In this document: in pieces, positions 1-64,000 of the stretch
Numbering within the stretch: position 1 is the first letter of the stretch
Layout of the letters: each line of letters begins with the position of its first letter
Assembly (NCBI GenBank): GCA_000158155.1
Contig: DS999405.1
Coordinates: 1,787,738-1,851,737, forward strand
Direction of reading: 5' to 3'
DNA: 64,000 nt
Source of the DNA: a gamma proteobacterium NOR5-3
GTDB lineage: Bacteria; Pseudomonadota; Gammaproteobacteria; Pseudomonadales; Halieaceae
Translations under genes and position numbers: made by a program
Notes under the pieces: generated by a model
The model's database searches: none
What the model was told of the DNA's origin: nothing
What the model saw: only the letters and a program-made list of their open reading frames with translations

Positions 1-1
1 G

Positions 2-313
2 CGCTTTAAGTTTGACGGTGGTCACGGGGGTCACAATGGCCTGCGCGATATTGTACCAGCGCTTGGCAACCGCAAAGATTTTCACCGGCTGCGCGTAGGT
101 ATCGGACACCCCGGTTCGGCAAAGCAGGTCAGTAATTACGTGCTGTCTAAAGCGTCACCGGCGGATCGCGAAGCCATCACTGCGAGCATCGATGAGGCTA
201 TTCGCGCCCTACCCTTGCTGCTGGATGGTGATGCAGGCAAAGCCATGACACGGCTACACAGTTTTGATGGAGCGGACTCTTCCCTTGGGAACACACCGCC
301 GATAAAGGAATAG
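2..313 (+). CDS. pth: peptidyl-tRNA hydrolase, C-terminal part
   Basis: This is the last 103 codons of an open frame that enters from the left edge. The translation contains the family motifs [12 protein letters not shown] and [11 protein letters not shown], which line the peptidyl-tRNA binding cleft. The N-terminal part with the catalytic histidine lies outside the window. The enzyme cleaves the ester bond of peptidyl-tRNAs that drop off ribosomes, recycling tRNA in the cytoplasm. The stop codon is followed after two bases by the ychF start, the usual pth-ychF pairing of Gammaproteobacteria, so the two are probably co-transcribed. The start cannot be seen. Confidence 0.95.
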
Positions 314-315
314 TT

Positions 316-1410
316 ATGGGATTTAAATGTGGCATCGTTGGTCTGCCCAACGTCGGCAAATCGACACTGTTTAACGCGCTCACCCGCGCGGGCATCGACG
401 CAGAGAACTTTCCGTTTTGCACCATCGAGCCCAATGCCGGCGTGGTCCCCGTGCCTGACCCCAGGCAAAGCAAGATCTCGGAATTGGTCAAACCACAAAA
501 AGAAATCGCCACGACCATGGAGTTTGTGGACATTGCCGGTCTGGTAGCCGGTGCCAGTAAAGGCGAAGGATTGGGTAACCAGTTTTTGGCCAATATTCGA
601 GAGACCGACGCCATTGCCCATGTGGTGCGTTGCTTTGAAGACGAGAACGTCATTCATGTTGCCAATGCCATCGATCCGGCGGCAGACATCGAGATTATCA
701 ATACCGAGTTGGCGCTGTCAGATCTGGACAGCTGCGAGAAGCAACTGTCTAAAGTGACCCGCACGGCCAAGGGTGGTGACAAAGAATCCATCGCCATGAA
801 AGCGCTGCTGGAGAACAAGCTGCTGCCCCATCTTAACGAGGCAAAGCCTGTTCGAGGCCTGACGCTGGACGACAACGAGAAGGCGCTGGTCAAATCGCTG
901 TTCTTGCTCACCAGCAAGCCGACGCTGTACATCGCCAATGTTGACGAGGACGGACTTGAGGGCAATGCCCACGTGGACGTGGTGCGTGCGATTGCGGCAG
1001 AAGAAAACGCCGAGCTTGTGGTGATCTGCAACAAACTCGAATCCGAGATCATCGAACTGGAAGACGACGAGCGTGCCGAATTCCTGGCCGACATGGGCAT
1101 GGAAGAGCCGGGCCTTAATCGCGTGATTCGCGCGGGCTACCAGCTACTGAACCTGCAAACCTACTTTACCGCCGGCGAGAAAGAAGTGCGTGCCTGGACA
1201 GTCAAAGTCGGAGCTACAGCGCCCGAGGCGGCCGGCGTGATTCACACGGATTTTCAAAAGGGCTTTATCCGCGCCGAGGTCATCGGCTACGAAGACTTTA
1301 TTACCTACAAAGGCGAGCAAGGGGCCAAGGATGCGGGCCGCTGGCGCTTAGAGGGCAAGGAGTATGTGGTGCAGGATGGGGACGTGGTGCATTTTCGGTT
1401 TAATGTTTAA
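316..1410 (+). CDS. ychF: redox-regulated ATPase YchF (Obg-like)
   Basis: The 364-residue product has the usual family length. The P-loop GLPNVGKST lies at about residues 9-17 and the switch motif DIAG follows near residue 73. The nucleotide-specificity motif reads NVDE (NxxE) instead of NKxD, which is why family members prefer ATP over GTP. A C-terminal TGS domain (from about residue 280, starting near [11 protein letters not shown]) is present. YchF binds ribosomes and is linked to oxidative-stress responses; it acts in the cytoplasm. An AAGGA ribosome site lies just before the ATG and overlaps the end of pth. Nothing is unusual about this copy. Confidence 0.97.
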
Positions 1411-1514
1411 ATATCACCGAAAAAAACCATCTGACTAAAAAAGCTCACTAACCAGCCCAACACAGCTCGTATGCTTTCGACATTGCGCCAACGGAGAGCT
1501 TAAGTTAAGCCCCA

Positions 1515-1553
1515 TAAAAAAAGGCGCGCCCCAAAAGAAGGCGCGCCTTTTTT
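1515..1553. terminator. bidirectional rho-independent terminator
   Basis: A perfect inverted repeat, AAAAAAGGCGCGCC and its complement, is separated by a 9-base loop and flanked by A and T runs on both sides. It lies between the convergent ychF and PEP-CTERM genes and can serve both. Confidence 0.9.
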
Positions 1554-1565
1554 GTTTTTCGCCAG

Positions 1566-2228
1566 CTAGGCTTTGCGGCGAGCCAGCAAAAGTAGGCCAA
1601 GACCCAGTAACCCCAGTGGCGCAGGCGCTGGGATGGTTCCAGTCACAAGCAAATCATCAAACCCAGCGTTGTTGCCATTAGAACCCGGTCCAGTAGCGGT
1701 AATCGCTAGCACATAGGACGCTCCTTTATTAAGCGTTGTGCCTGTAAAGTCGAAAGATACTGTTTTAGGCGCCCATGATCCGGTGTTGGCGTAAACATTC
1801 AGAAGGTCAATCGACTTTAAGGTGTCATTGGCGGAGTCCAAAACTGCAACATTGAGACTCAGGCTGCGACTTGGCCCCTGTAAGTTTCCGGAATTACTAA
1901 AAATCAATGCCTGAAAAGAAACCACACCCAACTCGATCAAGTTCTCTTCCACATCGAGGCTGATCGTCGTGGTCCAGGGGCCTTCATTGACGATGTTTCT
2001 ATCAACCGCTATGCGATCTTGAGCCGATGTCGTATCAAAAAGATCAAAGTCTGCCGCGAGTGACCCTGGATCCGAAACACCATTTGTTAGAAACGTGGCA
2101 GTAGCGGTAGCACCACTGACTGTGCGCCCATCAAAATTGGAACTCAGTATTAGCCCTGCGTTGGCAAAACTTGCTCCTGCGAGCACTGCGGTGGAAACAA
2201 TCCCTAGAATTGCGGTTTTGATTTTCAT
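1566..2228 (-). CDS. PEP-CTERM sorting-domain protein
   Basis: This 220-residue protein has a Sec signal peptide (about residues 1-24, ending ASFANA). Its C-terminus is IPAPAPLGLLGLGLLLLARRK: a Pro-x-Pro motif, a hydrophobic helix and an Arg/Lys tail, which is the tripartite exosortase sorting signal. The Glu of the classical PEP motif is replaced by Ala. The central part is rich in Thr, Ser, Asn and Asp and looks like a beta-sandwich exported domain; I do not recognise its family. The likely processing enzyme is the exosortase at 35689-37236. The gene stands alone, with a sigma-54-type promoter upstream and the bidirectional terminator downstream. The role is unknown; surface or matrix association is inferred. 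Confidence 0.85.
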   Translation of the reverse strand: MKIKTAILGIVSTAVLAGASFANAGLILSSNFDGRTVSGATATATFLTNGVSDPGSLAADFDLFDTTSAQDRIAVDRNIVNEGPWTTTISLDVEENLIELGVVSFQALIFSNSGNLQGPSRSLSLNVAVLDSANDTLKSIDLLNVYANTGSWAPKTVSFDFTGTTLNKGASYVLAITATGPGSNGNNAGFDDLLVTGTIPAPAPLGLLGLGLLLLARRKA

Positions 2229-2271
2229 GTCAATAAAGCCTTGAGAAGATTCAAATCAGTACAGTGTAGCC

Positions 2272-2288
2272 TGCAAAACCCAGGCCAA
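2272..2288 (-). promoter_or_regulatory. sigma-54 (-24/-12) promoter match
   Basis: The minus strand reads TTGGCCTGGGTTTTGCA. This fits 10 of 12 positions of the RpoN consensus TGGCACG-N4-TTGCW, with GG and GC exactly 10 bases apart. Transcription would begin near 2261, about 33 bases before the PEP-CTERM start. I see no other signal in the rest of the gap up to 2545. Confidence 0.6.
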
Positions 2289-2545
2289 TTCCAAAAATTA
2301 GAGATAAAGCATTGTTTTTAATGGTATTTAATATTTTTCAGTTAAACTTATTGATCGCTGACCAATCTCAATGTAAAAGAACCTGACACCAGATTCAGGA
2401 CAAAAATTGGGCAGGCCCAGAATCCGGCCGCGATCAAAAATCTCTACCACCTAAGATGCTCAACCTTATTAACGGTGAAACCAACCAACAAGCGGCCGCG
2501 TAAGCACACTACCTGCCTGGCTTCAGGCCGTGAAGAGTCGCCCAC

Positions 2546-3271
2546 ATGCAACACTACAAGATCCACCACAGCCCTCCCCCCGCTCCCCGGCCCACAGCCA
2601 TGGGATTTCCCGACCTGCGCGACGAGTGGAAGGTCGGGCGCGAAGCGCTCCGGCTGGGACTCGCCTCGCCCAAGCTGATTCGCGCGCCCGGAGGCCACGG
2701 CGAACCCGCCATGCTCCTACCGGGCTTCAAGGCACCGGAGTCCTCCATGTTCCCGCTTCGCAGGCTGCTGCGGCTCAAGGGCTACGATGCCAGCACCTGG
2801 GGTCTGGGTGTCAATCAGGGTGACGTACAAAGATACGTCGATGCACTCAAACCCAGAGTGAAAGAAATGGCGGAGTCAAAAGATTCTGCCGTAGCACTCA
2901 TTGGCTGGAGCTTAGGTGGCGTAGTTGCGCGCGAGATAGCCAGAGACATCTCCCAGTACGTGAGCACCATCGTCACTTATGGCACGCCGGTGATTGGCGG
3001 CCCATCGTTTACCGTGGGCGCAAGCTCTTACAGCCTCGAAGACCGCAAGCACATCAACCAGCTCATCGAGCAGCGCAACGCGGCGAATCCCATTCAAACA
3101 CCACTGGCAATTGTCTTTACCCGCGCCGATACCATTGTGTCCTGGCCGGCCTGTATTGATCGACACAGCACCAACACCACGCATTACGAGGTGGATTCGA
3201 CACACTTTTCTATGGGAATAGACCCTACGGTGTGGGGGATTGTTTTGGAGCGGCTGCATCAAGCTAGCTAG
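2546..3271 (+). CDS. alpha/beta-hydrolase family protein
   Basis: The 241-residue product has a nucleophile elbow GWSLGG at about residues 123-128 (Ser as nucleophile). A candidate acid lies in ADTIVSW near residue 195 and a candidate histidine in DSTHFSMG near residue 221. An oxyanion-loop-like segment, LLPGFKAPES, occurs near residue 57. It resembles lipase/esterase-like hydrolases, and the substrate cannot be told. No signal peptide is evident, so a cytoplasmic location is likely. The first 18 residues are Pro/His-rich, and an alternative ATG lies at 2600; neither start has a strong ribosome site. It converges with the TolC-like gene and has no clear functional link to its neighbours. Confidence 0.75.
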   Translation: MQHYKIHHSPPPAPRPTAMGFPDLRDEWKVGREALRLGLASPKLIRAPGGHGEPAMLLPGFKAPESSMFPLRRLLRLKGYDASTWGLGVNQGDVQRYVDALKPRVKEMAESKDSAVALIGWSLGGVVAREIARDISQYVSTIVTYGTPVIGGPSFTVGASSYSLEDRKHINQLIEQRNAANPIQTPLAIVFTRADTIVSWPACIDRHSTNTTHYEVDSTHFSMGIDPTVWGIVLERLHQAS

Positions 3272-3291
3272 ACAGCGCGCTCACTAACCGT

Positions 3292-5091
3292 TTACTGCGC
3301 GTTTAAATGGCTCGCAGAAGCGACAAGATCAGAGGCATGAGGCAGCGTGAGGGTGTAACCGGCCTTAATGCTACTGGGGTCACCCAAATTGAAAGCCCCG
3401 GGGTTCAAGTCTTGTATAGCCGCGAGTGTCGCGGGCACTGACTCACCTTCCAGTCGAAAACGCGACGCAATAGCCCACAGAGTTTCGTTGGCCTGCACGG
3501 TATACGTTCGCCCCTGCCGGGGCTCTGAAGTCTCGGCAGGCTGCACAGTGGCCGGTAACATCTGCGCGACATTGCTGCTCAAATCGCTCACCCGATCGCC
3601 TTCGCTAACCTCATTCAAGAGCTCGGTCGCCGATCCCGCCTCGCGATCCAGGCGCCGAAAAATCGCTTCCTGATCAATATCCATGGCACCGGGAAAGCCC
3701 TCCGGGCATCGGGGAATCTCTTCTTTGTCTTTGCGTTGCAGATCAAGCTCAAGCTCGGCGATTTTGTCGGCGTTAAAGCCATCGGCATCCAGAGCCCGGG
3801 TCAGCGCGCCAATGCGGGCCAGCGTAGTCGCCTGCGCTGCCAGCAACTGCGTCTGCGCAGAGATCAGCGCACGCTGCGTGTTAAAGAATTCGTTCTGGCT
3901 GTCCAACAGATCCAGCAATGAACGCTGACCGATATCAAATTGATCGTTATAAGCCCGTCGGGTCTTGTCCTGTGCATCCAGCTGCTGCGTCAGATAGGCA
4001 ACCTGCCTGCGCAGGACATCCACATCATTAAAGGCAATCATGGTCTCGCGGCGCACCGACAAACAGGCGTCCTTACGCGACTCCACCGATGAGTAGTAAC
4101 GATTAGCAGCCTCGCGTCGGCGAGCGCTGTCAGACCCACCGCGATACAGGTTGTAGCTCATCACCACTTCTACCGCCTGCAGATCGTAGTCGCCCAGGAT
4201 ACCGTCGGTATTACTCGCCTGCTCATTACGATAACGCAAATCAAAACGTGGAGAAAAGGCGCCCCGCGTGGCATTGGATGACTCCCGGGATGATCGCAGT
4301 TCCTCAATGGCCCGGTTAATCTCGGGGCTGTTCTCATAGGCGAGGCTCAAGGCCTGCTCTCGCGACACGGGCAAGGCCGACTCCGGCATCTGCGGCAGCG
4401 GGAGTGTCTTTGCCGGCAGTAAACCCACAATGCGCTGAAACTCCGCCCGGGTATCATGAAGATTAGTGACCTCGGTGAGCAGGTTGGATTCTGCCAGTGC
4501 CAGACGCGCGGTGGCCTGCTCCAGATCAACGCGCTGGCTTACACCGCCGGCGGCGCGCTCAGCAATCTTGTTATAAACCTGTCTGTGCACCACATAGTTT
4601 TGCTCAGCAAACTGCACCAGTTGTTGATACAAAACCGTGTTGACATAGGCCTCGGTCGCGGTGAGCGCCACCTCTTGCGAGGCCGCTTCAAAATCGTAGT
4701 AACGCGCTAACTTCTCAAAACGCTTGGCCCGAGCCTCGTCACGACTCTGAAAACCATCAAATAGCAGTTGGGTAATCGAAAAACGCAGGGAATCCGACTC
4801 GTAGTCGCCGAAATCCGCGATGGGCGTCTGTCGCTCCTGACTCGAGTACTCCCCGGCCAGATCGACACTGGGCAGCATGTCACCGCGCTCGGCCCGCTCG
4901 GACGCGCGACTGGCCTCAAACTCGTAATAGGCAGAGGTGACTGCAGGATTGCTGGCAAGGGCTGTAACTATGGCCTCGCCATAGCTGGTCACGTTCTGAG
5001 TGTGCGCACAAAGACCGTAGCCTGCCAATATCGGTGCACAGGCCCAGGCTGTTAAGCGCGCTAGCGGTAATTTTGGCTCTCTAATTTTCAA
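3292..5091 (-). CDS. TolC-family outer-membrane channel with C-terminal LysM domain
   Basis: The 599-residue product has a signal peptide and two outer-membrane-efflux repeats (about residues 35-430), rich in Ala, Gln and Arg coiled-coil helices. It is the likely outer-membrane exit duct for the giant adhesin (LapE role), working with the HlyD and ABC subunits at 21029-24495. Residues 528-584 form a LysM module that starts RTYTVQANETLWAIA and includes LNPGAFN. This resembles the FimV type, which binds peptidoglycan. TolC proteins are usually 430-490 residues and lack LysM. The chosen start is a TTG with an AAAGG only two bases away, so the true start is uncertain; no ATG or GTG lies nearby. 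It is transcribed divergently from lapG. Confidence 0.88.
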   Translation of the reverse strand: MKIREPKLPLARLTAWACAPILAGYGLCAHTQNVTSYGEAIVTALASNPAVTSAYYEFEASRASERAERGDMLPSVDLAGEYSSQERQTPIADFGDYESDSLRFSITQLLFDGFQSRDEARAKRFEKLARYYDFEAASQEVALTATEAYVNTVLYQQLVQFAEQNYVVHRQVYNKIAERAAGGVSQRVDLEQATARLALAESNLLTEVTNLHDTRAEFQRIVGLLPAKTLPLPQMPESALPVSREQALSLAYENSPEINRAIEELRSSRESSNATRGAFSPRFDLRYRNEQASNTDGILGDYDLQAVEVVMSYNLYRGGSDSARRREAANRYYSSVESRKDACLSVRRETMIAFNDVDVLRRQVAYLTQQLDAQDKTRRAYNDQFDIGQRSLLDLLDSQNEFFNTQRALISAQTQLLAAQATTLARIGALTRALDADGFNADKIAELELDLQRKDKEEIPRCPEGFPGAMDIDQEAIFRRLDREAGSATELLNEVSEGDRVSDLSSNVAQMLPATVQPAETSEPRQGRTYTVQANETLWAIASRFRLEGESVPATLAAIQDLNPGAFNLGDPSSIKAGYTLTLPHASDLVASASHLNAQ

Positions 5092-5251
5092 AACCTTTAT
5101 CCAGTCCTCTGGGCCAACAGCGTTGATGGAGCCGTAATCCGGCCTCGCAGACTTTTTGAATATTGTAGGCGCTCATTTTAGGTCTACCGCTCGTGTTTTC
5201 ACACCATAAATCAATACTATACTGTGACCAGATACTCACTACGGCAGTTGC

Positions 5252-5944
5252 ATGCCCATAAACGCACAAGGTTGGCGACTGCTTTCGCTCACCCTCTGTT
5301 TTGTTGCCTTCCTGAGCTTTGTAAAGGGGGCCGCATTATCGAACGTCATTGAGTTCGATACCGTACGCAAAGCGGCCGTACAACGCTTTGGAGCGGCGGC
5401 CATGGAACCGGTCTCTGACTGGGAACAATTCATTGCAGCAACAAGCAGCGATACATTATCTGCACAGCTCAGCGCGACCAACGATTTTTTTAATGCGCGC
5501 TTGCGCTGGGCCAGTGACCAGGAAATCTACGGCATAGACGACTACTGGGCGACTCCACTGGAAACGCTGGGCATGGGCCAGGCTGACTGCGAAGACTTTT
5601 CCATCGCCAAATACATCACCCTGCTCGCCCTGGGCGTGGACCCCAAAAGCCTGCGACTTGTTTATGTAAAGGCTCAACGTCCCGGCGGCCTCAGCCAGGC
5701 GCATATGGTGCTTGCCTGGTATGAAAGCGCAGGCGCAGCACCGCTTATTCTCGACAACATAAACACTGCGGTGCTTCCCGCCGCGAACCGTCAGGATCTG
5801 ACACCCATTTTCAGTTTTAACGCCGATGACCTTTGGATCAGCGGTGCGACAGGACCGAGCAGTGCCAACCCGCAAATGCGGATTTCGCGCTGGCGACAAG
5901 TCCTTGATCGCATTGTTACCGAAGGTTTCCGGGCAACCTGGTAG
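5252..5944 (+). CDS. lapG: LapG-type periplasmic cysteine protease (BTLCP family)
   Basis: This 230-residue protein is a bacterial transglutaminase-like cysteine proteinase with an N-terminal hydrophobic export signal (about residues 8-28). The catalytic triad is visible: Cys113 in QADCEDF, His151 in QAHMVLAWY and Asp168 in LILDN. Acidic residues next to the Cys match the calcium site of LapG. In the known system LapG removes the adhesin N-terminal retention module and is sequestered by LapD at high c-di-GMP. The gene precedes lapD by nine bases, with the lapD ribosome site AGGAG overlapping its stop. The predicted target is the adhesin at 8287-20214. Confidence 0.92.
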   Translation: MPINAQGWRLLSLTLCFVAFLSFVKGAALSNVIEFDTVRKAAVQRFGAAAMEPVSDWEQFIAATSSDTLSAQLSATNDFFNARLRWASDQEIYGIDDYWATPLETLGMGQADCEDFSIAKYITLLALGVDPKSLRLVYVKAQRPGGLSQAHMVLAWYESAGAAPLILDNINTAVLPAANRQDLTPIFSFNADDLWISGATGPSSANPQMRISRWRQVLDRIVTEGFRATW

Positions 5945-5953
5945 GAGAGCAGC

Positions 5954-7870
5954 ATGTCCCTCTATCGACAATTATGGATCGCCATCGCGATACTGATGTT
6001 GGTCGTCTTTGGCACCACATTTGTGATCAACGGCGTCAGCAGTAGCCGCTATCTCGAAGAGCAATTGTTGATCAAGAACAACGATGACGTCAGTGCTCTG
6101 GCACTGTCGCTATCGCAGCAGAACCTGGACCCGGTCTCCCTGGAGATACAGCTGTCAACACTGCTTGATCATGGCTCCTACACCTGGGTCGAGTTTCGAC
6201 AGCCCGACGGGCAGGTCAGTTTTAGTCGCTCTCAGGACCTAAGCTCCGGGAGTGCGCCTGCATGGCTCAAGGCTCTGTTCCCCATCGAGTCCGCATCTGC
6301 CTCAGCTGATGTAAGCAGCGGCTGGACACAGCTGGGTACGCTATCGCTTCGCAGCGATGCCGCCTTTGCCTACGATGAGCTATGGTCCAGCGCCAAGCGG
6401 TCGCTCATCGCTCTGGTGATCGCCACCGTTTTGGCCGGCGGGCTCGGATCGCTGTTTTTGCGCGCGATTGTCGCGCCCCTGCGACGCGTGGTCACTCAGG
6501 CTGAGGCGCTGGGCGAACGGCGGTTTATCAAAACAGCAGAGCCCAAAACGCTGGAATTTGCCCGGGTTACCCGCGCGATGAACACGCTCACCGAACGCAT
6601 CGAAGCCATGCTGAGCAAAGAAGCCGGGCGTCTCACCGAGCAAAGGGTCAGCGAAGAGTTCGACCCCCTCGCGGGCATATACACCCGCCGGGCCTTCCTC
6701 TCTCGTCTAGACGCCTATATCTGCGCTGAGAACTCCTTCGCCGAGGGCTCCGTCGCCGCTGTCCGACTCGCCGGGCTCACGGCAGTCAACGACCGTTTTG
6801 GTCGCGATATCACCGACCAATTTATCAGCGCGGTGGGCGAAGCTCTGCATACCAGAGCACAGCAATCACCCGCGACGGTCACGGGGCGCCTGGCCGGGGC
6901 AGACTTTGCCATCCTGTGCCCCGAAGACAATGACGCGCGGCACCTCGCCGCTGAGCTTAGGGACAGCATGGAGGCGATCATCCAACGCTTTGATTTTGGC
7001 GGCGAGATCACCCTTTTTACGGCCTGCGCAAACTATGCCGCGCAGGACACCGTTGAGGTCGTGCTGACGGAAATAGAAGACAGGCTTCAGGACGAGGCCC
7101 GACGCACAGGAGTTTCTGAAGAATCCATTGCACAAAAGGGCTCCGGGTTAGCGGCGCGCCAGGAAAACGCCGATTTCTGGGACTCATTGCTGCGCGAGGC
7201 CCTGGCGTCTCAACGCTTTGAGCTGCAGCTTTTCCCGGTGAACGATGCGCATCAGCAGTCTATACAATCCGAGGGCATGCTGCGCTTGCATCATGACGAC
7301 AAGCTGTTCACCGCGGGCCAAATCATGCCCTGGGTCAACCGCCTGAATCTAAATCACATGCTGGATCGTGCTGTGATTGACCTGGCCCTTAAGCAAGTGC
7401 ACAGTCTCAAAAATACGCTGTGCATAAATCTGTCCATCGGCGCCTTAAGCGACCCAAGCTTTCCTGCCTGGATAGACGCCACATTTACCGCCGACCCCGA
7501 CAACGCCCGTAAACTCTGCCTCGATTTCACCGAGTCAGCGGCCTATGCCCAACCCGAAGCCTTTAAGGCGCTGGGGCAAATAATCAAAACGCATAGCGTC
7601 GCGCTGGGCATCAAGCACATGGGACATCTGCTGGACAAAATGGACTCCCTGGCCGGTCTTGGTGCTGACTATCTGAAAGTAGACCCACTGTTTGTACGGG
7701 GCATTGATGCCAATGAAGGTAGCAAAACCGTACTTAGAGCCTATGCCGCTATCGCCCAGTCGTTGGGCGCAGACTGCATCGCTGAAGGGGTGCAGAACGA
7801 CCAGGAGCTGGCCGCTGCGTTCGAATGTGGTGCCACAGGTGCTGCAGGACCCGGCGTCCTGGCAAGCTAA
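5954..7870 (+). CDS. lapD: LapD-type c-di-GMP receptor (degenerate GGDEF-EAL)
   Basis: The 638-residue inner-membrane protein has TM1 (about residues 7-27), a periplasmic LapD/MoxY-like domain, and TM2 (about 150-172). A HAMP segment, a GGDEF domain and an EAL domain follow. The GGDEF site reads AGADF and the EAL site reads EGM, so neither cyclase nor phosphodiesterase activity is expected. This fits a receptor that binds c-di-GMP in the EAL domain and signals outward to hold LapG. The order lapG-lapD with a short gap matches Pseudomonas. Its 3' end overlaps the convergent small gene by three bases. Confidence 0.92.
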   Translation: MSLYRQLWIAIAILMLVVFGTTFVINGVSSSRYLEEQLLIKNNDDVSALALSLSQQNLDPVSLEIQLSTLLDHGSYTWVEFRQPDGQVSFSRSQDLSSGSAPAWLKALFPIESASASADVSSGWTQLGTLSLRSDAAFAYDELWSSAKRSLIALVIATVLAGGLGSLFLRAIVAPLRRVVTQAEALGERRFIKTAEPKTLEFARVTRAMNTLTERIEAMLSKEAGRLTEQRVSEEFDPLAGIYTRRAFLSRLDAYICAENSFAEGSVAAVRLAGLTAVNDRFGRDITDQFISAVGEALHTRAQQSPATVTGRLAGADFAILCPEDNDARHLAAELRDSMEAIIQRFDFGGEITLFTACANYAAQDTVEVVLTEIEDRLQDEARRTGVSEESIAQKGSGLAARQENADFWDSLLREALASQRFELQLFPVNDAHQQSIQSEGMLRLHHDDKLFTAGQIMPWVNRLNLNHMLDRAVIDLALKQVHSLKNTLCINLSIGALSDPSFPAWIDATFTADPDNARKLCLDFTESAAYAQPEAFKALGQIIKTHSVALGIKHMGHLLDKMDSLAGLGADYLKVDPLFVRGIDANEGSKTVLRAYAAIAQSLGADCIAEGVQNDQELAAAFECGATGAAGPGVLAS

Positions 7871-8187
7871 ACCGGGGAGTCCTCGTCGATGAGGTCCAGA
7901 GGGTTATTGCCACGCCGCAGTGCCTGTCGCTTCAGGATTTTTGCCTGGGCTCTCTCAGGCAATTCCGTAAATAGCAGGATGTTTTTGTCCATGAGAAGAT
8001 CCAGCACGTCCTCGAGAACCCGCACGAACTCCAGATCCGTGCGCGCAAGATCCCCATCGACCACCACGGACTCCATAAACTGCTCCAACTCAGGATCGCC
8101 GGGGGGAAGTGCCTCATTAAAGCCAGCCTGCGCCTGCTCACTGACCGCGCAGATCTTTCCGCTGGCATCACGTTGCACATAGACCAT
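7867..8187 (-). CDS. small conserved protein often labelled 'tryptophan synthase subunit beta-like'
   Basis: The 106-residue protein starts MVYVQRDASGKI and contains DLEFVRVLEDVLDLLM and LPERAQAKIL. These match a small family of about 100 residues found in Gammaproteobacteria. Databases often carry the name 'tryptophan synthase subunit beta like', but it has none of the PLP-binding features of TrpB. The function is unknown. The frame is open 27 codons further upstream, but the family begins at MVYV, so the start at 8187 was chosen. It follows the adhesin gene by 99 bases on the same strand and ends inside the last codons of lapD. Confidence 0.8.
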   Translation of the reverse strand: MVYVQRDASGKICAVSEQAQAGFNEALPPGDPELEQFMESVVVDGDLARTDLEFVRVLEDVLDLLMDKNILLFTELPERAQAKILKRQALRRGNNPLDLIDEDSPV

Positions 8188-8286
8188 AGTCACTGACCAC
8201 CGATTGACTGAGACTGTATCGAGCGAGCAGCCCCGGGCTCCAAGCCAGGAGCCGGCACAGAAATCCAAACAAGCACGCTCAAAACG

Positions 8287-11200
8287 TCAGTCCACACTAC
8301 CAGACTCCGGCTTGTCATCCGTAGTCATATTCAACATTAGGTCTATCTCCATCGCGGCAAGGTCCTGTGCCGTATCCGCGGCGGGAGTCGCGGGAGCAGC
8401 GACATCGCCTTTCTGTGCATCAACAACAAGCTCGCTCGCTTCCGGCTCAAGCATCGGCAGATCGATAGTTCCCTGATCCACCAGTACGTCACCGACATCG
8501 ATAGAAAAACTGGCGTCTTCGGCTGTGGTCACAGAGCCATCAGTCCAGTTCACAGCCGACTGCCCGTGAATAGTAACGTCTCCGTCCGCGGCAGTCCCTG
8601 AGGTGCTCCCTTCGGTGTATGTCAGATCAATACTATCAACGCCTAATTCATCTAGAGATCGAAGCTCACCCTCATCGGTAACTCCGTCCGAGTCGGCGTC
8701 CTGCCAAACAGCAAACTGGCTCCAGGCGTCATCACCCGGATCGAGCTGATTGTTTTGGTTGGTATCGAACACTTCTGCAACCGCCGCCATATCTGTCTCG
8801 GCGTTCTCGGACCACTCGGTAAAGACATACTCTCGAGACTCATCGACCGTGCCTGACTGATTAGCATCGATTACCAGCAAACCGTCATCCGACGCCACCC
8901 AAGCGGTGTTTACAGACTCGCCTGTAGCTTGATCGGTAAACACGACTCCGGCATCGCGGGAGAGGTATTCAACCCCGTCATTGTCGAGATCGAGAGTGAT
9001 GGGAGCCGTCGCCTGCACGATGCTGCCGGATATCGAGCCGGCATCCGTGTCCTGATCTGAGTCAGTAATGCTCAATGGAATGCTGATAGGAATCTCTGCA
9101 GCCGGCAACACCTGCGAGACTTGGCCCACAGCAATTCGATAATCAACAGTCGAAGCCGCGAAGGTTACTGAATAAATAGGCTGATTGGGGGCGCCCTGCG
9201 CCCAGGCCACATCCAGTGATGACACGGAAAACGTCCCGTCTCCCGCAACTGACACGGTCAAGGTACCTGAGTTACCTTCGATGGACTCTACGGTAATAGG
9301 AATACCGACTGCGCTGCTTGGATTGCCCTGCAGGTCTATATTGGCACTAAAGGCTGTCACACCCGCCCGCAACGCATCGCTAATAATAGTGCCCTTTGCC
9401 GATTCGTCGAAACCGCTACCATCGAGAGGTGCATTAATACTATCGAAGAACATAAAGGTGACATTTTCTGTCGACCCCGCATCAACCCAATTCCCGCCGA
9501 CACCGACAAAGCCCTGGTTATTGGCTTTACTGGTATTGGTCGTGCTTGATTTACCCCCAGAGGAGTCAATGAGAACGCCGACTCCATCCGCAATCTGGAC
9601 AGCATAGAGATCATCATTGCCGCCAGAAAGGCCGTTAAGATTAAGGTCGGCGAACGTGCCGTCGGTGTAAAAGGTGCCATCGGCGATAGATAGCGCATAG
9701 GTTCCCGCATTCTCATTAATAGAGACTGTAATCGCCGCTACGCCACTGAAGGTCTGCCCAACAAGCGCGCCTCCGTCCAGCGCCCAATTCAAGGGTTGGC
9801 CGTCAAAATAAATCTGATTACCGCTCGTGTCGATCACCGCGCCTGACGTTTTGGTAAAATCGATTTCTCCAGGGCCATCGCCGCCGAAGGCACTATCTAA
9901 GTCCTGCGCAGTCACCGAACCATCCGGAGCGAGGTCCCCAAAGGCAACATCCCCTATTTCAGGCCGATCATCGAAGATAGTGACCGGAACCGTAATGGTT
10001 TCGGAACTAATGCCATCAGAAACTTCCACCGTCACTGAATAGGCATTGGTGGCTATATCGGAATTTTCTTGATGACCGTACGGATCGGTTAGCTCAAATG
10101 ACACAACGCTGCCATCCACCGTAAAGGCTCCATCATCCGTTACCCCGGACCCAATAAGGGTATAGCTGTAGTTTCCAGAACCTCCCGAAACAAAGCTCGC
10201 AAGGTCGACGCTCGCCGTCTCATTGTTTGCAATGCCATCTGCAAGTGTTGCATCGGATACTTCCAAGGCATCCGGATTCGCGACGACCAATGGGCTGGGC
10301 TCAGCCACATCCGTCACCGTGATCGCGACGCTTGCCGGCGTGCCGTCCTGGGCGCCATCATCATCGACCGACGCATAACTAAAGCTGTCATCACCAAAGT
10401 AATTCGCATTCGGCGTGTACGTCAGATTGCCGGCGTCTGCCACCGGAATGCTCTGCCCCACCGTCACCGCTGCGCCGCTGAGCAGCAGCGTTCCGTTCGT
10501 CGGCAGACCGGTGATCACAAAGTTATCAACCGTGCCATCACTGTCGCTGCCGGTCAGTGTAGGTACTGCGTTGTCACTGGTATCTTCGGCCACGGTGAGC
10601 TTCTTGGCGTCCGACTCGGGAGGATCGTTCACCGCATCTACAGTCAGGTTAACGACCGCGGTATCCGTGCCACCTTCACCATCACTGATGGTGTATTCAA
10701 AGCTCGCCGGACCGTTGTAGTTGGCGGTCGGTGTGAACGTTATCGTGCCGTCCAGATTAAGCACCACCGTGCCATTGGTTGCTGTACCAACACCGGTAAT
10801 GGTGAGGTCGTCGCCATCAGGATCCGTGTCATTACCCAGCAGATCAGCTGCTTCAAAGGTGACAGCCACGTCTTCGTCGGTCGAGCCCGTATCGTTGACC
10901 GCATCCGGACCCGGGTTAGTCACCGTCCAGTCAAAGCTTTCGCTGACCGGCGTGTTCACGCCATCGGTCGCTGTGACCTTAACGGTGTAGACACCGGCGG
11001 TACCGCCTTGTGAGGCGCTGTTATCGATTGTGCCGCTGATCACACCCGTCGCAGGATCAATACTCAGACCCGCAGGCAGACCCGTCGCGCTGTACGTCAA
11101 GGTGCTGTCCACGTCATTAAAGGCTGCAGATCCATCGATCGGCGTAATGGCATCGGCATCATCATTTGTCTGAGCACCCAGTGGTGCAATGACCACCGGC

Positions 11201-14200
11201 GGATCATTCACTGCGTTCACGGTCAAGTTGACGATCGCGGTGTCAGTGCCACCCTCACCGTCACTGATCGTGTACTCAAAGCTCGCCGGACCGTTGTAGT
11301 TGGCGGTCGGTGTGAACGTTATCGTGCCGTCCAGATTAAGCACCACCGTGCCATTGGTTGCTGTACCAACACCGGTAATGGTGAGGTCGTCGCCATCAGG
11401 ATCCGTGTCATTACCCAGCAGATCAGCTGCTTCAAAGGTGACAGCCACGTCTTCGTCGGTCGAGCCCGTATCGTTGACCGCATCCGGACCCGGGTTGGTC
11501 ACCGTCCAGTCAAAGCTTTCGCTGACCGGCGTGTTCACGCCATCGGTCGCAGTCACGGTGACGTTGTAAACACCGGCACTACCCCCGATCGACGCACTAT
11601 TATCGATAGTGCCGCTGATGATGCCAGTCGCAGGATCAATGCTTAGACCCGCAGGCAGACCCGTCGCGCTGTACGTCAATGTGCTGTCCACGTCATTAAA
11701 GGCCGCGGAGGCATCAACTGGCGTAATGGCATCGGCATCGTCATTGGCTTGCGCACCCAGTGGTGCAATGACCACCGGGGGATCGTTCACCGTATCTACC
11801 GTCAGGTTGACAATCGCGGTATCCGTGCCGCCCTCACCGTCACTGATCGTGTACTCAAAGCTCGCCGGACCGTTGTAGTTGGCGGTCGGCGTGAACGTTA
11901 TCGTGCCGTCCAGATTAAGCACCACCGTGCCATTGCTCGGTGAACCTACGCTGGTAATCGTCAGATCATCGCCATCAGGATCCGTGTCGTTGCCTAACAG
12001 ATCCACCGGATCAAAGGTGACGGCCACGTCTTCGGTGGTCGAACCGGTATCGTCTACCGCATCCGGACCCGGGTTAGTCACCGTCCAGTCAAAGCTTTCG
12101 CTGACCGGCGTGTTCACGCCATCGGTCGCGGTCACGGTGACGTTGTAAACACCGGCCGTACCGCCGATCGACGCACTATTATCGATAGTGCCGCTGATGA
12201 TGCCCGTCGCGGGATCAATACTTAGACCTGCAGGCAAGCCTGTGGCGCTGTACGTCAGCGTGCTGTCCACGTCATTAAAGGCTGCAGATGCATCGATCGG
12301 CGTAATGGCATCGGCATCATCATTTGTCTGAGCACCCAGTGGTGCAATGACCACCGGGGGATCGTTCACTGCGTTCACGGTCAAGTTGACCGTCGCAGTA
12401 TCCGTACCACCCTCACCGTCACTGATCGTGTATTCAAAGCTCGCCGGACCGTTGTAGTTGGCCGTCGGCGTGAACGTGACCGTACCGTTGGCGTTAAGAA
12501 CTACGGTGCCATTAGTCGCGGCATCAACGCCCGTAATGGTGAGGTCGTCACTGTCGGGATCGCTATCATTGGTTAGGAGATCTGCCGGAGTGAAGATCAC
12601 GGCGACATCTTCGTCAGTCACGCCAGTGTCATCCACCGCATCAGGACCGGGATTCGTGACGGTCCAGTTAAAGCTTTCGCTGACTGGCGTATTAACCCCA
12701 TCCGTCGCGGTCACGGTGACGTTGTAAACACCGGCCGTACCGCCGATCGACGCACTATTATCAATCGTGCCGCTGATGATGCCAGTCGCTGGATCAATGC
12801 TTAGACCCGCAGGCAAGCCTGTGGCGCTGTACGTCAGCGTGCTGTCCACGTCATTAAAGGCCGTGGAGGCATCCACTGGCGTGATGGCGTCGGCATCATC
12901 ATTTGTCTGAGCACCCAGTGGTGCGATGACCACCGGGGGATCATTCACCGCATCTACAGTCAGGTTAACGACCGCGGTATCGGTACCACCCTCACCATCA
13001 CTGATCGTGTACTCAAAGCTAGCCGGACCGTTGTAGTTGGCGGTCGGCGTGAACGTTATCGTGCCGTCCAGATTAAGCACCACCGTGCCATTGCTCGGTG
13101 AACCTACGCTGGTAATCGTCAGATCATCGCCATCAGGATCCGTGTCGTTGCCTAACAGATCCACCGGATCAAAGGTGACGGCCACGTCTTCGTCGGTCGA
13201 ACCGGTATCGTTGACCGCATCAGGACCCGGGTTAGTCACCGTCCAGTCAAAGCTTTCGCTGACCGGCGTGTTCACGCCATCGGTCGCGGTCACGGTGACG
13301 TTGTAAACACCGGCCGTACCGCCGATCGACGCACTATTATCGATAGTGCCGCTGATGATGCCAGTCGCGGGATCAATACTTAGACCTGCAGGCAAGCCTG
13401 TGGCGCTGTACGTCAGCGTACTATCCACATCACTGAAGTTACCGCTTACATCCAAAGACACAACATCCGCGTCATCGCTGGACTGCGGAGCCAGGTCCAC
13501 GGATACCGGCGGATCATTCACCGTATCTACCGTTAGGTTAACGACTGCCGTATCGGTACCACCCTCACCATCGGTGATCGTGTACTCAAAGCTCGCCGGA
13601 CCGTTGTAGTTGGCCGTCGGCGTGAACGTTATCGTGCCGTCCAGATTAAGAGCCACCGTGCCGTTGCTCGGTGAACCTACGCTGGTAATCGTCAGATCAT
13701 CGCCATCCGGATCCGTGTCGTTGCCTAACAAATCCACCGGATCAAAGGTGACAGCCACGTCTTCGTCGGTCGAGCCCGTATCGTTGACCGCATCCGGACC
13801 CGGGTTGGTCACCGTCCAGTCAAAGCTCTCGCTGACGGAGGGATTTACGCCATCGGTCGCTGTGACCGTAACGGTGTAGACACCGGCGGTACCGCCTTGT
13901 GAGGCGCTGTTATCGATTGTGCCGCTGATCACACCCGTCGCAGGATCAATACTCAGACCCGCAGGCAGACCCGTCGCGCTGTACGTCAAGGTGCTGTCCA
14001 CGTCATTAAAGGCTGCAGATCCATCGATCGGCGTAATGGCATCGGCATCATCATTTGTCTGAGCACCCAGTGGTGCAATGACCACCGGGGGATCATTCAC
14101 CGCATCTACAGTCAGGTTAACCGTCGCGGTATCCGTTCCACCTTCACCATCACTGATCGTATAGGTAAAGCTATCGGGTCCGTTGTAGTTCAGGTTCGGC

Positions 14201-17200
14201 GTGTACTTCAGCGTACCGTCACCGTTGTCGGTGACCGTGCCGTTATCAGGCTGTGTGAAGCTGGCGATGCTCAGCGCATCGCCGTCGACATCGCTGTCAT
14301 TCGCAAGCACCGTGATATTCACGGCCGTATCTTCGGCGGCACCCTGGGTATCGTCTACCGCATCCGGACCAGGATTGGTCACCGTCCAGTCAAAGCTCTC
14401 GCTGACCGGCGTGTTCACGCCATCGGTCGCAGTCACGGTGACGTTGTAAACACCGGCGGTACCGCCTTGTGAGGCGCTGTTATCGATTGTGCCGCTGATG
14501 ATGCCCGTCGCGGGATCAATACTCAGACCCGCAGGCAAGCCTGTGGCGCTGTACGTCAGCGTGCTGTCCACGTCATTAAAGGCCGTGGAGGCATCAACTG
14601 GCGTGATGGCGTCGGCATCATCATTTGTCTGAGCACCCAGTGGTGCGATGACCACCGGGGGATCATTCACCGCATCTACAGTCAGGTTAACGACCGCGGT
14701 ATCGGTACCACCCTCACCATCACTGATCGTGTACTCAAAGCTAGCCGGACCGTTGTAGTTGGCGGTCGGCGTGAACGTTATCGTGCCGTCCAGATTAAGC
14801 ACCACCGTGCCATTGCTCGGTGAACCTACGCTGGTAATCGTCAGATCATCGCCATCAGGATCCGTGTCGTTGCCTAACAGATCCACCGGATCAAAGGTGA
14901 CGGCCACGTCTTCGTCGGTCGAGCCCGTATCGTTGACCGCATCCGGACCCGGGTTAGTCACCGTCCAGTCAAAGCTTTCGCTGACCGGCGTGTTCACGCC
15001 ATCGGTCGCTGTGACCTTAACGGTGTAGACACCGGCGGTACCGCCTTGTGAGGCGCTGTTATCGATTGTGCCGCTGATCACACCCGTCGCAGGATCAATA
15101 CTCAGACCCGCAGGCAGACCCGTCGCGCTGTACGTCAAGGTGCTGTCCACGTCATTAAAGGCTGCAGATCCATCGATCGGCGTAATGGCATCGGCATCAT
15201 CATTTGTCTGAGCACCCAGTGGTGCAATGACCACCGGCGGATCATTCACTGCGTTCACGGTCAAGTTGACGATCGCGGTGTCAGTGCCACCCTCACCGTC
15301 ACTGATCGTGTACTCAAAGCTCGCCGGACCGTTGTAGTTGGCGGTCGGTGTGAACGTTATCGTGCCGTCCAGATTAAGCACCACCGTGCCATTGCTCGGT
15401 GAACCTACGCTGGTAATCGTCAGATCATCGCCATCCGGGTCTGTGTCGTTGCCTAACAGATCCACCGGATCAAAGGTGACAGCCACGTCTTCGTCGGTCG
15501 AGCCCGTATCGTTGACCGCATCCGGACCCGGGTTGGTCACCGTCCAGTCAAAGCTCTCGCTGACGGAGGGATTTACGCCATCCGTCGCTGAGACCGTAAC
15601 GGTGTAAACACCGGCCGTACCGCCGATCGACGCACTATTATCGATAGTGCCGCTGATGATGCCAGTCGCTGGATCAATACTCAGACCCGCAGGCAGACCC
15701 GTCGCGCTGTACGTCAGTGTGCTGTCCACGTCATTAAAGGCCGCGGAGGCATCCACTGGCGTAATGGCATCGGCATCGTCATTGGCTTGCGCACCCAGTG
15801 GTGCAATGACCACCGGCGGATCGTTCACCGCATCTACCGTCAGGTTGACAATCGCGGTATCCGTGCCGCCCTCACCGTCACTGATCGTGTACTCAAAGCT
15901 CGCCGGACCGTTGTAGTTGGCGGTCGGCGTGAACGTTATCGTGCCGTCCAGATTAAGCACCACCGTGCCATTGCTCGGTGAACCTACGCTGGTAATCGTC
16001 AGATCATCGCCATCAGGATCTGTGTCGTTGCCTAACAGATCCACCGGATCAAAGGTGACAGCCACGTCTTCGGTGGTCGAGCCGGTATCGTTGACCGCAT
16101 CCGGACCCGGGTTAGTCACCGTCCAGTCAAAGCTTTCGCTGACCGGCGTGTTCACGCCATCGGTCGCGGTCACGGTGACGTTGTAAACACCGGCGGTACC
16201 GCCTTGTGAGGCGCTGTTATCGATTGTGCCGCTGATGATGCCCGTCGCTGGATCAATACTCAGACCCGCAGGCAGACCCGTCGCGCTGTATGTCAGCGTG
16301 CTGTCCACGTCATTAAAGGCCGTGGAGGCATCCACTGGCGTGATGGCATCGGCATCATCATTAGCTTGCGCACCCAGTGGTGCAATGACCACCGGCGGAT
16401 CATTCACTGCGTTCACGGTCAAGTTGACGATCGCGGTGTCCGTGCCACCCTCACCGTCACTGATCGTGTACTCAAAGCTCGCCGGACCGTTGTAGTTGGC
16501 GGTCGGTGTGAACGTTATCGTGCCGTCCAGATTAAGCACCACCGTGCCATTGGTTGCTGTACCAACACCGGTAATGGTGAGGTCGTCGCCATCAGGATCC
16601 GTGTCATTACCCAGCAGATCAGCTGCTTCAAAGGTGACAGCCACGTCTTCGTCGGTCGAGCCCGTATCGTTGACCGCATCCGGACCCGGGTTGGTCACCG
16701 TCCAGTCAAAGCTCTCGCTGACGGAGGGATTTACGCCATCCGTCGCTGAGACCGTAACGGTGTAAACACCGGCCGTACCGCCGATCGACGCACTATTATC
16801 GATAGTGCCGCTGATGATGCCAGTCGCTGGATCAATACTCAGACCCGCAGGCAGACCCGTCGCGCTGTACGTCAGTGTGCTGTCCACGTCATTAAAGGCC
16901 GCGGAGGCATCCACTGGCGTAATGGCATCGGCATCGTCATTGGCTTGCGCACCCAGTGGTGCAATGACCACCGGCGGATCGTTCACCGCATCTACCGTCA
17001 GGTTGACAATCGCGGTATCCGTGCCGCCCTCACCGTCACTGATCGTGTACTCAAAGCTCGCCGGACCGTTGTAGTTGGCGGTCGGCGTGAACGTTATCGT
17101 GCCGTCCAGATTAAGCACCACCGTGCCATTGCTCGGTGAACCTACGCTGGTAATCGTCAGATCATCGCCATCAGGATCCGTGTCGTTGCCTAACAGATCC

Positions 17201-20200
17201 ACCGGATCAAAGGTGACGGCCACGTCTTCGTCGGTCGAACCGGTATCGTTGACCGCATCAGGACCCGGGTTAGTCACCGTCCAGTCAAAGCTTTCGCTGA
17301 CCGGCGTGTTCACGCCATCGGTCGCGGTCACGGTGACGTTGTAAACACCGGCCGTACCGCCGATCGACGCACTATTATCGATAGTGCCGCTGATGATGCC
17401 AGTCGCGGGATCAATACTTAGACCTGCAGGCAAGCCTGTGGCGCTGTACGTCAGCGTACTATCCACATCACTGAAGTTACCGCTTACATCCAAAGACACA
17501 ACATCCGCGTCATCGCTGGACTGCGGAGCCAGGTCCACGGATACCGGCGGATCATTCACCGTATCTACCGTTAGGTTAACGACTGCCGTATCGGTACCAC
17601 CCTCACCATCGGTGATCGTGTACTCAAAGCTCGCCGGACCGTTGTAGTTGGCCGTCGGCGTGAACGTTATCGTGCCGTCCAGATTAAGAGCCACCGTGCC
17701 GTTGCTCGGTGAACCTACGCTGGTAATCGTCAGATCATCGCCATCCGGATCCGTGTCGTTGCCTAACAAATCCACCGGATCAAAGGTGACAGCCACGTCT
17801 TCGTCGGTCGAGCCCGTATCGTTGACCGCATCCGGACCCGGGTTGGTCACCGTCCAGTCAAAGCTCTCGCTGACGGAGGGATTTACGCCATCCGTCGCTG
17901 TGACCGTAACGGTGTAGACACCGGCGGTACCGCCTTGTGAGGCGCTGCTATCAATCGTGCCGCTGATGACTCCAGTAGCGGAATCAATGCTTAGACCCGC
18001 AGGCAAACCTGTGGCGCTGTACGTCAGCGTGCTGTCCACGTCATTAAAGGCCGCGGAGGCATCAACTGGCGTAATGGCATCGGCATCGTCATTGGCTTGC
18101 GTACCCAGTGGTGCAATGACCACCGGGGGATCATTCACCGTATCTACAGTCAGGTTAACCGTCGCGGTATCCGTTCCACCTTCACCATCACTGATCGTAT
18201 AGGTAAAGCTATCGGGTCCGTTGTAGTTCAGGTTCGGCGTGTACTTCAGCGTACCGTCACCGTTGTCGGTGACCGTGCCGTTATCAGGCTGTGTGAAGCT
18301 GGCGATGCTCAGCGCATCGCCGTCGACATCGCTGTCATTCGCAAGCACCGTGATATTCACGGCCGTATCTTCGGCGGCACCCTGGGTATCGTCTACCGCA
18401 TCCGGACCAGGATTGGTCACCGTCCAGTCAAAGCTCTCGCTGACCGGCGTGTTCACGCCATCGGTCGCAGTCACGGTGACGTTGTAAACACCGGCACTAC
18501 CCCCGATCGAAGCACTATTATCGATTGTGCCGCTGATGATGCCAGTCGCGGGATCAATACTCAGACCCGCAGGCAGACCTGTGGCGCTGTACGTCAGTGT
18601 GCTGTCCACATCTGTGAAATTACCGCTGACATCCAGAGACACAACATCCGCGTCATCGCTGGACTGCGGAGCCAGATCCACCGATACCGGCGGATCATTG
18701 TCAGGAGTGACCGTTAGATTTACGGTCGCGGTATCGGTACCACCCTCACCATCACTGATCGTATAGGTGAAGCTATCGGGTCCGTTGTAGTTCGCGTTCG
18801 GCGTGTACCTCAGCGTACCGTCACCGTTGTCGGTGACCGTGCCATTCGTCGGCTGCGTGAAGCTGACAATGCTTAGTGTATCGCCATCAACATCCGAGTC
18901 ATTTGCTAGCACCGTGATATCCACGGCTGTATCTTCGGCAGCACCCTGGGTATCGTCCACGGCATCCGGACTCGGGTTGGTCACCGTCCAGTCAAAGCTC
19001 TCGCTGACCGGCGTATTTACACCATCCGTGGCTGTCACGGTGACGGTATAAACACCGCCGCTCAACTGAGATGCACTGTTATCAATGGTGCCGCTAATGA
19101 CACCGGTAGCAGGATCAATACTCAATCCCACAGGTAAACCCGTTGCGCTGTAAGTCAGCGTGCTGTCCACATCCGTGAAATTACCGCTGACATCGAGTGA
19201 CACAAGGTCGGCGTCTTCACTGGACTGCGGACCGAGGTCAACCGATACCGGCGGATTGTTTACAGGCTCAGGTTCAGGCTCTGGCGGAGCAATAGGTGGC
19301 GGTGTTGTGCTCTCTTCGCCCACGGTAATAAACACCTCAGTGGTGTCCGTATTGCCGCTCTCATCCGTTACGGTGTACTCAAAGCTGTCCTCACCACTGA
19401 ATCCATCATTGGGTTCATAGACAAAGCTACCATCGGGATTAAGCACAACGGTGCCATTGGCCGGCGTCGTATTACCGACAACCGAAAGTGTCTCGGATTC
19501 GGGATCACTGTCGTTGTCCAGCACATTTCCAGTTACAGCAGTGGCAAAGTCTCCAAAATAAGCATCAGACTCGGCCACCGGCGCAAGATTTTCTGCTGGC
19601 GACTCTGGCTCTGGCGCTGGCGCTGGCTCTGGCGCTGGCGCTGGCGGTGGCGGTGGAGCAATAACGATAGGTGCCTCGGGCGTTGCGGTGCCTGAATCTT
19701 CGCCACCGGTATCCTCTGGAGAATCGTCCAGCAACAACTGCAGGTCATTGTCGACAGCAGGGTCATCCGGGTTGATGCGATCTGCGTCGGTGCCTGCAGC
19801 CAGCGTCGCAAACTCCGGAAGATCAAAACCAATACGTCCCAAGCGCACAAAGGAGCTACCCTCGTCCTGACCCGGGCCGCCCGCTGCGGGTGCTTCCAGG
19901 CTGTCTAACAGATCACCACCGCTCTCCAGAGCGTCAACGATCGTTGCAATGGTGTCATCGACCACAGACGCATCTGCCGCGGTGTCCCGCGTTTCGGCCA
20001 GCAACTCTCCGGTAACCAGCAGCTCCCGGCCACCGGGCATCACAATAGACGGCGCGTCTGCGACCGCAACTTCAAGAACAGCACCGGGCTCAGTGACCAG
20101 CACTTCTCCCTGAAAAATTGCATCGCCAATTTGCAGCTGCCGCTGGGTACCGTCCTCCGCGCGAGCGAAGGCAATACCCTGAAGCTTTTCTACTGTGCCG

Positions 20201-20214
20201 ATTTGCTGGGCCAT
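8287..20214 (-). CDS. giant LapA-type repetitive adhesin, type I secreted
   Basis: The 3975-residue protein has several parts. Residues 1-145 form a retention module with candidate LapG sites PAAG (109-112) and LAAG (138-141). A Pro/Glu-rich linker lies around 180-215, and a first cadherin-like repeat spans about 212-305. Then come 15 composite units of about 193 residues, each a dystroglycan-type Ig/cadherin module (YSATGLPAGLSIDPATG) plus a tandem-95 cadherin-like module (DGEGGTDTA). A unique C-terminal part follows, with EF-hand-like Asp-rich stretches (DLDNDGVEYL, DTNQNNQLDPGD, DADSDGVTDEGE). The uncleaved secretion signal should lie at the very end. No nonapeptide RTX array was found. 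It would be exported by the ABC/HlyD/TolC proteins nearby, held in the outer-membrane channel, and released by LapG. It probably mediates biofilm adhesion. The high Asp content suggests calcium binding. Confidence 0.92.
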   Translation of the reverse strand: MAQQIGTVEKLQGIAFARAEDGTQRQLQIGDAIFQGEVLVTEPGAVLEVAVADAPSIVMPGGRELLVTGELLAETRDTAADASVVDDTIATIVDALESGGDLLDSLEAPAAGGPGQDEGSSFVRLGRIGFDLPEFATLAAGTDADRINPDDPAVDNDLQLLLDDSPEDTGGEDSGTATPEAPIVIAPPPPPAPAPEPAPAPEPESPAENLAPVAESDAYFGDFATAVTGNVLDNDSDPESETLSVVGNTTPANGTVVLNPDGSFVYEPNDGFSGEDSFEYTVTDESGNTDTTEVFITVGEESTTPPPIAPPEPEPEPVNNPPVSVDLGPQSSEDADLVSLDVSGNFTDVDSTLTYSATGLPVGLSIDPATGVISGTIDNSASQLSGGVYTVTVTATDGVNTPVSESFDWTVTNPSPDAVDDTQGAAEDTAVDITVLANDSDVDGDTLSIVSFTQPTNGTVTDNGDGTLRYTPNANYNGPDSFTYTISDGEGGTDTATVNLTVTPDNDPPVSVDLAPQSSDDADVVSLDVSGNFTDVDSTLTYSATGLPAGLSIDPATGIISGTIDNSASIGGSAGVYNVTVTATDGVNTPVSESFDWTVTNPGPDAVDDTQGAAEDTAVNITVLANDSDVDGDALSIASFTQPDNGTVTDNGDGTLKYTPNLNYNGPDSFTYTISDGEGGTDTATVNLTVDTVNDPPVVIAPLGTQANDDADAITPVDASAAFNDVDSTLTYSATGLPAGLSIDSATGVISGTIDSSASQGGTAGVYTVTVTATDGVNPSVSESFDWTVTNPGPDAVNDTGSTDEDVAVTFDPVDLLGNDTDPDGDDLTITSVGSPSNGTVALNLDGTITFTPTANYNGPASFEYTITDGEGGTDTAVVNLTVDTVNDPPVSVDLAPQSSDDADVVSLDVSGNFSDVDSTLTYSATGLPAGLSIDPATGIISGTIDNSASIGGTAGVYNVTVTATDGVNTPVSESFDWTVTNPGPDAVNDTGSTDEDVAVTFDPVDLLGNDTDPDGDDLTITSVGSPSNGTVVLNLDGTITFTPTANYNGPASFEYTISDGEGGTDTAIVNLTVDAVNDPPVVIAPLGAQANDDADAITPVDASAAFNDVDSTLTYSATGLPAGLSIDPATGIISGTIDNSASIGGTAGVYTVTVSATDGVNPSVSESFDWTVTNPGPDAVNDTGSTDEDVAVTFEAADLLGNDTDPDGDDLTITGVGTATNGTVVLNLDGTITFTPTANYNGPASFEYTISDGEGGTDTAIVNLTVNAVNDPPVVIAPLGAQANDDADAITPVDASTAFNDVDSTLTYSATGLPAGLSIDPATGIISGTIDNSASQGGTAGVYNVTVTATDGVNTPVSESFDWTVTNPGPDAVNDTGSTTEDVAVTFDPVDLLGNDTDPDGDDLTITSVGSPSNGTVVLNLDGTITFTPTANYNGPASFEYTISDGEGGTDTAIVNLTVDAVNDPPVVIAPLGAQANDDADAITPVDASAAFNDVDSTLTYSATGLPAGLSIDPATGIISGTIDNSASIGGTAGVYTVTVSATDGVNPSVSESFDWTVTNPGPDAVNDTGSTDEDVAVTFDPVDLLGNDTDPDGDDLTITSVGSPSNGTVVLNLDGTITFTPTANYNGPASFEYTISDGEGGTDTAIVNLTVNAVNDPPVVIAPLGAQTNDDADAITPIDGSAAFNDVDSTLTYSATGLPAGLSIDPATGVISGTIDNSASQGGTAGVYTVKVTATDGVNTPVSESFDWTVTNPGPDAVNDTGSTDEDVAVTFDPVDLLGNDTDPDGDDLTITSVGSPSNGTVVLNLDGTITFTPTANYNGPASFEYTISDGEGGTDTAVVNLTVDAVNDPPVVIAPLGAQTNDDADAITPVDASTAFNDVDSTLTYSATGLPAGLSIDPATGIISGTIDNSASQGGTAGVYNVTVTATDGVNTPVSESFDWTVTNPGPDAVDDTQGAAEDTAVNITVLANDSDVDGDALSIASFTQPDNGTVTDNGDGTLKYTPNLNYNGPDSFTYTISDGEGGTDTATVNLTVDAVNDPPVVIAPLGAQTNDDADAITPIDGSAAFNDVDSTLTYSATGLPAGLSIDPATGVISGTIDNSASQGGTAGVYTVTVTATDGVNPSVSESFDWTVTNPGPDAVNDTGSTDEDVAVTFDPVDLLGNDTDPDGDDLTITSVGSPSNGTVALNLDGTITFTPTANYNGPASFEYTITDGEGGTDTAVVNLTVDTVNDPPVSVDLAPQSSDDADVVSLDVSGNFSDVDSTLTYSATGLPAGLSIDPATGIISGTIDNSASIGGTAGVYNVTVTATDGVNTPVSESFDWTVTNPGPDAVNDTGSTDEDVAVTFDPVDLLGNDTDPDGDDLTITSVGSPSNGTVVLNLDGTITFTPTANYNGPASFEYTISDGEGGTDTAVVNLTVDAVNDPPVVIAPLGAQTNDDADAITPVDASTAFNDVDSTLTYSATGLPAGLSIDPATGIISGTIDNSASIGGTAGVYNVTVTATDGVNTPVSESFNWTVTNPGPDAVDDTGVTDEDVAVIFTPADLLTNDSDPDSDDLTITGVDAATNGTVVLNANGTVTFTPTANYNGPASFEYTISDGEGGTDTATVNLTVNAVNDPPVVIAPLGAQTNDDADAITPIDASAAFNDVDSTLTYSATGLPAGLSIDPATGIISGTIDNSASIGGTAGVYNVTVTATDGVNTPVSESFDWTVTNPGPDAVDDTGSTTEDVAVTFDPVDLLGNDTDPDGDDLTITSVGSPSNGTVVLNLDGTITFTPTANYNGPASFEYTISDGEGGTDTAIVNLTVDTVNDPPVVIAPLGAQANDDADAITPVDASAAFNDVDSTLTYSATGLPAGLSIDPATGIISGTIDNSASIGGSAGVYNVTVTATDGVNTPVSESFDWTVTNPGPDAVNDTGSTDEDVAVTFEAADLLGNDTDPDGDDLTITGVGTATNGTVVLNLDGTITFTPTANYNGPASFEYTISDGEGGTDTAIVNLTVNAVNDPPVVIAPLGAQTNDDADAITPIDGSAAFNDVDSTLTYSATGLPAGLSIDPATGVISGTIDNSASQGGTAGVYTVKVTATDGVNTPVSESFDWTVTNPGPDAVNDTGSTDEDVAVTFEAADLLGNDTDPDGDDLTITGVGTATNGTVVLNLDGTITFTPTANYNGPASFEYTISDGEGGTDTAVVNLTVDAVNDPPESDAKKLTVAEDTSDNAVPTLTGSDSDGTVDNFVITGLPTNGTLLLSGAAVTVGQSIPVADAGNLTYTPNANYFGDDSFSYASVDDDGAQDGTPASVAITVTDVAEPSPLVVANPDALEVSDATLADGIANNETASVDLASFVSGGSGNYSYTLIGSGVTDDGAFTVDGSVVSFELTDPYGHQENSDIATNAYSVTVEVSDGISSETITVPVTIFDDRPEIGDVAFGDLAPDGSVTAQDLDSAFGGDGPGEIDFTKTSGAVIDTSGNQIYFDGQPLNWALDGGALVGQTFSGVAAITVSINENAGTYALSIADGTFYTDGTFADLNLNGLSGGNDDLYAVQIADGVGVLIDSSGGKSSTTNTSKANNQGFVGVGGNWVDAGSTENVTFMFFDSINAPLDGSGFDESAKGTIISDALRAGVTAFSANIDLQGNPSSAVGIPITVESIEGNSGTLTVSVAGDGTFSVSSLDVAWAQGAPNQPIYSVTFAASTVDYRIAVGQVSQVLPAAEIPISIPLSITDSDQDTDAGSISGSIVQATAPITLDLDNDGVEYLSRDAGVVFTDQATGESVNTAWVASDDGLLVIDANQSGTVDESREYVFTEWSENAETDMAAVAEVFDTNQNNQLDPGDDAWSQFAVWQDADSDGVTDEGELRSLDELGVDSIDLTYTEGSTSGTAADGDVTIHGQSAVNWTDGSVTTAEDASFSIDVGDVLVDQGTIDLPMLEPEASELVVDAQKGDVAAPATPAADTAQDLAAMEIDLMLNMTTDDKPESGSVD
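13021..13880 (-). repeat. higher-order duplicate block, copy 1
   Basis: This block is nearly identical to 17059-17918, at an offset of 4038 bases (seven units). Both share rare variants, for example the 573-base unit encoding SLDVSGNFSDVD in place of the usual segment. The match weakens after about 13900 and resumes around 14190-14450 against 18228-18488. Confidence 0.8.
17059..17918 (-). repeat. higher-order duplicate block, copy 2
   Basis: Partner of 13021-13880. I saw only a single-base difference in the parts I compared side by side. It indicates a multi-unit duplication inside the adhesin gene rather than independent single-unit expansion. Confidence 0.8.
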
Positions 20215-20323
20215 AACGCATCAATCCTAAAAAGACTATTTCAATGCATCCATGATCGCCGCACACAGGCTCTGGCGGTATGTACTAAAGGGCAGTTATG
20301 GACATAAACAGTGATGTCGGTCA

Positions 20324-20351
20324 CGAAATTGCGCGATCGCGAGCGATTTCG
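20324..20351. promoter_or_regulatory. inverted repeat upstream of the adhesin gene
   Basis: The arms CGAAAT and ATTTCG flank a GC-rich core containing the perfect palindrome CGCGATCGCG. It lies about 110 bases before the adhesin start, in the 203-base gap behind the LuxR-type regulator gene. It could be an operator or a weak hairpin. No T run follows, so it is not a typical terminator. Confidence 0.3.
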
Positions 20352-20417
20352 GGACATCTAGCAACATTGGCAGAGGAAACAAGACCTTCGCGCGAAAGCC
20401 TCAAAAAGCGAGAAGAT

Positions 20418-21029
20418 CTAGTGAATCGGCAGGCGGTTCACATACAGCGCCAGCTGCACGCGGTCGCGCAGGCCCAGCTTGTCAAAAATCGAGGTGAGGT
20501 TAGCCTTGACCGTGCGTTCACTGACGCCAAGCGCCTCGGCAAGCTCCCGGTTGTTGTAACCGCGGCCCACCAGCAATGCGACTTCCTCCTCCCGAGGCGT
20601 CAGCCCCTCAAAGTGTCGGGGCGAGCGATCGGCGGACTGTGCATCAACACGCTTACCCAACTCCGAAATGCGCTGGAGCAAATCCCGAGGCATCCATAAG
20701 CCACCGGCGCTCACCACCTCGGCCACCTCCACAAGCTGTTCGGGCACCGCCTCGGCGTGGCAGTAGCCCCGCACGCCCATGGACAAAAGCTGGAACGCCT
20801 CGCCCTCGCCAGGCATGGAGCTGAGCGCTACCAGACTGACGCCGCGAGCCACGGCCTGCTCTATCTCCAAACGATTTGCAGAGACCGGAAAAGTATCCAG
20901 ATCCAGAAAAACCAGCGGATGTGCCCCAACCCCCACCTCACGGATATCGGTGGACAGTTGCAGACCCGCAAAGGCCGCGCGCCATCGCGCGCGGGCGGTC
21001 CCCATGGCTGAAACAAAGATCGGATTCAT
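20418..21029 (-). CDS. LuxR-family DNA-binding regulator with degenerate receiver
   Basis: The 203-residue protein has a C-terminal LuxR-type helix-turn-helix (about residues 138-200), with LTPREEEVALLVGRGYNN and SERTVKANLTSIFDKLG. The N-terminal 120 residues have a receiver-like layout (LVFLDLD as beta-3). They lack the acidic pair near the N-terminus and the conserved Lys; the usual GYLxK position reads GYCHAEA. Phosphorylation is therefore doubtful. The gene lies between the adhesin gene and the hlyD-like gene, overlapping the latter by one base, so it is part of the secretion operon. It is the best candidate for a local regulator of the adhesin. Confidence 0.85.
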   Translation of the reverse strand: MNPIFVSAMGTARARWRAAFAGLQLSTDIREVGVGAHPLVFLDLDTFPVSANRLEIEQAVARGVSLVALSSMPGEGEAFQLLSMGVRGYCHAEAVPEQLVEVAEVVSAGGLWMPRDLLQRISELGKRVDAQSADRSPRHFEGLTPREEEVALLVGRGYNNRELAEALGVSERTVKANLTSIFDKLGLRDRVQLALYVNRLPIH

Positions 21030-22372
21030 TAGCGCTCTGACAAGGCTCGTTGATGGGCACGCAGCACCGGCTTCATGAGATAAGCCAGCACCGTCTTTTT
21101 GCCGGTAATCACGTCTACCTCGACAGTCATCCCCGGAATAATCGGGCTATCCGGCCCAAAGTCCGATTGCTCGGTGCGCACCAATACTTCATAAAAGGCA
21201 TTGCCCTCTTCATCCAGCACCGTATCCGCGGCAATCTGCTCTACCCGTCCTTCAAGGCCACCGTAAACCACAAAATCGTAAGCGGTCACTTTGACGTTGG
21301 CGCGCTGGCCTGCAGCGATAAACGCGATGTCCTGGGGCCTCACGCGCACTTCCAGCAGGAGGGTATCGTCAGCGGGAATCAGCTCGACAATGTCCCGGCC
21401 AGGCAACACTACGCCGCCCACGGTATTAAAGTACAGCTGATTGATGGTGCCGCTGACCGGCGCCGTCAGATTGGTCTGGCTCACCCGGTCCGATAAACCC
21501 GCCGCCGCCTCGGTCAGGGCATTAATGCGCGTCAGGGTGTCGGTCAGCTGCTCTCTGGCCTCGTTAGAAAACTCCAGTTGCACCGCGTTCACCCTGCCCT
21601 GCGCCTCGGCAATGGCGGCGCTGACGCGCTTGATTTGCGCCTGGGTTTGCGCGAGCTCGCCGCCGGCACGGTTCACCTCCCGCTGCAAGCGCAGAATCTC
21701 TACCTGAGATACCGCGCCAGATGCCACCATGGGCTCGGTCACTGTCAGCTCCTGTTGCGCAAGTCTCTGCTCGGTGGCGAGTTGTGATTCCCGCGCTTTA
21801 AGCTCCGACAGCTCTTCGCTGCGCTGCTCCAACTGCTGGCGGGCAATATCCTGTTCTACGCGCAGAGCCGTCACCGAAGACTCGTGCAGCTCACGCTCCT
21901 GATCGGCCACATCGGGCAGTGCAGTGAGCATCTGGGGTGTGGGAGCAAACTCCGCGTTATCGACCATGGCGCGCAGCCGCGCCGCTTTAATGGTCAATCC
22001 CTGCAGCTCTACCCGGTTCTCGCCAAGGGTTGCCTGAGAGCGCGTCTGATCCAGACGCAGCAGCAAATCGCCGGCCTTTACGGTGTCGCCCTCACGAATC
22101 AAAATCTCGCGAATCACACCACCATCCTGAGACCCCACCACCTGCACCTGCTGCGAGGGAATCACTTTGCCCTGCCCGCGAGTCACGGTATCGACCTCGG
22201 CAAAGGTGGCCCAAACGATCAACAGCACCACCACCAACGCGATGCCGTAAAGCATGCCCCGGGCGCGCAGGGGCTCCTGCTCGATGGCCGCGCGATCAGC
22301 AAGATCACTCCAGCCCGCGCTGACCTTTGCGTGACTCGTGCGTACTACCGGTGTTGGTTGCGACTCGCTCAT
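21029..22372 (-). CDS. HlyD-family type I secretion periplasmic adaptor (LapC role)
   Basis: The 447-residue protein has one N-terminal TM helix (about residues 43-63, MLYGIALVVVLLIVWATFA). A biotinyl-lipoyl-like half motif, a long coiled-coil hairpin (about 120-300) and a second lipoyl/beta-barrel region (SGTINQLYFNTVGGVV) follow. It should bridge the ABC exporter in the inner membrane and the TolC-like channel. Its start overlaps the end of the ABC gene by four bases, showing translational coupling. Length and domain order are normal for the family. Confidence 0.93.
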   Translation of the reverse strand: MSESQPTPVVRTSHAKVSAGWSDLADRAAIEQEPLRARGMLYGIALVVVLLIVWATFAEVDTVTRGQGKVIPSQQVQVVGSQDGGVIREILIREGDTVKAGDLLLRLDQTRSQATLGENRVELQGLTIKAARLRAMVDNAEFAPTPQMLTALPDVADQERELHESSVTALRVEQDIARQQLEQRSEELSELKARESQLATEQRLAQQELTVTEPMVASGAVSQVEILRLQREVNRAGGELAQTQAQIKRVSAAIAEAQGRVNAVQLEFSNEAREQLTDTLTRINALTEAAAGLSDRVSQTNLTAPVSGTINQLYFNTVGGVVLPGRDIVELIPADDTLLLEVRVRPQDIAFIAAGQRANVKVTAYDFVVYGGLEGRVEQIAADTVLDEEGNAFYEVLVRTEQSDFGPDSPIIPGMTVEVDVITGKKTVLAYLMKPVLRAHQRALSER

Positions 22373-24495
22373 GATTGCACTTTACCAATGCGGCCCTGCT
22401 GCAGCGCCGCTACAACACTGTCGCGAGGACCGTCGGCGACGATGCGCCCGCCGTCCACCACAATAATGCGATCTACCAAGGCCAGCAGCGCATTACGATG
22501 CGTCACCACCACCATGGTGCGACCCTCGGCGTAGCTCTTGAGATTGTCGATCACAGTCTTCTCGGTGGAGTTGTCCATGGAACCCGTGGGTTCGTCCATG
22601 AGCAGAATGTCGGGCTCGTGTACCAGCGCCCGGGCCAAAGCGATGCAGCGTTTTTGTCCGCCAGATACGGAGTCACCGCGCTCACTGATGTGCATATCAA
22701 AACCACTGGGATGGCGGTTTACAAAGTCTGCCAGCCCCGCCCGCTCTACCGCCTTTAACAACGCGGCATCACTGATGCCACGATGGGCCAGAGTGAGGTT
22801 ATCGCGCAGCGTGCCCTGAAACAGCGTAACGTCCTGGGGCACATAACCCACCGCGCGGCGATACTCCCGAGGGTCTAACTGGCGAAGATCGATACCGTCG
22901 ATCAGCACCTCACCCTCAACCGGCTGATACAAACCCATGGCCAGGCGCTGCAGCGTGGTTTTACCGGAGCCAATGCGGCCCAGAATCCCGACGTGCTCGC
23001 CAGCCTTGATCGCAAAGGACATACTCGCCAGGGAGGCCGTCTCGGCTCCCGGGTACGTAAAACCCAGATTCTTGAATTCGATAGCGCCCTCAAAGCGCTC
23101 GCGAGACACATAGGCCCCATCCTTTTTGCCATCCACCGGTTGCTCAAACATGGCATCCAGGGAGCTGAGCGAGATCCGCGCGTTGTGATACTGCGTGATC
23201 AAACCGGCCAGCTGCCCAAACGGTGCCACGGAGCGCCCCGCCAACATGCTGCAGGCAATGAGCCCGCCCATGGTCATCTCGCCGGCGGATATAAGGTACA
23301 CACCCACGATAATCACCGACACGGAGATAAGCTGCTGACACCAGGCCGTGGCCTGAGTCACCGAGGATGAGGTGAGCCGCATACGCACACCCACTCCGGC
23401 CAAAAAGCGCGTGGCCTCTTCCCACTTGCGCTGCACAATGGACTCCGCGCCCATGGCTTTAAGCGTCTCTACACTGGAAAGCGCCTCGATGAGCGTCGCG
23501 TTACGCATGGCGCCCGCCTGATAAGAGGTCTCGGTGAGCTTTTGGAGCCTTGGCCGCATAAACAGCGCAAACCCCACCAGCAGAACGATGCCGCAAAGCA
23601 CGGGAATCAACACCGGCCAGGCAATCCAGCCAATCACCACAAAGAACACCACGGCAAAAGGTAAGTCGATGACGCTGTTGATGGTCGCCGAGGCAATAAA
23701 ATCCCGCAGCGTCTCAAAAGAGCGCAGGTTCACAGCAAAAGAACCCACGGATGACGCCCGGTGCTCCAGACGAATCCCCAGGGCCTGCTCCATGATGCGC
23801 GCGGATAAGTCGACATCTACCCGCTTGCTGGCCAGATCCACAAAGTAGCTGCGCAGAGTGCGCAGAATCACGTCGCCAATGATGATGACGAACATACCGG
23901 CGGCGAGCATCCACAAGGTCTCGAAGGCCGCATTGGGCACCACACGGTCGTAGACGTTCATGGTGAATAAGGGCAGCGCCAGGGCAAAGACGTTAATAAA
24001 GAAGGCGGCAAACAGCACGTCGCGGTAGACGCCGGTATTGGCGCGCATGGCGGTCCAGAACCAGTGGCCCTCGCGATGTTTAGGCTGGTACCCGGCGGTC
24101 TTGGCATCGAGTTTAAAGCGCGGCCGGGCGAGTAACACATGGCCGGTAGCGCGGGCGGTGAGTGCTTCAACAGACTCACTCACCTGGTTATCAATAGCCT
24201 GTGGGTAGATGACCCGGGCTGTGCCGTTTTCGCCGGAACCCAGATACACGCAGGCGCTGTCTTCTAAAAGAACAATCGCCGGGCACACTGCGTCAGGAAT
24301 TTGATCGAGGGTTAGGTGCGATAAACGCGTGTTGAGACCCGCCCGGTCCGCTGCGCGAAGGAGTAAATCCGGTGTAAGCCCCTCATCGGCGACGGGCAAC
24401 GCGGCAGTGAGTGACTCCGCGGTTGCCGCCAGCTGGTGGTAATGCGCCACGTACAAGAGGCAAGCCACCAATGGGTCGTGTTGGGGGGTGGTCAT
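22369..24495 (-). CDS. type I secretion ABC permease/ATPase (LapB role)
   Basis: The 708-residue exporter has an N-terminal C39-peptidase-like domain (about residues 1-135) that lacks the catalytic Cys motif. This is as expected for exporters of adhesins without a cleaved leader. Six TM helices (about 160-440) are followed by an ATPase domain with Walker A GRIGSGKTT, signature SVSGGQKR, Walker B ILLMDEPTGS and H-loop VVTHR. It powers export of the giant adhesin. It is the first gene of the minus-strand operon ABC-HlyD-regulator-adhesin. No clear promoter was recognised in the 266-base gap upstream. Confidence 0.93.
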   Translation of the reverse strand: MTTPQHDPLVACLLYVAHYHQLAATAESLTAALPVADEGLTPDLLLRAADRAGLNTRLSHLTLDQIPDAVCPAIVLLEDSACVYLGSGENGTARVIYPQAIDNQVSESVEALTARATGHVLLARPRFKLDAKTAGYQPKHREGHWFWTAMRANTGVYRDVLFAAFFINVFALALPLFTMNVYDRVVPNAAFETLWMLAAGMFVIIIGDVILRTLRSYFVDLASKRVDVDLSARIMEQALGIRLEHRASSVGSFAVNLRSFETLRDFIASATINSVIDLPFAVVFFVVIGWIAWPVLIPVLCGIVLLVGFALFMRPRLQKLTETSYQAGAMRNATLIEALSSVETLKAMGAESIVQRKWEEATRFLAGVGVRMRLTSSSVTQATAWCQQLISVSVIIVGVYLISAGEMTMGGLIACSMLAGRSVAPFGQLAGLITQYHNARISLSSLDAMFEQPVDGKKDGAYVSRERFEGAIEFKNLGFTYPGAETASLASMSFAIKAGEHVGILGRIGSGKTTLQRLAMGLYQPVEGEVLIDGIDLRQLDPREYRRAVGYVPQDVTLFQGTLRDNLTLAHRGISDAALLKAVERAGLADFVNRHPSGFDMHISERGDSVSGGQKRCIALARALVHEPDILLMDEPTGSMDNSTEKTVIDNLKSYAEGRTMVVVTHRNALLALVDRIIVVDGGRIVADGPRDSVVAALQQGRIGKVQS

Positions 24496-24761
24496 TTAAG
24501 CTGCTAACTCCAGAGAGCGACGACAATTTCGTTCTCGCAGTTTAACAGCTACGCAATACGAGAGCTCCAGCTTCAAGGCAGCACATTGCTTATCTGTGAC
24601 GTACCCCCAATTAAAAGGATAGCAACCACCTACTCTGTCACCAGATTCGGACTCTAGTCCTAATCATGGAGCAAGAGCAGGCTCTCGCGAAAGAAATAGC
24701 CCTGCCGCCCAAAGCTCGACGCTGCGTACAAAGTACGTCAGCGAATCGGGCCAAAAGCAGC

Positions 24762-25517
24762 TTACTTCAGTTGTCGCTTAGCACCCGACAACACCAACAA
24801 ACCCAAAACAAACAGAGCCAGCGATGCTGGAGCAGGAACTTGCTCGGCTCGTTGCACAACTCGTATCGTCGTTGCTCCTACCTCGGCCGGCCCGTTAGCA
24901 CCGTCCCTGAATGCCGTCAGCTTTATATCGAACACCCCATCCGCAAACTTGTCGAAAAGAGGAATGGCTAAGAAACCATAATTCTGAGAGCCCTGAGCCA
25001 CAGTGCTATAATAAGTAGACGCTGTGGACGATCCACCACCGTTTGCTGTCGCCAAAGTTCCGAAGATATTGTCAAAAGTCAAAAGCGGGAGCGTTACATA
25101 GCTCGTCGCCTCGGATTGATCGACGTCTAAGGACAAGCTGAAAGACAGCGCGCCCCCCGAGAGAAAGTCTTGAGGCGAATCCGTAAGGTCAGAAACTACA
25201 GACCACTCGAAATTCCAATCTGCTTTACCATCCCCACCACAGTCACCCGCTGAACGAACATCAAATGTGTAGACGCCATCCGGAGAACCAGGGGCGCCAA
25301 AGGTGTTTGAAGGCGCGCAATCGTCCCCAAGGCGATCTTTCGCCCGAAGACCAAGCTCAATCTGTTGATCATTAAATACGGTGAACCCGCCGTTGCCATT
25401 ACCTGAGCCGAAAATGATTTCGGGCGTAACGTCCATGAGGGCAGCTGTCGCACCTAACGACGTAAAACGCAGTGAAACAATCGCAGAGGTAACTACCCGC
25501 TTTGCACTCAAAAACAT
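24762..25517 (-). CDS. PEP-CTERM sorting-domain protein
   Basis: The product is 251 residues from the chosen ATG at 25517. That start gives a plausible signal peptide (MFLSAKRVVTSAIVSLRF...), and a GGAG lies upstream; the frame stays open 52 codons further up, without a signal. The C-terminus reads VPAPASLALFVLGLLVLSG followed by AKRQLK, an exosortase-type sorting signal with Ala in place of the classical Glu. The middle part contains two Cys (DDCAPS, AGDCGG) and beta-rich sequence; I do not recognise a family. A sigma-54-type promoter match lies 39-54 bases before the start. Surface sorting by the exosortase at 35.7 kb is inferred. Confidence 0.82.
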   Translation of the reverse strand: MFLSAKRVVTSAIVSLRFTSLGATAALMDVTPEIIFGSGNGNGGFTVFNDQQIELGLRAKDRLGDDCAPSNTFGAPGSPDGVYTFDVRSAGDCGGDGKADWNFEWSVVSDLTDSPQDFLSGGALSFSLSLDVDQSEATSYVTLPLLTFDNIFGTLATANGGGSSTASTYYSTVAQGSQNYGFLAIPLFDKFADGVFDIKLTAFRDGANGPAEVGATTIRVVQRAEQVPAPASLALFVLGLLVLSGAKRQLK

Positions 25518-25555
25518 CTCAACACCACTCCGTAGAAAATTGACATGCAAATACA

Positions 25556-25571
25556 GGCAGATTTCGCGCCA
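25556..25571 (-). promoter_or_regulatory. sigma-54 (-24/-12) promoter match
   Basis: The minus strand reads TGGCGCGAAATCTGCC. This is 9 of 12 consensus positions, with correct GG-N10-GC spacing. Transcription would begin near 25546, about 29 bases before the start of the PEP-CTERM gene. Confidence 0.5.
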
Positions 25572-26025
25572 TGAGCTAAGTGAGTAGTTAAGTCTCTGAT
25601 TTTCATGTTTTATTTTTTTCATTGATAATTGAGATGCACTAATTCTAAATTTTCCTGACACCAAAAACGGCACGAAATCTAGACAAGCTATCTTCTATCA
25701 AAGACGTTATTAACATCCGCTTGAGCGCCTTCTTAATCTTCCGAACGTGGGTGTAAATACAAAAATCAAACCACGGCAAGGCCTGAGAGAACCGTAATAC
25801 GGCTTCTAGGGAATACCCTTACAGATCACTCTGAGTCAGAATTTCCCGAAATTGTTGCAAAAAGGTGACGCGGTACACGAATCTTCCGCCCCGTCGAGAT
25901 TCTTGAGACAAACTTTACTATGCTGTTTGTGATTTTGATCTATTTCCGAGATTGCAATATGACCTGGCCTCACGAGAATAATCAGATCTACAGCAAGCCC
26001 GCGACAGGGACACTCCAATCTAACC
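25572..26025. other. intergenic stretch without recognised gene
   Basis: This A+T-richer gap lies between a leftward PEP-CTERM gene and a rightward gene, so it should hold the promoter of the latter. I found no convincing -35/-10 pair, no terminator and no small coding frame with a ribosome site. Confidence 0.5.
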
Positions 26026-26988
26026 ATGTGCAGTGAAGAAGACGCCATCTCGGCCGCGGGCCAACAGCAACTGCCAAACCTCGAACGTGTCGCCCCTAGC
26101 ACGCCGCGCACCGCCTTCATTTTTCTAACCAGAGCGCTAACGCCCCGTACGCGAAAACTGGCGCGCCGACTGCGATCACAGGTTAACGATCGCGCCAGCT
26201 TTTTTGTATGCGGGTATGACGAGCAAAATAGCGTGCACAATGATGCAGAGTTTAATGCTCACATCTACAACAGAAGAGATTTCGACCGCCGGTTTAGCGA
26301 CTGCCACTGTCACTACCAGGCGAGCGGGACGGCCTGGCAACCCATTCCGGGCCGAATTGATTTGGTGCGCATCGCATTCTCTATGGACCACCCTGAATAC
26401 GACCAGGTGTGGGTGTGCGAAGATGACGTCCGGTTTACGGGAGACATGGGCGACCTGATTGCGGCCCTTGAGAGCGAGGACACTGACTTACTCACCCCGT
26501 ACCTTCGTATTCCAGCAAAAAACTGGAACCACCTCAAAACGCTGCAGCGCAACGAAACAGTGATTGTCTCGCACGATAGCCCCAGAGCCTTTATGCCGTT
26601 TTGTCGACACTCCCGCGTCATGGCCCTCAAAATGCTGCAGGAATATCGCGCTGGTTTGACCGGGCACTTTGAGTACGGGTGGCCGCATGTAGCGCATCAA
26701 CACAAGCTAAAGTTGCAGGACTTAAACGAAGCATGGACTAAAAATCGTGGGCAGCCTCTGTACTCCGCCTGCCATAACGACAGCATGCGTGGCAGACAAT
26801 CATTCGTTTTTCGACCGGCAAAGTTTTTTGCGGTCTGGCCAAGACAGACACTCTTTCACCCCGTAAAGCCCGCCTCTGTCGTACTCAAAACACGGACAAA
26901 ACCTTTCTGCATGTCTCTATTTTGGCGAGTATCAGAGCAAGTGCCGAGGCCCGTCAAGAAAATAGTCAAACAGCTAGTAGGACTTTAG
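26026..26988 (+). CDS. unrecognised glycosyltransferase-like protein
   Basis: The 320-residue soluble protein has an N-terminal strand (TAFIFLTRAL) and a central segment DQVWVCEDDVRFTGD. The latter has the look of an acidic nucleotide-sugar/metal motif at the end of a glycosyltransferase-A-type strand, followed by TPYLRIP and HFEYGWPH. No TM segment or signal peptide is visible. I cannot assign a named family. It stands alone between a PEP-CTERM gene and the convergent HPr-rel-A operon. A role in surface glycan synthesis is a guess from context. Confidence 0.6.
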   Translation: MCSEEDAISAAGQQQLPNLERVAPSTPRTAFIFLTRALTPRTRKLARRLRSQVNDRASFFVCGYDEQNSVHNDAEFNAHIYNRRDFDRRFSDCHCHYQASGTAWQPIPGRIDLVRIAFSMDHPEYDQVWVCEDDVRFTGDMGDLIAALESEDTDLLTPYLRIPAKNWNHLKTLQRNETVIVSHDSPRAFMPFCRHSRVMALKMLQEYRAGLTGHFEYGWPHVAHQHKLKLQDLNEAWTKNRGQPLYSACHNDSMRGRQSFVFRPAKFFAVWPRQTLFHPVKPASVVLKTRTKPFCMSLFWRVSEQVPRPVKKIVKQLVGL

Positions 26989-27245
26989 AAAAAATCAGTG
27001 CCTCCCGGTGAGTCGTCATTGCCATCTTCGGCGCTGGCTGAGCCCGTCCATCCTAGCAGAGACCGCAATCAGCACAGCCGCGCGCAAATGTCTCGACTTT
27101 AGCGACCATTAAATCGAGGATGAAGCTGGATACCAAGGATTTTCACCTAGCACTCTGACTATGGGCACCGATGGTGTGTCGACCCCAGACACCCAATGGA
27201 GGCGGCTACTTGGCACAAGCAAGCCTTGACCTGAAGTGCATCCAT

Positions 27246-28340
27246 TTAGCTCGCCGTTGGCAGCAAATGGGCACGCTGCAACCATTTTCTGCCAAGGTGC
27301 GCTATCAGACGGTGCGGAGGCATTTTAATCGCGTGGCCGCGAATAAAAAGAAACAGCCGAGCTATTGCAGTTCCTCGAACATTGCTCGACGAATGATTGG
27401 GCAAAATAGCGCGATCGAATACGTAACGCATCCACCCCTTAACCGGCGCTATCGGGCCATAACTCTGAAGTCTTGCCCATGCCCTATCGGGGACTTGCTG
27501 CCCTAATTGTCGGCGTAGTTGATCTACCGCGTAAAACAGCGACCTGGCGATATCGAGCTCGATCGCTCGAATCAAAAGCGCCGACCAGTCATCTTCTGTG
27601 ACCACCGCTTCTAAAATCAGCTCTGACAAATCGAACAAATCGCGCATGGCCTTATCGAACTCACCTTCCTGAAAGACATGTACAATCGAGTGCAAGATCA
27701 TATCCAGCGGATGCAGAGTGAACGCACCACTGAAACTCTGAGCAGGCACTGCCCCCTCGAGCAGTTTGTTTGCTGAGGGCTGAATCTTAGACACCTCTGG
27801 AAGAATGTTGTGATGAATATCCAAAAAACTGGCCCGTGATAGGTGCCTCATAGGAGGCAACTCGTGCATCCATTCACGGTAGTACCGCTGGTCATACTCA
27901 TTATTATGCGTCGACATCCAGCCGTGACTCAGCATAGCGAGCTCTACAGCTTCAAGACGGTTCTTGGGCACGAGAATATCGAAGTCTGCGAACACCCGAC
28001 ATCGCGCAGGGGGCAGCTGCGCCGCGACATACGCGGCCCCTTTGAGTAAGATCAGGCGCGTATCAATAGTTTCCAGCGCCTCCTGAATGAGGTGTATTTC
28101 ACTAACGGCTGCGACAGATTGCCGGTCACGCAAGGTGGTTGCGGCATCAAGATGCTTCCGAGCTGGCCCCGGAACGTGCCCCAACATGCCGGCTTCGCTC
28201 AAGTGAACCGCAAGCCTGATAGTCAGAAGGGACACTCGGGCCTGCCTGACCACAAGCTCCCACTGCGCCACAGACAGCGATGGGGCGAGTGTCGGCTCCA
28301 GCAAGACATCTCTAAGTATTGTTGCGTCTGCGATGTTCAC
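27246..28340 (-). CDS. nucleotidyltransferase family protein (HPr-rel-A associated)
   Basis: This 364-residue protein matches the uncharacterised nucleotidyltransferase family (NTP_transf_5 type). ILLKGAAY lies at about residues 97-104 and the metal-binding RVFADFDILV at about 115-124 (Asp119 and Asp121). Histidine-rich segments (FLDIHHNI, HSIVHVFQEGEFD) follow. Members often sit beside HprK-related kinases and PqqD-like proteins, as here. Its start overlaps the kinase stop by four bases (ATGA), so it is the last gene of a coupled operon. The substrate is unknown; transfer of a nucleotide to a protein or small molecule is inferred from the fold. Confidence 0.82.
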   Translation of the reverse strand: MNIADATILRDVLLEPTLAPSLSVAQWELVVRQARVSLLTIRLAVHLSEAGMLGHVPGPARKHLDAATTLRDRQSVAAVSEIHLIQEALETIDTRLILLKGAAYVAAQLPPARCRVFADFDILVPKNRLEAVELAMLSHGWMSTHNNEYDQRYYREWMHELPPMRHLSRASFLDIHHNILPEVSKIQPSANKLLEGAVPAQSFSGAFTLHPLDMILHSIVHVFQEGEFDKAMRDLFDLSELILEAVVTEDDWSALLIRAIELDIARSLFYAVDQLRRQLGQQVPDRAWARLQSYGPIAPVKGWMRYVFDRAILPNHSSSNVRGTAIARLFLFIRGHAIKMPPHRLIAHLGRKWLQRAHLLPTAS

Positions 28341-29260
28341 TGGGGGACCGCTGCGTCATGAGCAAGTGAATCGCAAAACCCGACAATCGAATCCAGATCT
28401 CCATAGCTTGCCGAGTAGCCATCAACCCTATCCACTGCAGCGGTCAATTGATCAAAGCCCTGACGACCCCGAACGCTGTAGTTAAACGCGTTTTTGACCA
28501 GACTGATAAAAACGTCGGCTTTCTCTTCTGCGGTTACTTTCAGGGTCGACCCTGCTGCATACTTTGGAAACACAACCCAGCGTGGCAACACCGGGACTTG
28601 ATCCAGACTGCAACTCACCGCGGTAGGGCAAACGTGCGCAACGGTGCCTTTGGAGGTGTCGTGTACTGGTGACCCCATAAGTGCATCGGGCGCAAAATTT
28701 CTAATAACCTCAATAGATTGGTTCTTCAGACTTACGGGGCGACAAATGGGCAGCACGTTACCCGTCTGTGGCTCAAAAAGGATCAACTCGTCGGACAGCA
28801 ATCGCCAACCCCGCAGCATGAGCGCTGCGCACAACGTGCTCTTTCCTGAGCCTGAGGGGGCAGGCAATAGCAGCGCATGGCCGTTTTTTTCCAGGACAGC
28901 TCCGTGTACCACCAAAAGGAAGTGTGCATGGCTGTACACACACCAGTTCATACCCCACTCAAGGAGCGCCGCCGCCTGATTAATGGGCAAAGGATGAAAA
29001 GGTTCCAAACCGTCCAGATCAAAAACAACCTGCGGTCGATAGAGCCTACGTACGCCCGACACAGGTCGCACTCGCACGTAAAAGTCTACGAAGACAGAGT
29101 TTTCGGCAATCGAGTGATGCTGGTATAGGGTGCTTACGGTCTGCGCAATAACAGGCATCGGTGAGGTTAGCGAAAAAACAACCGGCCCGGTCCGTACCGG
29201 CAGACCACCGCGCTCGATACGGCTCCGTATTTCTCTAACCGATAGATCCCCAACCCTCAC
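28337..29260 (-). CDS. HprK-related kinase A
   Basis: The 307-residue protein has a P-loop APSGSGKST at residues 134-142 and a downstream LLSDELILF. This resembles the C-terminal kinase domain of HPr kinase/phosphorylase without its N-terminal regulatory domain. It matches the HprK-related kinase A family of the HPr-rel-A system. It starts with GTG, overlapping the PqqD-like stop by four bases (GTGA), and overlaps the next gene by four bases. The phosphorylated partner is not known. No HPr gene occurs in the window, so a role in a peptide or protein modification pathway with its three operon partners is inferred. Confidence 0.87.
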   Translation of the reverse strand: MRVGDLSVREIRSRIERGGLPVRTGPVVFSLTSPMPVIAQTVSTLYQHHSIAENSVFVDFYVRVRPVSGVRRLYRPQVVFDLDGLEPFHPLPINQAAALLEWGMNWCVYSHAHFLLVVHGAVLEKNGHALLLPAPSGSGKSTLCAALMLRGWRLLSDELILFEPQTGNVLPICRPVSLKNQSIEVIRNFAPDALMGSPVHDTSKGTVAHVCPTAVSCSLDQVPVLPRWVVFPKYAAGSTLKVTAEEKADVFISLVKNAFNYSVRGRQGFDQLTAAVDRVDGYSASYGDLDSIVGFCDSLAHDAAVPQ

Positions 29261-29532
29261 GAGGCAACAAACTCAATGACATCCAATGCCTCCAGGACGT
29301 CAATGACTTCGTCCCAGGCTTGCTGATCATAGGTAGCGTGTCGTTTCGAAAGCAGTGCCACAGAAACACCAGCTTCGGAGTTAGCGTCGTCTTCCAGGCT
29401 ACTCAGCAATAAACCAGCGGGACCATTTAGTCGATGGGTGTCCCCACTAGCAGGATCAAACAAAACCGCAGCCGAACCCCATGCCCTCCAAACGACATCG
29501 GCGTTGCGTTTTATTAGACGAACCGTGCTTAT
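29257..29532 (-). CDS. PqqD-like peptide chaperone of the HPr-rel-A system
   Basis: The sequence VLFDPASGDTHRLNGPAG followed by a short helical part is typical of the PqqD-like family next to HprK-related kinase A. The only standard start codon, TTG at 29463, would give 68 residues and cut off the conserved N-terminal strand VVWRAWGSAAVLF, which is encoded in frame upstream. The full form would begin at an ATA (29530-29532) that overlaps the upstream TAA as ATAA. That mimics the 4-base ATGA/GTGA overlaps seen at the next two junctions. The 91-residue version is proposed; the start is unproven. PqqD-like proteins bind peptide leaders and present them to modifying enzymes. Confidence 0.75.
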   Translation of the reverse strand: MSTVRLIKRNADVVWRAWGSAAVLFDPASGDTHRLNGPAGLLLSSLEDDANSEAGVSVALLSKRHATYDQQAWDEVIDVLEALDVIEFVAS

Positions 29533-30149
29533 ATCGCTGGTTTTTCGGTAGTGCCGTCGTACTTGTTGTTAGCGGCCTCTAGCGCAGCAGCTACCGTCCC
29601 AATCAGGCCTTCGCCAGCACCGTTAAGCCCACTGTACATGTTCTGCACGTCCGAGGGGGAATAGGCAAACCCACCGTTAGCATTAGTATTAGGGAACGTC
29701 AGCGCATTGAGATATGCACCCGCCACGTGCTTACCGATATTTTTGGGACCCCCGCCGTCTGCGCCGAGGACGTCAGCCAGCGTTTCAGTCTCAAAGAGCT
29801 TGACGTCGATGTACTTCCCCTTGTCCTTAACGCTCACAGTTATGACGCCAAAAACGTCGGCGAACAACGTCGACAGTGTCACACCGATGTAGAGAGGCCA
29901 CTTGGTGGTTTGTGACCCCCACCAGCCTGCCGATATCCCGCAACCAATGTAAGAGTCGTCGCCGGAGAGGTTTGCGGAGGCCAAAGCAGAGTCAGAACAA
30001 ACAGCACCACCGGCCCATACCGGCCTGCTAGACGCCGTGATCAGCACACTAGCCCCACCAACCTGAAGTAACCGACGACGGCGCGCCGACGCCAATTCAC
30101 CCGATTTTTTTAAATCGACGGTCTGTTTTTCTTCACTATCTGGAGTCAT
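29529..30149 (-). CDS. Tat-signal exported protein, candidate partner of the HPr-rel-A genes
   Basis: The 206-residue protein has a twin-arginine signal (ARRRRLLQVGGASVLI, about residues 22-37) with a likely cleavage after VWA (residue 46). The mature part has Cys51 and Cys70 (CSDSALASANLSG, GCGISAGWWGS), followed by Gly/Asn-rich, weakly hydrophobic sequence. I do not recognise a catalytic family. It is the first gene of the four-gene operon and its TAA overlaps the proposed start of the PqqD-like gene. I recall similar Tat-signal proteins beside HPr-rel-A genes elsewhere, but could not check this. It may be the substrate of the modification system (inference). Confidence 0.75.
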   Translation of the reverse strand: MTPDSEEKQTVDLKKSGELASARRRRLLQVGGASVLITASSRPVWAGGAVCSDSALASANLSGDDSYIGCGISAGWWGSQTTKWPLYIGVTLSTLFADVFGVITVSVKDKGKYIDVKLFETETLADVLGADGGGPKNIGKHVAGAYLNALTFPNTNANGGFAYSPSDVQNMYSGLNGAGEGLIGTVAAALEAANNKYDGTTEKPAI

Positions 30150-30512
30150 AGCCTTCTATTCCTATAAAAACGTGGCTTACTTGGCGCCGCTAACACCCTA
30201 TTACTATACAACACCACACGCTGGGGGTACGGCATCGACAAGTGGCAGCCCATGCTGCCTGTGACGCAGTTCACGAATTCACGCTTACCTTACCTGCTAT
30301 TGCACCTGAATTCACTGTCCGCAATTGTCTTTCATTACACGAATGCAAGAATCTAGCCGGCCGCGTGAATAAACCGAAAAACCAGCAAGTTAAAAGACAC
30401 CAAAACGCCTACCTGCGCGACAACGACGAGCAAACCCAATCGCACTGTAAAGTTTACTGACAACCGTAGCCCGCCAATGACTACGTATGAAACATATAGC
30501 GAAAACCCGACC
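30150..30512. other. intergenic stretch between divergent genes
   Basis: This 363-base gap separates the leftward HPr-rel-A operon from the rightward XDP1-like pseudogene. A GG-N10-GC pattern near 30196-30211 on the minus strand fits sigma-54 spacing but not the flanking bases. I found no gene, terminator or RNA structure. Confidence 0.4.
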
Positions 30513-30528
30513 CGGCCCGGTTTTTGCT
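30513..30528 (+). promoter_or_regulatory. sigma-54 (-24/-12) promoter match
   Basis: The bases CGGCCCGGTTTTTGCT fit 10 of 12 consensus positions with correct GG-N10-GC spacing. Transcription would begin near 30539, about 50 bases before the start of the XDP1-like pseudogene, so the promoter outlived the reading frame. Confidence 0.6.
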
Positions 30529-30588
30529 CAGTATGTCCAATTACAGTTAACGAGGCCACCTGCGGCCCGGAAGCAACGAAGAAAACTC

Positions 30589-31456
30589 ATGAAAATCAAA
30601 GCGATTGCAGCGGTCGGCGTGACCGTTATGGCGGGAGACCTGATGCTCGCCCCGGTAGCCAGCGCACTCGAAGTTAAGGAGACCTGGTATTTCGACAAGG
30701 CCTCTGCGGGACCTTTCACGAGCCGCAATAACTACACCGCCGATCGCGCCAACGGGGGATATACTTTCACCAACGGCAACGGCAACGGCGCGACAGCCAC
30801 CGTGAGCGGCTGGTTTGGCGATGAAAATACCGGCTTAAAGGACGCGAGTCGCTATTTACGCCACTGGAGCGGGCTCTCACTGGACCGGCCTAAGCGGAAT
30901 TACCGGGATGACGATTACGACTAGGATGGCAACAACAATCGTGGGGACGATCGACACTCAATAGACAACAACGGGTACGACGACTTCGTAGTCTTTGAGT
31001 CTGCAGAGGCACTATCGCTACATTCATACAGCTTTGGATGGACAGAACACGACTCAGATTCAACGGTTATGTATCTGGACTCATCCGTGACAGAAAGCGC
31101 CAGCTCCACCCTAACGGGTACTCGACTTGACGACTCAGGCGCAAATTCGCAACAGCAAAGGCTGGAACGTACTGGGCCGACAAAATCACGCGCCAGTTCG
31201 GAGTAATGCTCAGCATGCTGCGGGCAACGCATCGGTCACCGTCGCCACGTCAATTACGTCAAAGGTGTGGGCTGTGGCCGCCTACCTTGTAAGCATGGAT
31301 ACGAATCAGCACAAATGGTCCAACGGCAATGACGGCTTCAAATTGTCAGCGCTGTCGGTATCGCGCACGGTTCGGGAAGAAGTCCCGGTGCCCGCGACGA
31401 TAGCTTTGCTGATGCTGGGTGGAATACTGCTGCGCAGAAGGACCGCTATGCGCTAA
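30589..31456 (+). pseudogene. XDP1-like PEP-CTERM surface protein, interrupted
   Basis: The frame opens with a signal peptide (MKIKAIAAVGVTVMAG... VASA) and continues EVKETWYFD, as in exosortase-dependent surface protein XDP1. It meets an in-frame TAG at 30922-30924, yet homologous sequence continues in the same frame (HSIDNNGYDDFVVFE). Around 31127-31155 the frame shifts by +1. The remainder (GWNVLGRQN, DGFKLSALSVSRTV) ends in a sorting signal VPVPATIALLMLGGILLRRR. One nonsense change and one frameshift therefore break a gene of about 289 codons. The promoter and the terminator behind it look intact. A sequencing error could explain one lesion but hardly both. Confidence 0.78.
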
Positions 31457-31483
31457 CAGCCAGAACACTATCGCGCAGGAAAT

Positions 31484-31518
31484 AAAGGCCGCCTCCGAAA
31501 GGACGCGGCTTTTTTTTT
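31484..31518 (+). terminator. rho-independent terminator
   Basis: The GC-rich stem AAGGCCGC...GCGGCTT has an imperfect upper part and is followed by nine T residues. It lies 28 bases after the XDP1-like pseudogene. Confidence 0.8.
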
Positions 31519-31637
31519 GATCTCGATATCAAGACAACCAGCACCCATCAAAAGTAGCGTCAGGTTTCTTTACAAACCGCATTTAGAACGCGCTCTAAAA
31601 AATTATAAGTGCTTGAAATTTATTATTTTTTTTTAGT

Positions 31638-31653
31638 TGGCCCGCGATCTGCT
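31638..31653 (+). promoter_or_regulatory. sigma-54 (-24/-12) promoter match
   Basis: The bases TGGCCCGCGATCTGCT fit 10 of 12 consensus positions with correct GG-N10-GC spacing, followed by TTTA. Transcription would begin near 31664, 36 bases before the PEP-CTERM start. An A+T-rich tract lies directly upstream, where an enhancer-binding protein or IHF could act. Confidence 0.65.
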
Positions 31654-31699
31654 TTTAAAACGACAGATGGTCAAGACACTTCAATACTGGGAGATACAC

Positions 31700-32665
31700 A
31701 TGAAGAAGAACTTTGTAAAGACGATGGCACCTTTCATCGGTTTGTCCGCACTCGCGATGGTGTCAGCGCATACCAACGCTGGAGTTATGGCGACTTCGTA
31801 TCTGAACGTAAGCGCCTTACTGCTAGAAATCGACGTCAACAATGATGGAATTGCTGATCAAGTAAACCCGCTTGACTATGTTTCTATTACTGGTGGGCAA
31901 CGTACAACGCAAACGAACGCTACTCTTCAGGGTGCAAATACAGCGAGCGGCGTTGCTCTTGCGGGAACTCTTGGAACCTCTGACGCAGCATTTTCCTGCC
32001 TGGGCGATTGCTCTGGTGTTTCTGAAAACGGTAACACTTACGATCTAGATACTTTAAAGAACGACATCACTAGCACTTACGCAGTTTCTGATGCTCTGAT
32101 CGAAGGATCAGCTCTCGGAGGCGGAGCAACGGGCCAAACCTACGCTGACACGGCCATGAGCGGCGCTTCCACAACTGGCGGTGGTACAGCTGGTTCAATT
32201 ATCACGAACAACGTTTTCGCTGACCTGCTTATTCAAGTCAACAAGGATTTATTGGGAGAGGACACCATCTCGTTCCGCTTTGTCGCTATCTATGATCTCT
32301 TCGTTGATGCAATCATCAGCGAAGATATTGCTGATGACCCACTCTTAACTGGTTTGGCAAGCGCTTCGGCGTCTTTCAGCCTAGATGTCAATGATGAGTC
32401 CGGCGCCGAGGTGCTGAGTGCAGGCATTGAGGAAACAGACTTTGCGAGAGATCAGCCGGGAAGAGGCAACCAAAATATTTTTGAAGTTGACAATGGCGCA
32501 TTCGTAACGGACTGGTTAGAGGTGAATGACGGCGAATACCAGTTGGAGATACTCCAATCTTCATCTGCTCAGGTCAATTACGTCCCGGCACCAGCCTCTC
32601 TGGCGTTATTCGGTTTGGGCTTGGTTGGACTTGGTGCGGCAGCACGACGCAAGCGCACTGCCTAA
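31700..32665 (+). CDS. PEP-CTERM sorting-domain protein
   Basis: The product is 321 residues from the ATG at 31700, which has GGGAGA seven bases upstream and begins a signal peptide (MKKNFVKTMAPFIGLSALA...). The frame is open further up but has no signal there. The C-terminus is VPAPASLALFGLGLVGLG plus AARRKRTA, an exosortase sorting signal. The body is rich in Asp, Ser, Thr and Ala (LEIDVNNDGIADQVN is calcium-site-like). I do not recognise a domain with certainty. It has its own sigma-54-type promoter and terminator. It is the only intact gene between two pseudogenes. Confidence 0.85.
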   Translation: MKKNFVKTMAPFIGLSALAMVSAHTNAGVMATSYLNVSALLLEIDVNNDGIADQVNPLDYVSITGGQRTTQTNATLQGANTASGVALAGTLGTSDAAFSCLGDCSGVSENGNTYDLDTLKNDITSTYAVSDALIEGSALGGGATGQTYADTAMSGASTTGGGTAGSIITNNVFADLLIQVNKDLLGEDTISFRFVAIYDLFVDAIISEDIADDPLLTGLASASASFSLDVNDESGAEVLSAGIEETDFARDQPGRGNQNIFEVDNGAFVTDWLEVNDGEYQLEILQSSSAQVNYVPAPASLALFGLGLVGLGAAARRKRTA

Positions 32666-32696
32666 GCCGAAATCCTAACTAAGCCGAAATCCTAAC
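32663..32696 (+). repeat. 17-bp perfect tandem duplication over a stop codon
   Basis: TAAGCCGAAATCCTAAC occurs twice head to tail. The first copy begins with the stop codon of the PEP-CTERM gene. Confidence 0.95.
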
Positions 32697-32717
32697 AGAG
32701 CATCAGCTCTTCGACAC

Positions 32718-32741
32718 AAAGCCCCTTCGGGGGCTTTTTTT
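32718..32741 (+). terminator. rho-independent terminator
   Basis: An 8-base perfect stem AAAGCCCC/GGGGCTTT with a TTCG loop and a T run follows the PEP-CTERM gene. Confidence 0.93.
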
Positions 32742-32785
32742 GTACCTTAAAAAAACTTAACGAAAACACTCAACAAATCAGCCGG

Positions 32786-33875
32786 CTACTGCCAGGCCTC
32801 AAAAACCCTTTTCGCCAACATAAGCGCGCTATCCCAAAAACGCCTCATCAGCGATCCCTGACTATTGCCCACCAACTCGGCCGCACCACCGTCTCGCGAC
32901 ACTATGGCCTTATTGCTGATATTACCGGCAATCAGCACACCCCGCGTGGCGCTAAAGCGATACTCAATGCCATTGGGGTAACTGTGCTGCAGATAAACGA
33001 AGTTGCCTGACACCACGGTGTCCGGACTGTTTTCCAGCACAATGCCTGCGTCAGCAAAAGGGTCGCTACCACCATAATGCACGATTGTGTTGTTGCTGAT
33101 CTCACTACCGCGGTTGTGACGAAACCACTATTCCGTTAAGCCAAAGCCGATGCCACGATCGCAGTTAATAATCAGGTTGTCTCGCACCACGTTGTGGTGC
33201 GGAATTCTTCCAGATGTGGATTGCGTGCTCTGCCACGTGGTCACGCGGGCTAGCGATATTCTTGAAAGAGTTACCCTAGATCAGCCAATTCTTGCCGCTG
33301 TGGAGGTCTATACCACCGATGTAATAATTCGGCTCAAGGTCAGCGGTGTAAGCAAACATCGAGTTTTCGACGACACCAAAGTCCGCTGAGGGCTCGCCAT
33401 CCTTCTCCGAGCTAACTTTTAGCAGCTGCTCATAGCCATCCCGCAAAACAGCATTACTCAAGCTAAAGCAGTCGGCGTTTTGTTCACCACGCAGTTGAAT
33501 CAGGTGATTCCCGGCTTGCTCAAGCGTGACTCCAACAACGGAAACGTACTGCCCGCTGACCTCCAGTGCGTTGTCCACACCGGGAGTTTCGCGCATCCCG
33601 CCGCCACGAAGAACAACCCGGTCTCGCAGCCCGGACTTTGAGCGGAAGGAGATGTGGTCTCCGCTAATCACCAGCGCACTGTCAAGCTGATAAACGCCGT
33701 CATTGAGCTCAATAACGGTATCGCCCAAGCGATTCGCCTGCGCTACGGCTTCTCTCAACTCAATGGTATTTACTACCTCAATTGCGTTCTCAGCACTGTT
33801 GACGGTTGTTGCACAGCATGAAACGGCCACAAGAACGCCAACCTGCATGGGTAATGTGTAGCTGAGTGTGTTCAC
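32786..33875 (-). pseudogene. right-handed beta-helix secreted protein, interrupted
   Basis: The first 199 codons (from 33875) encode a signal peptide and beta-helix repeats (NDGVYQLDSALVISGDHI, RDRVVLRGGG). An in-frame TAG stands at 33276-33278 (NWLI*GNSF). Coding similarity continues (SFKNIASPRDHV), shifts frame near 33200 (HNVVRDNLIINCDRG), and meets a second TAG at 33128-33130 (GLTE*WFRH). It then runs on through SEISNNTIVHYGGSDPF to a stop at 32786. The intact protein would have about 363 residues. The fold resembles PL6-type (chondroitinase B/alginate) lyases and other polysaccharide-acting beta-helix proteins; the activity is unproven. It lies just before the exopolysaccharide locus, facing away from it. 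Confidence 0.75.
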
Positions 33876-33938
33876 TGGCAGCTCTCAATTCACTGTCAGG
33901 GTACACTAGCGCTCGAAAACGTTAAGGAACAGCACCGC

Positions 33939-34556
33939 ATGAAAGCTCTAGCCAAATACTTGCTGCATCTGATCGCGATAGTGGTAGTGCTGCCTCTGTT
34001 GATGGTTGATCGCTGCTTCCTACTTGTAGGCGCCGCAAACGGCTCCTTCGTTGGCTGCTCACAGCTTTTGAGCCTTGTTCCAGGCAAAACAGGAAGCTAT
34101 CTACGCATAGCCTTTTTTCGGTTTGCCATGAAAAAGTGCCATCGAGATTGCTTTATTGGCTTCGGTACCCTCTTTTCTCAGCGCGATACGGTCATCTGTA
34201 AAGGCGTTTATATCGGCCCCCAATGCAACATAGGCGCCTGCCGCATCGGCCAGCACACGCTCATCGCCAGTGGCGTGCACATAATGAGTGGAACGGGGCA
34301 ACACCGATTTGATGATTTAGAAACGCCAATCCGCGATCAAGGTGGACACTTCGAGACGGTGACGATCGGTGAAGACTGCTGGTTGGGCAACGCTAGTCTC
34401 ATCATGGCCCATGTCGGTGACAAGACAGTGGTAGGAGCAGGTTCAGTGGTAAACAAACCTCTGGACGTCTACGTGATCGCCGCTGGCAACCCCGCGCGCG
34501 TATTGAAAACCCGGCTCGCCGAGACACCGTCTGGTCAACCTTCCGCATCAGCCTGA
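33939..34556 (+). CDS. left-handed beta-helix (hexapeptide) acyltransferase
   Basis: The 205-residue protein has an N-terminal hydrophobic segment (about residues 8-30) and hexapeptide repeats (YIGPQCNIGACRIGQHTLIA). The active-site-like part is GVHIMSGTGQHRFDD, and the C-terminal coil is VTIGEDCWLGNASLI ... VVGAGSVVNKPL. It should transfer an acyl group, often acetyl, to a sugar hydroxyl during exopolysaccharide synthesis on the cytoplasmic face. It starts the long rightward operon and is 13 bases before the next gene. The precise acceptor is unknown. Confidence 0.85.
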   Translation: MKALAKYLLHLIAIVVVLPLLMVDRCFLLVGAANGSFVGCSQLLSLVPGKTGSYLRIAFFRFAMKKCHRDCFIGFGTLFSQRDTVICKGVYIGPQCNIGACRIGQHTLIASGVHIMSGTGQHRFDDLETPIRDQGGHFETVTIGEDCWLGNASLIMAHVGDKTVVGAGSVVNKPLDVYVIAAGNPARVLKTRLAETPSGQPSASA

Positions 34557-34569
34557 GATACCAGGCACT

Positions 34570-35682
34570 ATGAAAAACGCCTTGCAGCAAGCTGAATTCG
34601 ATATGGATGGGTACCAGGTATCTATACATCCTGCCGCTCTATCCTCGGAATTGGAAACCGACTGGCGAGCATTACAAACTCGTGTTAATCCCCATGTTTT
34701 TCTCGATTGGCTATGGATTAGCACCTGGCTGGAGAGCTACGCACCCGATGCGAGGGTGTTGCGTATAAAACAGGCAGGAGAGTTAAAGGCAGTGGGGGTT
34801 TTCGGCCTTACATCCGAATCGCGTCATGGGTTGCTGCAGTCTACGGTAGCCCTCTTGCATCAAACCGGCGTACACCACAAAGATCAGATTTGGATTGAGT
34901 ACAACGGCCTTTTGGCAACAGAGGGACACGAAGACAGCGCCCTGGCGGCCGCGATCAAAGTTTTGCAGCAGCACTGTGAAGAAATCAGGCTATCGATGCT
35001 GCCCAAGCAACTCGCTATCGGCCTGAATGAACATCTAACTCACACGCACAGCGAATACGAAGTTCAGGGCTTTAAAACCTGCCTTGCCACGCTCAAAAAC
35101 ACACAAACAAGCGTTATTGAATCGCTATCTGCCAACACCCGCCACCAGCTAAGGCGCTCACTAAGACGCTATGAGCAGGCCTATGGTCCCCACCAGCTCA
35201 CTGCCGCAACATCTGCGGATGAAGCTTTGGTTTTTTTTGAAGACGCCGGCCCATGGCACAAGTCCCGCTGGCCCGACAGCGGCTTTAGTAACCCCGCGTT
35301 CCTAAAATTCCACAAGATCCTGATAAAACGTGGATTTGATCACGGAACCGTGCAGCTCTTTCGCCTAAGCTTTGGAGAACGACTTGTAGGCGTGTTCTAC
35401 TTCTTGATCTCTGGCCGTCAGGTTTACTTTTACCTGCAGGGCGTACGCAGAGAGGCCGACGGTAAACTCAAACCCGGGCTGACCGGCCATTGGCTGCTAA
35501 TGCAACATTTTCTGGAGCAGGACATGGACGTCTACGACTTTATGGGCGGAGAGAGTCAATACAAGCAACAATTGTCGAATGTTCAAAACAGTTTTGTGAC
35601 AATGCGGGTGCACAACGGTGCGCTTAAATTCAGGGTGGAAGATCGTCTCCGTCAGCTCAAGCATCGCCTCCTTGGATCTTAA
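34570..35682 (+). CDS. GNAT-fold (BioF2/CelD-like) acyltransferase
   Basis: This 370-residue protein is of the GNAT_acetyltransf_6 / FemAB-like type. It has RHQLRRSLRRYEQ near residue 190, GERLVGVFYFLI near residue 270 and DFMGGESQYKQQLS near residue 318. Related proteins occur in exosortase-linked exopolysaccharide loci. Transfer of an amino acid or acyl group to a sugar or precursor is likely, but the substrate is unknown. It lies six bases before the exosortase gene. A second FemAB-like gene lies at 43136-44305, so the locus carries two divergent members. Confidence 0.82.
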   Translation: MKNALQQAEFDMDGYQVSIHPAALSSELETDWRALQTRVNPHVFLDWLWISTWLESYAPDARVLRIKQAGELKAVGVFGLTSESRHGLLQSTVALLHQTGVHHKDQIWIEYNGLLATEGHEDSALAAAIKVLQQHCEEIRLSMLPKQLAIGLNEHLTHTHSEYEVQGFKTCLATLKNTQTSVIESLSANTRHQLRRSLRRYEQAYGPHQLTAATSADEALVFFEDAGPWHKSRWPDSGFSNPAFLKFHKILIKRGFDHGTVQLFRLSFGERLVGVFYFLISGRQVYFYLQGVRREADGKLKPGLTGHWLLMQHFLEQDMDVYDFMGGESQYKQQLSNVQNSFVTMRVHNGALKFRVEDRLRQLKHRLLGS

Positions 35683-35688
35683 AGAGCC

Positions 35689-37236
35689 ATGCTGCAAACA
35701 CTGAGAGATGACTGGGCCAAAGTACCCGCCCTCACGCCACTGCTGGTTATTCTACTGGCGGTACCCGCTGTATTTTACGCGACGACCGCGTCTATGGCTG
35801 CAATCTGGGTAAACAATGAGACCTTTACTCATGGCTTTTTAATACTGCCCATCACCCTGTGGCTCATCTGGGAACAGCGCGAGCGAATTGCATCGACACC
35901 CTTGAATCGTGATATGCGTGCGCTGATTGCACTGGTGCCCACATTGCTGCTTTGGACACTGGCCACACTAATTGATGTCGCGGTGGTACAGCAGCTAGCC
36001 ATGGTTGCACTCGTTCCGCTCACCGTATGGCTGCTTTTGGGTTTACCGCTAGCACTGGCGCTGCTGTTCCCTCTGCTATACCTGTTTTTTGCGGTGCCTC
36101 TGGGCCAGAGTCTCATCCCGCCCATGATGGAGTTCACTGCAGACTTTACCGTTTACATGGTGCAATTCTCCGGAGTCCCCATTTTTAGAGATGGCCTGTC
36201 TTTTCAACTACCCAGTGGTAACTGGTCAGTCGTAGAAGAATGTAGCGGCGTACGCTACCTGATAGCCTCGGCAGCGCTGGGCACCATTTACGCGTACATC
36301 ACGTACGCCTCGCTTAAAAAGCGCGCTGCCTTTATTGCGGCGTCGCTCATCGTGCCCATCATTGCCAATGGCTTTAGGGCCTATGGCATAGTGATGATCG
36401 GGCACTTATCGGGCATGCAATACGCAGTGGGTGCCGACCACCTGCTCTATGGCTGGGTGTTCTTCGGCCTGGTGATTTTCGTGCTGTTCTGGGTAGGCGG
36501 GTTCTGGGCCGACAGCACCGACCCTGCGGCCAAAAGCGTTGAGCAGAACGGGAACCATGGTTCACAAGAAGATAACGATCGTGGTATTTCATCGATTACA
36601 ACTTTTAGCGCAGTAGTGCTCGGCTCACTACTTGTTTTAAATTTAGGCGTGCAGACCCTTGCGGGCCAGCACCCTGACTTGCCAGGCAGCGCGAATCTTG
36701 CGCTGCCGGCCTCAGCCGGCGATTGGATTCTCGACTCCGAACAGTCGTTGTCGACCTGGACTCCGCTTTTTCAGAACCCGGACCTCCAAGCAACAGGCAC
36801 GTACCGAAGAGGCTCCCAAGCGGTGTCCTTGCACATTGGCTACTTCCACAGCCAGCGTCAGGGAGCCGAAGCAGTATCCTCCGTTAATCAACTAACAGAC
36901 CCCTACGGCGGCGATTGGAAGCTCATTGCCAGCCGAGTCGCTAAGGGCTCCAGCTCTGCGGTCAACGAAGCGGAACTTGCGCTAGGGGGTCAAAAGCTCA
37001 TTGTGTGGCAGGCTTACCTAGTCGCTGACCGCCTCATTGCCAACGCGTATCTGGCCAAACTCTACGAAGCCATCGCCCTACTCCAGGGCCGGCGCGAAGG
37101 AGCCTACCTGACGCTGTCTACGCCCTCCGATGCTTCACCATCGGAGCTCCGGCAAAGACTGGACAGTGCATGGCAAGCGTTGACGCCGTCAGTGATGGCC
37201 GGTGTTAACGCGGTACCCAAGCAGTCTGCGCAGTAG
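35689..37236 (+). CDS. xrtA: exosortase A fused to EpsI domain
   Basis: The 515-residue polytopic membrane protein has the exosortase catalytic residues: Cys185 in EECSGVR, Arg230 in NGFRAY and His251 in GADHLLYGW. About eight TM helices cover residues 15-275. Residues from about 305 to 500 form an EpsI-type periplasmic domain (AGDWILDSE ... GTYRRGSQAVSLHIGYF), as is common for XrtA. It is predicted to cut PEP-CTERM proteins at the Pro-x-Pro motif and pass them to the cell surface. The window holds three intact and one broken substrate gene. Its 3' end is 16 bases from the next start. Confidence 0.95.
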   Translation: MLQTLRDDWAKVPALTPLLVILLAVPAVFYATTASMAAIWVNNETFTHGFLILPITLWLIWEQRERIASTPLNRDMRALIALVPTLLLWTLATLIDVAVVQQLAMVALVPLTVWLLLGLPLALALLFPLLYLFFAVPLGQSLIPPMMEFTADFTVYMVQFSGVPIFRDGLSFQLPSGNWSVVEECSGVRYLIASAALGTIYAYITYASLKKRAAFIAASLIVPIIANGFRAYGIVMIGHLSGMQYAVGADHLLYGWVFFGLVIFVLFWVGGFWADSTDPAAKSVEQNGNHGSQEDNDRGISSITTFSAVVLGSLLVLNLGVQTLAGQHPDLPGSANLALPASAGDWILDSEQSLSTWTPLFQNPDLQATGTYRRGSQAVSLHIGYFHSQRQGAEAVSSVNQLTDPYGGDWKLIASRVAKGSSSAVNEAELALGGQKLIVWQAYLVADRLIANAYLAKLYEAIALLQGRREGAYLTLSTPSDASPSELRQRLDSAWQALTPSVMAGVNAVPKQSAQ

Positions 37237-37252
37237 TCCCTTGAGTCTGGAT

Positions 37253-39832
37253 ATGTCCGAAGAGGTTATGTTTCCTGTCGCCGTTTTAAGAGAGAGGCAG
37301 GGCCGACCAGGCGTGCTGCCACTGCAATTTGGCGTACCAATGCCGCAGGGCGTTTGCTTTAACCATCGCAAGTTGGCCCTGAGCAATGCCAACGGTGAGA
37401 TGCTCAACGCCCGGCTGCAGGTAACCGCCTTATGGCCGGACAACAGCATTCAATGGATTTTGGTGCGCATGCAGCAATCGCTGGCGCCGACCGAAGCCCT
37501 ATCGGTTGGAGTAGCCCGACGCCCTGTTCCCAGTCATGTAGCACCGGCTCAAGAAACCTTGCGGCTGAGCGAAGACAACGGCGGCTTTACGATTACCGAT
37601 CGGGAGCAAACCCTGCGCTTTGAAGCCGATGAGCTCGGCGCCTTCAGCTACGGCTCTCTGCGAGGCGCCGTGCAGGCCACTATTGCTGGGCACAATTATG
37701 CATTCGAGCTTGAAAACAGCAGTTACGAGCGCGTAACCGGACCCGACGGGCTTATCGCTATTGCCCTACGGTTTTACGGACAAATCACAACCGACAACGG
37801 GCAAACACTCAACTGTCGATATCGCGCGACCGTTTATGCAGATGGACGCATTGACGGAGACCTCAGTATTCATAACCCGTCTGCCGCATGCCACCCTGGG
37901 GGGCTTTGGGATCTCGGTGACCCCAACAGCGTGCGACTCGATAGCGCATCTATCACCTTGCGATGGCCTGACGACAAAGCCGTCGACGGAGCATTCGTCA
38001 CAGGGCCTGAGGACGATGCCGTACTGCTCGACGGCTCGATGTCACTGGTCCAGCACAGCAGTGGCGGCGAGCACTGGGACAGCCCCGTACATATCGACCA
38101 CCGGGGCCGCATCCCCTTTGCCGAACCCGGCTTTACTCTGCGCCAGGGTGATGCCGCATCCCGCGGACGGCGCGCAGACCCCGCCATAACGGTAAACACG
38201 GGCCAGGAAAACGTCACTGCACGAATTCACGACTTTTGGCAGCGTTTTCCCACGGGTTTGACGGCTGGGCCGGGGGAGCTAACCCTGAATCTGCTGCCCA
38301 AGCTGGACTACGCTCACGAGTTACAGCCCGGGGAGCGCTTTAGCCAGGCCTTCACCTTGTTATTAGCTGGGCAAGCTACTCCAGCAGACACAAAACTCGC
38401 GTATTTACAGCCCGAAGTCACTCTTGATCCCACCCACGTGGCACGCTGCGATCTGCCGCTGATCGGCACCGCGGCAACGATCAACGACCGTATCGGCGAC
38501 CTGATTGCACAGGGGCTTGATGGCCATCGCTCCTTTGTCGCCAAGCGAGAAGCTATCGACGAGTACGGCTGGCGACACTACGGCGAACTATACGCAGATC
38601 ACGAAACAGACAATTACGCGGGCGACGGCCTGTTCGTGTCCCATTACAACAACCAGTACGATCCGCTGATGGGTTTTATACGCCAGTCTTTGGTAGCACC
38701 GGACGTCCGCTGGAGCAACCTTGCCATGGATCTGGCCCGGCATGTTGTCGATATCGATATCTACGGAACCGATGAAGACCGCCCAGAATACAACCGTGGG
38801 CTTTTTTGGCACACGGACCATTACCTGCCCGCCGAGACCGCGACGCATCGCTCCTATTCAAAACGCCAGCCCGCCAATGCCTACGACGGCCATGCTCATG
38901 GCGGCGGCCCCGGTGGCCAGCACTGCTATACAGCGGGCCTGCTGCACCATTACCTGCTGACCGGCGAAGAGGATTCGCGAGACGCGCTGTACGGGCTCAA
39001 GCACTGGATACGGGCGGTGTACGAAGGCTCGGGCATGCTGATCGATATTGCCCTGGCAATAAAAAACCACAACCAACCCGGCCTAAAAAACCACCTAACA
39101 GGTCAATACCCGCTAGACCGGGGCGTAGCCAACTACCTGAACGCCCTGCTGGACTGCTTTGCGCTAGATCACAGTGCCTCGACCTTGCGTCAGGTAGAGC
39201 ACATCATTCGCCACACGGTGCACCCCAGTGACGCAATTGAAACGCGAGACCTTGGCAACGTAGAAGACTGCTGGTTTTACGTGGTGTGTTTGCAGGCCCT
39301 TGCGCGCTACCTGCAGGTAAAAGCCTCTCGGGAGCAACACGATGAGGCCTTCTTGTATGCGCGCGACACGCTGCTGCATTACGCTGACTGGATGCTTACC
39401 CACGAGGCGCCGTACCTTCACAAACCCGAGATCCTGGAGTTTCCTAACCATACCTGGGCCGCTCAGGACCTTCGCAAAGCCAACGTCTTGTTTGAGGCCG
39501 CCTACTTTTCGCCCGACGATCCGGAGCCCTATGAGATAAAGGCGCGGGAGTTTGTGGATTACGTAGCGGACACCCTCAGCAACTCAGACACGTTACACTA
39601 CACTCGTATCCAGGCATTGCTATTGCAGAACCTTTCGCCCACCCGGGCGCGCTTCAGGCCGAAAGAACCATTCCCCCCAAAGCATGATTGGCCCGAGAAT
39701 GTCAGCGCCGGCGTGTTCCGCCAGATGGCCAATCTGACAGGCATGCTCTGGCGGGCATTACGCGACCTGCAACCTCGACGTGAGTATGCCGGCATAAAGC
39801 GTTTGCTTTCGGGCACCGAGGGCATGGACTGA
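37253..39832 (+). CDS. PcRGLX/YetA-like protein (rhamnogalacturonan-lyase-like)
   Basis: The 859-residue protein has an N-terminal RIFT-barrel-like domain with the family signature LQFGVPMPQG (near residue 25) and LWPDNSIQWILVRM (near residue 65). A central beta domain follows, then a C-terminal alpha/alpha-toroid-like region (about 430-850) rich in His and Trp (HAHGGGPGGQHCY). It resembles the exo-rhamnogalacturonan lyase (PL26, PcRGLX) superfamily. No signal peptide is visible, so it may act in the cytoplasm or be exported otherwise. It overlaps the following glycosyltransferase by one base and thus belongs to the exopolysaccharide operon. Possible roles are trimming or turnover of the polymer. 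The ATG at 37253 was chosen over an upstream GTG-like start inside the exosortase gene. Confidence 0.72.
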   Translation: MSEEVMFPVAVLRERQGRPGVLPLQFGVPMPQGVCFNHRKLALSNANGEMLNARLQVTALWPDNSIQWILVRMQQSLAPTEALSVGVARRPVPSHVAPAQETLRLSEDNGGFTITDREQTLRFEADELGAFSYGSLRGAVQATIAGHNYAFELENSSYERVTGPDGLIAIALRFYGQITTDNGQTLNCRYRATVYADGRIDGDLSIHNPSAACHPGGLWDLGDPNSVRLDSASITLRWPDDKAVDGAFVTGPEDDAVLLDGSMSLVQHSSGGEHWDSPVHIDHRGRIPFAEPGFTLRQGDAASRGRRADPAITVNTGQENVTARIHDFWQRFPTGLTAGPGELTLNLLPKLDYAHELQPGERFSQAFTLLLAGQATPADTKLAYLQPEVTLDPTHVARCDLPLIGTAATINDRIGDLIAQGLDGHRSFVAKREAIDEYGWRHYGELYADHETDNYAGDGLFVSHYNNQYDPLMGFIRQSLVAPDVRWSNLAMDLARHVVDIDIYGTDEDRPEYNRGLFWHTDHYLPAETATHRSYSKRQPANAYDGHAHGGGPGGQHCYTAGLLHHYLLTGEEDSRDALYGLKHWIRAVYEGSGMLIDIALAIKNHNQPGLKNHLTGQYPLDRGVANYLNALLDCFALDHSASTLRQVEHIIRHTVHPSDAIETRDLGNVEDCWFYVVCLQALARYLQVKASREQHDEAFLYARDTLLHYADWMLTHEAPYLHKPEILEFPNHTWAAQDLRKANVLFEAAYFSPDDPEPYEIKAREFVDYVADTLSNSDTLHYTRIQALLLQNLSPTRARFRPKEPFPPKHDWPENVSAGVFRQMANLTGMLWRALRDLQPRREYAGIKRLLSGTEGMD

Positions 39833-40830
39833 TGACTGGCTCAATTACAGCCACATCCACACCCACAATATCCCCAGGCGTGACGTTTGTGATTCCTCAT
39901 AAGGGACGCGAACACTTTTTACGGGAGACCCTGAAGGGAATTGATGCGCTTAGCGGCACGACTGCGCGAGAAGTCATTCTGGTCACACAAAATCAGGCAC
40001 TTGAGCCAGATACGCTTATCGCCGCCGGATCAACACCTCTTAAGGTACTACATGCAGACGAGCGTCTTACGATCTCGGCCCTGCGCAATCATGGCGTAAC
40101 GAAGAGTACGCACACACACTTAGCCTTTCTGGACGCGGACATAGTCCTGTCCTCTAACTGGTTATCCATGCTGCTACCAATGCTTGATAACGATGACGTC
40201 GCCCTTGTCAGTGCCATGCAAGTCAATGGACCCGAGGCACCACCACTGGAACAGATCCGTACCGCGCTGAGCAATGCCACGGTGAACGCAGCGGTAGACT
40301 TTTTACCCGGGCGTAACTTGCTCATGCACCGCGAGACCTTTGATGCCGTGGCCGGATTCCCTGAGCACTTGGTCACCTGCGAGGACTACTACTTTACCGA
40401 TCGCGTTGCCGCCTTGGGCACCCTTTGGTACTCCAGCGAGGCAAGCTATGTCCATTTGGGCGAAGACAAACGCCTGAACGAAATGTTCAAAAAAGAAATC
40501 TGGCGAGGCCAGTCGAACCTGCTTTCTCTCAAGGGCCGGCGCATAGAGCCAGGAGAGTGGCCAAGCTTTGTGGTGCCATTTTGGGTATCGTCCCTGCTCA
40601 TACTCTCCGTCGTACTTACCATGGCAGGCGAGACGAGCACCGCTTTGATCGCTTTAGTGTTGGGTGCTCTGCCCTTTGTCGCGTATGTGACACGGCTCTA
40701 CTTTTTGGCGCAGCGCCGCATCGGCATTCACCACATCATTGCCTTTTACGGTTACTATTTTCCTGCGCGCGCCTGGGGCACCTTGGTGGGCGCTTTTCGC
40801 AGTCTGGGCCGGGACCTTCACAATAAATGA
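39832..40830 (+). CDS. family 2 glycosyltransferase with C-terminal membrane anchor
   Basis: This 332-residue GT2 protein has VTFVIPHKGREHFL at the nucleotide-sugar site (residues 18-31), ISALRNHGV, the DxD motif FLDADIVL near residue 98, and VTCEDYYFTDR as the ED(Y) acceptor/base region. Two hydrophobic helices near residues 245-285 anchor it to the inner membrane. It adds a sugar to a lipid-linked intermediate of the exopolysaccharide. Its ATG overlaps the preceding stop (TGATG), showing translational coupling. Confidence 0.88.
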   Translation: MTGSITATSTPTISPGVTFVIPHKGREHFLRETLKGIDALSGTTAREVILVTQNQALEPDTLIAAGSTPLKVLHADERLTISALRNHGVTKSTHTHLAFLDADIVLSSNWLSMLLPMLDNDDVALVSAMQVNGPEAPPLEQIRTALSNATVNAAVDFLPGRNLLMHRETFDAVAGFPEHLVTCEDYYFTDRVAALGTLWYSSEASYVHLGEDKRLNEMFKKEIWRGQSNLLSLKGRRIEPGEWPSFVVPFWVSSLLILSVVLTMAGETSTALIALVLGALPFVAYVTRLYFLAQRRIGIHHIIAFYGYYFPARAWGTLVGAFRSLGRDLHNK

Positions 40831-40872
40831 ATCCATGCAATTGCAGCACAATTTTTGGAACCATCGCCTGTG

Positions 40873-41991
40873 ATGAATGAATCCACTCTAAACGTGCTGC
40901 AGTTTATTTGCCCTACGGGTTTTTATGGGGCGGAACGCTGGATTTTGGCCTTGGTGCGCAATCTGGACAGCACCATGATCAAAAGCGACTTGGCTGTCAC
41001 CCACGAAGACAACAGTCAGAACCTGGAGCTGGTTCGAGAATATCGCGATCAGAACCTGGGCACGGCTTTTGAAGTTCCTATGCAACATCGCTTCGATACC
41101 GGCGTGGTCGGACGGCTCGTCGCGCTCATTAAAGAGCGCAACATCCATATCATCCATACTCACGGATACAAATCAGACATCCTAGGGGTCCTAGCGGCAC
41201 GCCTTGCGGGTGTTAAGTGCGTAACCACGCCGCATGGTTTTGAAAACGCCGATGACCTGAAGCTGCGCTTATACATATGGCTAGGCTGCAAGGCTATGAC
41301 TCGGGCAGATCGCGTGGTGCCCTTGTCCCCTCAGCTCATGCATGACTCCCGACGGGTGGGCGTGCGCGAAGACCGCCTGAGCTATATCCAAAACGGTGTT
41401 GACCTGAGCGAAGTCGAGGCCGAGGCCGAGCGCCCTAGGCCAACAACAAGCAAAAAACGCATCGGCTTTATCGGCCAGTTGATTAGCCGTAAGAACGTTC
41501 CCGACCTGCTGTGGATCTTTAACAAGCTGTGGAGCGAACGCGACGATGTGGAGCTGCACCTGCTGGGAGATGGCGACGAGCGCATGAACCTGGAGATGCA
41601 AGCAGGGATGCTGAGCGCAAGCCCGGATATTCATTTTCTTGGCTTTAGGGATGATCGACTGGAACTGCTGCACAGCTTTGACCTGTTTGTGATGACCTCG
41701 ACGCTCGAAGGCATACCCCGCTGCCTCATGGAAGCCTGCGCCATGGGTGTTCCCGTGGCCGCCTATGATATTCCAGGCATTGATCAGCTTATCAAGCACG
41801 AAGAGACGGGGCTTTTAGCGCCCCTGAAGGACCGCGAAGCCCTCGCGGAGCATTGGAATACTATTCTGAACGATCAGGACGAAGCGCAGCGACTGGCCAC
41901 TAATGCCAAGCAGTATGTTTACGATCATTACGCTGCTTCGCGAATGGCGCGAGAATATCAAGCACTGTTCCAGGACCTGGTGCCGAGTTGA
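40873..41991 (+). CDS. family 4 glycosyltransferase
   Basis: The product has 372 residues from the ATG at 40873; a TTG 18 bases upstream is in frame but less likely. The two Rossmann-like domains show GFYGAERWILALV at the N-terminal acceptor loop, IIHTHGYKSDI, GFIGQLISRKNVP, and LEGIPRCLMEACAMGVPVAA as the EX7E donor-site motif. It is a retaining GT-B enzyme acting in the cytoplasm. It is very close to the next GT4 gene, with a stop/start overlap or a gap of two bases. Confidence 0.88.
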   Translation: MNESTLNVLQFICPTGFYGAERWILALVRNLDSTMIKSDLAVTHEDNSQNLELVREYRDQNLGTAFEVPMQHRFDTGVVGRLVALIKERNIHIIHTHGYKSDILGVLAARLAGVKCVTTPHGFENADDLKLRLYIWLGCKAMTRADRVVPLSPQLMHDSRRVGVREDRLSYIQNGVDLSEVEAEAERPRPTTSKKRIGFIGQLISRKNVPDLLWIFNKLWSERDDVELHLLGDGDERMNLEMQAGMLSASPDIHFLGFRDDRLELLHSFDLFVMTSTLEGIPRCLMEACAMGVPVAAYDIPGIDQLIKHEETGLLAPLKDREALAEHWNTILNDQDEAQRLATNAKQYVYDHYAASRMAREYQALFQDLVPS

Positions 41992-41993
41992 AA

Positions 41994-43130
41994 ATGTCGT
42001 CTACACCAGTGAGGGTTTTACACATCACTTACGATATGCGCATTGGCGGTACTGAGCAGGTCATCCGCAATTTAGTCGAGGCCACGGATGATAGACAGCT
42101 TGTCGTCTCTATATTTTGCATAGAGGAACCGCTCGGCCCCTGGGGTGAAGAACTTCGAAAGAATGGCACAGAAATCCACGGCCGCCCCCGATCACCCGGT
42201 GTCGACTTTCAGCTTATTCTAGCGCTTCGACGTCACGTTCAAGCGCAAAACATTGACGTTGTTCACTGCCACCAATACACACCGTGGGTTTACGGTGCTC
42301 TCGCGTCTGCGGGTCTGAAGAGTAAGGTAATCTTCACCGAACACGGGCGGTTCTACCCTGATGCATCGAGCCCGAAACGACGCTACGTTAACCCGGTATT
42401 GGCGCGGCTGACCGATCACATAACCGCGATCAGTGCGGCCACAAAGCAAGCTTTAGTTGACTATGAATTTTTGAACGCCTCGAAAATAGACGTGATCTAC
42501 AACGGCATAAAAGCACTGCAACCCGAACCAGCCGCAGCAGCGCAACTGCGAGAGAAACTCGGTATTCACTCAGCGGCACCCATTGTCGGCACTATCGCTC
42601 GCCTCGACCCTATAAAGAACCATCTTATGATGCTCGAGGCATTTAGAATAGTGCTCAACGCCCGTCCTGATGCTCGGCTTTTACTGGTGGGCGATGGCGA
42701 AGAACGCGCAAGGATTGAAGAAAAAATCAAAGCACTTGAGCTGAGCGATGCGGTAGTTATGCCCGGCTACCTTACCGATCCAACGGCTTGGCTGGAGCTT
42801 ATGAATGTCTATCTACTGTCATCATTTAGCGAAGGCACATCCATGACGCTTCTTGAAGCCATGAGCCTGGGCAAGCCCTGTGTGGTCACTGCCGTTGGGG
42901 GCAATCCGGAAATCGTAAAAGACCAAATCACCGGCAGCGTGGTCGAGAGCGATAACGCGCCTGCTTTCGCAAACGCCATCTTGACCCAATTAACAGCCAC
43001 CCCTGACCAAGCAGCGAAGATTAAACAGCGATTTAACGAGCTGTTTACTCAACGGGCTATGGCCGAACACTATGCAAAACTTTACTCGGCGAGCGAAACA
43101 ACAGCAACGTTCACCAGTGAGTCGAAGTAG
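41994..43130 (+). CDS. family 4 glycosyltransferase (exosortase A locus type)
   Basis: The product has 378 residues from the ATG at 41994; a TTG start at 41988 would overlap the previous stop. The N-terminal MRIGGTEQVIRNLVE, VVHCHQYTPWVYG, IARLDPIKNHLMM and SEGTSMTLLEAMSLGKP (EX7E) place it in GT4. It resembles the glycosyltransferases that accompany exosortase A. Its stop touches the next gene. The sugar donor is unknown. Confidence 0.88.
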   Translation: MSSTPVRVLHITYDMRIGGTEQVIRNLVEATDDRQLVVSIFCIEEPLGPWGEELRKNGTEIHGRPRSPGVDFQLILALRRHVQAQNIDVVHCHQYTPWVYGALASAGLKSKVIFTEHGRFYPDASSPKRRYVNPVLARLTDHITAISAATKQALVDYEFLNASKIDVIYNGIKALQPEPAAAAQLREKLGIHSAAPIVGTIARLDPIKNHLMMLEAFRIVLNARPDARLLLVGDGEERARIEEKIKALELSDAVVMPGYLTDPTAWLELMNVYLLSSFSEGTSMTLLEAMSLGKPCVVTAVGGNPEIVKDQITGSVVESDNAPAFANAILTQLTATPDQAAKIKQRFNELFTQRAMAEHYAKLYSASETTATFTSESK

Positions 43131-43135
43131 TGGCA

Positions 43136-44305
43136 ATGGACAGCATCAAAAATTCGACAGCACCAAGCTCGGCAAAATTCCGACAAACAGACCCTCCCGC
43201 GATGAGTGTACGAGCCGCAACAGACAGCGACGCAGTTCGCTGGGATGCTTACGTAAATGCGCATTCTCAAGGCACACCCTATCACCTGTGGTCGTACAAG
43301 CAGGCCTTAGAAGGAAGTTATAGACTGCGTACCGTCTATTGTGTCGCGGAGGACGACAAGCAGAATCTGGTCGGTGTGCTTCCCTGCGCCCAGCTGCCTC
43401 ACCCGCTGGGCCGAGGGTCATTGTGCGCATTGCCCTATTGTGACCGCGGCGATGCCTTGTCAAACGATCCGTTAATAGGCGAGACCCTCTTAACGCATGT
43501 ACTCGAGACTGCAACCCGGCCCATGGAAGTCAGAGCGTCGGACACGGCTGCGGTCCCAGACGTGACACTACGACCAGGCCAAAAAGCACGCCTACTCCTC
43601 GAGCTACCCTCCACTCCAGAGGAATTGCTCGCAGGATTTAAAAGTAAGCATCGTAGCCAAATCAATAAAGCCAAAAAAAATGGCCTCACAACACACATCG
43701 GCAACAACGAGCAGTTACTCGACGATTTTTACGCAGTTTTTACGCGAAACATGCGAGATTTAGGCTCCCCCACACACAGTAGAGCCTGGTTTGACGCCAT
43801 CGCACATAACTATGGTGAGCAGTGTGTGGTGGGAGTGGTAAAGCTGAACGACATGCCCGTCGGCGCAGGCATCGTGTTGATGGCGGGTAAACGCGCCAGC
43901 ATACCCTGGGCATCTACTCTGCGTGATTACAATCGCCTGGCACCCAATATGTTGCTGTACTGGTCGCTACTGGAGCAGGTTATTACTCAAGGAGTCACCC
44001 TGTTTGATTTTGGTCGCTCCAGCGTTGGTGAGGGAACCTTTAGATTTAAAACCCAATGGGGCGCGAAACCCGAATTGCTCAATTGGAAGACGGTGCAACC
44101 GCGCCAGCAAGCCAGGGCCACAAAAGCCCCGGAGCAAAGCGCATTACCTGACTCACGGGTCACGATCACGGACACCAATACGGAGACCGCTGCTGCGGTT
44201 GCCAAGAGTAGTATGCGAACCACGGCGGAGTCCTGCTGGCGACATTTACCGCTTGCGGTCACGGTGCACCTTGGCAGCCGTATCCGACCCTGGATCAGTT
44301 TGTAA
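43136..44305 (+). CDS. FemAB-family XrtA/PEP-CTERM system-associated protein
   Basis: This 389-residue GNAT-fold protein is of the FemAB-related type typical of XrtA loci. It has GTPYHLWSYKQALE near residue 45, KSKHRSQINKAKKNGL near residue 170, and FDFGRSSVGEGTFRFKTQWG near residue 290. The last 80 residues are variable and probably mostly disordered. It could transfer an amino acid or acyl group to the glycan. The start at 43136 has GAAG eight bases upstream; GTG at 43130 and ATG at 43202 are alternatives. It lies 18 bases before the amidotransferase gene. Confidence 0.88.
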   Translation: MDSIKNSTAPSSAKFRQTDPPAMSVRAATDSDAVRWDAYVNAHSQGTPYHLWSYKQALEGSYRLRTVYCVAEDDKQNLVGVLPCAQLPHPLGRGSLCALPYCDRGDALSNDPLIGETLLTHVLETATRPMEVRASDTAAVPDVTLRPGQKARLLLELPSTPEELLAGFKSKHRSQINKAKKNGLTTHIGNNEQLLDDFYAVFTRNMRDLGSPTHSRAWFDAIAHNYGEQCVVGVVKLNDMPVGAGIVLMAGKRASIPWASTLRDYNRLAPNMLLYWSLLEQVITQGVTLFDFGRSSVGEGTFRFKTQWGAKPELLNWKTVQPRQQARATKAPEQSALPDSRVTITDTNTETAAAVAKSSMRTTAESCWRHLPLAVTVHLGSRIRPWISL

Positions 44306-44323
44306 ACCTGTGAGTATTCGTCC

Positions 44324-46219
44324 ATGTGCGGCATAAGCGGATTTACCCGTTTCCACTCTACCGTTGGAGACGAGTCAACACTCCTTGCAATGGGAGAAGC
44401 GATTCGTCACCGCGGACCTGATGCACACGGCTCGTATTTAACGGACTCAGTCGGCTTACATCACCGGCGCCTGTCCATCATCGACCTGAGTGATGCGGGC
44501 ACGCAGCCCATGCACTCGGCGTGCGGTCGCTACACGCTTGTATTTAATGGCGAAATTTACAATTTTCTTGAGCTTCGTGAAGAGCTACAAAACGACGGAT
44601 ATACGTTTGCCACAAAAACCGACACCGAAGTGATTCTGGCCCTTTACTCGCGGCACGGCCGGCAGTGTCTCGACTCTTTGAACGGTATGTTTGCCTTTGC
44701 GCTTTGGGACAATCAGGCAAAAAGCCTTTTTCTTGCCCGTGATCGGGTCGGCAAAAAACCGCTCTATTACACGATGATTGATGGCGATATTGCCTTCGCG
44801 TCAGAGCTAAAAGCACTCCTGAAGGCGCAACTCGTCGAGCGAAAAATCAGGCTCGATGCATTGCACGACTTCTTTGCTTACCAATACGTGCCCGACCCCA
44901 AAACCATCTTTGAGGATGTATTTAAGCTTGAGCCGGGGCATTGGATGGCCGTCAATCAAAGCGGCGCCGAGTCCGGACAGTACTGGGACGTTAGCTTTCA
45001 GCAAGGCGAGAACACTGACGAGAACTCTGCCGCAGCGGCGCTGCGGGAGCATATTAATGCAGCCACACGCCGTCGAATGATCGCCGATGTGCCATTGGGG
45101 GCCTTTTTGTCCGGGGGCGTCGACTCCAGTGGCATCGTGGCTACTATGGCCAAAAACAGCGACCGACCCGTTACAACCTGCGCCATCGGTTTTAACGAAA
45201 AACGCTTTAACGAGACAGAGTTCGCTGAGGCAGTTGCCCGGCAATATCAAACAGATCATCACGAGTTTGTGGTGCACGAGCAGGTCAACGATCATCTAAA
45301 GACCATCGCGGCGTATTTTGACGAGCCCTTTGCTGATCCATCTTTAGTGCCCACCTACTTTGTATCCAAGCTTGCTCGACAACAAGTTACTGTGGCATTG
45401 GCCGGTGATGGCGGTGATGAAGTGTTTGCGGGCTACGAGAAGTACGCGATGGATGCGCTGGAGAATCGCTGGCGTGAGCGTACGCCCAATATTCTGCGCA
45501 CCTGGTTTTTTCCTAAACTTATAGTTCCGTTATCCCACAGCTCATTGCGCCCCCTACGCCGCATCGCAACTCTTTTGAAGGCGCTATCGGTTGACCCCGC
45601 CATGGCGTTTTACCTGTCCAATGCCCAGATTACTGACTCGCAATGGGGTCGTCTGGCGAGCGCCAGCACGCAGCAACAACTGGGGGGCTACCATCCGAGC
45701 CAGCAAACCGTTGATCGCTACCAGCAAAGTGATGGCGCTGACCACTTGGCGCGCATTCTCTACACCGACATAAAGACCTATTTACCCGGTGATATTTTGG
45801 TGAAGGTTGATCGTATGAGCATGGCGCACTCGCTGGAGGTACGCGCGCCGTTGCTCGATTATCAACTTGTGGAGTTTGCCTGCTCCTTGCCCTCAACCCT
45901 CAAGCTTCGCAATGGCGAGAAAAAACACCTGCTTAAAAAGTGCTTCAAGTCAGATTTGCCAGACGACATTTTATACCGCAAAAAGATGGGCTTCTCACCG
46001 CCGCTAGCGCAGTGGTTCAGAAACGAGCTGCGCAGCCTCACCGAGACAACTGTATTGGGCGCTCAGGCAGGTGTAGCAGAGTATTTTTCGTTGCCAGGCA
46101 TTAAACAGCTATGGAGCGAACATCAGGCCGAGACGCACGACCATGGTGCCGTTCTATGGAGCCTGCTGATGTTTCAGCTTTGGTGGCTAGAATACATGGA
46201 CAACGACCAGGCGGCGTAG
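44324..46219 (+). CDS. asparagine-synthase-like XrtA system amidotransferase
   Basis: The 631-residue protein begins MCGISGF, giving Cys2 as the glutaminase nucleophile after Met removal. RHRGPD near residue 29 and FNGEIYN near residue 75 belong to the same Ntn-type domain. The ATP pyrophosphatase loop SGGVDSS is at residues 263-269. It matches the amidotransferase that accompanies exosortase A and probably converts a carboxyl group of a sugar or amino-acid unit of the polymer to an amide. It could instead make free asparagine, but the locus favours a glycan role. Confidence 0.9.
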   Translation: MCGISGFTRFHSTVGDESTLLAMGEAIRHRGPDAHGSYLTDSVGLHHRRLSIIDLSDAGTQPMHSACGRYTLVFNGEIYNFLELREELQNDGYTFATKTDTEVILALYSRHGRQCLDSLNGMFAFALWDNQAKSLFLARDRVGKKPLYYTMIDGDIAFASELKALLKAQLVERKIRLDALHDFFAYQYVPDPKTIFEDVFKLEPGHWMAVNQSGAESGQYWDVSFQQGENTDENSAAAALREHINAATRRRMIADVPLGAFLSGGVDSSGIVATMAKNSDRPVTTCAIGFNEKRFNETEFAEAVARQYQTDHHEFVVHEQVNDHLKTIAAYFDEPFADPSLVPTYFVSKLARQQVTVALAGDGGDEVFAGYEKYAMDALENRWRERTPNILRTWFFPKLIVPLSHSSLRPLRRIATLLKALSVDPAMAFYLSNAQITDSQWGRLASASTQQQLGGYHPSQQTVDRYQQSDGADHLARILYTDIKTYLPGDILVKVDRMSMAHSLEVRAPLLDYQLVEFACSLPSTLKLRNGEKKHLLKKCFKSDLPDDILYRKKMGFSPPLAQWFRNELRSLTETTVLGAQAGVAEYFSLPGIKQLWSEHQAETHDHGAVLWSLLMFQLWWLEYMDNDQAA

Positions 46220-46248
46220 GCAGCAGTCGTTGCACAGGCCATTGCAAA

Positions 46249-46264
46249 TGGCAGACAACGTGCG
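46249..46264 (+). promoter_or_regulatory. weak sigma-54-like match
   Basis: The bases TGGCAGACAACGTGCG have GG-N10-GC spacing and fit 8 of 12 consensus positions. They lie in the 187-base gap ahead of the deacetylase-glycosyltransferase gene. This is weaker than the four PEP-CTERM sites and may be chance. Confidence 0.25.
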
Positions 46265-46406
46265 AGCATCGCGGGCCGCCAATCAAACTGAGACTTTGTG
46301 CAAGGAAAACAGCCTATCTACTGCCTTCCATGCCGCTTAAGCGTTAAGGTTAGTGTTTAGTCAGTCCACAGCACGACCCGAGAAGCACCATAAGTCCGAG
46401 ACATGC

Positions 46407-48587
46407 ATGTCAAAACCTGATGTCATTTTTGTTCTGAGCGTAGACACCGAGGAAGAGTGGCCCTGGGATAGCGCGTTTCCGTCTACCGACTGCGCCGTGA
46501 GCAACACGCGAAAACTGCCCGCCTTTCAAGAACTTTGCCAGAGAATTGGCATCCGCCCCACCTACTTTGTGGACTATGCGGTAGCGCAGGATGACGAGGG
46601 CAGCGCAATATTAAAAAATATCGCCCAAGGTGGTACCGCCGAAGTCGGCGCCCATCTACACCCCTGGTGTAACCCCCCGTTTTACGGAAAAACGGGCGAG
46701 GCGGAGTCCCACATCGTCAACCTGCCCAAAGAGCAGGTTGCGAGCAAGCTGGATGCATTGCACGAACTACTGCAAGATCGACTGGGAGTGCGGCCGCGCT
46801 CTTTTCGTAGCGGACGCTGGGGCATTAACTCAGAAACGCTGCAACTGTTGATTGATCGCGGTTATACAGTCGACTCTAGTGTGTACCCTTTTTACGAGAA
46901 CGACTATTTTAGCTGCGAGGGCTCACCACTAACGCCCTACTATCCAGATCTGGACAAGGTGCTAACGGCAGGAGACCAGCGCAAGCTGATGGAGTTACCC
47001 GTCAGCGCTGGGTTTAACCGCGGGAACTTTGACAGAGCCCAGCGCATCCACAAAGCCCTGTCGTCAGCACCCGCGTCCTGGTTACGCGCAGTGGGTTTAC
47101 TTTGGCACACACGACTGCTGCGAAAGCTCTATCTGAGCCCTGAACTTACAGAAGCCAATGACATGAACAGTCTGGTGGACCAATGCCTGAACAATGGTCA
47201 ACCCGTTATCCATATGTTTTTGCACAGCTCCAGTCTGGTGGACCACGTTACCGGCCTAATGGACACCGACAATGCCTATGACGTTATCACTGATCGAATA
47301 GCCCAAACACTCAAGCATCTCTCGCAGCGCGCCAAAGTAACGTTTTGCACGGCGTCTGAGGCTGCCGAACTCCTCAAAGAGTCATCGCCCACTCACGTGA
47401 CGCTCGGAACAAAACGTGAGGTGGACATAGTTTTCTCTGAGGTGTTCCCGCCCATGCATGGCGGCAGTGGTCGCTGGCTTTGGGAGGTATATTCCCGGCT
47501 CGATACCCAACGCTACCACTGTGTCGCCGGGCAAGCTCCCGGGGCGGGCGACTTTGACAAAAATGCGCCGCTTACGATCCATCGCCTCGACTTTGCCTAC
47601 AGAGATTGGTCTGACTGGTCTATATTTACGATGCGGGGAATGCGTTTTTATTTAGGCTTGCTGCGTCAATTTATGCGCATCACCCGTGATTACGATGTGG
47701 CCGCTGTACACTGTGGCCGCTGTATTCCCGAGGGCGTGATCGCCTTAATACTCTACAAATTAAAGAAGACCCCCTACTACTGCTACATACACGGCGAAGA
47801 TATAGAAAACTCTGCCACCAGTCGCAGTTTGTCGTGGATGCTACGTCCCGTTTTAGCAAATGCCGCTCTTCTCATATGCAACAGCGAAAACTCACGCCGG
47901 CTGTTACTTAAACACTGGAAAGTTTTACCCGAGCGAGCCACGGTCGTTAACCCAGGAACCGACACCTCGTTATTCAAACCAGCACCGCGCAGCGAACAAC
48001 AAAGGGAGAGACTGGGCTGGGGCGAGCAGTTTGTAATCTTGACGGTATCGCGACTGGAGGAGCGCAAAGGACATGATCGCATGATTCAGGCAATGCCTGC
48101 GATACTCGCAGAGCATCCGAATACCCTGTACGCCATAGTCGGCAGTGGCCCGCAAGAACAAATGCTCACCGAGCTAGCCGCCGATTTAGGGGTCAGCGAT
48201 AACGTCCTATTTATGCCAAACCTCTCAGATGCCGAAATGATTGTCTGCTACCAGCAAGCGGACCTCTTTATCCTTCCTAATCGGGATATAGGCCGAAACA
48301 TCGAAGGTTTTGGTATCGTCATGCTGGAAGCGCAGGCGGCAGGCTTACCAGTAATCGGCGGACTATCTGGCGGCACACCAGAGACCCTCATTAATGACAT
48401 CACAGGGTTTAGCGTCGATTGCTCGGACCCAAGTCTCATAGCCGAAAAGGTTACTCGTTTAATATCAGATAACACCCTTCGCGATACTATGCGCACTGCT
48501 GCCATCGCGCATGCTCGCGGTTACGACTGGCATGTTAAGTCAACAGACATTGCTGGAGCGCTGTCCCAGATGAGCACACCCACGTGA
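46407..48587 (+). CDS. polysaccharide deacetylase-glycosyltransferase 4 fusion
   Basis: The product has 726 residues from the ATG at 46407, which begins MSKPDVIFVLSVDTEEEW; an upstream GTG at 46353 has poor spacing. Residues 1-300 form a NodB-like domain (SVDTEEEWPW, IGIRPTYFVDY, GAHLHPWCNPPF, RSFRSGRWG). Residues from about 335 to 726 form a GT4 domain (EVFPPMHGGSGRW, VSRLEERKGHDRM, EGFGIVMLEAQAAGLPV as EX7E). One polypeptide may both add and deacetylate sugars. It follows a gap in the operon and overlaps the ligase gene by four bases (GTGA). Confidence 0.87.
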   Translation: MSKPDVIFVLSVDTEEEWPWDSAFPSTDCAVSNTRKLPAFQELCQRIGIRPTYFVDYAVAQDDEGSAILKNIAQGGTAEVGAHLHPWCNPPFYGKTGEAESHIVNLPKEQVASKLDALHELLQDRLGVRPRSFRSGRWGINSETLQLLIDRGYTVDSSVYPFYENDYFSCEGSPLTPYYPDLDKVLTAGDQRKLMELPVSAGFNRGNFDRAQRIHKALSSAPASWLRAVGLLWHTRLLRKLYLSPELTEANDMNSLVDQCLNNGQPVIHMFLHSSSLVDHVTGLMDTDNAYDVITDRIAQTLKHLSQRAKVTFCTASEAAELLKESSPTHVTLGTKREVDIVFSEVFPPMHGGSGRWLWEVYSRLDTQRYHCVAGQAPGAGDFDKNAPLTIHRLDFAYRDWSDWSIFTMRGMRFYLGLLRQFMRITRDYDVAAVHCGRCIPEGVIALILYKLKKTPYYCYIHGEDIENSATSRSLSWMLRPVLANAALLICNSENSRRLLLKHWKVLPERATVVNPGTDTSLFKPAPRSEQQRERLGWGEQFVILTVSRLEERKGHDRMIQAMPAILAEHPNTLYAIVGSGPQEQMLTELAADLGVSDNVLFMPNLSDAEMIVCYQQADLFILPNRDIGRNIEGFGIVMLEAQAAGLPVIGGLSGGTPETLINDITGFSVDCSDPSLIAEKVTRLISDNTLRDTMRTAAIAHARGYDWHVKSTDIAGALSQMSTPT

Positions 48588-49885
48588 TATCAGCGCTGCT
48601 TTACATTATTCCCTTTTTGACCGGACTGCTAATGTCTCTTAGGCACGGGCCAGTGCTGATCTTCATGGTTTATCAGCTGGATTACTTTTTGAATCCGCAA
48701 AACAAGTGGTGGGGGCAATACCTCCCTTTTGAGAGTGCTCAATTTTATTTAGTACTGACGATGATCATCGTTTTTTTGTTCAGCATAAAAAAATACTCTA
48801 GAAACACTGTGTTCGCCCATTCCCAATTTTTACTGATTTTTCTCAGCATATGCATGTTTGCTCTCGCCACATTTAATGCACCCCTACAGCAATACCATCT
48901 GGATTCTCTTGATGCATTTGCAACTATCGGCGTAGTTGTTTTCTTACTCGTCAAGTTTTGCAGTGAAGGGAAGCACATTCACTGGGTCGTGGACGCTTAC
49001 CTGTTCAGCTCCTTTATGCTTTCTTTTTATATATTTGGGTGGGGGCGAAACTCGAATGGTCGAGTTGAAGGAGTTGGGATGGTTGACGCACCAGACGCAA
49101 ACGGAGTGGCAGCAGCCCTTGCACCCACAATAGTGATATTTATCGCACACGCACTGAGTGACAAACGATGGTTATTTAAATTTGCTTACGCAGTCGGCCT
49201 TGTATTTTCACTCAACGCAATGATCCTGATAAACAGTCGTGGTGGATTTTTAGGTGTGGCAGTAGGCACAGCCTACTTCTTCGGTATTTTGCTAACGAGC
49301 GCCAAACTCCCGACCCGGCAGAAAGCGGTAATAATTCTTGCGTCAATTTTGCTGGCCGGGGGCTTTTTACGTTTAGCTGACACATCTTTCCTTAACCGGA
49401 TGATGTCGATTAAACAAGAGTCGGCACTTACAGAGTCACGTGAAACCGGTTCAACGCGTGTTTTTTTCTGGATGGCCGCCTGGGAGATGGCGAAGGATCA
49501 CCCGTTCGGAGCTGGTGCGGGCGGGTTCCAATATCACGGAGGAGATTACATACCCGACAATGTGTCGACTGGAGGGTCAAGAAGTCGCGCCGTGCATTCA
49601 ACTTGGTTTGAAGTTCTATCCGAATCGGGATATGCAGGCTTAATAATTTTCGTTTCAATGATTGTTGCTACGTTTAGAGCCTTTGAAGCGACAAGAAAAG
49701 CACTTTTGAAAAGGCAAGACCTGGCAAATTCTATATTTTTGCTCTCCCTGTCAAGTAGTTTTATATCGTTCGTGGTGGCGATGACATTCATCAATCGAAT
49801 GCGCGCCGAAGTGTTGTATTGGCTGATTGGACTTTCGATCTGTTGTGTCAACGTTTGGATGCTCGAAACAAAGAAAAAAACCTAA
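48584..49885 (+). CDS. O-antigen ligase/Wzy-like polymerase of the exosortase locus
   Basis: The 433-residue protein has about ten TM helices and a large periplasmic loop that includes FGAGAGGFQYHGGDY and AVHSTWFEVLSESGYAGL, typical of the Wzy_C/WaaL family. It resembles the 'putative O-glycosylation ligase' found with exosortase A. It should polymerise glycan units or attach glycan to protein or lipid in the periplasm. It starts with a GTG that overlaps the preceding stop. From here the sequence becomes visibly richer in A and T. Confidence 0.85.
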   Translation: MISALLYIIPFLTGLLMSLRHGPVLIFMVYQLDYFLNPQNKWWGQYLPFESAQFYLVLTMIIVFLFSIKKYSRNTVFAHSQFLLIFLSICMFALATFNAPLQQYHLDSLDAFATIGVVVFLLVKFCSEGKHIHWVVDAYLFSSFMLSFYIFGWGRNSNGRVEGVGMVDAPDANGVAAALAPTIVIFIAHALSDKRWLFKFAYAVGLVFSLNAMILINSRGGFLGVAVGTAYFFGILLTSAKLPTRQKAVIILASILLAGGFLRLADTSFLNRMMSIKQESALTESRETGSTRVFFWMAAWEMAKDHPFGAGAGGFQYHGGDYIPDNVSTGGSRSRAVHSTWFEVLSESGYAGLIIFVSMIVATFRAFEATRKALLKRQDLANSIFLLSLSSSFISFVVAMTFINRMRAEVLYWLIGLSICCVNVWMLETKKKT

Positions 49886-49934
49886 AACATCGCACGGTTT
49901 GAAAACCCAACCTAAACGTAAAAGCCTTGAACTT

Positions 49935-51032
49935 ATGTCAACAAATACACAAATCATGCAAAAAGACGCGGGTGCTCGTATCAATTGCCTTGATGGAGTT
50001 CGGGGCGCAGCCGCTATTTCGGTAGTGGCAGGGCACTTAACCGATGGATTTATCGCAGTCCCTGGGGTTTACCTCTTCTTTATTCTAAGCGCATTTTTAC
50101 TCTCTTCTTACTTTTTCAAACGCTCTATCACTGACACCACTTCAATTGGGTCACTTGTGTACTTTTTTCAGCGGCGGTTTTTTCGTATTTTTCCTCTATT
50201 TTTCGCAATAGTTTTATCTAGCGCTATTGTCACCAGCTTCCTAAGTACAAATTTAGGCGGCATTGGCATTCCAGCCACCGTAACCAAAGATCAACTTTTA
50301 GACGTACTTTTGCTGCAAAGTGGCCCCGAATTTTTGTGGACTATCCCAGTAGAAGTGAAGTTCTACCTCTTCTTACCTTTAATTGTCTTCGTAATGGCCA
50401 AGTTGAACGTTCTGAGTCGCTATTTGGGCGACTTTTCACTTCTCGTAGCAATACTTGTAGGCTTCCTTACGATTGAAAAAACGCAAAGTGGCGTAAGTTT
50501 GCTAAGTTTCTTACCTATATTTCTCTGCGGAATACTTTTACATCGAATACATCATTGGTATGCATGTTTATGTGAAAAGTATGCGCCGACTAGTACTCAA
50601 TTCAGACAGATACAATCCAGCTTTAAGGCTCTTGGCCTGGCTGCTCTTCTCTGCTGGGCATTCTCTATGCCTATAGTCCATGAAGCCGTACTACAGAGGA
50701 GCATCGAGCGCGATGTTATTGCAAAAAGCCACGCTGCCTACTCAGTGCTGTTCATGCTTTTAATTAGCGGCGTAACTCTCGGTGGACAAGGGCTGATCAG
50801 GACGCTGTTTGAGACTAGGCTGGCAACGTGGTTAGGGAACATCTCTTTCTCTCTATACTTGGTTCACGTCGGCTTCATTCGAGGTTTCGACTTGGTACTA
50901 CCGAATCAACCGCACATAGCAGGGGTATTAGCAGTCGCTTGCTCATTGAGTGCCAGCACTTTGATCTATCGAAGATTCGAACACCCGATACTCATTCACA
51001 CCCAAGCTTGGCTCAAACCTCATCAAGCCTGA
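49935..51032 (+). CDS. acyltransferase family 3 membrane protein
   Basis: The product has 365 residues from the ATG at 49935, which begins MSTNTQIMQKDAG; the frame is open upstream inside the ligase gene. The catalytic region is LDGVRGAAAISVVAGHLTDG (His in TM1), followed by about ten TM helices. It transfers acyl groups, commonly acetyl, to glycans (OafA type) at the inner membrane. No SGNH domain is present, unlike the two acyltransferases at 57-61 kb. It lies 36 bases before the flippase gene. Confidence 0.85.
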   Translation: MSTNTQIMQKDAGARINCLDGVRGAAAISVVAGHLTDGFIAVPGVYLFFILSAFLLSSYFFKRSITDTTSIGSLVYFFQRRFFRIFPLFFAIVLSSAIVTSFLSTNLGGIGIPATVTKDQLLDVLLLQSGPEFLWTIPVEVKFYLFLPLIVFVMAKLNVLSRYLGDFSLLVAILVGFLTIEKTQSGVSLLSFLPIFLCGILLHRIHHWYACLCEKYAPTSTQFRQIQSSFKALGLAALLCWAFSMPIVHEAVLQRSIERDVIAKSHAAYSVLFMLLISGVTLGGQGLIRTLFETRLATWLGNISFSLYLVHVGFIRGFDLVLPNQPHIAGVLAVACSLSASTLIYRRFEHPILIHTQAWLKPHQA

Positions 51033-51068
51033 TAGACCTAAATTTGTAGTTACCTACCGGCAAACCTT

Positions 51069-52517
51069 ATGTCGAAAGTAAAAAAATCCTTTCTTTACGC
51101 GAGCATCTCGGGCCTTGGCGCAAAGACTATTGGATTTATCTCTGTTGTCCTTGTTTCAAGATTACTCACCCCAGCAGAACTCGGTGTTTTCGCCATAGCC
51201 ACGACATTTGTGGTGATCATATCGGAGTTCCGTCTATTTGGGACTACGATGTATTTAATACGCGAGGATAACCTCACTAGTGCAGATGTGGCCTCATGTA
51301 TTGGTGTAGCTTCGCTCATTTCGTGTCTGCTCGCTTTTTCAATGGTCGCTGCCGCACACCCTATTTCAGTTTTCTTCGGTTACGAAGAGTTAACTCCTGT
51401 AATTTCAGTCCTATCTCTAGGCTTTTTTGTAACGCCATTTACCAGTGCAACTACCGCACTGCTCGCCCGAGACCATAAACAAGACAAGATATTAATGGTC
51501 CGCCTCGCTGGTAGGCTTTCAGCACTGGCAACTGCGCTGGCACTAATCTATTCGGGGTATGGAATCATAAGCCTTGCGATTGCCGAAACCTTTTCGACTT
51601 TCGTTGAAGCGGCTGTGGCAAGATGCGTCAAGCCAAGGGAAATGTCATGGCGTGTTCAGTTGAATAACATCAAACCAATACTTTCATCGGGCGTTTACAC
51701 CACGTTAATAGGACTATCAAACCGCCTTGAAAGCTCCACCGCTGACTTGGTACTTGGCAAACTCAGGCCATCATCAGACGTTGCCTTAACATCACGCGCA
51801 ACTGGTCTTCATTTATTCATTCGCGACACCCTTGCTGCAGGAGTCACTAGTGTTGCTTTACCTTATTTTTCCGACACCGCCCGGAGTGCTGCGGTGGGAT
51901 CTTCGGACTTTAGGGTGGCTTACTTAAAAGCTACAAACTTAATCGTAGCTTGCCTGATACCACCAACAATAGTGGCATCATTCGCTGCTCTGCCACTCAT
52001 CCGCACACTGTTTGGAGAGCAGTGGGACCTGGCGGCCCCAGTTGCACAAATTTTGGGGGCTTGGATGGCCATAAAGTCTTTTATGTATATGGCCAGTCCA
52101 GCGCTAATAAGCCTAAAAAAGGAAAAACAGCTACTTAAGACCCGCTCAATCATCGTTGCAGCGCACGTCATGTTAGTGTGGCTTGCGGCATCTCATAGCT
52201 TGGCTTTGGTAGCATCGGCCTTCGTTGCTTCCGCTACCCTAGAGGTCATTTTTGTATCAGGCCTGCTCAAGAGGTATGCAGACTTACGGCTATTTGACGT
52301 GGTTTATCATTGCAAAACAGCTATTTTTATTTGCTCGATCACGCTGCTAACCTGCATAGTCATCAAGAGGTTCGAATCATATTTCACAGAGGAATGGTTG
52401 GCCATCGTCGCATACGCGTCGATCAATTGCGTTACTTGGCTGCTGAGCACTGCTTACGTTAGACATCCTATGCTCGATCTTTTGAAATCTCTCGTGGGAC
52501 AGCCAAAAGCTAGTTAG
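51069..52517 (+). CDS. Wzx-like polysaccharide flippase 1
   Basis: The 482-residue protein has about 12-14 TM helices and begins MSKVKKSFLYASISGLGAK. The motif SRLLTPAELGVFAIATTFV is typical of the polysaccharide-transport MATE-like family. It should flip a lipid-linked glycan across the inner membrane. It is the last gene of the long rightward run; the sulfotransferase gene converges on it with a seven-base gap. A second flippase is at 61149-62609. Confidence 0.88.
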   Translation: MSKVKKSFLYASISGLGAKTIGFISVVLVSRLLTPAELGVFAIATTFVVIISEFRLFGTTMYLIREDNLTSADVASCIGVASLISCLLAFSMVAAAHPISVFFGYEELTPVISVLSLGFFVTPFTSATTALLARDHKQDKILMVRLAGRLSALATALALIYSGYGIISLAIAETFSTFVEAAVARCVKPREMSWRVQLNNIKPILSSGVYTTLIGLSNRLESSTADLVLGKLRPSSDVALTSRATGLHLFIRDTLAAGVTSVALPYFSDTARSAAVGSSDFRVAYLKATNLIVACLIPPTIVASFAALPLIRTLFGEQWDLAAPVAQILGAWMAIKSFMYMASPALISLKKEKQLLKTRSIIVAAHVMLVWLAASHSLALVASAFVASATLEVIFVSGLLKRYADLRLFDVVYHCKTAIFICSITLLTCIVIKRFESYFTEEWLAIVAYASINCVTWLLSTAYVRHPMLDLLKSLVGQPKAS

Positions 52518-52524
52518 GCATACG

Positions 52525-53346
52525 TCACGAACGTTGATTTGTAAGTTTCCACGAGGAAAGGTCCCGTTTGATAAGTTTCTCTAGCTTATTAACATCCTCT
52601 GCGAAGAGCTCACCGTAAAGAGCGTTTGAGTTTTCAAACCTTCCGCGGGCGTTATATCTTGCCTTGATAGCATTACCAATTGGCGTTTCTTTTACCAAAT
52701 CTACTAGCGGAGCTAAGCCGGCACCGCGCAAGGCTTTTTGAACGCCAGGGAACACTATTCGATTTACTCGCTTGCCTAGAGAGGATGGCGTGAAATCGTA
52801 ATCCACGCCGAGAAACCTAAGCACCTCTTCATAAAAACGTGCTGGTGATTCTTGAAGGTCATCGTAAAGTCCAACATGAACGTGTCGAACACTATAAAGT
52901 TCATACACTTTTTCCAAATATTTACCCTGAAAACTCAGCTCCTTTATGATGGGGCGCGCTGAAAGCGCTTCTTTGAATGTCATCCCTTTACATTGATTAT
53001 CTATGCTCAGTTGATAATGAGAATACGCACGCGAGACCGGCTCTCTGACGATAAATATTATTTTTGCATCAGGGAGCACTTGTGCCATACGCGAAAGCGC
53101 GAGTTCATCGTGATAATAATTAGGCGTTACCTCGCCACATATTTTTTTGGAGCAGTCGGCTGAAGAAAAATGCTGCATGTAGGCGGCGAGCCCCTGATCG
53201 AAATGCTTGTTAAAAAAATGCAGCTCTTTTGTATCCGGCAGAAACACCCCGGGATGCTCCCGTAAGCACTCGTACAACCAGGTTGTGCCGGCTCGCTGCG
53301 CGCCAATACACACAAAATTTGGTAGGTTATTTCGCTTATTCACCAT
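52525..53346 (-). CDS. sulfotransferase (PAPS-dependent)
   Basis: The 273-residue cytoplasmic protein has the 5'-phosphosulfate loop GAQRAGTTWL at residues 15-24. The 3'-phosphate-binding strand and loop FIVREPVSRAYSHY lie near residue 93, and ELHFFNKHF near residue 41. It uses PAPS to sulfate a sugar hydroxyl, so the exopolysaccharide is probably sulfated, as many marine polysaccharides are. It is transcribed leftward, opposite to both neighbours. Its A+T-rich sequence matches the surrounding cassette. Confidence 0.88.
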   Translation of the reverse strand: MVNKRNNLPNFVCIGAQRAGTTWLYECLREHPGVFLPDTKELHFFNKHFDQGLAAYMQHFSSADCSKKICGEVTPNYYHDELALSRMAQVLPDAKIIFIVREPVSRAYSHYQLSIDNQCKGMTFKEALSARPIIKELSFQGKYLEKVYELYSVRHVHVGLYDDLQESPARFYEEVLRFLGVDYDFTPSSLGKRVNRIVFPGVQKALRGAGLAPLVDLVKETPIGNAIKARYNARGRFENSNALYGELFAEDVNKLEKLIKRDLSSWKLTNQRS

Positions 53347-53467
53347 CTGAGCAGGCCGTCTTATTTTGAATAAAAATATGATTCCGATGGCCGATCAAAA
53401 CAAACTTTCCTCTCGCATTTATTACTCAAACAGTAATCGATAATATCTCATCAATAAAAAAACCGGA

Positions 53468-54724
53468 ATGGCATTCTTTGGTTATAAAAGGCGCGCCGCC
53501 CTGCGATTGTCAACTCTAAAACAGTTTTCATGTATCGAGAGTATTAAAGTAGTATCTGTCTTTTGTGGAATCTCGGTGGGAGCTTCTATTTTGGACTCGC
53601 GGCTAATACCGGAAAAAATTCTTTTCGTTTCGCATGGCGCAGAATTTGGCGGCGGGGAAAGAAGTCTCCAATTGTTAATTGAAGGCTTACGGGGCCAGAA
53701 ATCACCGCCGTTGATCGCACTAGTAGTACCTGCAAAAGGTGCATTGTCGAGTTGGGCGGAATCAGAGGGCATCACAACGTTCGTACACAATATCTCAGAG
53801 AGCAAAGCTCAAGACTACCTCACGCTTATTACCTGTTTTTTTTGGTGGTTTGCGATACTTGCAATGTTTCGTCCTACGGTTATCCATGCAAACGACCCGT
53901 CGGCATCGCGACTACTCATACTGCCATCGCGTACCTTAGGCATCCCAATGGTTTGCCATTTCCGTTTCATTCAATCGCAGGAATATTATCGCTGGGTGTT
54001 CAAACGATTACCCTTACCAAATTTTTTTGTCACAGTAAGCTTCGACTCCAGAGATAAACTGGAGGTGTTGTTCACAAAGCGCATGCGCACTATTGATCTC
54101 GAGGTAGTCCACAACGCCGTGGACATGGGCAAATTTGAACCAGATCTTAAAGCACCGGATGGCGCTCGTAATTTCAATGTAGGAATAGTCGCTAATTTAC
54201 AGAAAGTGAAGGGCCACGAAGACTTCTTAAAGATGGCGCAACTGCTGCTGGAATCTAACGAGCCCTATGCGTTTCATGTTGTAGGTACCGATCTACAACG
54301 CCAGGGAAGGTTGTCGAAGTTGCAAAAAATGACCAAAGAGTTAGAGATATCGAACCACGTAACTTTTCATGGTGCTGTCGAAAACGTAGCGGATGCAATA
54401 AAAATGCTCGACATCGTGGTTTGTCCCTCACACGAAGAGCCATTTGGCAGGACCGTAATTGAAGCAATGAGCTCTGGAAAACCTGTCGTAGCGTACGCCG
54501 TGGGTGGGATTGTCGAAATAATTAGTAGTGGATATGACGGGATACTGGTTGATCACGGTTCCATATCTACACTAGCGACCTCAGTGAGCTCTTTATGTCA
54601 TGACAAAACAGAGTACTTAAAAGTGGCAGAGCGGGGCCATTTGAAAGTTGCTGCGGAATTTTCCGCCTCCACTTACGTTGCCAAAATGACGGATATATTC
54701 AATCGGGCCATCCGCGAAAAGTAG
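53468..54724 (+). CDS. family 4 glycosyltransferase
   Basis: The 418-residue frame has ILFVSHGAEFGGGERSLQLL as the N-terminal domain of GT4, beginning only near residue 50. This suggests the true start is further downstream (a TTG near 53591 is possible) or that the leader is extra. Other features are VIHANDPSAS, VGIVANLQKVKGHED and EEPFGRTVIEAMSSGKP (EX7E). It probably adds a sugar of the variable part of the polymer. It stands alone between two leftward genes, with converging transcription downstream. Confidence 0.82.
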   Translation: MAFFGYKRRAALRLSTLKQFSCIESIKVVSVFCGISVGASILDSRLIPEKILFVSHGAEFGGGERSLQLLIEGLRGQKSPPLIALVVPAKGALSSWAESEGITTFVHNISESKAQDYLTLITCFFWWFAILAMFRPTVIHANDPSASRLLILPSRTLGIPMVCHFRFIQSQEYYRWVFKRLPLPNFFVTVSFDSRDKLEVLFTKRMRTIDLEVVHNAVDMGKFEPDLKAPDGARNFNVGIVANLQKVKGHEDFLKMAQLLLESNEPYAFHVVGTDLQRQGRLSKLQKMTKELEISNHVTFHGAVENVADAIKMLDIVVCPSHEEPFGRTVIEAMSSGKPVVAYAVGGIVEIISSGYDGILVDHGSISTLATSVSSLCHDKTEYLKVAERGHLKVAAEFSASTYVAKMTDIFNRAIREK

Positions 54725-54883
54725 AAATAAAAACCTAAAGCAAAAGACTGCACGCCTATTATTGGCTTGGTTTAGGCTCCTGTGCCTCGGGAATCCCCCC
54801 GAAAAATAATCGAGATTTTGAGTAGAGATTTTTATGATGCTCAGAGAAGTAGAGCGCAACGATCCCATCGTGGCGGGCCAAAG

Positions 54884-56083
54884 CTAAATCTCTAACAACG
54901 TTGCCAGTCTGGTGTACCGCGACTGTGCTTCGTAGGTTTTAAGGACATGTCCCTTAGCTAAAGTGGCCATTTTTGTAAAATGAGTGGGATTATCCGCGTA
55001 CTCGCAGATACTTGACCTTAGGGCCCTGACGTCACCCGGTTTGTAAATAGTCGCAAATCGACCATCCTCAGAAATTTCTCGCACACCGCTGGAGCCGGCA
55101 GCGATTACCGGCGTACCTGACATCATCGCCTCGACAATAACGATGCCAAAAGACTCATTTTCCGAACAATGAACCAGTAAGCTCGCTTCGGATAGCTCCT
55201 CTCGTACCTTGTCGTTAGGCTGCGCACCCAAAAAGCAAATTTTTCTGAAAGCAGTCGTTCTGCTCGCCATTCTTTCAAGGTTGCGGCGTTCCGGGCCGTC
55301 ACCAATAATCTTTAGAGTAACGCGGTGTTCTAGGTAATCGGGCAGAGAGTCTAGCGCGCTGATGATGTCACATACGCGCTTATCCTTCACCAAACGAGAG
55401 ATCAATAAGATGTTGATCTGCGAGTACCCTCCCCCATTCGAGGTACGTGTTTGGGAATAGTCTTCTGCCCGCAATGCATTTGGAATGAGATAATGCCTAT
55501 CTGATTGGCCAACTAGGTTTTGATACGCTTCCATTTGACCTCGACCAACAAAAATCACTCCCATTGCTTTGCTGTCTAGTGCTACCAAAGCAGCCCCATC
55601 CATTTTTAAAATACGTTCCGGCGGTTCGTGGACGGTTACATACAAAGGTACTTGTAATGCGTTAGACAAGGGCAACCCTATGACAGTAGCCCACTCCAGA
55701 AAATGAGCGTGTATCAATTGGGGCGCAGTGCTTGCTAACTGTGGCAGCAGCTTGGAGAAGAAGCTCCTTCTACGGAACGCTTCTCTAATTCCTACTCTTG
55801 GGTCAAATGTTCGATTTAATTTTCTGGTAAAAAACGAAAATCGTAGATTGAATACGGAATGCTCATAGAACGCTTGCGAAATTTGTTTAATCGCATTGCT
55901 GGATACCGATGATAGATATTGCTTGCCGGCGCTATCACCTAGATCGCTTGAAACAACCGTTACGTTAACTCCTGTTTTCGATAGCCAGCAGACATCAGCT
56001 ACTATGTAACTCTGGGTCGCCGAAGGAAAACTCCCGGTTATAATTGCTATGTTTAAGCGCGGCCTCGTGGTTTTAGACTCCAT
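54884..56083 (-). CDS. family 4 glycosyltransferase
   Basis: The product has 399 residues from the ATG at 56083 (MESKTTRPRLNIAIITG); a TTG start 12 bases upstream is in frame. The motif GSFPSATQSYIVADV is typical of GT4 enzymes with a TQ acceptor loop. It also has LIHAHFLEWAT, SRLVKDKRV, and ENESFGIVIVEAMMSGTPVI (EX7E). It is an inverting or retaining GT-B fold enzyme of the variable polysaccharide segment. It is followed upstream by the GT2 gene, read in the same direction. Confidence 0.86.
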   Translation of the reverse strand: MESKTTRPRLNIAIITGSFPSATQSYIVADVCWLSKTGVNVTVVSSDLGDSAGKQYLSSVSSNAIKQISQAFYEHSVFNLRFSFFTRKLNRTFDPRVGIREAFRRRSFFSKLLPQLASTAPQLIHAHFLEWATVIGLPLSNALQVPLYVTVHEPPERILKMDGAALVALDSKAMGVIFVGRGQMEAYQNLVGQSDRHYLIPNALRAEDYSQTRTSNGGGYSQINILLISRLVKDKRVCDIISALDSLPDYLEHRVTLKIIGDGPERRNLERMASRTTAFRKICFLGAQPNDKVREELSEASLLVHCSENESFGIVIVEAMMSGTPVIAAGSSGVREISEDGRFATIYKPGDVRALRSSICEYADNPTHFTKMATLAKGHVLKTYEAQSRYTRLATLLEI

Positions 56084-56139
56084 ACAATGTTCCAATCAAA
56101 AAAGATGTACTCATTGTTTAGACGGTGGTCCCGATCGAA

Positions 56140-57018
56140 TCAAAAGAACTGGGCCGCTTTAGACTGCAACCTTTTGAACCTGCATAAAACTCTCGATCTC
56201 CCGTGATGACTCGCAACTGAAAAATATCTTTCAGCGCTTGAGAACTCTCCAAGACTATACGCCTCGTAGCCAAGCCCCATTGCGTTGCCCGCAATATTCT
56301 TGTCAATTTCGGTTGTATCGGCAATTCGATCCGCCCATTTACATCGTATTGCAAGCAGCGCATCGAGCCGGCTTTTTCTGAAAAAAAACGAAAGTGTCGT
56401 ATTGTTGTCGTGCATCCTCAAGTATGACAACTCCGAGTCACTTTCCAGAACATCTCCATGCACGGCAAGACGCAGCCACAGTTCGGTATCCTCCCCACCG
56501 TGTAACAACGGATCAAACAGACCCGACCTTGCAAAAGCACTTCGTCTAACCAACACAGATGAGCAGTGAACGGGATTACGAAACAATATTTCAGAGAAGA
56601 TAGAGTTGGCCTCCCGAAAATCACAAACCTTGTGCGAAAACGAAACTTCGCGTTTAAACCGAAACTCAACACGTCGATTAAACACGAACGGCGAACGGGG
56701 TGAAGCAGACAGTGCATCGACCTGAAATTCCAACTTTTGCGGGTGCCACAAATCATCTGCATCCAAGAAAGCGACAAAGTCCGTATTACTGCTTAATATT
56801 CCATTATTTCTCGCTACTGAGACTCCCATATTTGCTTGACGCAACAGCCTTACGCGAGGAGTGTATTTCATAGCTATCTTAGCGCTGGTGTCGGTGCTCC
56901 CGTCATCGACAACGATTACGCAATCAGGGGGAAAGGTCTGGGATAACGCTGAGCGTATAGCGTCCTCCAAATACATCGCCCCGTTGAAGCACGGTATTAC
57001 TACAGCAACACTAGGCAT
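56140..57018 (-). CDS. family 2 glycosyltransferase
   Basis: The product has 292 residues from the ATG at 57018 (MPSVAVVIPCFNGA). The GT2 features are VVDDGSTDTSAK, RNNGILSSNTDFVAFLDADD with the DxD motif, and GGEDTELWLRL as the ED acceptor/base region. No TM helix is visible. It adds a sugar in the cytoplasm. A TTG five codons upstream is in frame. It is flanked by the GT4 gene and the acyltransferase gene on the same strand. Confidence 0.88.
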   Translation of the reverse strand: MPSVAVVIPCFNGAMYLEDAIRSALSQTFPPDCVIVVDDGSTDTSAKIAMKYTPRVRLLRQANMGVSVARNNGILSSNTDFVAFLDADDLWHPQKLEFQVDALSASPRSPFVFNRRVEFRFKREVSFSHKVCDFREANSIFSEILFRNPVHCSSVLVRRSAFARSGLFDPLLHGGEDTELWLRLAVHGDVLESDSELSYLRMHDNNTTLSFFFRKSRLDALLAIRCKWADRIADTTEIDKNIAGNAMGLGYEAYSLGEFSSAERYFSVASHHGRSRVLCRFKRLQSKAAQFF

Positions 57019-57085
57019 TTTAATTCGCTCCAAACGAACGTTATCTAAACCTTAAATCCTTTATGACCACAAAATGCTCATTCTT

Positions 57086-59053
57086 CTAGAAACGCACTAA
57101 CGATGACTGCAAAACCGGCAAAAGCAGCTTGTTGCCAGACTCGCTCAAATGATCGCTATCCGAATAAACTGGATGGCCATTGACTGAACCATAACATCTA
57201 CGCTCATCACAAAGAGCTTCAGTTATGTCGACGCTCGTGACATTTCGCATCGGCGAGCGTATGCGCAATGCATTAAAAAAGTGTTTGTTGCGAGCTTCGT
57301 ACTCGTCTACTGTGATAGCGACGAGGGGCAAATAGTCGTAGTCATCGTTAAGCAGTCGAGCCATCATCTTTGGAACATTAAATGGGAACTCGGGAATAGG
57401 CTGCACTAGAATTACAGGATTCGAGGTGGCCAGGCGTTCAATGTTTGCAAAAAAGTTATCCATGTATGCATCAACAAACGCTGACGTGAGAACATCCGAA
57501 GGTGTGTTGTCAATTTGTACGAGCGGGCCGCGGACCGTCACCCTGTTAGGATCTGATTGGTTGTGAAGGTAAGCAGAGTATCGGTTAACCACCACAACAG
57601 GTACGCCAGAATAGTTATTCGAAATCTCAACGATTACCTGTTCGTTCCATTTTCGACAGTCATCCGGGGACGATAAGCCCTTTACGTCGGCGTTCGTCAG
57701 CATCGGGCAGCCGCTCTTTACTAATGCTAGGGTGCTCCCTTGCGAGTGGTTGGCTTGATGCAGAACAGAAAAGATTGCTCCGGCATGGCTATCACCGTAA
57801 ACAATCAGACTTATGTTCTTATTTACTCCTGGAAATAAGCAACCACCTCGAATTACGCTCGACTCCAACTCACACTCTTGCAACTCCTTGTTTGAATTCT
57901 GCCATTCCGCAAGTGCTTTCAACGACGCTGAATTAAACCTGAACTGGGCTCCGTCAGATAAAAATGCACCGTAAATTGGCGCTGAGGTCAAACAGATGAT
58001 CACGCAAAACTTCAGATAGTTGCGTGTAATATTATTGCCGGCAAAAAAATAGTTAGCCGCGGCAGTTTCTACAAATTTGTAAGATAGCCCACCAAGAACA
58101 ACCGATAGAAGAATTCCGTAAAAGATATTTACCACAGTCAGTGCATCAACATAGTTAATCAAAACAAGCACTGGCCAATGCCACAGATAAATTGAGTAAG
58201 ACCATAGGCCGAGAGCTGACAAAGCTTGATTTTCAAAGAGACGTGATTTGAGGTTCGTAGCTAGTAATGCGCCCACAGCTAGAACAGGCACGATCGCCAC
58301 GGGATTAGGCCATCCTGGAATAATATTGATTAGAGGAAGTGAAAGCGCCAAAAACGTCAAAAGAACCCACCCTAATCGCTGACTAGCAGAGCGACCACTT
58401 AAAGAACTTTGGCCTATGTAGTAGGCTAAGCTGCCCGCCATAAGCTCCCAAGCCCTTGACTCCAGGCCAAAATACAACCGCTCAGAGCCTACAGAAAAAT
58501 AGTACAAGCAGATAAGCCATGAAATCACGACTAAGATCGAAAAAGATATAAATTCTTGCTTTGGCTTTAGTCGCGAAACTGCGATTAGTAGCAAAGGCAA
58601 TATAAGGTAGAACTGCCATTCCAAAGATAACGACCAGGTATGAAGAAGCCACTTTGTCCTTGCGCCAGTATCAAAATAACCGATCCCCTCCGCGTAATAC
58701 TCGTTAGAGACAAAAAAAATGCTTGTAATCGCATGAGCGCAAAAAGTCTTTAATTCGGTAGGCAGTAGCAACGCGTAAGCAAAACCAAACGTAACAACAA
58801 CAGTGACGATTAGCGCCGGAATTAGTCGTTTGCCCCTTCGCAGTAGGAACTCTAGAAACGAAAAACTTCGGGTCTGAACACTTTCCCTGATTATTTTTGT
58901 CATCAGGTATCCAGACACAACGAAAAATACGTCTACGCCCACGTAGCCAAATGAAAAACCCGGTATCCCATAGTGATAAAAGACGACGAGAAGAACAGCG
59001 ATGCCTCTATATGCGTTTATGTCGTGCCGAAAACTTTTCGCGGTTTTTTGCAT
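57086..59053 (-). CDS. acyltransferase 3-SGNH fusion (OafA-like)
   Basis: This 655-residue protein has an N-terminal AT3 membrane domain (about residues 8-380). It begins DINAYRGIAVLLVVFYHYG and contains GVDVFFVVSGYL. A periplasmic SGNH domain (about 400-655) has the nucleophile motif YGDSHAG and the catalytic SDSDHLS. Such enzymes O-acetylate glycans on the periplasmic side. It lies next to a second protein of the same architecture. Both are likely to decorate the exopolysaccharide or lipopolysaccharide. Confidence 0.9.
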   Translation of the reverse strand: MQKTAKSFRHDINAYRGIAVLLVVFYHYGIPGFSFGYVGVDVFFVVSGYLMTKIIRESVQTRSFSFLEFLLRRGKRLIPALIVTVVVTFGFAYALLLPTELKTFCAHAITSIFFVSNEYYAEGIGYFDTGARTKWLLHTWSLSLEWQFYLILPLLLIAVSRLKPKQEFISFSILVVISWLICLYYFSVGSERLYFGLESRAWELMAGSLAYYIGQSSLSGRSASQRLGWVLLTFLALSLPLINIIPGWPNPVAIVPVLAVGALLATNLKSRLFENQALSALGLWSYSIYLWHWPVLVLINYVDALTVVNIFYGILLSVVLGGLSYKFVETAAANYFFAGNNITRNYLKFCVIICLTSAPIYGAFLSDGAQFRFNSASLKALAEWQNSNKELQECELESSVIRGGCLFPGVNKNISLIVYGDSHAGAIFSVLHQANHSQGSTLALVKSGCPMLTNADVKGLSSPDDCRKWNEQVIVEISNNYSGVPVVVVNRYSAYLHNQSDPNRVTVRGPLVQIDNTPSDVLTSAFVDAYMDNFFANIERLATSNPVILVQPIPEFPFNVPKMMARLLNDDYDYLPLVAITVDEYEARNKHFFNALRIRSPMRNVTSVDITEALCDERRCYGSVNGHPVYSDSDHLSESGNKLLLPVLQSSLVRF

Positions 59054-59193
59054 CTGGGCCTCATCAAAAGTTTACAACGCATGGAGCGTGCATCAAGACG
59101 TCTTTGGTAGACAAAAAATCACCCGTTAGGAGAGTCACCAGACGCTCAAACACTATTTAACAGCGCATTAGCCGCTTGTGCAGCCCGCAGATG

Positions 59194-61125
59194 TCAAAAC
59201 TCTAAATCGACTAGGCCCATTTGTGCACCCAATTCCGTCACGTGATTTGTATCAAAGTAAAGAGGATTATCCGCTTCAATAACTTTGCATCTTAGCTGTA
59301 CATTACAAAGACTCAATGCAGGGTCGATTATCTTTAAGAGCGGACTCTCTTCTTCAAAAGGCTTCAAAATACTGTCTTTAAGATGACTGAAGACGGGCAA
59401 CTCGTAATTAAAAATGTCCCCCCGTACCAATCTTTCCGGGACACTAAAGCGAGGCTCAGGGAAGCTTTTGAATAAGATTAGCTCAGTTCCCTCCCGCTTC
59501 ACCTGCTCTACGGTGTCTTTGAGCCTCCGTTCAAAACCTTTTCTAGGGGAATCTTTAAGATCTTCACCAAAGTCTATAAATTTCTTGTCGTGGTAGCGCT
59601 TCCAGCGCGCCGCAATTAACACAGTCTTGAGCGTCGGCGTAGCCTGCAGAGCATCAAAAAACACGTGCTGCATCGCGCTGCACTGCTCATTGCTGATCCC
59701 GGAATTCTCCGGCACTCCAAAGAGCAACGGAGGACAACCCCCTTTAGTAATGTATCGAGCGGACTTTACCGCTGACACCAATTTAGTATGTAACTCCGTA
59801 AGGATCATCTGCGCATGTGAATCACCCACGACAATGATCGACGGGGCTACTGACGTTTCACCAATAATACAATCGAAGTAACCAAGTGATTCGTTAGTTG
59901 CAATGCACTCGCCAGGGACCTCTGGCCATCGGTTTAACTTAAGTATCGCCAATTGCGAATCAGTGAATCTGAAATCAAGTCCATGCGTCCACTTCGCTCC
60001 AACGAAAATAACACCTGATAGGGCACAGCTCGCTATGAACAGGCCAACTGCCCATCGATTACTGCCCTGGCTTGGGCGACGAAAACGGTTTTCAACATAC
60101 TCGTAAGAAATACAAGAGAGCACCAAGGTGATGCCAAGCAGAATTAGGTAGTAGACGAGTCCCGCTCTCTCAAAAGCGTACTTTTTTGCGATCACAATTA
60201 CCGGCCAATGAAACAGATAGATTGAGTAAGACATTGCGCCAAGCTTACGCATAGCGGGAGCGGTTAACAGCTTATAAATAGTTGGCGAAGTATTTGGCGA
60301 TGTCATCACAATCAAACAGGCCGTACATACATTCACCCAAAACGCACTCAAGCCGGGGAACCGCGTATTTGCATCGTATCGCCACGACAAAAACAGCAGT
60401 GTGATCATACTGAGGATGACCGCCACGCTGAGGGTCAACCTACCAAACTGTCGCCCTGCCGCCGCATCGATCCACCGAGCCACAATCGGGCAGGCAAAAA
60501 ATGCGCCCAGCAAGAACTCGTATCCCCGATAATAGGCAGAATAAAAAGCGGCAGCTTGACTTTGCTGCACAACGTATTGAGTTACCAAAACGGACATAGC
60601 AAGTAGCAGCAGAGTATATGCAACTAAATTTCTGCGTATGTGTGGCACAAAAAACAAAAGGGGATAAACAAAATAAAACTGCCATTCCACAGCTAATGAC
60701 CAGGTGTGTAACAGCGGCGCTTGCTTCACCCCTTCGTTAAAGTAATCCGAAACGGACAAAAAATAGTGGTTCGAAAAAAGAAGGCTTGCAGCCACGGCTG
60801 ATCGTGAAAGGTCAATCAGTTCATTCGGTAAAAGCAGTACCAGCGACACTAGAACCGTTAACGCGATGGCAAAAAAGTACGCTGGATATAACCGACGGGC
60901 TCTACCGAGCAAAAAATCAAAATAAAATCCCGGACTACTGCTGCGATCAAGCAGGATGCGGGTTATCAAAAATCCGGAGATTGTGAAAAAGACATCAACG
61001 CCAATAAACCCACCGGATAACCAATCAGGATTGAGGTGGAATACCACAACCATCAGTACGGCTAGCGCCCTGAGTCCGTCGATATGCGCGAGATAACTCA
61101 ACTTGGCAGGGCCTGCTGGGGTCAC
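59194..61125 (-). CDS. acyltransferase 3-SGNH fusion (OafA-like)
   Basis: The 643-residue protein begins with a GTG. Its AT3 domain has HIDGLRALAVLMVVVFHL, followed by GVDVFFTISGFLIT. The SGNH domain has VVGDSHAQM near residue 420 and the catalytic FDTNHVTE near residue 630. It has the same architecture as the gene at 57086-59053 but clearly divergent sequence, so a different acceptor or position is likely. A 140-base gap without recognised signals separates the two. Confidence 0.9.
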   Translation of the reverse strand: MTPAGPAKLSYLAHIDGLRALAVLMVVVFHLNPDWLSGGFIGVDVFFTISGFLITRILLDRSSSPGFYFDFLLGRARRLYPAYFFAIALTVLVSLVLLLPNELIDLSRSAVAASLLFSNHYFLSVSDYFNEGVKQAPLLHTWSLAVEWQFYFVYPLLFFVPHIRRNLVAYTLLLLAMSVLVTQYVVQQSQAAAFYSAYYRGYEFLLGAFFACPIVARWIDAAAGRQFGRLTLSVAVILSMITLLFLSWRYDANTRFPGLSAFWVNVCTACLIVMTSPNTSPTIYKLLTAPAMRKLGAMSYSIYLFHWPVIVIAKKYAFERAGLVYYLILLGITLVLSCISYEYVENRFRRPSQGSNRWAVGLFIASCALSGVIFVGAKWTHGLDFRFTDSQLAILKLNRWPEVPGECIATNESLGYFDCIIGETSVAPSIIVVGDSHAQMILTELHTKLVSAVKSARYITKGGCPPLLFGVPENSGISNEQCSAMQHVFFDALQATPTLKTVLIAARWKRYHDKKFIDFGEDLKDSPRKGFERRLKDTVEQVKREGTELILFKSFPEPRFSVPERLVRGDIFNYELPVFSHLKDSILKPFEEESPLLKIIDPALSLCNVQLRCKVIEADNPLYFDTNHVTELGAQMGLVDLEF

Positions 61126-61148
61126 TGAACGTATCTCATGAGAAAAAT

Positions 61149-62609
61149 CTATAAACCCTTAGTGGACTTTAACTTGGAGACCAGATGCTCTCGAACAACC
61201 ACCAACGCGTCACCGGCACCAATCCAGACAAAAAGAGCGAAGAGTGTTGCATATGACGCGCCGTATACAAGGACATCCATCACAAAAACAATATCTGTTG
61301 CCAGCGCAGACGTGAATGTCTGAGAAATGCCCACAGTCACCACAGCCGCACTCGATAAGACAATAGGCAAAAGCAATGCACGAAAAAGCGATAAAAAAGG
61401 TACACCTAAAATCTGTCGGCACACCCAGGCAATAATCAGCAGGTTAAGACAGCCAAGCAGGCCTCTTGCAGTCGCTAGCTCCAGCAGGGGCGAATTTCGC
61501 ATCACCAAAAGCCCCACAAAAATTATCAGCAGGCTAAACGCCTCAACCGCAAAGAGTCGCCGTGTATTAGCTGTTGCAATCAGAGCTTTTTCGTAGACCG
61601 ACACAAAGGAAAAATAAAACAGCAGCAAGGTAAGCACTTTTAGCAACTGGTCCGCCTCGGTCCATTGAGGACCCAGCAGTAAGGCCGTGATACCCTCAGA
61701 AAATACAAACAACAGGGTTGTCAGCGGAACAACCACCAAAGCCACCAGTTTAAGTGACAGCTCTACCCTGTTTGACAGCAAGCTTTGGCTATCCCGCGCC
61801 CTTCCAAAAACAGCGAGTAGTGGCTCTGTCCCGGGCATCACTACGTTGTGCGCCGGCAGCATCGCAACATCTCTTGCCATGCTGTACTGCCCTAGGCTCG
61901 CTGGGCTAAAAAGCTTGGACACAAAAAGCGTGTCCAGTGCCGACCGTGCGTATCCAACTATGCCGCGCAGCAACATCCAGCCCGAAAACGACCACTGTTC
62001 AGTCCAATGAGTTTTTGAAAGTCTCGGTCGATGGCGGTGAATCAAAAACGACCCCACGGTAAACACAAGGCTGGAAACAACATCTCCAATGATGATCACC
62101 CAAAAACTCTGCCACTGGTAAGCAAGAATGATCACAACGACAAAGGTGGTAAAACGTTGCACCACCGAGAGCCAAAAAATACCTTGATAGTGCAACGACC
62201 GCTTGAGCAAAAATAATCCCGGGTTTGCACAGGCGTTAACTAACAGTACCGAAGATGCAAGCCATAAACCGGTGGCCAACTCCGGACGCTCAAAAAATAC
62301 TGCCAATGGCGACGCAAGCAGCATTAGCACCACCCATAGCGCCGCCTTCATTAGCAAGTCGATCGTCCAGGCTGTATTTAGCTCGTCGGGGGTAACTGAC
62401 GGCTTTTGAATGATGTACTGCTCACCTCCCGCACTCGACATAATGTCGAAAAAGTGAACGACGATAGACACCAGCGCCACCAGACCAAAATCTTCGGGCG
62501 TCAGCAGTCTGGCGAGGATAAGCAGCGTTACCAAACCAAGACTGCGCTGCACCGCCTTGATACCCACCAGCAGCAGCGAACTGCTAAAGGCTTGCCCTAG
62601 TAACGACAT
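61149..62609 (-). CDS. Wzx-like polysaccharide flippase 2
   Basis: The 486-residue protein has about 14 TM helices and begins MSLLGQAFSSSLLLVGIKA, followed by ILARLLTPEDFGLVALVSI and SSAGGEQYIIQKP. This is the MATE-like polysaccharide transporter family. It should export a lipid-linked glycan. It sits in the same leftward run as the acyltransferases and the TIGR03087-type glycosyltransferase. Base composition here returns towards that of the conserved part of the locus. Confidence 0.88.
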   Translation of the reverse strand: MSLLGQAFSSSLLLVGIKAVQRSLGLVTLLILARLLTPEDFGLVALVSIVVHFFDIMSSAGGEQYIIQKPSVTPDELNTAWTIDLLMKAALWVVLMLLASPLAVFFERPELATGLWLASSVLLVNACANPGLFLLKRSLHYQGIFWLSVVQRFTTFVVVIILAYQWQSFWVIIIGDVVSSLVFTVGSFLIHRHRPRLSKTHWTEQWSFSGWMLLRGIVGYARSALDTLFVSKLFSPASLGQYSMARDVAMLPAHNVVMPGTEPLLAVFGRARDSQSLLSNRVELSLKLVALVVVPLTTLLFVFSEGITALLLGPQWTEADQLLKVLTLLLFYFSFVSVYEKALIATANTRRLFAVEAFSLLIIFVGLLVMRNSPLLELATARGLLGCLNLLIIAWVCRQILGVPFLSLFRALLLPIVLSSAAVVTVGISQTFTSALATDIVFVMDVLVYGASYATLFALFVWIGAGDALVVVREHLVSKLKSTKGL

Positions 62610-62661
62610 AAACTACGCAGGTCGCTCCAAGCCGTCCTTGTCTGTAATGGAGTCTTGGGCA

Positions 62662-63888
62662 CTAAATATCCACATTCAATGCGGCAAACATTGGTTTGAG
62701 ATTATTCGACCAGGACATGGCATCACTGGCATCACTCTCGAAGGCTACGGTGGCGACCGTCGGCCCGCCGATCCCCGAACATAAATACCTCACCGCTTCG
62801 ACCCACTCTACCTTGCTCCTAGCAACCGCAATATTGCGGTACAAGCCCTGCTCAATCCCCTCCAACGCCTCAGGACTGGCGATGATAGGTTTATGCATGG
62901 CCAAACTCTCTAGCACCTTGTTTTGAATGCCCCGGGCGATTTGCATGGGTGCGACAGCAGCTAAGGCATGCTGAATATAGGGTCGCACGTCCGGCACTCT
63001 TCCGGTTACATGAATAGCCGAATGCTCCGCGAGTCGTTTTACCGCCGAAGTTGGCTTTCCGCCGACAATCCAAAATTGCAGTGACGGAAATTTGCCATAC
63101 AACTCGGGAAATACGTCGTGCGCAAAACGACTGACCGCGTCGATATTGGGCCAGTAATCCATGGCACCTGTAAACACCAAGACTTGAGCGCCCTCAGCGT
63201 AAGGCTTGGGTAAGTCAGGGTCGGGGGCAAAAAAGTCAGTGTCCACTCCATTCACAAATGCCGCCACCCTATCTGCAACTTCGGGCGCGCGTTCGCGGAA
63301 CAACGCGGCTTCGGGTTCCGAGACAAAAAAGCTCTGGTCAGCCACCCCGGCTGCCCTCCGCTCGTGTGCTAGTAACGCCCGTCCTTCTCTTGCATAAAGC
63401 AGGCGCATAATCCCGCCATGAGTCGCTGCATATTGACTCCACTTTTCCGAGTCCAGATCAACAAAGTCAATCACCGTGCGTTTAGTTGAAGGTAAGCCGG
63501 GGTGCCCGGCGCCAATAAACTGCGCCATAGGTGAACAAAAGAGTACCGCTTGCTCGATAGCAAACTCGCGCAGCTGCCGATCGACCCACTGCTGCATATC
63601 GCCGCTGGCATAGTAGGCAACAGACAGCGCCTTGCCTGACAAAAGTCCACTCAACGCCCGCAATTTGTGCCAGCGGGGCTTCCGTTCGACAAAATGCGCC
63701 TGTGCGCAAAACGCGCTAACAGCCGAGCAATACTGCCAGTCCTCAGGGTCGTCTATAAAAGTACCGAGATGCACAGAAAAATGCTCAGACAACCGTTTGA
63801 GAATATGGAAGGATCGGATTTTATCGCCTTTGTTAGGCGGGTAAGGAATACGATGGGCTAGAAACAACAGTGCAGGTTTATCTGCCAT
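62662..63888 (-). CDS. PEP-CTERM/XrtA system glycosyltransferase (TIGR03087 type)
   Basis: The 408-residue protein begins MADKPALLFLAHRIPYPPNKGDKIRSFH (first 16 shown as motif: LFLAHRIPYPPNKGDK). It has DFVDLDSEKW near residue 143, LVFTGAMDYWPNID near residue 230 and ARGIQNKVLESLAMHKPII near residue 320. These match the sugar transferase family that occurs with exosortase A. It is a GT-B cytoplasmic enzyme, probably acting early on the repeating unit. It follows the partial gene at the right edge by 14 bases, so both are in one operon. Confidence 0.92.
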   Translation of the reverse strand: MADKPALLFLAHRIPYPPNKGDKIRSFHILKRLSEHFSVHLGTFIDDPEDWQYCSAVSAFCAQAHFVERKPRWHKLRALSGLLSGKALSVAYYASGDMQQWVDRQLREFAIEQAVLFCSPMAQFIGAGHPGLPSTKRTVIDFVDLDSEKWSQYAATHGGIMRLLYAREGRALLAHERRAAGVADQSFFVSEPEAALFRERAPEVADRVAAFVNGVDTDFFAPDPDLPKPYAEGAQVLVFTGAMDYWPNIDAVSRFAHDVFPELYGKFPSLQFWIVGGKPTSAVKRLAEHSAIHVTGRVPDVRPYIQHALAAVAPMQIARGIQNKVLESLAMHKPIIASPEALEGIEQGLYRNIAVARSKVEWVEAVRYLCSGIGGPTVATVAFESDASDAMSWSNNLKPMFAALNVDI

Positions 63889-63902
63889 CGTGATGCATCG
63901 TC

Positions 63903-64000
63903 TCAGGCAACCTGAGCCGATAAAGCCCAGCTGCTGCGCTCCTGCTCGCTAAAAAAGACCTCGTCCATACGACCCCAGTCAAAGTCCCCCAGCAAACGCT
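63903..64000 (-). CDS. XrtA-associated polysaccharide deacetylase, C-terminus only
   Basis: Only 31 codons lie inside the window: RLLGDFDWGRMDEVFFSEQE followed by RSSWALSAQVA and a stop. The pattern LL-x-DF-x-W-x-RMDEVF matches, from memory, the C-terminal domain (DUF3473 type) of the polysaccharide deacetylase that accompanies exosortase A. The gene order, directly before the TIGR03087-type glycosyltransferase, supports this. The catalytic part is outside the window, so the call is tentative. Confidence 0.6.
   Translation of the reverse strand, partial: RLLGDFDWGRMDEVFFSEQERSSWALSAQVA

Follow-up and report, generated by a model that had tools for sequence, protein, structure and literature searches.

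A four-gene HPr-rel-A operon in gamma proteobacterium NOR5-3 encodes a Tat-signal protein, its likely substrate, with a kinase and a nucleotidyltransferase

The window, the whole stretch of 64,000 nucleotides that was analysed, carries four genes on its minus strand between 27246 and 30149 that encode a Tat-signal protein, a PqqD/RRE-like protein, an HprK-related kinase A and an NTP_transf_5 nucleotidyltransferase. This operon probably encodes a substrate together with its own tailoring enzymes – the signal peptide would act as leader, and a serine would be phosphorylated and extended before export by the Tat pathway. The Tat protein is very likely the substrate. The partnership of Tat protein, PqqD-like protein, kinase and nucleotidyltransferase recurs at more than 100 other bacterial loci.

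The operon and its neighborhood

The Tat-signal protein, the proposed substrate, has 206 aa (29529..30149, minus strand); its open reading frame is part of the family alignment described below, and no NCBIfam or Pfam family matched it. The PqqD/RRE-like protein of 91 aa (29257..29532, minus strand) scores 41.5 bits with TIGR04353 (cut-off 35) and is a weak RRE, falling under the cut-off of PF05402. The HprK-related kinase A (28337..29260, minus strand) scores 357.7 bits with TIGR04352 (cut-off 200), and the nucleotidyltransferase (27246..28340, minus strand) 151.7 bits with PF14907 (cut-off 31.2); both have GTG starts. With kinase and PqqD-like protein over the curated cut-offs, this is an HPr-rel-A system by annotation. 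Kinase and nucleotidyltransferase are each single-copy in the genome, which also encodes TatC.

The four-base overlap at each junction that the first-pass annotation described was found (ATAA, GTGA, GTGA), the one between the Tat and PqqD genes being conditional on an ATA start codon (29532-29530). The first ordinary in-frame start is a TTG at 29463, which would shorten the PqqD-like protein by 23 residues. The ATA start is plausible because the nearest relative, locus L036, has GTG at the homologous position. The operon is isolated, with a divergent gene starting at 30487 and a convergent gene ending at 26988. The same gene set was found in more than 150 loci, so the operon is not a chance arrangement.

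The operon does lie among PEP-CTERM genes, as had been claimed: PEP-CTERM proteins are encoded at 24762-25673 and 31637-32665. The exosortase XrtA (35689-37236) is 7.4 kb from the operon, in an EPS locus that also includes glycosyltransferases, a FemAB-like protein, a homologue of PEP_O_lig-type ligases and a flippase. Family searches with the Tat protein matched no PEP-CTERM anchor at its C-terminus. An asparagine-synthase-like gene at 44324-46219 was considered as a lasso cyclase and ruled out by the lasso cyclase model (294 vs 525 bits); it is like the XrtA/PEP-CTERM amidotransferase (TIGR03108, 697 bits, under the cut-off of 817). A nearby type I secretion system was rejected as dedicated exporter because it is a gene set of its own (ABC exporter at 22369-24495, with HlyD and a regulator of the LuxR type) and because a complete Tat signal is present on the Tat protein.

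A Tat-signal protein accompanies the kinase

The first-pass annotation had proposed the Tat protein as the target of the enzymes and its co-occurrence with the kinase as the check, which was carried out here in 369 genomes of the class. The kinase was found over the cut-off in 41 genomes and not in 328. Full-length homologues of the Tat protein of the window, termed type A and searched with the profile of the family alignment A1 (33 rows), were present in 31 of the 41 kinase genomes and in none of the 328 others (Fisher p 9e-37), and all 31 adjoin the kinase. At the other kinase loci the same slot, upstream of the kinase, is filled by a Tat-signal protein of another kind, termed type B. The co-occurrence is very strong and supports the Tat protein as target; that it is modified, we infer.

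The slot itself is nearly constant. A Tat-signal ORF lies directly upstream in all 42 kinase loci that have room for one (locus L117 is cut by a contig end) and in 24 of 28 phylum-wide loci. An independent collection of named species, in which loci were retrieved from genome contigs with an alignment of the nucleotidyltransferase (a single kinase sequence as query matched nothing), has such an ORF upstream in 75 of 79 loci, or about 74, as the one at L270 looks spurious. Culturable hosts of the system include Methylobacter marinus A45 (L272), a Massilia species and Kineobactrum sediminis (L214). No upstream Tat ORF was found at seven kinase loci (L200, L202, L203, L209, L241, L256 and L292). 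As background, 30 of the 436 other ORFs at these loci match a lenient Tat pattern.

Among close relatives, in the same order, a Tat-signal gene lies upstream in 8 of 8 kinase loci examined. The mature parts there mostly differ strongly from that of the window protein, with L306 belonging to type A. A single-sequence search had suggested that the Tat protein is absent from most close relatives; this was ruled out, as many of them have the kinase, with divergent Tat proteins.

The kinase and the nucleotidyltransferase

The catalytic residues of both enzymes are intact. H119, the GxGKST Walker A motif at residues 137-142 (28835..28852, minus strand) and S156-D157-E158 are conserved in 42 kinase sequences. 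The catalytic His, Walker A and Asp align with those of HPr kinase 1jb1. The kinase differs from HPr kinase/phosphorylase in that Glu replaces the second Asp, the N-terminal part is different, and the score with TIGR00679 is 22.7 vs 240 bits.

In the nucleotidyltransferase, K100-G101, R115, the DxD catalytic pair D119/D121 (27978..27986, minus strand) and D174 are invariant in 29 sequences. Its model (pLDDT 94.6) has an NTase fold like that of MenT1, ANT(2''), LnuA and FKRP. FKRP is a CDP-ribitol-dependent phosphotransferase. With such a fold, transfer of a nucleotidyl or sugar-phosphate group to phosphoserine would be structurally plausible.

The Tat protein and its relatives

The protein of the window has the features of a Tat substrate – a twin-arginine n-region, an uncharged h-region and a small-x-Ala cleavage site – and Tat export is predicted from this signal sequence. 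The signal peptide would comprise residues 1-46 (30012..30149, minus strand), with twin Arg at 24-25 and a cleavage site predicted by the small-x-A rule between VWA and GG, after A46. The proposed acceptor segment follows at residues 47-62, GGAVCSDSALASANLS (29964..30011, minus strand), a candidate put forward on conservation. Alignment A1 gives R25, C51, S58, C70 and N148 as invariant in type A and R24 (at least 90%), S54, N60, G71, G75 and W77 as nearly so. The columns of S54 and S58, which are at +8 and +12 in the window protein, are 97% Ser. The invariant Cys might be read as that of a lipoprotein, and this was ruled out because in most members it falls between +3 and +5 rather than at +1.

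Further along, the mature protein has a C-G-x-SPGYW...HxVAAxLNA domain (residues 70-195; 29565..29942, minus strand) containing the invariant C70 and N148. AlphaFold2 models residues 73-195 confidently (pLDDT mostly above 90) and leaves the acceptor segment disordered. Neither Foldseek nor VIA-align matched the domain fold to a PDB entry, and no PDB sequence matched. The domain is also found at the C-terminus of large exported proteins that have no kinase and no C-x-S-x-S-G-N-x-S segment; the segment is therefore specific to the kinase-linked proteins.

Across the kinase loci the mature part ranges from about 200 aa to 12 aa while leader and slot stay the same. In type B it has 12 to 190 aa; the core of L063 is 12 residues, GSACISCNASLI, and that of L210 is 20 aa. 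A conserved leader and position with variable cargo is the logic of a precursor peptide (RiPP). Type B proteins also keep a C-terminal C-x-x-S-hydrophobic motif (28 of 31), a second candidate modification site. Weaker matches to TIGR04352 mark a sister clade of kinases with short Tat peptides, of about 57-90 aa and up to three per locus, together with a bona fide PqqD and, where the contig allows, an NTP_transf_5 gene. The kinase tree separates the kinases of type A, type B and the short peptides with two changes, the minimum, and none of 200 shuffles gave so few. Kinase and substrate type therefore evolve together.

The operon could be explained in another way: the kinase and the nucleotidyltransferase may build a covalent prosthetic group (e.g. 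Ser-phosphate-nucleotide) on the Tat protein, which would be exported as a folded, cofactor-loaded enzyme (compare ApbE flavinylation and metalloenzymes), with the PqqD-like protein proofreading the signal peptide as a chaperone. The Tat pathway is known to export folded, often cofactor-loaded proteins, the type A domain is conserved, with C51, C70 and N148 invariant, and the active site of the nucleotidyltransferase is intact. However, the mature domains differ between the types, the shortest of 12 aa being too short for an enzyme, and the Tat domain gave no known enzyme fold. This explanation is considered unlikely.

Leader geometry

Leaders were aligned on a P-h-h-h-T-h motif, with the Pro of the motif set as -13. 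The motif occurs in 31 of 31 type B leaders, 15 of 17 short peptides and 22 of 34 type A leaders, family members that are related and so do not give independent counts, and in 0 of 29 ordinary Tat signals, a small control set. With Pro at -13, the predicted site of signal peptidase comes to lie at -1: a small-x-[AG] sequence ends exactly there in 22 of 22 type A leaders and in 28 of 28 of an independent set; Ala is at -1 in 25 of 31 type B leaders and 14 of 17 short peptides. The length of a Tat h-region alone may favor a Pro near -13. The short Tat peptides have Tyr at -16 and Pro at -13 in 17 of 17 cases, and neither leader motif was found among the 29 control signals.

The serines after the cleavage site are at varying distance. 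Ser is at +3 in 26 of 31 type B proteins, most short peptides carry a Gly-Ser around +3/+4, and in type A the serines are at about +4 to +12. In the window protein, Ser34 occupies -13, a position that is Pro or Gly in most relatives, and the Tyr at -16 is missing too.

Comparison with known systems

The NCBIfam models for HPr-rel-A (TIGR04352, and TIGR04353 PqqD_rel_X) give no substrate in their names and include no family for the Tat protein. In the open-access literature searched, no paper was found on HPr-rel-A, on Tat RiPPs or on an exosortase with PqqD, and none that describes the partnership with the Tat protein or the sister short Tat peptides. The first-pass annotation had called the chemistry of the system unknown. 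It is less so than that, as this trio of enzymes phosphorylates serines, and decorates them further, in lasso peptides and in LPP peptides of Bacillota (PMC13381572, PMC9266682).

The linear polyphosphorylated peptides (LPP, lppAKBSDN) of Bacillota are made with an HprK-like kinase, LppK, that (poly)phosphorylates Ser+3 (PMC13381572). In their precursors, LppA among them, the residues Y-16, P-13 and V-11 are bound by the RRE, and a signal-peptidase-like enzyme cuts after -1 (PMC13381572). A published test of LppN gave no detectable effect, a point against the mechanism proposed below. The window operon likewise combines a discrete RRE, an HprK-like kinase and an NTP transferase. The two systems are further alike in a precursor cut by a signal peptidase, which is predicted for the window protein, and a location near polysaccharide loci, and YxxPxV at -16/-13/-11 is found in 17 of 17 sister short Tat peptides. 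The leader of the window protein, however, does not have YxxPxV (Ser34 at -13, no Tyr). The LPP core has 45 aa and no twin-arginine signal is reported for it, whereas the window protein has 206 aa. LPP clusters also have a dedicated archaeal-type SpI-like peptidase and an MsbA-like exporter, neither of which is in the window operon. Docking in the LPP mode is uncertain for the window protein because its leader is without Tyr -16 and Pro -13, only 22 of the 34 type A leaders have the Pro motif, and the PqqD-like protein is a weak RRE.

Phosphorylated lasso peptides (PMC9266682) are similar in having an HprK-like kinase that acts on Ser, a homologous nucleotidyltransferase and guidance by an RRE. 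In pseudomycoidin, PsmK phosphorylates a Ser of the lasso peptide and the homologue PsmN is needed for a hexose on that phosphate; in paeninodin, PadeK modifies the C-terminal Ser (PMC9266682). Lasso peptides differ in using the C-terminal Ser and in having no Tat signal, and the window operon has no lasso cyclase or B2 protease. Bufferins, which are MNIO-modified RiPPs (PMC12452194), resemble the proposed system in that the signal peptide may serve precursor recognition and modification in the cytoplasm precedes export; they use Sec rather than Tat, a copper-binding, cysteine-derived chemistry and unrelated enzymes. In the way it works the system resembles the LPP and phospho-lasso RiPPs, without belonging to either. 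Three features appear to be new: the constant partner exported by Tat, the probable use of that partner's signal peptide as recognition leader, and the sister group of short Tat peptides.

Association with exosortase

Exosortase was found in 38 of the 41 kinase genomes and in 89 of the 328 others (p 1.6e-16), and in 13 of 16 cases with both on one contig the kinase and exosortase are within 110 kb. LPP and paeninodin clusters adjoin polysaccharide loci (PMC13381572). This placement, the exosortase co-occurrence and the nearby EPS locus make a role of the product at the surface or in EPS likely.

The same association with exosortase, in genomes and on contigs, could mean that the trio makes or regulates something else, for instance by phosphorylating or nucleotidylating an unlinked peptide or an EPS precursor; the Tat protein would then be a binding protein or other exported partner rather than the substrate. 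The presence of the mature domain at the C-terminus of large exported proteins that have no link to the kinase fits this as well. Yet it is the Tat leader that stays constant while the mature part varies, the sister system has peptides only, and wherever the enzyme trio was tested the substrates were peptides (PMC13381572, PMC9266682), so that a target other than the Tat protein is improbable.

Proposed mechanism

The precedents of LPP and of PsmK/PsmN lead to the following model, in which the Tat protein is the substrate. Besides directing export, its signal peptide would be the leader that the PqqD-like RRE recognizes, and this RRE would present the precursor while it is still in the cytoplasm. 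A serine just after the cleavage site – S52, S54 or S58, with S54 or S58 favored – would then be (poly)phosphorylated by the HprK-related kinase, and the NTP_transf_5 enzyme would add a nucleotide or sugar phosphate to this phosphoserine. Tat would carry the product out, signal peptidase I would cut it, and it would act at the cell surface, probably together with the exosortase/EPS system. The chances that phosphorylation is at an N-terminal serine are about even, and action of the nucleotidyltransferase on an N-terminal phosphoserine falls a little short of that. Phosphorylation near the C-terminus as in paeninodin, with the N-terminal serines kept for folding or another reason, has the type B C-x-x-S-hydrophobic motif (28 of 31) and the C-terminal site of PadeK (PMC9266682) in its favor, but neither type A, the type in the window, nor the short peptides have a conserved C-terminal Ser and LppK acts on Ser+3, which makes it unlikely.

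HPr-rel-A has hitherto been a name without a substrate, as far as was found; with a Tat partner, a predicted acceptor segment and a chemistry with precedents, it becomes directly testable. Tentatively, and at rather less than even likelihood, these loci may represent widespread Tat-exported phospho-RiPPs or phospho-proteins of proteobacteria, in which the twin-arginine signal is the RRE leader, so that modification and export share one signal. In these the nucleotidyltransferase would join an N-terminal phosphoserine to a sugar or nucleotide through a phosphodiester or pyrophosphate bond, and a surface protein might in this way be tied to exosortase-associated polysaccharide. If the Tat protein is indeed the partner that is modified, the use of Tat would be explained by export after folding and modification. 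Phosphoserine RiPP chemistry would extend from peptides of Bacillota to Tat-exported peptides and proteins of Pseudomonadota, and the system would offer a starting point for work on how proteins are linked to polysaccharide in exosortase bacteria.

Features of the operon and its relatives

The PqqD-like gene in the window seems to start at an ATA codon (29530–29532) that overlaps the TAA codon terminating the Tat gene; in the nearest relative, GTG is found in its place. Elsewhere in the window, an ORF of 3975 aa (8287–20214) is followed at 20418–24495 by genes for a regulator of the LuxR type, HlyD and an ABC exporter for type I secretion.

The sister-group loci L106–L114 encode short Tat peptides of 57–90 aa, at most three per locus, next to a divergent HprK-like kinase, PqqD and NTP_transf_5. 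Every one of these peptides has the motif YxxPx[LVI] within the Tat h-region. The 74-aa Tat precursor at L063:7032–7256 has a predicted mature part of just GSACISCNASLI, and L210 likewise has a short core, of 20 aa. The type B mature Tat proteins (L187–L213) keep an SCWxSF-like motif at the C-terminus and as a rule have four cysteines.

The SPGYWK...HxxAAxLNA domain, which matched no Pfam family, also forms the C-terminus of large exported proteins with no kinase linkage (L119:4726–6153, L120:5920–7812 and L121:3307–7293).

Nucleotidyltransferase and kinase genes are present on three contigs binned in Planctomycete MAGs (L254, L257, L264), where they may reflect transfer or an error in binning. 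In seven kinase loci (L200, L202, L203, L209, L241, L256 and L292), no Tat-signal ORF was detected immediately upstream – the substrate in these cases may be encoded elsewhere.
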